This document shows positions 1-22,389 of a DNA stretch of 22,389 nt, one piece after another. Below the pieces are notes generated by a model. That model ran no database searches. It saw only the letters and a list, made by a program, of their open reading frames with translations, and was not told where the DNA came from. The stretch is from a virus, in the IMG/VR virus record IMGVR_UViG_3300032087_001233, positions 1-22,389 of that record; one strand, written 5' to 3'. The position numbers and the translations under genes were made by a program. Numbering within the stretch: the first letter of the stretch is position 1; each line of letters opens with the position of its first letter.

Positions 1-54
1 TACAACTGTCCTAAAACTGGCAAAGAGATAGCTATAAATTGGAGTATAACATGA
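1..54 (+). CDS. 3' end of an upstream gene (partial)
   Basis: Frame 1 is open from the window edge to a TGA at 52-54, giving 17 residues that begin YNCPKTGKEI. The stop overlaps the next ATG (51-53) as ATGA, the junction used repeatedly in this arm, which is why I take it as the real end of a gene. Too little is present to name the product; it contains a Cys-Pro followed by Lys-Thr-Gly-Lys, and no domain can be assigned. Confidence 0.5.
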   Translation, partial: YNCPKTGKEIAINWSIT

Positions 55-671
55 CAGTACACATAAGTAAAATGACTGGTAAGCTTGAGGGCTTTCAAGC
101 TATCAGTACTAACACGATCACTAACGACTATTGCAACAAGCAGCACATCAAAGGTAAACAAGACGGTCAAAACATATGTGGTGATTGCTACAGTCATGCT
201 ATGCTCAACACGTACAGAAAGAACATGCAAGCAGCGTTACAACGTAATAGTGACTTGTTGTCTAGTAGACCACTAGAACCTTATGAAATACCAAGGATCA
301 ATGCTGCCATGTTCAGGTTCAATGCTCATGGTGAGTTGATCAACATGCAACACTTAGAAAACCTCATGGCTATTGTCAAAGATAATCCTTGGTGTACGTT
401 TGCGCTATGGACTAAGAGGGTTGATCTAGTATTCAGGTGGTTAAAAGATAATGGTAAACCAGATAACCTTAACTTGATCTACTCAAACCCTAAGAAGTCT
501 CACATCATGAGCAAGCCACCAAAAGGATTTGACAAGACGTTCAACAATGTGCTAGAGCATGAGTATCAAGATAGACAAAACTGTACTGGTCAAAAGTGTA
601 AAGACTGCAGAATATGCTACACGATTGGCAACCAGATAAACACTATTGTAGAGAAAGTGAAGAAGTATTAA
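51..671 (+). CDS. Cys-rich phage protein, GP88/DUF5131-like (unknown function)
   Basis: 206 residues. The frame extends back to a TTG at 39, but ATG 51 is preceded by GGAG at 41-44 with a 6-base spacer and overlaps the upstream stop, so 51 is preferred. Cysteines sit at C28, C43 and C46 (CGDCY), C115, and a tight C-terminal cluster C178, C183, C186, C189 (CxxxxCxxCxxCY). Other striking motifs are FRFNAHGE at about 88-95 and ALWTKR at about 118-123. The pattern of CxxCY near the N terminus, a middle GE motif and a later 'TKR' recalls the phage GP88 and Gp37/Gp68 (DUF5131) families, whose function is unknown; this assignment is from memory of motif style and is tentative. The Cys cluster suggests a bound metal or iron-sulfur centre (inference). 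It stands at the head of a run of small genes leading to the integrase. Confidence 0.85.
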   Translation: MTVHISKMTGKLEGFQAISTNTITNDYCNKQHIKGKQDGQNICGDCYSHAMLNTYRKNMQAALQRNSDLLSSRPLEPYEIPRINAAMFRFNAHGELINMQHLENLMAIVKDNPWCTFALWTKRVDLVFRWLKDNGKPDNLNLIYSNPKKSHIMSKPPKGFDKTFNNVLEHEYQDRQNCTGQKCKDCRICYTIGNQINTIVEKVKKY

Positions 672-802
672 TGTCTATGATAAAAGAAACAAAGACAGGC
701 AAGTATATTGTCTATGATGATAAAGGAAAGATTGTAATAATATCTAGAGACAAAAGAGTTTGCCAACAATTATTAATTAAATTACAAACAGAAAAGGAGT
801 AA
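671..802 (+). CDS. Small hypothetical protein (43 aa)
   Basis: The start is placed at ATG 671, which shares one base with the preceding TAA (TAATG). The frame can be extended to an ATG at 614, but that would lie deep inside the upstream gene. ATG 677 is an alternative. The product is short and charged, with KETKTGKYIVYDDKGK resembling a two-strand beta hairpin and a final TEKE tail. No domain recognised. Support comes from the overlapping junction and from the good ribosome site of the next gene immediately after its stop, which leaves no non-coding gap. Confidence 0.55.
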   Translation: MSMIKETKTGKYIVYDDKGKIVIISRDKRVCQQLLIKLQTEKE

Positions 803-805
803 ACA

Positions 806-1045
806 ATGTTTGTACTATTCGCAACTAAACCACTAAACGATGACACCAAAGGCTTTAGGTTTAACTTCCTAGGTGTCAAAGGTCTAACACGTAAGCGCCA
901 AGCAGGACGCAAGAACAGCAGCCGAGGATTTAAAATATCTTTGGGTGATTGTATGACAAATGTTCATCTGCGTAGACGTTCAGTCTACATCGAACACAAG
1001 TTTAATCGTTCATCTGAACGGCGTTTACACAACTTTGCAGGGTGA
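806..1045 (+). CDS. Small basic hypothetical protein (79 aa)
   Basis: ATG 806 has a strong ribosome-binding site (AAAAGGAG ending at 800, 5-base spacer) three bases after the previous stop. The product is rich in Arg and Lys, especially around residues 28-45 (TRKRQAGRKNSSRG) and 55-74, and would carry a strong positive charge. That composition fits a nucleic-acid-binding or host-takeover peptide, but I recognise no family. It belongs to the block of small unknown genes upstream of the integrase. Confidence 0.65.
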   Translation: MFVLFATKPLNDDTKGFRFNFLGVKGLTRKRQAGRKNSSRGFKISLGDCMTNVHLRRRSVYIEHKFNRSSERRLHNFAG

Positions 1046-1048
1046 TTT

Positions 1049-1315
1049 ATGAATCATTACGTAGTAGAATGTGAAGTAGATGAATTGGAAGAGTGCCTCA
1101 TTATGAGGTGCTCAACCTTTCATGGTGCTAGTCACATGGTAGAAATATTAAGTGAGGCATTTCCAAATGCAGTCTTTGATGTAATGGAAGACGAGCCTCA
1201 CATACATATGCGTAACTATAACCCTGAGAGATACCAAGCTCTCAAAGAAATTATAGTTGGCAAACAAAAGAACCGTGGCCCTCAACTGATAGTAATCAAT
1301 GGGGGCAGAGCATGA
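1049..1315 (+). CDS. Small acidic hypothetical protein (88 aa)
   Basis: ATG 1049 lies four bases after the previous stop, with a modest GGGTG ribosome site upstream. The N-terminal half is acidic (ECEVDELEE), followed by a His/Met-containing middle (EDEPHIHMRNYN) and a C terminus ending IVINGGRA. The gene overlaps the next one by four bases (ATGA), indicating translational coupling. No domain recognised. A 10-bp stem-loop is encoded within it at 1091-1113. Confidence 0.65.
   Translation: MNHYVVECEVDELEECLIMRCSTFHGASHMVEILSEAFPNAVFDVMEDEPHIHMRNYNPERYQALKEIIVGKQKNRGPQLIVINGGRA
1091..1113 (+). other. Intragenic RNA hairpin (10-bp stem)
   Basis: Bases 1091-1100 pair with 1104-1113 around a TTA loop, with two G-T pairs and no mismatch. 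It sits inside a small coding gene. No T-run follows, so it is not an intrinsic terminator. It might be an RNase III-type processing or stability element, or simply a coding coincidence. Confidence 0.4.
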
Positions 1316-1518
1316 TAGAGCAAACCATGTACTTAACAGAAGTTACATACAACCAAGACTTAGTGGGAGAAACTACAACCGAAAGGTTGTCAGATGCTGT
1401 ACACTTTGCTAACGTCATAGCCTTTCGGGGCTATGATGTATCCATACACGAAGCAGTAAGAGGTATAGACAATGGTGTAGAAAAACTACACCAAGTACTA
1501 CATTGGGTACAGGAATGA
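1312..1518 (+). CDS. Small hypothetical protein upstream of the integrase (68 aa)
   Basis: ATG 1312 overlaps the preceding TGA (ATGA) and has GGGGGC upstream. The product is a 68-residue mixed-charge protein with pattern LTEVTYNQDLVGETTTE then SDAVHFANVIAFRGYDVSIHEAV; the alternating hydrophobics suggest a small alpha/beta fold. It overlaps the integrase start by four bases. No family recognised; its position next to an integrase makes an accessory role possible, but nothing in the sequence identifies it as an excisionase or repressor. It contains a UUCG-loop hairpin at 1413-1438. Confidence 0.6.
   Translation: MIEQTMYLTEVTYNQDLVGETTTERLSDAVHFANVIAFRGYDVSIHEAVRGIDNGVEKLHQVLHWVQE
1413..1438 (+). 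other. Intragenic RNA hairpin with UUCG loop (11-bp stem)
   Basis: Bases 1413-1423 pair with 1428-1438 around TTCG, with two G-T pairs (1414/1437 and 1423/1428). UUCG is a stable tetraloop, although here it is closed by a U-G rather than the ideal C-G. It lies about 80 bases upstream of the integrase start, inside the preceding gene. No T-run follows, so termination is unlikely; RNA processing or control of integrase expression are possibilities. Confidence 0.45.
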
Positions 1519-2603
1519 CCTACAGATACACTAAAGAATGCAAGACTAATACAGGTGTAGTGTGGAGATTTGAGCCACCCAAAGATGCACTTGATGCAGG
1601 TGTTGTAACAAGACAAAGTTTTCGGGACGGGCGTACTGCCCGTTTCGAGATACCAAAACTAATTGAGAGGGTCGAAGCCTTTAGACGTGGAGAAATAGTA
1701 GCAGGTAACATCGGCCCTACCTCTACTTTGTTGCAAGTTTCCAAGCACTATATGACAACAGTCCATTATAAATCTCTCTCTTATAATTCTAAGAAGTCTT
1801 ATGATTCTAATCTTAATAGTATTAATAATACTTATATTTTTAATAAACAGTTTGGATCTATTAAGATAAAAGATCTTACTGCTGTACATTGTGCAGAGGT
1901 GTATGATAAATGGTGTGAGGAGATCAGCATCAACTCAGCCAATGCTTTTTCTAGGGTTCTGTCTGTTGTCCTGAACTACTGCAAGTCACTTGACTTGATC
2001 ATAAAGAATCCAATGTCCAATGTAAGGAAAAGAAATCACAACCCTCGTTCTGTTGTATGGCGTAACGAAGATGTGGTAAAGTTTCTAGATACAGCATTCA
2101 CACAATTCAGATGGCGCAACATAGGATTAATAGCACTAATGTGCTACGAGTGGGGTCAACGTCCAACCGACATAAGGCTGATGAAGTTTGATCAGATTGA
2201 TTGGGACAATCGTATTGTTACAATAACCCAAACCAAACGAGGTGCTACTGTGCAGCTACCTATCCCTGATAATCTTTACGACATGCTGCTTGAGCAACGT
2301 CAGGATTGGGGGTTTCAAGAGTACGTAGTACCCTACCATAGACCTGCAGACCGTGCCTTCAGGCCACTTGATATAACTCAAGTGTCCCATCTAGCTAATG
2401 AGGTTAAGAGGGAAGCAGGAGTACCAGATGATCTACGCATTGGTGACCTACGCAAGAGTGCTATTGTTGAAATGATTGATGCAGGTGTTGACCATCTTGC
2501 CATCATGTCTGTGACAGGACACCAAAACATATCGTCACTGAACCCCTATCAAAAGCATACCTATGCTGCTGCTAAGTCTGCCTTAGAAAGGAGAAAGCAA
2601 TGA
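1515..2603 (+). CDS. int: Tyrosine recombinase / phage integrase
   Basis: 362 residues from ATG 1515, which overlaps the upstream TGA; a TTG at 1503 is in frame but has no better ribosome site. The N-terminal part (about 70-170) looks like the helical core-binding domain. The catalytic domain follows, with active-site residues I assign as R216 (WGQRPTDIR), K241 (TQTKRG), R313 (GDLRKSA), H336 (VTGHQN) and nucleophile Y345 (NPYQKHT). The usual His/Lys three residues before the second Arg is Gly310. The ending TGHxNxxSxxPYxKHT is the style I know from integrases of marine T7-like phages. The product would integrate phage DNA into the host chromosome by strand exchange. Its gene overlaps both neighbours by four bases, so it is part of the early operon rather than a separate unit. 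Bases 1770-1870 are more AT-rich than the rest. No excisionase or repressor was recognised in the window. Confidence 0.95.
   Translation: MTYRYTKECKTNTGVVWRFEPPKDALDAGVVTRQSFRDGRTARFEIPKLIERVEAFRRGEIVAGNIGPTSTLLQVSKHYMTTVHYKSLSYNSKKSYDSNLNSINNTYIFNKQFGSIKIKDLTAVHCAEVYDKWCEEISINSANAFSRVLSVVLNYCKSLDLIIKNPMSNVRKRNHNPRSVVWRNEDVVKFLDTAFTQFRWRNIGLIALMCYEWGQRPTDIRLMKFDQIDWDNRIVTITQTKRGATVQLPIPDNLYDMLLEQRQDWGFQEYVVPYHRPADRAFRPLDITQVSHLANEVKREAGVPDDLRIGDLRKSAIVEMIDAGVDHLAIMSVTGHQNISSLNPYQKHTYAAAKSALERRKQ
1621..1649 (+). other. Intragenic GC-rich hairpin / inverted repeat in integrase gene
   Basis: Bases 1621-1632 pair with 1638-1649 around GTACT. The inner six pairs (ACGGGC with GCCCGT) are perfect; the outer six include three G-T pairs. 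It is GC-rich within an AT-rich gene and lies about 105 bases inside the integrase. As DNA it is a good inverted repeat, so a protein-binding site is as plausible as an RNA role. No T-run follows. Confidence 0.4.
1779..1810 (+). repeat. Imperfect direct repeat in the integrase gene
   Basis: The 14-mer TCTTATAATTCTAA at 1779-1792 recurs with one change (A to G) at 1797-1810, period 18. It lies in the most AT-rich part of the integrase gene and encodes the parallel peptides SYNS and SYDS. It could be an integrase arm-type site or merely low-complexity coding sequence; I cannot tell which. Confidence 0.3.
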
Positions 2604-2728
2604 AGAATCCTATGGCAAAAGATCTCAGGCAACCCAAGTATAAACAGAGGGTGATACCTGATAAGAAAAAACCTATATCCAAACGAAAAGAAAAACACAA
2701 AGGAAAGAAAAATGATGAAAGAACATAA
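2600..2728 (+). CDS. Very small, highly basic conserved-type phage protein (42 aa)
   Basis: ATG 2600 overlaps the integrase TGA (ATGA) and follows an excellent AAAGGAG site at 2587-2593. The product begins MKNPMAKDLRQPKYKQRV and continues as a Lys/Arg-rich tail (DKKKPISKRKEKHKGKK). The 'AKDLRxPKYxxRV + basic tail' pattern is one I associate with small proteins found in many tailed phages, of unknown function. Nucleic-acid binding is likely from charge alone. It overlaps the next gene by 17 bases. Confidence 0.75.
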   Translation: MKNPMAKDLRQPKYKQRVIPDKKKPISKRKEKHKGKKNDERT

Positions 2729-2924
2729 TCCAGAAACTGTTATAAGATCATTAAAGTATCTGCTTGATGGTAGTGATGATGTACTTAGTAGTAATGCTGT
2801 ATCATCAACACATGGTTGTTTGTACTATGACGTACATAATAGTTTAATAGATGCTATAAGTTTATTAGGTGGTGATGTAAGTAATTATAGTTATATAGAT
2901 CCTGAAGAAGAAGGTAGAAACTGA
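2712..2924 (+). CDS. Small hypothetical protein (70 aa)
   Basis: ATG 2712 (a second ATG follows at 2715) is preceded by AAAGGAAAG. The product is acidic and Ser/Asp-rich with HNPETVIRSLKYLLDG near the start and DAISLLGGDVSNYSYIDPEEEG at the end; two short helices are likely. Codons are noticeably more AT-rich (AGT, TTA, GAT) than in the ThyX gene that follows, suggesting a different origin. It shares one base with ThyX (TGATG). Family not recognised. Confidence 0.65.
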   Translation: MMKEHNPETVIRSLKYLLDGSDDVLSSNAVSSTHGCLYYDVHNSLIDAISLLGGDVSNYSYIDPEEEGRN

Positions 2925-3610
2925 TGATTGACGTAACTCTTATAGATCACATGGGCAGTGATATCACTGTTGTTAATGCAGCACGAGTAAGCTTCGGCAA
3001 GAAGTCAAACACCACATACACAACAGACAAGGATGAGAAACTAATCTGGTATCTGGCAGATCACAAACACATGTCACCCTTCGGGCATTGCTTTGCCAGC
3101 TTTCACGTAAAAGCTCCTATCTTTGTGGCACGTCAACTTGTGAAGCATAAGTTCCTACGTTGGAATGAGATTAGCCGTAGGTATGTCGATGATGAGCCTG
3201 AGTTCTATGTGCCTGACGTATGGCGTGGACGTAGTGATGATAAGAAGCAGGGGTCTGATGGTGTCGTTGATCTTGAAGATGTCGTGTTTTTTGAAAACCA
3301 TGGAATCATTGGGCCGTTGTATCTTGGAGAAGAAATGCGAGAGCACTGGGTACGGTCAGTGAAACAATACAACCTTCTGCTTGATGTAGGGGTAGCACCA
3401 GAACAGGCTCGCATGGTACTGCCACAGTCTACCATGACTGAGTGGTACTGGTCAGGATCACTAGATGCCTTTGCTGATATGTGTAACCTGCGTTGTGCTT
3501 CTGATACACAGGCAGAGACACAAGAGGTAGCCAATCAGATCAGTGTAAAGATGCACAAACTATTTCCCGTGTCGTGGATGGCACTATGTAAAGGAAGAAA
3601 CAATGAGTAA
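2924..3610 (+). CDS. thyX: Flavin-dependent thymidylate synthase ThyX
   Basis: 228 residues, normal length for ThyX. The enzyme methylates dUMP to dTMP using methylene-tetrahydrofolate, FAD and NADPH, supplying thymidine for phage DNA. N-terminal AARVSF (about 19-24), then SPFGH (51-55), FHVKAPIFVARQ (60-71), the signature region KHKFLRWNEISRRY (74-87), LPQST (about 166-170) and NLRCAS...QAETQ near the C terminus match the family in order. The signature differs from the canonical RHRxxSxNE: both Arg are Lys and the Ser is Arg (R79). The dUMP-binding Arg of 'NLR' is kept. Start ATG shares one base with the preceding stop, and the end overlaps the next gene by eight bases. It pairs functionally with the RNR downstream. 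Confidence 0.96.
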   Translation: MIDVTLIDHMGSDITVVNAARVSFGKKSNTTYTTDKDEKLIWYLADHKHMSPFGHCFASFHVKAPIFVARQLVKHKFLRWNEISRRYVDDEPEFYVPDVWRGRSDDKKQGSDGVVDLEDVVFFENHGIIGPLYLGEEMREHWVRSVKQYNLLLDVGVAPEQARMVLPQSTMTEWYWSGSLDAFADMCNLRCASDTQAETQEVANQISVKMHKLFPVSWMALCKGRNNE

Positions 3611-3827
3611 AGATGCAGGTATCATTGGTGTCGAAACCGTAGAAGAACACGAAGACGGTGGTGCAACTTACAAGTTTCACATGGATGCACATGCTCGTGG
3701 ACTACTAGCAGAGGAAGGCTTGAAGCTTGTACTGTACTGTGCAGCCGCAAAGATGGGTATGCAGTTGGTGTATGACTTCATAGAGGATCATATCAGATAC
3801 AACAAAGATGAGGAGCAAGATGAGTAA
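3603..3827 (+). CDS. Small acidic hypothetical protein (74 aa)
   Basis: ATG 3603 has an AAAGGAAG site and overlaps the ThyX stop by eight bases. The product has a GGATYKFHMDAHARGLL segment followed by a hydrophobic helix (LKLVLYCAAAKMGMQLVYDFI) and a very acidic end (KDEEQDE). The helix is probably part of a soluble fold because His, Lys and Glu flank it closely. I recognise no family. It overlaps the exonuclease start by eight bases and belongs to the nucleotide/DNA-metabolism block. Confidence 0.7.
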   Translation: MSKDAGIIGVETVEEHEDGGATYKFHMDAHARGLLAEEGLKLVLYCAAAKMGMQLVYDFIEDHIRYNKDEEQDE

Positions 3828-4530
3828 ACAAGTTCTGATAGATGGGGATACCTTTGCTTATCGTGCAGCATTCTCCTGTGAAGACAGTGACATAGAGGAT
3901 GCAATTGATAAGGTAGATGAACTCTTAGAGGACTCTCTTAACAAGGTCATGTGGGAAGTAAGTGAAGAAGACTTCCAAGTATTCCTTACAGGTAAGGGTA
4001 ACTTCAGGTACGACATAGCCACCACTCATGAGTACAAGGGTAACAGGAAAGACGCAGAGAAACCTAAGCATCTCCAAAGTGTACGTCAACACATGATAGA
4101 GGAGTGGGGTGCTATCGTGTCAGACGGTGAAGAAGCTGATGATCTAATAGGAATCTGGTCTACTGAATATGGACCTGACTGTATCATTATCTCAGTTGAC
4201 AAGGACATGATGCAGCTACCTTGCAGACACTTCAACCCTAACCGCAAGTCTTTCTCTAAGGTATCAGAGGTAGAGGGTAACAGGTTCTTCTATTCCCAGA
4301 TACTCACAGGTGACAGGGCTGACAACATCGTAGGTCTGTACGGCATAGGTCCAAAGAAAGCTGAGAAGATACTTGAGGACTACGAAGAGGAAGCTGATAT
4401 GTATGAGGCTTGTCTGCGTAGTTACGGTGGAGAAGAAGACAGAGTAATAGAAAACGGTAAGCTTCTCTGGCTGCGTAGGTTCGAGGGTCAGATATGGGAA
4501 CCACCCAAATGCGATTCAGATCAGGGCTAG
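3820..4530 (+). CDS. 5'-3' exonuclease (FEN/PIN type, T7 gp6-like)
   Basis: 236 residues from ATG 3820, chosen because AGGAG at 3811-3815 precedes it; ATG 3808 in the same frame is less likely. It should digest duplex DNA or flaps 5' to 3' using two metals, removing RNA primers and degrading host DNA. Metal ligands appear in order: LIDGD (6-10), YKGNR (72-76), EEADD (104-108), ISVDKD (124-129) and GDRADN (164-169), followed by a helix-hairpin-helix GIGPKKA (175-181) that grips DNA. This is the classic order of the 5'-3' exonuclease family. Its last 37 bases overlap the endonuclease gene. The exonuclease/endonuclease I pair mirrors the T7 gene 6 and gene 3 functions for host DNA breakdown and recombination. 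Confidence 0.95.
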   Translation: MSKQVLIDGDTFAYRAAFSCEDSDIEDAIDKVDELLEDSLNKVMWEVSEEDFQVFLTGKGNFRYDIATTHEYKGNRKDAEKPKHLQSVRQHMIEEWGAIVSDGEEADDLIGIWSTEYGPDCIIISVDKDMMQLPCRHFNPNRKSFSKVSEVEGNRFFYSQILTGDRADNIVGLYGIGPKKAEKILEDYEEEADMYEACLRSYGGEEDRVIENGKLLWLRRFEGQIWEPPKCDSDQG

Positions 4531-4880
4531 AGGAACGCACAGCCAAGTACCTAAAGAAACTCAAGGTAAAGTTCACATACGAGAAAATAAAAATCAGATG
4601 GCAAGACCTGAGATACAGAACCTACACACCTGACTTTGTACTGGCTAACGGAATCATAGTAGAAACTAAAGGAAGATTCATCACATCTGACAGGCAGAAA
4701 CACTTGATGATAAAAGAACAACACCCTGACTTGGACATTAGATTTGTTTTCTCTAATCCTAACTCTAAGCTTTACAAAGGATCAAAGACAACATATGCTG
4801 ACTGGTGTGATAAGCATGGTTTCAAATGGGCTAAAGAAGAGATACCTCTTGAGTGGATAAAAGAAAGGAAAGGTACTTGA
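4494..4880 (+). CDS. Endonuclease I, T7 gp3-like Holliday junction resolvase
   Basis: 128 residues. T7 endonuclease I cleaves branched DNA, resolves Holliday junctions and helps degrade host DNA. FRSGLEE (8-14), YTPDF (44-48) and VETKG (56-60) give the PD-(D/E)XK catalytic set E13, D47, E57, K59, equivalent to T7 E20, D55, E65, K67. The distal part is also T7-like: RQKHLMIKEQHPDLDIRFVF, KLYKGSKTTYADWCDKHG and EWIKE. It lacks the T7 N-terminal 8-10 residues and the basic C-terminal tail. ATG 4494 has GAGGG upstream with good spacing; ATG 4509 is an alternative start that would keep all catalytic residues. It overlaps the exonuclease gene by 37 bases. Confidence 0.96.
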   Translation: MGTTQMRFRSGLEERTAKYLKKLKVKFTYEKIKIRWQDLRYRTYTPDFVLANGIIVETKGRFITSDRQKHLMIKEQHPDLDIRFVFSNPNSKLYKGSKTTYADWCDKHGFKWAKEEIPLEWIKERKGT

Positions 4881-4882
4881 CA

Positions 4883-5068
4883 ATGCTAGACGAAGAGAGT
4901 AAAATACTTGCTCTTGCTGAGAACTATGATCTACAGTTTCTTCTAGAAGAGAACGACATAAGGAATACTTTTGTCATCAAGTACCTAGTAGAAGAAGGGT
5001 TGATAGACTTAGAAGATTACTTTAATCTAGACGCAGAAATAGAAGAGTGGAGAAGACTGGAAGAATGA
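4883..5068 (+). CDS. Small acidic hypothetical protein (61 aa)
   Basis: ATG 4883 lies two bases after the endonuclease stop; the frame opens at a GTG at 4853 but that is inside the endonuclease. An AAAGG site lies upstream. The product is strongly acidic and probably all helical (EESKILALAENYDL, FLLEENDIRNTFVIKYLVEEG, DAEIEEWRRLEE). Acidic small proteins in phages can mimic DNA or act as inhibitors, but nothing specific supports that here. It overlaps the MazG-like gene by four bases (ATGA). Confidence 0.65.
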   Translation: MLDEESKILALAENYDLQFLLEENDIRNTFVIKYLVEEGLIDLEDYFNLDAEIEEWRRLEE

Positions 5069-5427
5069 TAAACGAGACAGACATAGAAGCCTTTGAATAT
5101 TACAACAGCCATGAGATGTCACTTAATGAATACCAAAGGAAAGCTAGGAGTACGGCTATCTATCCAGCTAGCTGTGCTATACTGTATCCTACCTTAGGTA
5201 TGGTAGGTGAGGCAGGTGAGGTAGCTAACAAAGTAAAGAAGATACTAAGAGACAATAAGTTTGATCGTGATGACATAGCTAAGGAACTAGGTGATGTCTT
5301 GTGGTATCTAGCTATCTTAGCTAAAGACTTAGGTTTCAATCTGTCAGACATAGCTTATGATAACTTAAAGAAACTAGAAGACAGACAGAAACGAGGCACA
5401 CTAGGGGGTTCAGGGGATAAAAGATGA
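5065..5427 (+). CDS. MazG-like nucleotide pyrophosphohydrolase
   Basis: 120 residues from ATG 5065, which overlaps the upstream TGA; a GTG at 5047 is in frame but inside the preceding gene. MazG-type enzymes hydrolyse NTPs or dNTPs to monophosphates and pyrophosphate; phage versions are thought to clean nucleotide pools or affect ppGpp signalling. The all-alpha metal-binding signature is clear: GEAGE with E49 and E52, then KELGD with E74 and D77, followed by VLWYLA. Length fits a single-domain MazG. It overlaps the RNR gene by four bases, so the two are probably co-translated in the nucleotide module. A final GGSGDKR tail is likely disordered. Confidence 0.93.
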   Translation: MINETDIEAFEYYNSHEMSLNEYQRKARSTAIYPASCAILYPTLGMVGEAGEVANKVKKILRDNKFDRDDIAKELGDVLWYLAILAKDLGFNLSDIAYDNLKKLEDRQKRGTLGGSGDKR

Positions 5428-7322
5428 ACAACTATTTACCAACAGATTACCAAGAGTTCATACACAAATCAAGGTACGCAAAGTACTTCGATGGTAAGGG
5501 ACGTGAGTCATGGGAAGACACAGTAGAACGATACATGGAGAACATTGTCTACCCTAAGTTAGGCGAGGACACATACACAAAGTCAATACGAGATGCTATC
5601 CTAAGCCTAGAGGTCATGCCATCTATGCGGTCAATGATGACAGCAGGTCCAGCCTCTAAGAGGGACAACACCTGTATGTATAACTGTAGCTACTTACCCG
5701 TAGATGACCCTAAGTCCTTCGATGAGGCTATGTTCATCTTGCTTTGTGGTACTGGTGTTGGCTTCAGTGTCGAGAGGCAGTACGTCAGTAAGCTCCCTGA
5801 AATCCCTACTCTCTTCCAAAGCGATACCACTATCGTTGTGAAGGACAGCAAGGAGGGATGGGCTAAGGCGTTCAGACAATTGTTGGCTCTCCTCTGGGCT
5901 GGTGAAATCCCTCAGTGGGATACATCTAAAGTCAGACCTGCTGGTGCTAGACTAAAGACATTCGGGGGTAGAGCCAGTGGCCCTGCACCTCTCGTTGATC
6001 TCTTCAACTTTACTATCAAGACATTTAAGGATGCTCAAGGACGCAAGCTGTCTAGCATTGAGTGTCATGACATCATGTGTAAGGTAGGTGAGATCGTAGT
6101 TGTAGGTGGTGTCAGACGGTCAGCTATGATCTCTCTGTCTAACCTGTCAGATGACCGTATGCGTCACGCTAAGTCAGGTGCTTGGTGGGAGAACAATAAG
6201 CAACGAGCCTTGGCTAACAATAGTGTGAGCTACACAGAAAAACCAGATGCTGTCTCATTCCTGAGAGAATGGATGGCCTTAGTAGAATCAGGAAGTGGAG
6301 AACGAGGAGTATTCAATCGTGAAGCATCTAAGAAACAAGCTGAGAAGTATGGCAGACGTGATCCTGACTATGACTTCGGAACTAATCCTTGCTCAGAGAT
6401 TATCCTACGCCCATATCAGTTCTGTAATCTCACTGAAGTTGTGGTCAGGGCTACGGACACTATCGACGATCTTGAGCGAAAGGTACGTATTGCAACAGTT
6501 CTGGGAACAATTCAATCTGTCTACACCCACTTCCCATATCTGCGAAAGGTGTGGCAGCGAAACACAGAAGAAGAACGTCTGCTTGGTGTGTCACTCACAG
6601 GGATAATGGATAACCCACTACTAACGAGTAAGAATCATGGTCTACCAAAAACTCTTGCGCACCTTAGACAGGTTGCAGTTGATACTAATACTGACGTCAG
6701 CAATAAGCTTGGTGTTAATCCTAGCGTTGCTATTACGTGTGTCAAACCATCAGGAACAGTCTCGCAACTCGTTGACAGTGCCTCAGGAATACATGCACGG
6801 TATTCGAATTATTACATTAGAACCGTTAGAGCCGATAACAAAGACCCCCTTACCGCCTTCATGAAGGACATGGGTATACCTAACGAACCAGATGTAATGA
6901 AGCCAACTAACACTACTGTCTTCTCGTTCCCTATCAAGTCACCAGATGGTGCAGTTGTTACCTCTGACCTGACAGCAATAGAACAACTAGAGACTTGGCT
7001 CACCTATCAGAGACACTGGTGTGAACACAAACCATCTGTCACTATCAATGTCAGACCTGATGAGTGGTTCGAGGTAGGAGCCTTCGTGCATAAACACTTC
7101 GATGAGATGTCAGGTGTGTCATTTTTGCCATACAATGAGCATACTTATCAGCAAGCACCTTATCAAGAGATTGGCAAGAGTGACTATAATATGCTATTAT
7201 CTGTCATGCCAGACAAGATTGATTGGAGTAAGCTGTCTGAGTATGAGAAGGAAGACAACACTGTAGCTATGCAAACGATGGCTTGCTCTGGTGATGTGTG
7301 TGAAATCGTAGACTTAACATAA
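5424..7322 (+). CDS. nrdJ: Class II (adenosylcobalamin-dependent) ribonucleotide reductase, monomeric type
   Basis: 632 residues. Reduces ribonucleotides to deoxyribonucleotides with a cobalamin-generated thiyl radical, so it works with or without oxygen but needs host vitamin B12. Sequence follows the Lactobacillus-type monomeric enzyme: NCSY with C88, GTGVGF (109-114), NPCSE with radical-site C323 and E325, C334 eleven residues later, KPSGT (441-445), and a C-terminal redox pair C621 and C626. C88/C334 correspond to the active-site disulfide, C323 to the thiyl cysteine and C621/C626 to the shuttle pair, with the spacings expected from the Lactobacillus enzyme (119/419, 408, 731/736). Somewhat shorter than cellular homologues (over 700 residues). 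It starts inside the MazG-like stop codon. With ThyX it forms the dNTP-supply pathway. Confidence 0.97.
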   Translation: MNNYLPTDYQEFIHKSRYAKYFDGKGRESWEDTVERYMENIVYPKLGEDTYTKSIRDAILSLEVMPSMRSMMTAGPASKRDNTCMYNCSYLPVDDPKSFDEAMFILLCGTGVGFSVERQYVSKLPEIPTLFQSDTTIVVKDSKEGWAKAFRQLLALLWAGEIPQWDTSKVRPAGARLKTFGGRASGPAPLVDLFNFTIKTFKDAQGRKLSSIECHDIMCKVGEIVVVGGVRRSAMISLSNLSDDRMRHAKSGAWWENNKQRALANNSVSYTEKPDAVSFLREWMALVESGSGERGVFNREASKKQAEKYGRRDPDYDFGTNPCSEIILRPYQFCNLTEVVVRATDTIDDLERKVRIATVLGTIQSVYTHFPYLRKVWQRNTEEERLLGVSLTGIMDNPLLTSKNHGLPKTLAHLRQVAVDTNTDVSNKLGVNPSVAITCVKPSGTVSQLVDSASGIHARYSNYYIRTVRADNKDPLTAFMKDMGIPNEPDVMKPTNTTVFSFPIKSPDGAVVTSDLTAIEQLETWLTYQRHWCEHKPSVTINVRPDEWFEVGAFVHKHFDEMSGVSFLPYNEHTYQQAPYQEIGKSDYNMLLSVMPDKIDWSKLSEYEKEDNTVAMQTMACSGDVCEIVDLT

Positions 7323-7333
7323 AGGAAAGTATC

Positions 7334-7453
7334 ATGTGTCTAATAGAAATGTTTGTTGTAACTTTGGTATCACTTGGTGTACTAGAGGATGTAGTCGTAC
7401 CTGTTGCTGAGACAACATGGGAGACCGTACAGGAAGTTGTGAATGCCGACTAA
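7334..7453 (+). CDS. Short hydrophobic peptide (39 aa)
   Basis: ATG 7334 follows the RNR stop by eleven bases and has an AAAGGAAAG site directly upstream. The peptide runs MCLIEMFVVTLVSLGVLEDV then an acidic tail ending VQEVVNAD. The first ~20 residues could form a membrane helix, though a Glu at position 5 and few positive charges weaken that. It overlaps the next gene by 11 bases. No family recognised; evidence is the ribosome site, tight packing and open frame. Confidence 0.5.
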   Translation: MCLIEMFVVTLVSLGVLEDVVVPVAETTWETVQEVVNAD

Positions 7454-7886
7454 AAGAAAGTTTAACAAAGAAGCTTATGATCTGTACGATCAGACAGCTA
7501 AGGATAAACTGGTGACCCTTCTCTCTGAGAGGGGCCACACCATTATCTCCTCAGATGAAGACTACTTCGTAGACGTAGTATCACAGAAGGATGGGTATAC
7601 ATACTACAGTGAGGCTGAGGTGAAGACAGCATGGACTGATAGCTGGCCTACCACTTGGAAGGAGATCAGGATTCCAGAGAGAAAGAAAAGACTTCTAGCT
7701 AAATATCAAGAGGAGAAGGGTGTCTTAAACTTCTATGTCTTCAGTAAAGACCTGAAGCAAGTATGGAGAATCAAGGACACACAGTTAACTGAAGAGGGTT
7801 TGAGAGAAGCTAAAGGTAGATACATCCACGCAGGTGAGAAGTTCTTTCATATCCCTTATACAGAAGCGGAGTTAATTAATGTCTGA
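7443..7886 (+). CDS. Hypothetical protein, possible PD-(D/E)XK nuclease fold (147 aa)
   Basis: ATG 7443 overlaps the preceding peptide gene. The N-terminal region is basic (MPTKRKFNKEAYDLYDQTAKDKL). A stretch DEDYFVDVVSQKDG...YYSEAEVKTAW (about residues 38-63) has an Asp in a beta-strand-like context followed about 15 residues later by ExK, the layout of PD-(D/E)XK nucleases. Then come a Trp-rich loop (TDSWPTTWKEIRIPERKK) and a second beta-rich part (LNFYVFSKDLKQVWRI). A nuclease role would suit the neighbours, but this is inference from a motif pattern. It overlaps the DUF3310 gene by eight bases. A stable hairpin is encoded at 7512-7538. Confidence 0.8.
   Translation: MPTKRKFNKEAYDLYDQTAKDKLVTLLSERGHTIISSDEDYFVDVVSQKDGYTYYSEAEVKTAWTDSWPTTWKEIRIPERKKRLLAKYQEEKGVLNFYVFSKDLKQVWRIKDTQLTEEGLREAKGRYIHAGEKFFHIPYTEAELINV
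7512..7538 (+). other. Intragenic RNA hairpin (8-bp perfect inner stem)
   Basis: Bases 7516-7523 (CCCTTCTC) pair with 7527-7534 (GAGAGGGG) around TCT, with one T-G pair. Beyond a single A/C mismatch the stem continues for three pairs (7512-7514 with 7536-7538). It lies about 70 bases into a coding gene and has no T-run after it. Confidence 0.4.
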
Positions 7887-8100
7887 CATAATAAATAACC
7901 CACCTCACTATGGAGATGGGTCTATTGAGTGTATAGAGTACATGAAAGACAACATGGACTTTATGATGTTCATGGGATACCTAGAGGGTAACACTAAGAA
8001 ATACCTTCACCGATACAGATACAAAGGAAAACCTTTAGAGGACTTGAAGAAAGCACAATGGTACCTTAACAGATTAGTAGAAGAGATGGAGGCTAAATGA
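7879..8100 (+). CDS. DUF3310 family protein (T7 gp1.7-like nucleotide kinase domain)
   Basis: 73 residues. NPPHY (7-11), SIECIEYM (15-22), GYLEGNTKKYLHRYRYKG (33-50) and LKKAQWYLNRL form the near-complete DUF3310 signature: H-Y, I-E-C-I, G-N-x-x-K-Y, R-Y and A-x-W-Y-L. The domain occurs in T7 gp1.7, reported to be a dGMP/dTMP kinase, and in many tailed phages as a stand-alone protein. A nucleotide-kinase or nucleotide-binding role fits the ThyX/RNR/MazG context, but biochemical function cannot be read from sequence alone. GGAG at 7867-7870 precedes the ATG, which overlaps the upstream gene by eight bases. Confidence 0.92.
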   Translation: MSDIINNPPHYGDGSIECIEYMKDNMDFMMFMGYLEGNTKKYLHRYRYKGKPLEDLKKAQWYLNRLVEEMEAK

Positions 8101-8101
8101 T

Positions 8102-8332
8102 ATGGAGACTATGTTTGTAGCACTGGCAGTTGCCTGTGGGTTAATCGAAGGTGACCCGTTACTTAACCAAGGGTGTGGAATTATCTTTCAAAGACGTTTA
8201 GTTTCTACTGAAGAGGAGTGCATAAAGGATGCTGCCTTAATGGTAGCTGTCATGCCACCCCCTGCTGGTGCTTACATAACAGATGTCCAATGTGTTCCTG
8301 TTAAGGTAAACCCTAGGAAAAATAAAACCTAA
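8102..8332 (+). CDS. Small Cys-containing protein, possibly exported (76 aa); last gene of + arm
   Basis: ATG 8102 has GGAGG about ten bases upstream; ATG 8111 is an alternative. The N terminus METMFVALAVACGLIEG is hydrophobic and could be a weak export signal. Cysteines (CGL, GCGI, EECI, VQCVPV) are spaced like disulfide-bonded periplasmic proteins. The C terminus is basic (NPRKNKT). It is the last rightward gene; its TAA (8330-8332) overlaps the stop of the convergent gene. Family not recognised. Confidence 0.65.
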   Translation: METMFVALAVACGLIEGDPLLNQGCGIIFQRRLVSTEEECIKDAALMVAVMPPPAGAYITDVQCVPVKVNPRKNKT

Positions 8333-8550
8333 GTTCGTTTCTTCCCTGAAGCTGTCGTTGACCACTTCACTCTCTTGGGGCCAGTCTTTTTGCTGGCCTC
8401 TTTTTTTGTTATCTTACCAGCTACTGCCTTAGGTCTACACGCAGGGTAAGGACGTTTGCTTCCCTTGGCACTCTTACGTCCACAAGGTTTACCTGTCTTA
8501 ACATCTGTCCACTCTTCAGCGAACCATTTACCTAAGCCACCCTTAGCCAT
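8329..8550 (-). CDS. Small basic conserved phage protein (73 aa); last gene of - arm
   Basis: Starts MAKGGLGKWFAEEWTDVKTG, then GKPCGRKSAKGSKRPYPACRP and a Lys/Arg/Thr-rich C terminus. Two cysteines (about 23 and 38) lie in 'KPCGR' and 'YPACRP'. The opening 'GKWFAEEWxDVKTGKPCGR' and 'RPYPACRP' are patterns I recognise from small proteins of many tailed phages and some large DNA viruses, function unknown. The high positive charge suggests DNA or RNA contact. The codons for KKEASKKTGPK also form the stem-loop of the opposite-strand terminator. Stop overlaps the convergent + gene. Confidence 0.88.
   Translation of the reverse strand: MAKGGLGKWFAEEWTDVKTGKPCGRKSAKGSKRPYPACRPKAVAGKITKKEASKKTGPKRVKWSTTASGKKRT
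8377..8407 (+). terminator. Rho-independent terminator of the rightward arm
   Basis: GGGGCCAG at 8377-8384 pairs with CTGGCCTC at 8393-8400 (8 bp, one G-T pair), with an 8-base loop (TCTTTTTG), followed by seven T at 8401-8407. This is a textbook intrinsic terminator for + strand transcripts, about 45 bases after the last + gene. It lies inside the coding sequence of the convergent gene on the other strand. Read leftward the same stem has no T-run after it, so it should act in one direction only. Confidence 0.85.
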
Positions 8551-8558
8551 ATTAATCT

Positions 8559-8729
8559 CTACAACTTCTTAGTTATTGACGTTGGAATATCTATCACAGT
8601 GTAGCCCTGCTTGTCCTTGTAGACCCTAGGCTTAGGTTTCTTTTTCTTGATGTACTTCTGTTCTACAGGAACATCACCAAGTTTCCTAGGTGCAAATCTA
8701 GTAGGTGTCTTTTGTTTCTTATACATCAT
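8559..8729 (-). CDS. Small very basic hypothetical protein (56 aa)
   Basis: Reads MMYKKQKTPTRFAPRKLGDV, PVEQKYIKKKKPKPRVYKDK and ends YTVIDIPTSITKKL. The first ATG (8729-8727) shares one base with the TAA of the upstream gene (TAATG). It is Lys/Arg/Pro-rich with a short beta-like C terminus. No family recognised. Coding status rests on the coupled junction, on the exact fit between two clearly real neighbours and on the protein-like C terminus. Confidence 0.7.
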   Translation of the reverse strand: MMYKKQKTPTRFAPRKLGDVPVEQKYIKKKKPKPRVYKDKQGYTVIDIPTSITKKL

Positions 8730-8902
8730 TACTTCTTCTTCACTCTGTTGTCTTTACCTGACCATGTGCCACCCTTAGACTTATACCACTTGGAAGCCCA
8801 AGCGTTTGCATAAGCTGAGGGGTAGACCTTGAACTTCTTCTTAGCCTCTGCCTTGGCTCTAGACCATAGGCTAGGGTTGTTTGGCTTAGGACTACTTGCC
8901 AT
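8729..8902 (-). CDS. Small basic Trp-rich conserved-type protein (57 aa)
   Basis: Begins MASSPKPNNPSLWSRAKAEA, then KKKFKVYPSAYANAWASKWY and KSKGGTWSGK. The pattern LWxRAKxxAKxKFKVYPSAYANAWAxKxYKxKGG.W is familiar from short proteins of many tailed phages and some giant viruses; function unknown. It is compact, helical and very basic, so nucleic-acid binding or a minor virion role is plausible. The start follows directly after the upstream stop (TAAATG), and the stop shares a base with the next start. Confidence 0.85.
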   Translation of the reverse strand: MASSPKPNNPSLWSRAKAEAKKKFKVYPSAYANAWASKWYKSKGGTWSGKDNRVKKK

Positions 8903-9100
8903 TTACTTTACCTCTTTTGACATCCAGATACCAAAGGCTCCTGTGGCTGCACCCATGCACACTGACACCAGTGAAGTCTGCTGTGTTGTGGGGTCAGGCA
9001 AAAGCATGAACCACTCCACAACTCTCCAACTCATGACAGTGAATACGAGCATCATCAGACGAGGCAGTACCTTCCAATCATCTAATACAGTATGAGCCAT
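8903..9100 (-). CDS. Two-helix membrane protein, holin candidate (65 aa)
   Basis: Short N terminus MAHTVLDDWK, then hydrophobic segments at about 12-33 (LPRLMMLVFTVMSWRVVEWFML) and 42-59 (SLVSVCMGAATGAFGIWM), joined by LPDPTTQQT, ending KEVK. Size, two membrane segments and a charged C terminus match class II holins, and it lies in the lysis/late region near a spanin candidate. Arg residues within the first segment make it less typical. The 'LDDWKVxPRLMM' start is one I have seen in conserved marine-phage proteins not firmly assigned to lysis. Start and upstream stop share one base (TAATG). Confidence 0.8.
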   Translation of the reverse strand: MAHTVLDDWKVLPRLMMLVFTVMSWRVVEWFMLLPDPTTQQTSLVSVCMGAATGAFGIWMSKEVK

Positions 9101-9540
9101 TATATTTTACCTAAGTAAGCAAGAAGAACAATCAAAGCTAGACCACCTGTGAAGACAACAAGGAGAGCTATCAAACCCCAGAAGAGTATATTCTCCCAAA
9201 GCTTCTCTCTTCTCTTCTCTCGTTCTTCCTGTTCTTTCTTTCGTCTGACCCTGATCTCTTTACGTAGCTCTATCAACTCCTGCCAAGCTGAGAATCCTCT
9301 AGTGGCTATGACTATTTCTCTGAGTTGATTCTCTATATCGTCAGCTTGCTTACGTTTAACGAAAGTGTCTAAGGCTTCTTCATTAGCTGACGAGAAGAGA
9401 CCGTTCTTCTTCTTGTCGTGATCCTTCTTGGCACCATCTATAGCATCGAAGAGAGCACCCAAGTCTTTAGCAAGTGAGGTTATCTCTTTGCCAGCAGCTA
9501 TCCCTGCCTTAACGCCAGCAAAAATTGTTAACGGGTCCAT
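9100..9540 (-). CDS. Coiled-coil protein with C-terminal membrane anchor (146 aa)
   Basis: The N-terminal part MDPLTIFAGVKAGIAAGKEI looks like an amphipathic helix. It is followed by a charged helical region with DGAKKDHDKKKNG and IENQLREIVIATRGFSAWQEL. A strongly charged coiled coil follows (ELRKEIRVRRKKEQEEREKRREK), then a long hydrophobic C-terminal segment (about 117-143), enough for one or two membrane passes. Topology would keep most of the protein in the cytoplasm. The 'DPLTIFAxVKAGxAAGKEIxSLAKD' start is common in marine T7-like phages, function unknown. A role in lysis or virion membrane interaction is inference. It shares one base with the holin-like gene. Confidence 0.85.
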   Translation of the reverse strand: MDPLTIFAGVKAGIAAGKEITSLAKDLGALFDAIDGAKKDHDKKKNGLFSSANEEALDTFVKRKQADDIENQLREIVIATRGFSAWQELIELRKEIRVRRKKEQEEREKRREKLWENILFWGLIALLVVFTGGLALIVLLAYLGKI

Positions 9541-9541
9541 C

Positions 9542-9781
9542 TCATCCCCACACTATGAAGTCTACGTTCTCACCTACTCTTTGTGGTACCTTGTTCATGT
9601 TGTGAGGATGATAAGTATAGGCTTCTTCGTGCTTATACTTCTGAGCCTTAGCATCTACAGCAGCCTTAGATTCCTCTACTACCCTATTCTTAGGTGTAGT
9701 ATCTTGGAAGACAACAGTCTCATGTGTATCGAATGGCATCCTAGGTAGAGGTAGATACGATAGTAGACCTGTGTTTACCAT
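9542..9781 (-). CDS. Small hypothetical protein (79 aa)
   Basis: Begins MVNTGLLSYLPLPRMPFDTH and has a charged middle (EESKAAVDAKAQKYKHEEAYTYHPHN), ending VDFIVWG. No membrane segment or known motif. Its ATG overlaps the stop of the upstream gene by seven bases. The proline- and tyrosine/histidine-containing middle suggests an extended region. Family not recognised; coding status is supported by tight packing within the late operon. Confidence 0.7.
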   Translation of the reverse strand: MVNTGLLSYLPLPRMPFDTHETVVFQDTTPKNRVVEESKAAVDAKAQKYKHEEAYTYHPHNMNKVPQRVGENVDFIVWG

Positions 9782-10017
9782 TTCTTACATGACCAATATC
9801 TAGCTGTGAACTTATCTGTGGCTGTGTCACAATTGTGTCTAGCTCTGAAGCTCTTGCGTCTGGCTGGTATGTTCTTCTTGATCTTCATATTGGCATCACC
9901 AAAGCGAATGATCTTCTCTTTGCCATCCTTACAAGCTTTGACAACAAACTTCTTACCACCTGAAACCTGACGCTTCGGGCTGTTACACTTCATCTTTGAT
10001 TTGTCTATCTTAGCCAC
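9775..10017 (-). CDS. Small basic conserved phage protein (80 aa, GTG start)
   Basis: The start is placed at GTG 10017, preceded by GGAAG with correct spacing and giving MAKIDKSKMKCNSPKR; the frame extends to a TTG at 10029, and ATG 9993 lacks a clear ribosome site. Motifs are MKCNSPKR, FVVKACKDGKEKIIRFGD, ARRKSFRARHNCDTA and a terminal ARYWSCKKW. The 'VVKAC..GKEKIIRFGxxxxxxxxxxxARRKSFxARH' layout is widespread in marine phages (a DUF6321-like type, from memory); function unknown. Cys and His residues could bind zinc. It overlaps the lipoprotein gene by eight bases. Confidence 0.85.
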   Translation of the reverse strand: MAKIDKSKMKCNSPKRQVSGGKKFVVKACKDGKEKIIRFGDANMKIKKNIPARRKSFRARHNCDTATDKFTARYWSCKKW

Positions 10018-10366
10018 GGTATCTTCCAAATGTTATAGTTTTAAGGAACCCTTTCCATATCTCTATGGGAGATGGTAGCATCCACCCTAGGACCAGCAAG
10101 AGTATAACCCACATAGGGATGTCTTGGTTCAAGACCTTGACACTATCTACTGAACCAGCCAGATTGAATGAACCTTTGGACTCGTCTACCTGTACGTTCT
10201 CAGCTTCGATGTCTCTGCTTTGGTCTATAGCTGACTGGTTATTCTCTTTGCCTACTTGAGTGTTTGCGTTAACGGTAGGTCCACCACCACCACCCCCAAG
10301 GAGAGACATAGGATTGAGACAACCACTGAGTGTTAAAGTTAACGCTAGGATTAATAAAAGTCTCAT
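10010..10366 (-). CDS. Lipoprotein with C-terminal membrane segment, candidate unimolecular spanin (118 aa)
   Basis: The N terminus MRLLLILALTLTLSGCLNP is a lipoprotein signal with lipobox LSGC (C16). After a Gly run comes a polar region with VNANTQVGKENNQSA, then a hydrophobic segment at about 84-99 (IPMWVILLLVLGWMLP) and a basic C terminus (KGFLKTITFGRYRG). A lipid-anchored N terminus in the outer membrane plus a C-terminal inner-membrane segment is the architecture of u-spanins (as in phage T1), which fuse the two membranes in the last lysis step. The periplasmic part is short for this role (about 65 residues), so another envelope function remains possible. It overlaps its neighbours on both sides (ATGA upstream). 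Confidence 0.88.
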   Translation of the reverse strand: MRLLLILALTLTLSGCLNPMSLLGGGGGGPTVNANTQVGKENNQSAIDQSRDIEAENVQVDESKGSFNLAGSVDSVKVLNQDIPMWVILLLVLGWMLPSPIEIWKGFLKTITFGRYRG

Positions 10367-11184
10367 GGAAGTTTACCCAGATTTATAACCAATTCAGTCT
10401 CAGAGGGTTTACCTTCTTCTTTTAACTTCTCTTGCCTAGCATAAGCTATGATACTAGCTAGTTCAACGGGGTCAGAGATACTTTCAAATAAAGTATTTAA
10501 TGCGCCTGACGTGTCACCCTTCTTTATTTGATTATAAAAGGTTGTTCGTTTTTTTCCTTTGTTAAAATTATATGTATTCTTAATAACAGTATTACCCTCT
10601 TCATCCGTATAAAAATTTAAACCGCCGACAGTTCTAGCCATACGTAAGTCGGGATTAAGAAGACCTGACCAAACACTTTCTTTTAAAACTTCTGTCTCAG
10701 ACGTGCCAAAATCAGGATAATCTAAAGAATTTCTACCTTCCTTTTTTGCTTTAATTACAGCCTGTCTTAAAGTTTCTAAATCAGTTGCGTTAAGATTTTC
10801 TTCTGTGAGTGTTTCACCTGCATTAAAAAGATTGTTGTAGAAGAACCTAAACTCACTTGTTCCAAAATCAGGAATGTCCTCAAGTATTTCTAAAGATTTT
10901 TGACCAGCTTCATCTGCTGTTTTAAATACAAAATCTAAAGGGTCAGGTATATTTTTAGCAACTTCAATTATATCTTCGGATTCAGGAAGTAAATCATAGG
11001 CACTCTCAGCTACATCTGCTACATAACTACCCCCTGTAGCTAGAGCACTTGCCGCTTCATCTAAAACCGTTTCTAAAAAAGATTTACCTTCCTCTTGTGA
11101 AGGCTGCTTTTCCCTGATTACATTAGTTTTTACAGGCTGATCTGTTTGCCCAACTAATGTTCCTTTGTTCCAACTGCTAGCCAT
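10363..11184 (-). CDS. Late-arm protein with 'WNKGTLV' N-terminal peptide (273 aa)
   Basis: Opens MASSWNKGTLVGQTDQ, almost the same as the start of the next gene upstream (MASPWNKGTLVES). Then a charged linker, a helical region (about 33-100), two copies of PDFGTSE (105-111 and 157-163), and a C-terminal beta-rich part with ARTVGGLNFYTDEEGN and NTYNFNKG (about 182-210), ending in a helical tail. No enzyme motif recognised. Position directly after the lysozyme-like gene in the internal-protein block, and the shared N terminus, suggest a virion or ejected protein (inference). Codons are AT-rich compared with the tail genes. Its TGA overlaps the following ATG. Confidence 0.85.
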   Translation of the reverse strand: MASSWNKGTLVGQTDQPVKTNVIREKQPSQEEGKSFLETVLDEAASALATGGSYVADVAESAYDLLPESEDIIEVAKNIPDPLDFVFKTADEAGQKSLEILEDIPDFGTSEFRFFYNNLFNAGETLTEENLNATDLETLRQAVIKAKKEGRNSLDYPDFGTSETEVLKESVWSGLLNPDLRMARTVGGLNFYTDEEGNTVIKNTYNFNKGKKRTTFYNQIKKGDTSGALNTLFESISDPVELASIIAYARQEKLKEEGKPSETELVINLGKLP

Positions 11185-11185
11185 C

Positions 11186-11746
11186 TTATTGAATCTCAGC
11201 TATTACTTTATCAAGAGTGGAGTTGTTAATATAATTAAAACCCTCCCATACTTTACGAAGGTTTGTACGTTTAGCTGCTTGTGTCTTACCTCGATTCACA
11301 GCATCACGGGCCAAGAAAAGAAAGATGTCATCTTGTGTTTTCTTATCAAATACTGTGTCGTCACTTAAACCCATTTGTTTGGCTGCACTGCGTAAGGTAG
11401 TACCTACAATCTGATATTTACCCATAGGTGTAGAAGTGAGACCCCTCTTAAATGCTTGAGTATTTTTAGCTAGACGAGGTTTGACATACTGTCCGTATGC
11501 ACCAGAAGGTTGAGAGAAATCGTATAGCTCTCCAAGTGTCATTGTAGAAACTTGAACACCTTTGAATGGTGTTTCTTTTGTTTCAAAGTTACCGTACAGA
11601 GTATCATAACCTTGTGCTTCTACTTTTTTTAACGCTACTTGTGTAGTTGAAGTAGGTTGTAAGCTAGGCTCTACTGACGGCTGTTCTTGTTTAACTTCCT
11701 GAGTATCAGATTCAACTAGAGTACCTTTGTTCCACGGACTAGCCAT
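11186..11746 (-). CDS. Lysozyme / transglycosylase-like protein, probably virion-associated (186 aa)
   Basis: Start at ATG 11746 (MASPWNKGTLV), seven bases after the upstream stop; a longer frame to 11839 would overlap the previous gene and begin with an unrelated hydrophobic stretch. Residues 1-40 are a polar Gln/Ser/Thr/Pro linker. The catalytic-looking domain (45-170) has GYDTLYGNFE, TLGELYDF (70-77), the lysozyme-superfamily signature TPMGKYQIVGTTLRSAA (106-122), and TVFDKKTQDDIFLFLARD (131-148). GxYQ followed by a T/W...L helix is typical of phage muramidases and lytic transglycosylases; E55 or E73 could be the catalytic acid. It likely cuts peptidoglycan during DNA entry, as the N-terminal domain of T7 gp16 does, or acts as endolysin. 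Which one cannot be decided here. Confidence 0.88.
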   Translation of the reverse strand: MASPWNKGTLVESDTQEVKQEQPSVEPSLQPTSTTQVALKKVEAQGYDTLYGNFETKETPFKGVQVSTMTLGELYDFSQPSGAYGQYVKPRLAKNTQAFKRGLTSTPMGKYQIVGTTLRSAAKQMGLSDDTVFDKKTQDDIFLFLARDAVNRGKTQAAKRTNLRKVWEGFNYINNSTLDKVIAEIQ

Positions 11747-11753
11747 ATCAATT

Positions 11754-13763
11754 TTATTTCCTATATAGTTGGTTATCAGAAGGATCAATAAAATAGGCAC
11801 CAGAAGGTAGAGAATTGTACTGGCTTTCATGTGTTTCACTATCTCCTGTAAATAGGTACGGATTACTGCTGCTACCTAATCTACTTAGTGCTTCCGTAGA
11901 TACACCTTGGGTATCAGATGTATCTGGGGCTGTTACAGCAGTCAAAGCTTCTTGTTCTATTTGCTCTACTTCAGTCATCTCAACAGGAGCACCTAATCTA
12001 CGTAAGAGTTTATCGTACTTGGTGACACTTGACATAAGCCTGTCAGCTTTTCTAACTGCTTCATTTATTCGAGCAAAGTCAAGACTTGTTCCTTTGAACT
12101 CACGTTTTAGTTCCATAGGAATCTTACGGCCTAAGTCTCTATACATTTCCATGAGGTCGTTGTTATAGTAGGTGCTGGCTAAGTCTTTTACTTTAAAAAG
12201 AACTTTCTCACCTGTTGGATAAGCAGTAGAAATAGCCTCTTCATTTATCATAACTTGACCTTGGTCACCTACAGTCAGGAATTTATTTTCAGGGTCTTTG
12301 AGAGCACCATAAACTGCTGTAGACTGGGCTGTTTTCTGGAATCGTAACGCATTTGCTATACGTTCTTTAGTTACCAAGTACGCATCATTATCGTACTGCT
12401 TGAGCTTCCTTAGTTTATTAAAGGTATCCTCTGAGAATATCTTAGCTATAGTTGCATCATCCATAATGTTTGGTGATGTTATCATATTGACAGAGATTAT
12501 CTCTAAGCCTCTGATAAAGTTTTCCCTAGCGAAATCTTCAGCCATTGAGTCAGGTGTAAGTAGAGATACCTGATTGAGATAGGCAAAGTCTATAGCTTCT
12601 TTACGGTCTTTAGGTGTTCTCTTCTCTGCTGCTGTAATAGATTCCTGAGTGTGTAGAACATCTGTCGGCGTGACTACAGCTTCTTTTACGTTCTGGTTGA
12701 CCTGTTCAGCTAACTCAGGGAAGACAGGAAGAGGGGTAAACTCTATGTTCTGGGGTAAGATTTCTTTAGATAATTTTATTTGTTCTGGAAGATACCTATT
12801 CATCCAAGTATCAGATACCTTATCTAAGTTACTAAGAATAGCAAAGGCTGCTGCTGGGTCTTCCATAGTCGCAGCTTGTAAGGCTATAGCTTTTGCTATT
12901 GGTGTGATAATACCCGCCTTTATTTTTTTTAACTCTTCTTGGTCATAAGACTCAAGACTTTTTATAATATTTTCAGCATTATCAATTTTTCTTTGTATAA
13001 CTTGCCAGTTATCGTCAGTAACCATAGGTGGTTTTTTTATAGTTGCTTTAAGACTTTCAAACTTACCCCTAAGTTGTTGGATACTTTGAGGAGAGACATT
13101 ACCTCCTGCAATTTCAATATCCATTCCCATAAGACCTAGCTCTATTATATTATCCAAAGCTGGTTCTACTTGAGGTACGTAAGAGTTTAAAAACTTTTGG
13201 TTATTTATATTCTTAGAATTAGCTACGAACAAAGCTGCTGCTTCGTTTACTTGTACTTGACCCATAGCTTCTATAAGAACATCCCGTTCTGTGTAGGGTT
13301 TGCCTGTAGCAGCTAGAGCTTGTTCTGCAAGAACGAGGTAAGCTGGGTTCTCTGCTATCTTCTTACTGACTAAGTTTAAGGCTTCTTGCTGAGGGTATAC
13401 ATTAAGGTAAGCAACATCAATACCTGTCTGCATCTTGATAAGTTTAGATGCGTTAGCATCAATTTCAAAACCTTGGGCTGAGTACTCAGATATAAGAGAG
13501 TTAACAGAAGACCTGAGGGTAAGACCTTCCTGTCCTTTTAATTCTTGTAGGCGTTTAGCAAAGCTTCCGTACATCTCACGGTCAATAGAGGCTTGTGTCT
13601 TCTGTTTACCAGAGGACACCATGCTATCCATGACACTGAAGAGACCTCTGCCTATACCCTCTATCGCTTGGGCAGATGCACCTAGCTCAGTTGCACTAGG
13701 CATTGTGACACCTTGTGCGTATTGAGCACCAGCCTCACCTAAATCCATTGCATATCCAGCCAT
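11754..13763 (-). CDS. Internal virion protein, gp15-like by position and size (669 aa)
   Basis: ATG 13763 has an AAGGA site. The N terminus (MAGYAMDLGEAGAQYAQG, then ELGASAQAIEGIGRGL) resembles the start of phage internal/ejection proteins. Most of the chain is predicted helical with charged repeats and no enzyme motif. The C terminus ends LPSGAYFIDPSDNQLYRK, a 'LPSGxxYxxPxGxxxRK' peptide common at the end of internal virion proteins. T7 gp15 is 747 residues, so size is comparable. In the virion it would sit in the inner core and form part of the channel ejected into the cell envelope. Here the gene follows the large ejection-protein gene rather than preceding it as in T7. Confidence 0.85.
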   Translation of the reverse strand: MAGYAMDLGEAGAQYAQGVTMPSATELGASAQAIEGIGRGLFSVMDSMVSSGKQKTQASIDREMYGSFAKRLQELKGQEGLTLRSSVNSLISEYSAQGFEIDANASKLIKMQTGIDVAYLNVYPQQEALNLVSKKIAENPAYLVLAEQALAATGKPYTERDVLIEAMGQVQVNEAAALFVANSKNINNQKFLNSYVPQVEPALDNIIELGLMGMDIEIAGGNVSPQSIQQLRGKFESLKATIKKPPMVTDDNWQVIQRKIDNAENIIKSLESYDQEELKKIKAGIITPIAKAIALQAATMEDPAAAFAILSNLDKVSDTWMNRYLPEQIKLSKEILPQNIEFTPLPVFPELAEQVNQNVKEAVVTPTDVLHTQESITAAEKRTPKDRKEAIDFAYLNQVSLLTPDSMAEDFARENFIRGLEIISVNMITSPNIMDDATIAKIFSEDTFNKLRKLKQYDNDAYLVTKERIANALRFQKTAQSTAVYGALKDPENKFLTVGDQGQVMINEEAISTAYPTGEKVLFKVKDLASTYYNNDLMEMYRDLGRKIPMELKREFKGTSLDFARINEAVRKADRLMSSVTKYDKLLRRLGAPVEMTEVEQIEQEALTAVTAPDTSDTQGVSTEALSRLGSSSNPYLFTGDSETHESQYNSLPSGAYFIDPSDNQLYRK

Positions 13764-13772
13764 AGTTTTTCC

Positions 13773-16700
13773 TTAATACATTTGTAACTGAAGAAGGCCA
13801 GCATTATAGCCTAAACCTAGTTTGTGGGAGTCTCTCATTACGTCAGCTAATTGACCTGCGTTCACAAGACTATTCTGAAGAGATATTTTTAACTCGTTAG
13901 ACAAAGGCATAGCCCATAGTTCATCATTGATTTCTTCCCAAAGTTTAGAGCCTCTTAAGAAGTCCTCTTGGTCACCTTCTCTTAACAGGGCCATAGCTCT
14001 ATCAGCCTTGGACTTTAATCTGGTTCTTATCTCACGGTACTTTTCGTTCTTCTTGAAGACCATCTCTTGATAATCGTAGTAGTTCTGCACAGGGGCAGGG
14101 GTAGCACCCATAAGTACAGCAGCAGCATCTCTAGTTGTCAAACCACCAACTACTAACCTACGTGTACGGCTACGATAGTTACCAGTTTCTATAAGTTCCC
14201 TGATCTTTACGATCTTGTCAACAGTAGACAAGTTACGAACCACTTGTGTCAAGTCCTCTCGTACCATTTCAGTACGTCCACCAAACATTGACCTGATAGC
14301 ATTGACACCAGCAGAGGAGAAGTCTTCTGCAATCTCACCTGATGGACCGAATAGAGTGGTGATCAGGCTTTCATCGAAGAGCTTACGATAGGTATCTGTG
14401 ACCTGACCTAGAGGTGCGGCCCTTTGTGCATACGCTGTTTCAGTACCTAGACCCCAACCTAGAAGCTGATCAAATAATCCGTACTTGATCATGTTGTGCA
14501 TCTCTACAGCCTGAGGATCATCTGAGGAATAGCCTAATTTCTCTGTGACATACCCTGCTGTACGGCCTATACCAAGCCCTGTCAAACCCCACATTGGCCC
14601 CATAACTAGAGCCATACGTGCTCTCTCCCCAGCAGTAAAGTTACGTCCTACAACTATGTTCTCCATAGCTCTGAGAGAGAAGGTTAACCACTGAGTAGGT
14701 ACTCTCATCGGGCCTGACTGAGCAAAACTTCTGGATGCTGAAGTCATACGGAAGGTTAGGTCTTGCTCTCTGTTGGTAATCCAAGTCTTACCTGAGGGAG
14801 ACAGAGGATCAATGTCAGGACGCTTGGCTCTGTGCTCAAGGAATGCTGTAATAATCCCTGTCATACGAGAGAAACGTTCACCTTCTCTAAAGAAAACGGT
14901 TGAGGTATCTAAGAATTTTCCAACTGATGCTTGAGCTTTGCCCGTAAGAGTGCTAGCCGCACCAAACTTTTGAGGAGCTTGGAGTTCGATAACTTGGTTG
15001 TCAATTATATTCCTCCCGCTTTCATCTATGTATCTGACAAGAGTATTCAACTCGTCCTCAGTTAAGCCAGACATCTTAGCTAAACGCTTAACTGCTGTCT
15101 GTCTAGCGGCACCTTTAGAGTTTGCTATGATCAACATAGGTGTTGTAAGACCTAGTGCTTTAAATCCATGAGTAGGAGAAATGCCTATCAAAGGAGCACC
15201 TATGGTAAGACTATGCAAACCCTGAAGCATAAACTGGTCTGGGTTAAAGAAACCAAACTTAGAGTAGAAGCCAACTTTCAGTAGTTGAGAGGAAGGATCA
15301 GTAGCAGCCAAGTCCCACTTGAATCCTGTCTTCTCAAAGACATACTCAGTAGCTGACCTTGTGAAGGATTCCCACTTATCTGACAACCAAGTAGGTTGAT
15401 TGAGCCTACGCTTGATGACATCTTGTGTCTCACGTAGTTGTGCAGCTACATCATTAAACTTACCTGTCTTGGTAACCTCAGCTTCCAAAAGTCTACCCAA
15501 GAAATCATTCTTAGGGAGAGCACTAACTCTATCCCAATTCCTGATTAGTCCTTGGTTAGCTTCTGCTAGTTTATTCCAGCCAACTAAAGCATTCTGTGAG
15601 GCTGCACGATTAGCATAACCAAAAGCTTCAGTACCAAACTGGTCAGCGATAGCTGATATTGGGTTAGCATTTGTAGCTGACTTACCGCCAAACTCAATGA
15701 GAGGTGTGTCACCCCGTTTCATGCCAAGGTTATTCATCTTGACACTTACGTCTTCACCTACTGACAAACCAAAGCGAGTAGGATCACCACCAGCATCACT
15801 TATGGAAATCTTCTCATCCCTAGCTTTAGCTACGAACTCTTCTGTGAAGTTAAACTTGTGAGTTTGGGCTAGCCTCTGTAAGTCTTCTAGGTCAGTGACA
15901 TGTTTATTCCATGTGTTGTTAGCTCTGATAACATCACCTAGCTCATCATACTCAGCTTTGCTTAGGCTAAGTAATGCGATGTCATCAATACCATTCTGGT
16001 CTAGGAGTTTCTTAACTGCACGACTTATATTATTTAACTGAGTTCTAGCTAATACTATCTGATCCTTGCCAAAAGAACCTAGTAGAGTTTTGAAACCTAT
16101 AGATATTTGTTTACCTGAGGCAAGCCTTTGCTCCTTAGCAGTACCTAAGAACCAACGGAACTCAGAGTTAGTACGAGGACCACCGATATTGTACGGCATG
16201 ATGTCTACTCGTTCTAAAACTCTGACACTCTTAGGGTTGACAAAGTATAGATGGTCCATGAATGTCTCAGGAACCTTGTAGACTATCTGGTCACCCTTGA
16301 GTTTATCCTTGCGGATTGGCCTTAGTGTAGCTAGATCAAGAATAAACTCATCGTCTATCTGGCTCTGAGCTACCTTGTAGGCTACATTGCCAAACTCATC
16401 GGTCATCTCAAGGAAGACACCATCAGCAGCCACGGCTCTCTTCAATCTCTCAGAAGATTTAATCTGCCAAGTTGTATCTAGGATGTCGATAAGAGCCTCA
16501 TAGCCTTCCGTAGTAGCTTTGCTGGGGGCAGACCCGTACATAGTTTTGTACATGGCCTCAAAGCTAGCTACAGAAGGAGCCTGACGCATATGTGATAGCT
16601 CACCATCACGTAGTTGCGTCATGAAATCTGACAGGTTTTCTAGTTCTTTGCCTTTAACCTTGTTTATTTTCTTTTGGTATGGCTTTACGAGGTCACCTAT

Positions 16701-18236
16701 GAGAGCCTGACCAGACTCAGCCTGTAAGAACTTAGCACCTAGCTTGTCACCTAGGCGAACAGTAGCTGCACCAAAGACTTTATTGATAGCATCTCTGATA
16801 AAGTCTGACTTCTGTACTATCTGCATAGCCTCAGGTAAATCAGAGATGTCTAATCTTTTCTCTGTCTCTAGGTACCAACCACGTCCCTCTTCCCTTTTGA
16901 CCACCCTTAGTGTAGGGTCGTTCTTAGCTATAGCCTCTGCGTCCATCTTACGTCTGAAAAAACCACCTGTCTTATCTTTACCCATACGAACTACGATCTT
17001 GTAGTCATCTGAGCCTTCATCAATTACAGACAAAGGTTTGACAGAACGAGTAAGAGCTACGTTGTTTGTTTTTCTAGCTATACTCTCTGCTGTTCTAAGG
17101 GCTAAGGCGTCGATACTGGCTCTAGGTACATACTCACCAAAGGTGCCTCTTCGGTTAGCTAGCTCTAACTCTTCTGTGAGCCTAGTCTTTATTGTGTGGT
17201 CTCTCACTGTGGCACTTGATGGACGAGCATTTGGCCCAGAAACAGGGTCTAGTTCTTCTGGTAGTGTACGCCCAGCGTTGATCTCATCTGTCTGAGCACC
17301 TACATCATCCACTAGCCTTGCTGATACACTTGCTGCCTCTACCTCATCACCTAGTGTAGCTATCACATCAACAGGTCTTTTAGCCTTAGTGATACCTAAA
17401 ACCTTGCCTGTTTGTCTAGCCAAGGCAGTAGCTGGTTTTGTTACAAGTCTTGTTGACCCAAGCGTAGCTATGTCAGCAACACCAAACAACGCATAGACAC
17501 CAGACATAGGGTCATCCCCTAGGTAGGTTGCATCATTAGCTGTCTTGTACAAGTTCCAGATACTATCTGAACTAAAGATACCTTCCTCTTTACGTTCCTC
17601 TATGTACTCTAAAGCCCACTTCTCGAACTCTTCAGGTTTCATCTGGTTAAATGCAGCCCTGATAGTATCGCCTTCACGGTTAGACCTAAGGGTTACGTTC
17701 TCAAATGCACCGATAGTAATCTCTCTGAGAATATTGACATCGAAGAAACTGAGTACTTTACCTATGCCACTCTGGTCATTCTCTTCGATGGCCTGTTGCA
17801 TCAACCTGTTCCATGTTTCCATGTTAGTTAGGGTTCTAGCTGCATAAGGGTTTATGTCACCATCGGAGAGCATAAGGTGTTGAACCAACATGTACTCACT
17901 AAGAGACATGTCTTCACCCTTTTCCTTACGTTCTTCGATAATAGCTGCTATAGTCTCAGGTGGTAGACCATCCTGATAGGCTTGATTGATAGCTAAGGCG
18001 TAGTCAAAGTTGAGACTTTCGTTCTTAGCTATAACCTCTGAGCTATCGTCACCTACCTCACGTTCAGCCTCTATCTGGTCTACAGGTAAATCTGTAGCGA
18101 TAGAAATCTCTTGAGCCTTAGTCCTTTCGACTTGGCTCCTAGAGTTGTAAGGTTTACTGATCTGAGGACCAATGAGAGATTCCTTGAGGATTTGCTCATT
18201 GATTATCTGATCATTAAGAGTAAGAAGGGATGTCAT
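13773..18236 (-). CDS. Large internal virion / ejection protein, gp16-like (1487 aa)
   Basis: By far the longest gene. T7 gp16 (1318 residues) forms the DNA-ejection channel in the inner membrane; this protein has similar size, position after the gp14-like gene, and a mostly helical charged sequence. Hydrophobic or glycine-rich segments near residues 989-1040 (FYSKFGFFNPDQF, GLTTPMLIIANS) and 1205-1230 (LVMGPMWGLTGLGIGRTAGY) could insert into membrane. The N terminus (MTSLLTLNDQIINEQILKES) shows no lysozyme domain, unlike T7 gp16; a separate gene two places downstream has it. The ribosome site upstream of 18236 is weak (GTGGA), and the 32-base gap before the gene is the largest in this arm. 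Assignment to the gp16 role is by context and composition. Confidence 0.88.
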   Translation of the reverse strand: MTSLLTLNDQIINEQILKESLIGPQISKPYNSRSQVERTKAQEISIATDLPVDQIEAEREVGDDSSEVIAKNESLNFDYALAINQAYQDGLPPETIAAIIEERKEKGEDMSLSEYMLVQHLMLSDGDINPYAARTLTNMETWNRLMQQAIEENDQSGIGKVLSFFDVNILREITIGAFENVTLRSNREGDTIRAAFNQMKPEEFEKWALEYIEERKEEGIFSSDSIWNLYKTANDATYLGDDPMSGVYALFGVADIATLGSTRLVTKPATALARQTGKVLGITKAKRPVDVIATLGDEVEAASVSARLVDDVGAQTDEINAGRTLPEELDPVSGPNARPSSATVRDHTIKTRLTEELELANRRGTFGEYVPRASIDALALRTAESIARKTNNVALTRSVKPLSVIDEGSDDYKIVVRMGKDKTGGFFRRKMDAEAIAKNDPTLRVVKREEGRGWYLETEKRLDISDLPEAMQIVQKSDFIRDAINKVFGAATVRLGDKLGAKFLQAESGQALIGDLVKPYQKKINKVKGKELENLSDFMTQLRDGELSHMRQAPSVASFEAMYKTMYGSAPSKATTEGYEALIDILDTTWQIKSSERLKRAVAADGVFLEMTDEFGNVAYKVAQSQIDDEFILDLATLRPIRKDKLKGDQIVYKVPETFMDHLYFVNPKSVRVLERVDIMPYNIGGPRTNSEFRWFLGTAKEQRLASGKQISIGFKTLLGSFGKDQIVLARTQLNNISRAVKKLLDQNGIDDIALLSLSKAEYDELGDVIRANNTWNKHVTDLEDLQRLAQTHKFNFTEEFVAKARDEKISISDAGGDPTRFGLSVGEDVSVKMNNLGMKRGDTPLIEFGGKSATNANPISAIADQFGTEAFGYANRAASQNALVGWNKLAEANQGLIRNWDRVSALPKNDFLGRLLEAEVTKTGKFNDVAAQLRETQDVIKRRLNQPTWLSDKWESFTRSATEYVFEKTGFKWDLAATDPSSQLLKVGFYSKFGFFNPDQFMLQGLHSLTIGAPLIGISPTHGFKALGLTTPMLIIANSKGAARQTAVKRLAKMSGLTEDELNTLVRYIDESGRNIIDNQVIELQAPQKFGAASTLTGKAQASVGKFLDTSTVFFREGERFSRMTGIITAFLEHRAKRPDIDPLSPSGKTWITNREQDLTFRMTSASRSFAQSGPMRVPTQWLTFSLRAMENIVVGRNFTAGERARMALVMGPMWGLTGLGIGRTAGYVTEKLGYSSDDPQAVEMHNMIKYGLFDQLLGWGLGTETAYAQRAAPLGQVTDTYRKLFDESLITTLFGPSGEIAEDFSSAGVNAIRSMFGGRTEMVREDLTQVVRNLSTVDKIVKIRELIETGNYRSRTRRLVVGGLTTRDAAAVLMGATPAPVQNYYDYQEMVFKKNEKYREIRTRLKSKADRAMALLREGDQEDFLRGSKLWEEINDELWAMPLSNELKISLQNSLVNAGQLADVMRDSHKLGLGYNAGLLQLQMY

Positions 18237-18268
18237 TAGTATTGCTGTCCACTAGGGTAAAATGTTTA

Positions 18269-18796
18269 TTACGTAGGAGAGTCTGGAGGTACACTAGAAA
18301 GATTACCTAGACCACTAATAGCATTAGCCAAGGTAAAGCCTACGCCAGCCCTTGCAGAAAACATTTGAGATAGACCACCTAGATAAGAGGCTTGGCCTGA
18401 TAGGCTTGTGTACTGAGAACCTAGACCTGACATCATGCTGCTAAACCCTAGGTTAGCCCCTAGTTGGGAAGTAAGAGAAGACATACCACCTAAGTAACCA
18501 GAAGAACCTAGTTGTCGTTGGGCTGCTGCTACTGCCCTTGATCTACTTCTAGCGATGATACTTTGTCTTACAGCACTGCGTCTGGCTCTAGAGGCTTCTT
18601 CTCTTTGCATTCTAACTTGAGTTTCTGCTGCTTGTCTCTGTATCTGGGCAGATTCTCTAGCTGCACTTGCTGCCCTTTGTGACTGCTGGACACCATAAGC
18701 AGTAGCCCCAACTGCTGCTGTTGTAGCAACACCTGCTGCTGTTACACCAGCAACACCTGCTGCTGTTAGGCCCGTTGCTATAGCTGTAAAGATCAT
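18269..18796 (-). CDS. Internal virion protein, gp14-like (175 aa)
   Basis: ATG 18796 has an AAAGGAAAT site. The N terminus is an Ala/Gly/Thr-rich hydrophobic segment (about 5-33: TAIATGLTAAGVAGVTAAGV...), able to span a membrane. It is followed by a Gln/Arg/Ala coiled coil (about 38-95), then a Ser/Gly/Leu-rich C-terminal half (LGGMSSLTSQLGANLGFSSM). This three-part layout is typical of T7 gp14-type internal proteins, which are ejected into the outer membrane to begin the DNA channel. It lies between the GNAT-like gene and the large ejection-protein gene, the expected position. Confidence 0.9.
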   Translation of the reverse strand: MIFTAIATGLTAAGVAGVTAAGVATTAAVGATAYGVQQSQRAASAARESAQIQRQAAETQVRMQREEASRARRSAVRQSIIARSRSRAVAAAQRQLGSSGYLGGMSSLTSQLGANLGFSSMMSGLGSQYTSLSGQASYLGGLSQMFSARAGVGFTLANAISGLGNLSSVPPDSPT

Positions 18797-18797
18797 A

Positions 18798-19259
18798 TTA
18801 GATTTCCTTTATGTAGGCTGTCTCTATAGGCTTAAAACCTTTTCTCCTATAAAGAACACCAGCCCTGCTTCCTAGGATTTCATCTAAGGTTGACAACCTG
18901 ACAAATTCACATCCGTTTTCTTTTGACCAGACTACGTATTGATCTATGAGTTTTGGTCCTGTCTTTCCGTTTCTATGTTCAGGTTCTATCCAGAACATTA
19001 ACTCTTGTGCGAAGGTAAGATTATTAATAGGTAGGCTACTGATTACTCCAATCAAGGCACCTACGATTTCTCCTTCGTACTCTACAATCTTAACAAGACC
19101 TAGTTCGTGTCTGATTAGATTTGTAAGTAACTCGCTTACTTTGTTAGCTTCAAAACTTTTCCAAGCTGGGTGGGGTATTTCCTTACAGAACTGTTTGACT
19201 GCTATTACAACTTCTAATACGTCCTGTTCGGTTGCATCACGTATTGTATATTCTGACAT
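18798..19259 (-). CDS. GNAT-fold acetyltransferase-like protein in the gp13 position (153 aa)
   Basis: TIRDATEQDVLEVV at the N terminus is a typical GNAT beta1-alpha1. VKIVEYEGEIVGALIGV (about 56-72) gives the central strands. ELMFWIEPEHRNGKTGPKLID (86-106) contains the acetyl-CoA pyrophosphate loop R96-N-G-K-T-G101, and LYRRKGFKPIETAYIKEI is the usual C-terminal motif. So an acetyltransferase that uses acetyl-CoA is likely, target unknown. T7 has gp13 at this place between the nozzle and gp14; GNAT-like proteins are frequent there in marine T7-like phages, so it may be needed for internal-core assembly rather than catalysis. Start overlaps the nozzle stop (TAATG). Confidence 0.9.
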   Translation of the reverse strand: MSEYTIRDATEQDVLEVVIAVKQFCKEIPHPAWKSFEANKVSELLTNLIRHELGLVKIVEYEGEIVGALIGVISSLPINNLTFAQELMFWIEPEHRNGKTGPKLIDQYVVWSKENGCEFVRLSTLDEILGSRAGVLYRRKGFKPIETAYIKEI

Positions 19260-21415
19260 TAAAACCTAGTGTTCCTTCCTTGGATCATACCCCATCCTAG
19301 AAGGATAAAGTCTTTGCCTTGTTCACTTTCGTATTTAATTCTCATAGACCTGCCATGACCTCTGATCTTTAGTCTGGTGACTATAATATCTTCAGGGTAC
19401 GCAAAGTTAGATAAGTTAGTTGGGTCAACTACAACAGGATACTTTAGTCTATAAGCTTGTTGTGTAGAACTAAAGGTATCCGCAAAGTCCCAAGCTGCTG
19501 AGACCAGAAGAGAAGATGGTCTGATAGATTCATAGCCATCTATAGCATTACCTGTGAAACCCTCTTCTGTTAATCTTGAGTAGACAGCAATGTAGGGTGC
19601 ATTCTTCTTTGTCACTAGATCACCTACGAAGTCGTAACCTGTGACAGCAAAGGATGAGTAGTTTGTGTCACCCCAATCCAAGAAAGTTTCACTACTAAAG
19701 GATGCCATAGTGATCTTATTGCTGCTTCCCTCTCTTACTACGAGAACCAAAGCTGGGTCACCAGTAGCAAAACTTGAAACCTGAGTTGATACAACATCAT
19801 CACCAGCAGATGTTACGACATCATCTGCACCACTGTTAGAGGTAACGTCAAGCTCAAGTTCAGCAGCCCCAAAACCTGAGTAGAATGCTAGACCTACTAC
19901 ACAATCTGTACTTGATGTCTGATCTGGAACTGTCCAAGGTATAAAAGCCTGAAGAGCTAAATCAAGAATGAGAAAGTTATTTAACTTAGATGCTACACCT
20001 TCGTTATTATTAGGATAAGCCCAATAAATTTTCTTGTTGATGCTATCGTAAACAGAAGTTACTTTATTTTTAACTGAGGTGTTTATATTATCCCAAAAAC
20101 TTTGAATAGTTGTCAAGCTTATATTTTGTTCTTGACCTTGGCCTGACACTGAGTCAGTCGTAAGTGTGTGAATACCAAACCTTGACCACCAGAAAGGTGT
20201 ACCTTCAGCAGCTATAAATGTCTGAGGATTTAGAAGACCTACCTTAGACACACGGTTAATACCGTATTGAGCAGCAGAGAATACTCCGTCTACACCTGTG
20301 ATCTGCCAGACACCATTCTCAGCAAAGACAAACAAGGCTGACTGATAAGGGTAAAGAAGCTGGATGTTAACTGCGTCAGGTATAACAAGAACACCACCAT
20401 CACTAGCCAAAAGATCATTTAAGTATTCAGCAGTTGGGTCATTTACTTGGTGACAAATACCTAGATCGTTTACACTTTCTACAACTTTAGAGAATAGAAC
20501 GTGACCCGCATGTTTAGCATCTGCAACACCTGAGTAAAACACACGACCACCAAAGGAAGCTACAGATTTAAATCTTGTGCCTATAGTTTCAGTAGATAGA
20601 CCCGATCTAACTTTGTTGAAGAAGTCAACAAGATAGTGACCGTTAGAGGTTAATGTGTTACCAGCAAAAACTTTATCCCACTCTGCTGCATCGAAGTCAT
20701 TAGTAGAGTTTTTACCTGCGTACCAAGGGTGTGTAAGCGGTGGGTAATTACCTGAGTTAGCTGCTGACCAAGTACTTCTAGCTGCCTCACCTTTAGTTCC
20801 TACCCACCCAGCATTCTTTGTGTCATACGTTCTTGCTGCGTTTGTAGCACCTGCTGTCTTATAGGTATCTGTGTCACCCTGCCAATCAAAATCTCTAACT
20901 TGAAAAGAAATTTCTACACTAGAAAATTCATTACCTACACTAGCACTATTAAAAGTCACATAGATAGTATTAATAGCTTCAGATGAAACAATCAGATTAC
21001 CGTTGATACTAGCGAACTGACACTTAGCTGATTCAGCCCCAGAAGAACCTGAGTACTCATGGGCAGTTAAGTCTACATAGTCTGTGTACCCTTGAGAAGA
21101 ATAAGGTAGTGTTGACTTATTATAGAAGTAGAGATTGGAACCCTTTTGTACAACCAAGAACTCAAGGTCAGCGTTACCACCTACGTTTAGCCAATCACCA
21201 GTGTGAACAATCTCACTGTCAGAAACAGTAAAAGAAGACAGGACGTAGTTGCTTTCTAGAGCTACTCCTAATCTTCTTCTCCTTGAGCCATCTCTACGTA
21301 GCTCACAATTTGATTCATCTACAGAGGCACCTTCAGGAAACGTTAGCTCACCAGCTTCAGTGATCAAACCCCTGACAAAGTTGTTAACTGCCTTCTGACC
21401 TAGACTTTGCGGCAT
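19259..21415 (-). CDS. Tail tubular protein B / tail nozzle, gp12-like (718 aa)
   Basis: Begins MPQSLGQKAVNNFVRGLITE with FPEGASVDESNCELRRDGSRRRRLG (about 25-50), the 'F..GLiTE...l..P.gas..e.N..l..dG..rrR.G' opening of T7-like nozzle proteins. Middle motifs fit beta-propeller repeats: GSNLYFYN, NGNLIVSSE, GGRVFYSG, ENGVWQITG and GTPFWWSRFGIHTL. Length is close to T7 gp12 (794). The protein forms the hexameric tail nozzle through which DNA exits. Its 5' end overlaps the preceding small gene by 32 bases, and its stop shares a base with the GNAT gene. Confidence 0.93.
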   Translation of the reverse strand: MPQSLGQKAVNNFVRGLITEAGELTFPEGASVDESNCELRRDGSRRRRLGVALESNYVLSSFTVSDSEIVHTGDWLNVGGNADLEFLVVQKGSNLYFYNKSTLPYSSQGYTDYVDLTAHEYSGSSGAESAKCQFASINGNLIVSSEAINTIYVTFNSASVGNEFSSVEISFQVRDFDWQGDTDTYKTAGATNAARTYDTKNAGWVGTKGEAARSTWSAANSGNYPPLTHPWYAGKNSTNDFDAAEWDKVFAGNTLTSNGHYLVDFFNKVRSGLSTETIGTRFKSVASFGGRVFYSGVADAKHAGHVLFSKVVESVNDLGICHQVNDPTAEYLNDLLASDGGVLVIPDAVNIQLLYPYQSALFVFAENGVWQITGVDGVFSAAQYGINRVSKVGLLNPQTFIAAEGTPFWWSRFGIHTLTTDSVSGQGQEQNISLTTIQSFWDNINTSVKNKVTSVYDSINKKIYWAYPNNNEGVASKLNNFLILDLALQAFIPWTVPDQTSSTDCVVGLAFYSGFGAAELELDVTSNSGADDVVTSAGDDVVSTQVSSFATGDPALVLVVREGSSNKITMASFSSETFLDWGDTNYSSFAVTGYDFVGDLVTKKNAPYIAVYSRLTEEGFTGNAIDGYESIRPSSLLVSAAWDFADTFSSTQQAYRLKYPVVVDPTNLSNFAYPEDIIVTRLKIRGHGRSMRIKYESEQGKDFILLGWGMIQGRNTRF

Positions 21416-21683
21416 TACGTTCTTTCTCTCTCATGTCTGCGTACTCATTTCTTTGGACTGTACGAGACTTAGGCTTGTTTCTTAGGTAACTCTCTAAGGC
21501 TTTCTTAGCTGCATTGACGCTTGTGTATCGTCCACTGAGTTCCTTGGGTACCTTACCATTCTTGAAGTTAATAACAAAGAAAGAAAAAGGACTGATCTCT
21601 TTTGATATTGTAACTTCTGTAACTAACTTCTCTGACTTAGCTACACAGGTTTGGTTTACTGTGTCTTCTGTAAAGTCTAGCAT
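21384..21683 (-). CDS. Small basic protein between tail adaptor and nozzle (99 aa)
   Basis: ATG 21683 shares a base with the adaptor stop (TAATG) and has GGAAG upstream. The first half is beta-like (VAKSEKLVTEVTISKEISPFSFFVINFKNG), the middle SVNAAKKALESYLRNK is helical, and the end is very charged (MREKERNAAKSRSEGS). The 'F.I.f.nG......g.y.s...A...l..yl' pattern looks like a small alpha/beta domain, but I recognise no family. It may be a tail assembly factor given its position; this is inference. Overlaps the nozzle gene by 32 bases. Confidence 0.8.
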   Translation of the reverse strand: MLDFTEDTVNQTCVAKSEKLVTEVTISKEISPFSFFVINFKNGKVPKELSGRYTSVNAAKKALESYLRNKPKSRTVQRNEYADMREKERNAAKSRSEGS

Positions 21684-22389
21684 TATGTTCTTCCGTAGGA
21701 TGGCCTTTTGTTTGCTCTTTTTGTTCTGTGCATATCGTTCTGTACGTATGACTTTAAGCGTCTAGCTTGTTGTTCTACCTTAGGATCAGACCCAGCCTTA
21801 AACAAAGAGAAACAAGTTGACTTAGCTTCAGCTAAAAGGTAAGGCAACATGTTGTCATCTAGGTCTGGCTCAAAGCTATCTGAGATAGTAAAGGTTGGAT
21901 AGACAGTACCATATGCTCTTGTTCTATTAGCTTCTAGTGTATTACCTGAGGAAGATTTATAAGCGTCCATAATAATATGGTAATCATCGAAAGAAGTATA
22001 GTAGCTAGGGTCAACATTGTTATAGACAAATAAATCTGTGTTACCTACTTTGTCTGCTACTTTAAGTGAAGCACTAGACTGATCATCCATCTTCTCTAGA
22101 AACTCTAGAGGATGGACATAGTAAATACTTTTGTAATTACTTCCTGTAGTAGCTATATTATAAGACAAACTCTCAATTTGTTTTACATTGTCAGGATACC
22201 TAAAGTGTGTAGGTCTGGTGCTGTCAGACAATGAAGTTAGCTTGAGAAGCTGTTGGTGCTCTGGTATATCCCTAGCTGATATGATATTATAGTATGTATC
22301 TTCGATAACAGAAGCTATCTGTTCAGCTTCGTTAGTATCGCTGATAGAGTTCACATCTTCTGAATCCATATCGGACAGAATAGACTGAA
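21683..22389 (-). CDS. Tail tubular protein A / tail adaptor, gp11-like (5' end beyond window)
   Basis: An ATG at 22369 gives 228 residues, but the frame stays open to the window edge and the added codons (QSILSD before MDSEDVNSISDT) match the usual adaptor opening 'ilsDMDSDEVNSIddT.Ea.QvA'. I therefore treat the gene as partial, starting upstream of 22389. Further motifs are DTYYNIISARDIPEHQQLLKL, THFRYP and YYVHPLEFLEK. The C-terminal LLAEAKSTCFSLFKAG...EQQARR is the long helix of this family. The adaptor ring joins portal to nozzle. T7 gp11 is 196 residues, so length is slightly above usual. It is followed directly by the small gene and the nozzle. Confidence 0.93.
   Translation of the reverse strand, partial: QSILSDMDSEDVNSISDTNEAEQIASVIEDTYYNIISARDIPEHQQLLKLTSLSDSTRPTHFRYPDNVKQIESLSYNIATTGSNYKSIYYVHPLEFLEKMDDQSSASLKVADKVGNTDLFVYNNVDPSYYTSFDDYHIIMDAYKSSSGNTLEANRTRAYGTVYPTFTISDSFEPDLDDNMLPYLLAEAKSTCFSLFKAGSDPKVEQQARRLKSYVQNDMHRTKRANKRPSYGRT

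Follow-up and report, generated by a model that had tools for sequence, protein, structure and literature searches.

Why do the products of two adjacent, otherwise unrelated phage genes begin with almost the same peptide? The question arises from the window, by which we mean the whole stretch of viral DNA analyzed here (22,389 nucleotides), whose minus strand encodes P1 (positions 10363 to 11184; 273 aa, start MASSWNKGTLVGQTD) next to P2 (short form at positions 11186 to 11746; 186 aa counted from Met 11746, start MASPWNKGTLVESDT). P1 begins MASSWNKGTLV (positions 11152 to 11184) and short P2 begins MASPWNKGTLV (positions 11714 to 11746), an identity of 10 in the first 11 residues. Both peptides are exactly as written in an earlier note on this DNA, which read them as a portable tag that might direct packaging into the virion core or binding to a common partner. 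Our comparison of sequences suggests that the peptide serves as the same address label for a cell-wall-cutting enzyme and its partner, bringing both to one place.

Genomic context of the tagged genes

Judged by its genes, the window is a fragment of a cobavirus-type podophage with relatives in the Zobellviridae, Cobavirinae. Its virion and lysis region is syntenic with that of the Cobavirinae (Siovirus/Veravirus group), and the internal virion proteins are homologous. The minus-strand order is a homologue of internal virion protein B (175 aa, positions 18269 to 18796), a homologue of internal virion protein D (1487 aa, positions 13773 to 18236), P3 (669 aa, positions 11754 to 13763), P2, P1, and, as the next gene downstream of P1, a spanin homologue (118 aa, positions 10010 to 10366). 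P3 is a large helical protein with 33.6% identity to its ICBM2 counterpart over 99% of its length and 30.1% to that of CRP-5 over 98%.

The plus strand of this otherwise cobavirus-type genome carries a tyrosine recombinase at positions 1503 to 2603 (Phage_integrase, E 1.5e-18) and, at positions 39 to 671, a protein matching Pfam GP88 (E 2.9e-10). The part of the published cobavirus account available to us states that these phages have no functionally annotated gene pointing to a temperate life style (PMC6775973).

The tag is shared by P2 and P1 and changes class in both

The earlier note had also described the linkers behind the tag as similar and the remainder of the two proteins as unrelated, and our results agree. 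Both linkers are polar, residues 1 to 67 of P1 are predicted to be disordered (pLDDT under 50), and past the tag P2 and P1 are equally similar in paired and unpaired combinations (residues 21 to 60, 19.9 paired versus 19.1 unpaired; residues 61 to 160, 33.6 versus 34.5; 20 loci). Over the first 14 residues, the similarity was 47.2 in paired versus 26.9 in unpaired combinations, with 0 of 20,000 permutations as high; this test used 20 of 27 pairs, with the near-duplicates L016, L040, L048, L043, L046, L038, and L041 omitted (relatives are given by our L and G handles where they have to be told apart).

The tags of the relatives fall into three main classes, S-x-W-N-[KT]-G-x-[LV], D-[FY]-S-x-[QR]-A, and N-F-W-[DE]-K-D. 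The class was identical in P2 and P1 in 27/27 relatives that carry both genes side by side, with DFS and DYS tags scored as one class, D[FY]S, and both agreement and switches counted as D[FY]S versus the rest. This count omits the duplicates L019, L022, L028, L033, L035, L042, L045, L049, and L051, SIO1 itself (L003; tags as in L004), L039 (no readable P1), and L052 to L055 (a different neighbor); L056 to L096, which are more remote relatives of P2 and lack the cobavirus arrangement, do not enter it. Tag class changed four times on the P2-core tree and five times on the P3-body tree, each time in both genes, with one of the four and all five of these switches, respectively, on well-supported branches (sign test, p 0.0625 for the five). 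When similarity of both protein cores was removed, the partial correlation between P2 tag and P1 tag was 0.85 (0 of 2,000 permutations; 23 loci), and tag similarity did not follow the P1 core (rho −0.06). The agreement is not equally strong everywhere: the pairs of L004, L036, L034, and L050 have only two to five degenerate residues in common, the ICBM1-type and L036 pairs share little beyond S-x-W-N, and the true partner ranked only 11th and 10th of 20 for L004 and L036.

The peptide appears to be held at the protein level. In the window pair, the same codon is used at 4/8 identical residues for which there is a choice of codon, where independent draws would give 3.5; the peptide was thus kept while its DNA drifted. 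Other pairs have drifted as well, such as L034 (0/5) and L031 (2/9). Over all 27 loci, with related rows counted separately, the same codon is used at 105/185 identical degenerate positions compared to 79 expected, an excess that indicates some recent copying, as in L047 (9/10), L048 (7/8), and L026 (6/7), with strong codon identity also in L038 and L041. Mere recent duplication without effect, which the earlier note had named as a refuting case, is not supported: in many pairs, that of the window among them, codon sharing is no higher than expected, even though L047, L048, and L026 look recently copied.

Tag-class patterns scanned across 18 genomes or fragments revealed the tag at the start of P2 and P1 and of no third protein; the few other pattern matches were in other proteins or frames. 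A sweep of IMG/VR for MA[ST]xxWNKG-type starts returned 12 stretches, of which 9 were P1/P2-type genes and 3 (L099, L105, and L106) were not. Some relatives have a single enzyme and no P1, namely, P12053L, CRP-5, ICBM2, and the L006 and L011 types. Two tag-like copies stand in one chain in CRP-5 (ANFWDNDEVV...ANFWDKDEVI) and in the L011 type (NFAKYGKI...FFGKYGKI), and the enzyme has a tag-like start in the P1-less P12053L (MGKDYLDQ), ICBM2 (MSDFNGRA), and L006 (MASFIQKA). In L053-type loci, P2 has a different neighbor of 1208 aa with no clear match to the tag.

The idea of a portable tag is thus upheld in that the peptide is common to unrelated proteins, switches in both between phages, and stands before several types of enzyme. 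We regard it as highly likely that the tag is real and under selection.

P2 has a second, upstream start

The lysozyme-like domain of P2 begins at about residue 43 of the short form and matches PHROG 14527 (E 1.3e-18) and PHROG 90, "endolysin" (E 2.2e-10); P2 had no Pfam match. A feature absent from the earlier note is that the P2 frame stays open upstream of the tag Met (positions 11747 to 11839, minus strand), with an ATG at 11830 and a GTG at 11839, both inside P3. The ATG adds a 5' extension of 28 codons (positions 11747 to 11830; upstream stretch caggagatagtgaaacac), giving a long form of 214 aa, and the extension overlaps P3 by 77 nt in another frame. It is signal-anchor-like: a hydrophobic segment, ASTILYLLVPILLILLITNYIGN, precedes the tag and is rich in Leu and Ile, with a 15-residue mean hydropathy of 3.01.

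The extension is a general feature of these loci. Among 26 loci, the frame was open for at least 25 codons in 25, an ATG was present in 24, and in 23 the hydropathy over 15 residues was at least 1.8 as well, compared to about 1.8/26 expected under synonymous recoding of P3; the expected value is a sum of per-locus fractions, and the comparison is not a probability because the loci are related. The exceptions are the L050 type, which has no extension, and L006, which has no ATG. The upstream start is kept across relatives with unrelated enzymes. The domain behind the front end is SLT (transglycosylase) in CRP-5, Phage_lysozyme in L011, Amidase_2 in ICBM2, and, below the curated cut-off, CHAP in L006; the P12053L and L034 enzymes have a peptidoglycan-binding domain.

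Each of the two in-frame starts has a ribosome-binding site. Mean predicted ribosome-binding (SD) energies were −6.3 kcal/mol for the long start (27 loci; if a locus offered a choice of ATGs, the better was taken), −4.7 kcal/mol for the short start, and −6.3 kcal/mol for P1, compared to a mean of −1.85 kcal/mol over 380 internal ATGs of P3. The tag Met, for its part, is kept in every cobavirus type examined despite the differing enzymes. Given these energies and this conservation, both P2 starts look used. A dual start under selection is very likely, and we infer that both products are made, a step beyond what the sequence itself displays. The databases are divided between the two forms: the SIO1 record gives the long form, and the ICBM1 and CRP-5 records give the short one. 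A loose, self-made lipobox pattern matched 12/27 extensions, the window's not among them.

The cobavirus endolysins SIO1 gp24 and ICBM1 gene 36, which are direct homologues of P2, are described as free of membrane anchors in the available part of the cobavirus account, which mentions neither the 5' extension nor the shared tag (PMC6775973). The long form resembles SAR endolysins, such as R21 of phage 21 and gp61 of N4, in having an N-terminal membrane-type segment on a muralytic enzyme. In the portion of the source available to us, the SAR segment is described as weakly hydrophobic and rich in Gly and Ala (N4 gp61; PMC12642591), whereas that of long P2 is strongly hydrophobic and rich in Leu and Ile, and the second P2 start gives the enzyme without the segment. 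By hydropathy, the long form is thus not a typical SAR endolysin.

P1 combines the tag with an exchangeable C-terminal domain

In P1, the tag is followed by the disordered linker, a helical spacer, and a confidently predicted C-terminal domain (residues about 110 to 270) with the motif N-x-Y-N-F-N and a conserved end, INLGKL. P1 of the window had no Pfam match, PDB sequences gave weak matches to helical bundles and proteasome subunits, none better than E 0.026, and a PDB fold search gave nothing under E 1. Exchange of the C-terminal domain does not follow that of the tag, as seen in the window and L020, which are alike for about the first 70 residues and not beyond.

A conserved strand motif at residues 203 to 208, [DN]-x-[YF]-[DN]-[YFW]-N (NTYNFN in the window), recalls the start of the colicin M active site, DKYDFN, although we do not claim homology. 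The fold rows included PaeM and syringacin M, weakly, at Z 3.6 to 4.5 over 152 to 163 residues (rmsd 4.9 to 5.3). The colicin M family was absent from the Pfam matches of 24 P1 members and from the PDB-sequence matches, and in place of the colicin M motif DxYD(x5)HR the window has NTYNFNKGKKR and its relatives have DxYDFN or DxYDWN without HR. We make no claim of a resemblance to colicin M-like bacteriocins.

The P3 tail as a candidate receptor

We consider it likely that P2 and P1 dock at one shared site. Identity between ICBM1 (WN tag) and P12053L (DYS tag) is about 95 to 99% for portal, capsid, scaffold, tubes, and protein D, and since their tags differ, these proteins are unlikely to be class-specific receptors. 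The N-terminus of protein B does differ between the two phages, with that of P12053L resembling G002, and SIO1 is uninformative here; no clear pattern with tag class emerged across 16 sequences. In SIO1 (L110, about 32831 to 33265), the N-terminus of the protein B homologue is short and divergent relative to ICBM1, perhaps through a sequencing error in an old record.

P3 behaves differently at its C-terminus. Between ICBM1 and P12053L, identity in P3 is mostly 92 to 100% (72 to 84% in places) and then drops to 45 to 50% over the last ~70 residues; the tail is kept in pairs of the same class (96 to 100% for ICBM1 and L040; 84 to 96% for P12053L and G002), and P3 of the window shows the same tail pattern against L006 and against L016. 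In L037 and L038, the P3 bodies and the stretch from 75 to 32 residues before the end are dissimilar and the last 32 residues are nearly identical, which puts one possible start of the exchanged block close to the long P2 start codon. The P3 tail and the P2 front end have thus been exchanged together; DNA profiles of single pairs displayed no sharp edge of exchange. P3 is also mosaic farther in: the window and L006 are 35 to 65% identical inside alignment columns 161 to 280, 87 to 100% before them, and 82 to 100% after them until the tail.

With the enzyme core and P3 body removed, the tag correlated with the P3 tail (partial correlation 0.38, 0/2000) and with the stretch just before it (0.30, 2/2000). 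The tag hardly followed the P3 body (partial correlation 0.12, 130/2000), which we rejected as the receptor. One residue of the tail separates the classes: the position before a conserved Pro (D660 in the window, codon at positions 11784 to 11786, minus strand) is D in 16/16 loci with other tags and N in 8/8 with D[FY]S, among the 24 loci bearing the motif (L020 and L024 have no P3 in the contig, and L026 has no such motif). A codon change from D660 to N would be silent in the overlapping P2 frame of the window (Leu, TTG/TTA). In the structural model of P3, residues 596 to 629 are disordered and are followed by a short piece at a pLDDT of about 76 to 84, a predicted small folded piece; a fold search with P3 gave no convincing match, mostly helical-repeat rows.

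The best candidate for the tag receptor is thus the C-terminal ~35 residues of P3 (NPYLFTG...LPSGAYFIDPSDNQLYRK; positions 11757 to 11861, minus strand), a tentative assignment on these comparisons, given that the tail shares DNA with the P2 extension and the two are inherited together, which may make the correlation one of linkage. Of the two roles that the earlier note had offered for the tag, the common partner is the better supported, with a candidate that adjoins the interval it had described.

A proposed route into the particle

Packaging into the virion core, the other proposed role, is plausible on indirect grounds, namely, a virion homologue, the position of the genes by those of internal virion proteins, and domain fusions. 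A homologue of the P2 domain is encoded by EE36phi1 orf58 (gp58), adjoining the virion RNA polymerase gene, and the parts of the report available to us list its RPP1/RLP1 homologue, gp63, among proteins found by mass spectrometry in virions of N4-like roseophages and mark it in Table 4 as possibly similar to SIO1 gp24 (PMC4193335), which is a homologue of P2. In two of the 15 proteins searched, the P1 domain is fused to a lysozyme domain, following it in L059 (profile E 5.1e-20) and preceding it in L056 (E 1.6e-15). Given the homologous domain in virions and these fusions, P1 and P2 plausibly act at one place. The literature searched, as far as it was accessible, yielded no virion proteomics for cobaviruses. 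We put the chance that the particle is the destination of the tagged proteins at about even.

We propose the following model, to which we assign a probability of roughly 0.5 as a whole. A short, selected address tag would stand at the N-termini of two cooperating proteins. Initiation at the upstream ATG would produce a membrane-targeted long P2 that is exported to the periplasm for host lysis, and initiation at Met 11746 would produce a cytoplasmic short P2 with the tag at its very N-terminus, the same tag that P1 carries. The tags of P1 and short P2 would bind one shared partner in the ejection-protein assembly, for which the last ~35 residues of P3 are the most likely candidate; both the enzyme and P1 would in this way enter the particle and be delivered with the DNA. 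Several observations stand against this model. The protein that supplies the virion evidence is a homologue with neither a visible tag nor a detected P1 domain, and the tag of the long form would sit in the periplasm. There are also the relatives without P1, the weak pairs, the L053-type neighbor, and the L050 type without an extension.

A narrower version is possible but more doubtful than the assignment of the receptor itself. The last ~35 codons of P3 might form a genetically locked cassette that specifies the tag receptor in one frame and the export signal for the enzyme bearing the tag in another, with tag, receptor, and partner swapped together. One enzyme would then have two addresses set by start codon, the periplasm for lysis and the particle for entry, and the D or N of P3, matched to non-acidic tags or to tags of the acidic D[FY]S class, would make a contact that sets specificity; the difference would be silent in the overlapping frame of the window.

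Alternative explanations

The alternative that survives best, although we consider it unlikely, is that like binds like, with the tags associating mutually or with a surface shared by P1 and P2 in a complex that has no third partner. The restriction of the tag to P2 and P1, the joint switching of both copies, the two copies in some single enzymes, the domain fusions, and the lack of a tag-class difference in the major virion proteins of ICBM1 and P12053L would all fit. However, a pairing tag would not need to be kept at the enzyme start where P1 is missing (P12053L, ICBM2, and L006), the P3 tail tracks tag class, and the tag is short and predicted to be disordered in P1.

It is less likely again that the tag serves lysis, with P1 as a cytoplasmic or membrane regulator of the endolysin and the tag linking both proteins to a holin or spanin. 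The homologous lysozyme domain lies in the virions of N4-like roseophages according to the available data (PMC4193335), no family match ties P1 to lysis regulation, and no holin was identified as a tag partner; these points are set against the neighboring spanin gene, the treatment of P2 as an endolysin in the accessible part of the published account (PMC6775973), and the export-like segment of the long form. We give similarly little credence to a single block of P3 tail, P2, and P1 that moves by recombination and would alone explain both the P3-tail correlation and the joint switching, the tag's partner being a host factor such as one for export or assembly. Such a block would account for ICBM1 and P12053L, which differ in hosts and tags and have nearly identical virion proteins, and its left edge falls within the last tens of P3 codons, but the independent exchange of P1 C-terminal domains (window versus L020) and the failure of tag similarity to follow the P1 core argue against it. 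That the tag has no function, the 5' end of one gene having been copied to the other and the likeness being renewed by further copying or kept because the DNA serves recombination or the start of translation, is very improbable, given that the codon excess over the 27 loci and the strong identity in L047, L048, L026, L038, and L041 are countered by the drifted codons of the window, L034, and L031, by joint class switches in distant lineages, and by the end of similarity after the tag.

Comparison with known systems

N-terminal cargo tags have already been described in T4 and in phage P1. According to the available portions of the two reports, the T4 capsid targeting sequence (CTS) is a short peptide at the N-termini of otherwise diverse internal proteins that directs them to the scaffold core and can take foreign proteins along (PMC3012670), and in DarB of phage P1 more than 9 and fewer than 30 N-terminal residues suffice to bring a reporter into the capsid (PMC9024508). 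Our tag resembles the CTS in being short, conserved, and N-terminal and in being shared by proteins that are unrelated elsewhere (here in 27/27 pairs), and we used the likeness as a working comparison, with no claim of CTS membership. It differs in that there are two adjacent genes only, several classes that switch together, and an export-like segment before the tag at the second start. DarB also has an N-terminal packaging signal but is one very large protein, for which the part of the report available to us describes neither a paired copy nor class switching. RPP1 gp63 and EE36phi1 gp58 contain a lysozyme domain that is a homologue of P2, with about 41% identity, but, unlike P2, are single proteins of 672 aa in which no tag was seen and the P1 profile found no P1 domain.

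If the model is correct, a tag pair that switches together, with natural variants matched to a candidate receptor, would open cargo choice in small podoviruses to direct tests, and a single gene that supplies enzyme both for export in lysis and for the particle would call for a revision of the published picture of cobavirus lysis. Missed upstream starts would be worth seeking in other phage endolysins.

Two proteins outside the paired arrangement have repeated motifs at their N-termini. The 1208-aa protein in the place of P1 in L053 (positions 4511 to 8137) opens with a TYEEFMxRT-like motif that occurs twice and may resemble the T4 capsid targeting peptide. The P1-lysozyme fusion of L056 (positions 1948 to 3831) begins with SFDPFARD and SYDPFSFV, possibly another duplicated tag.
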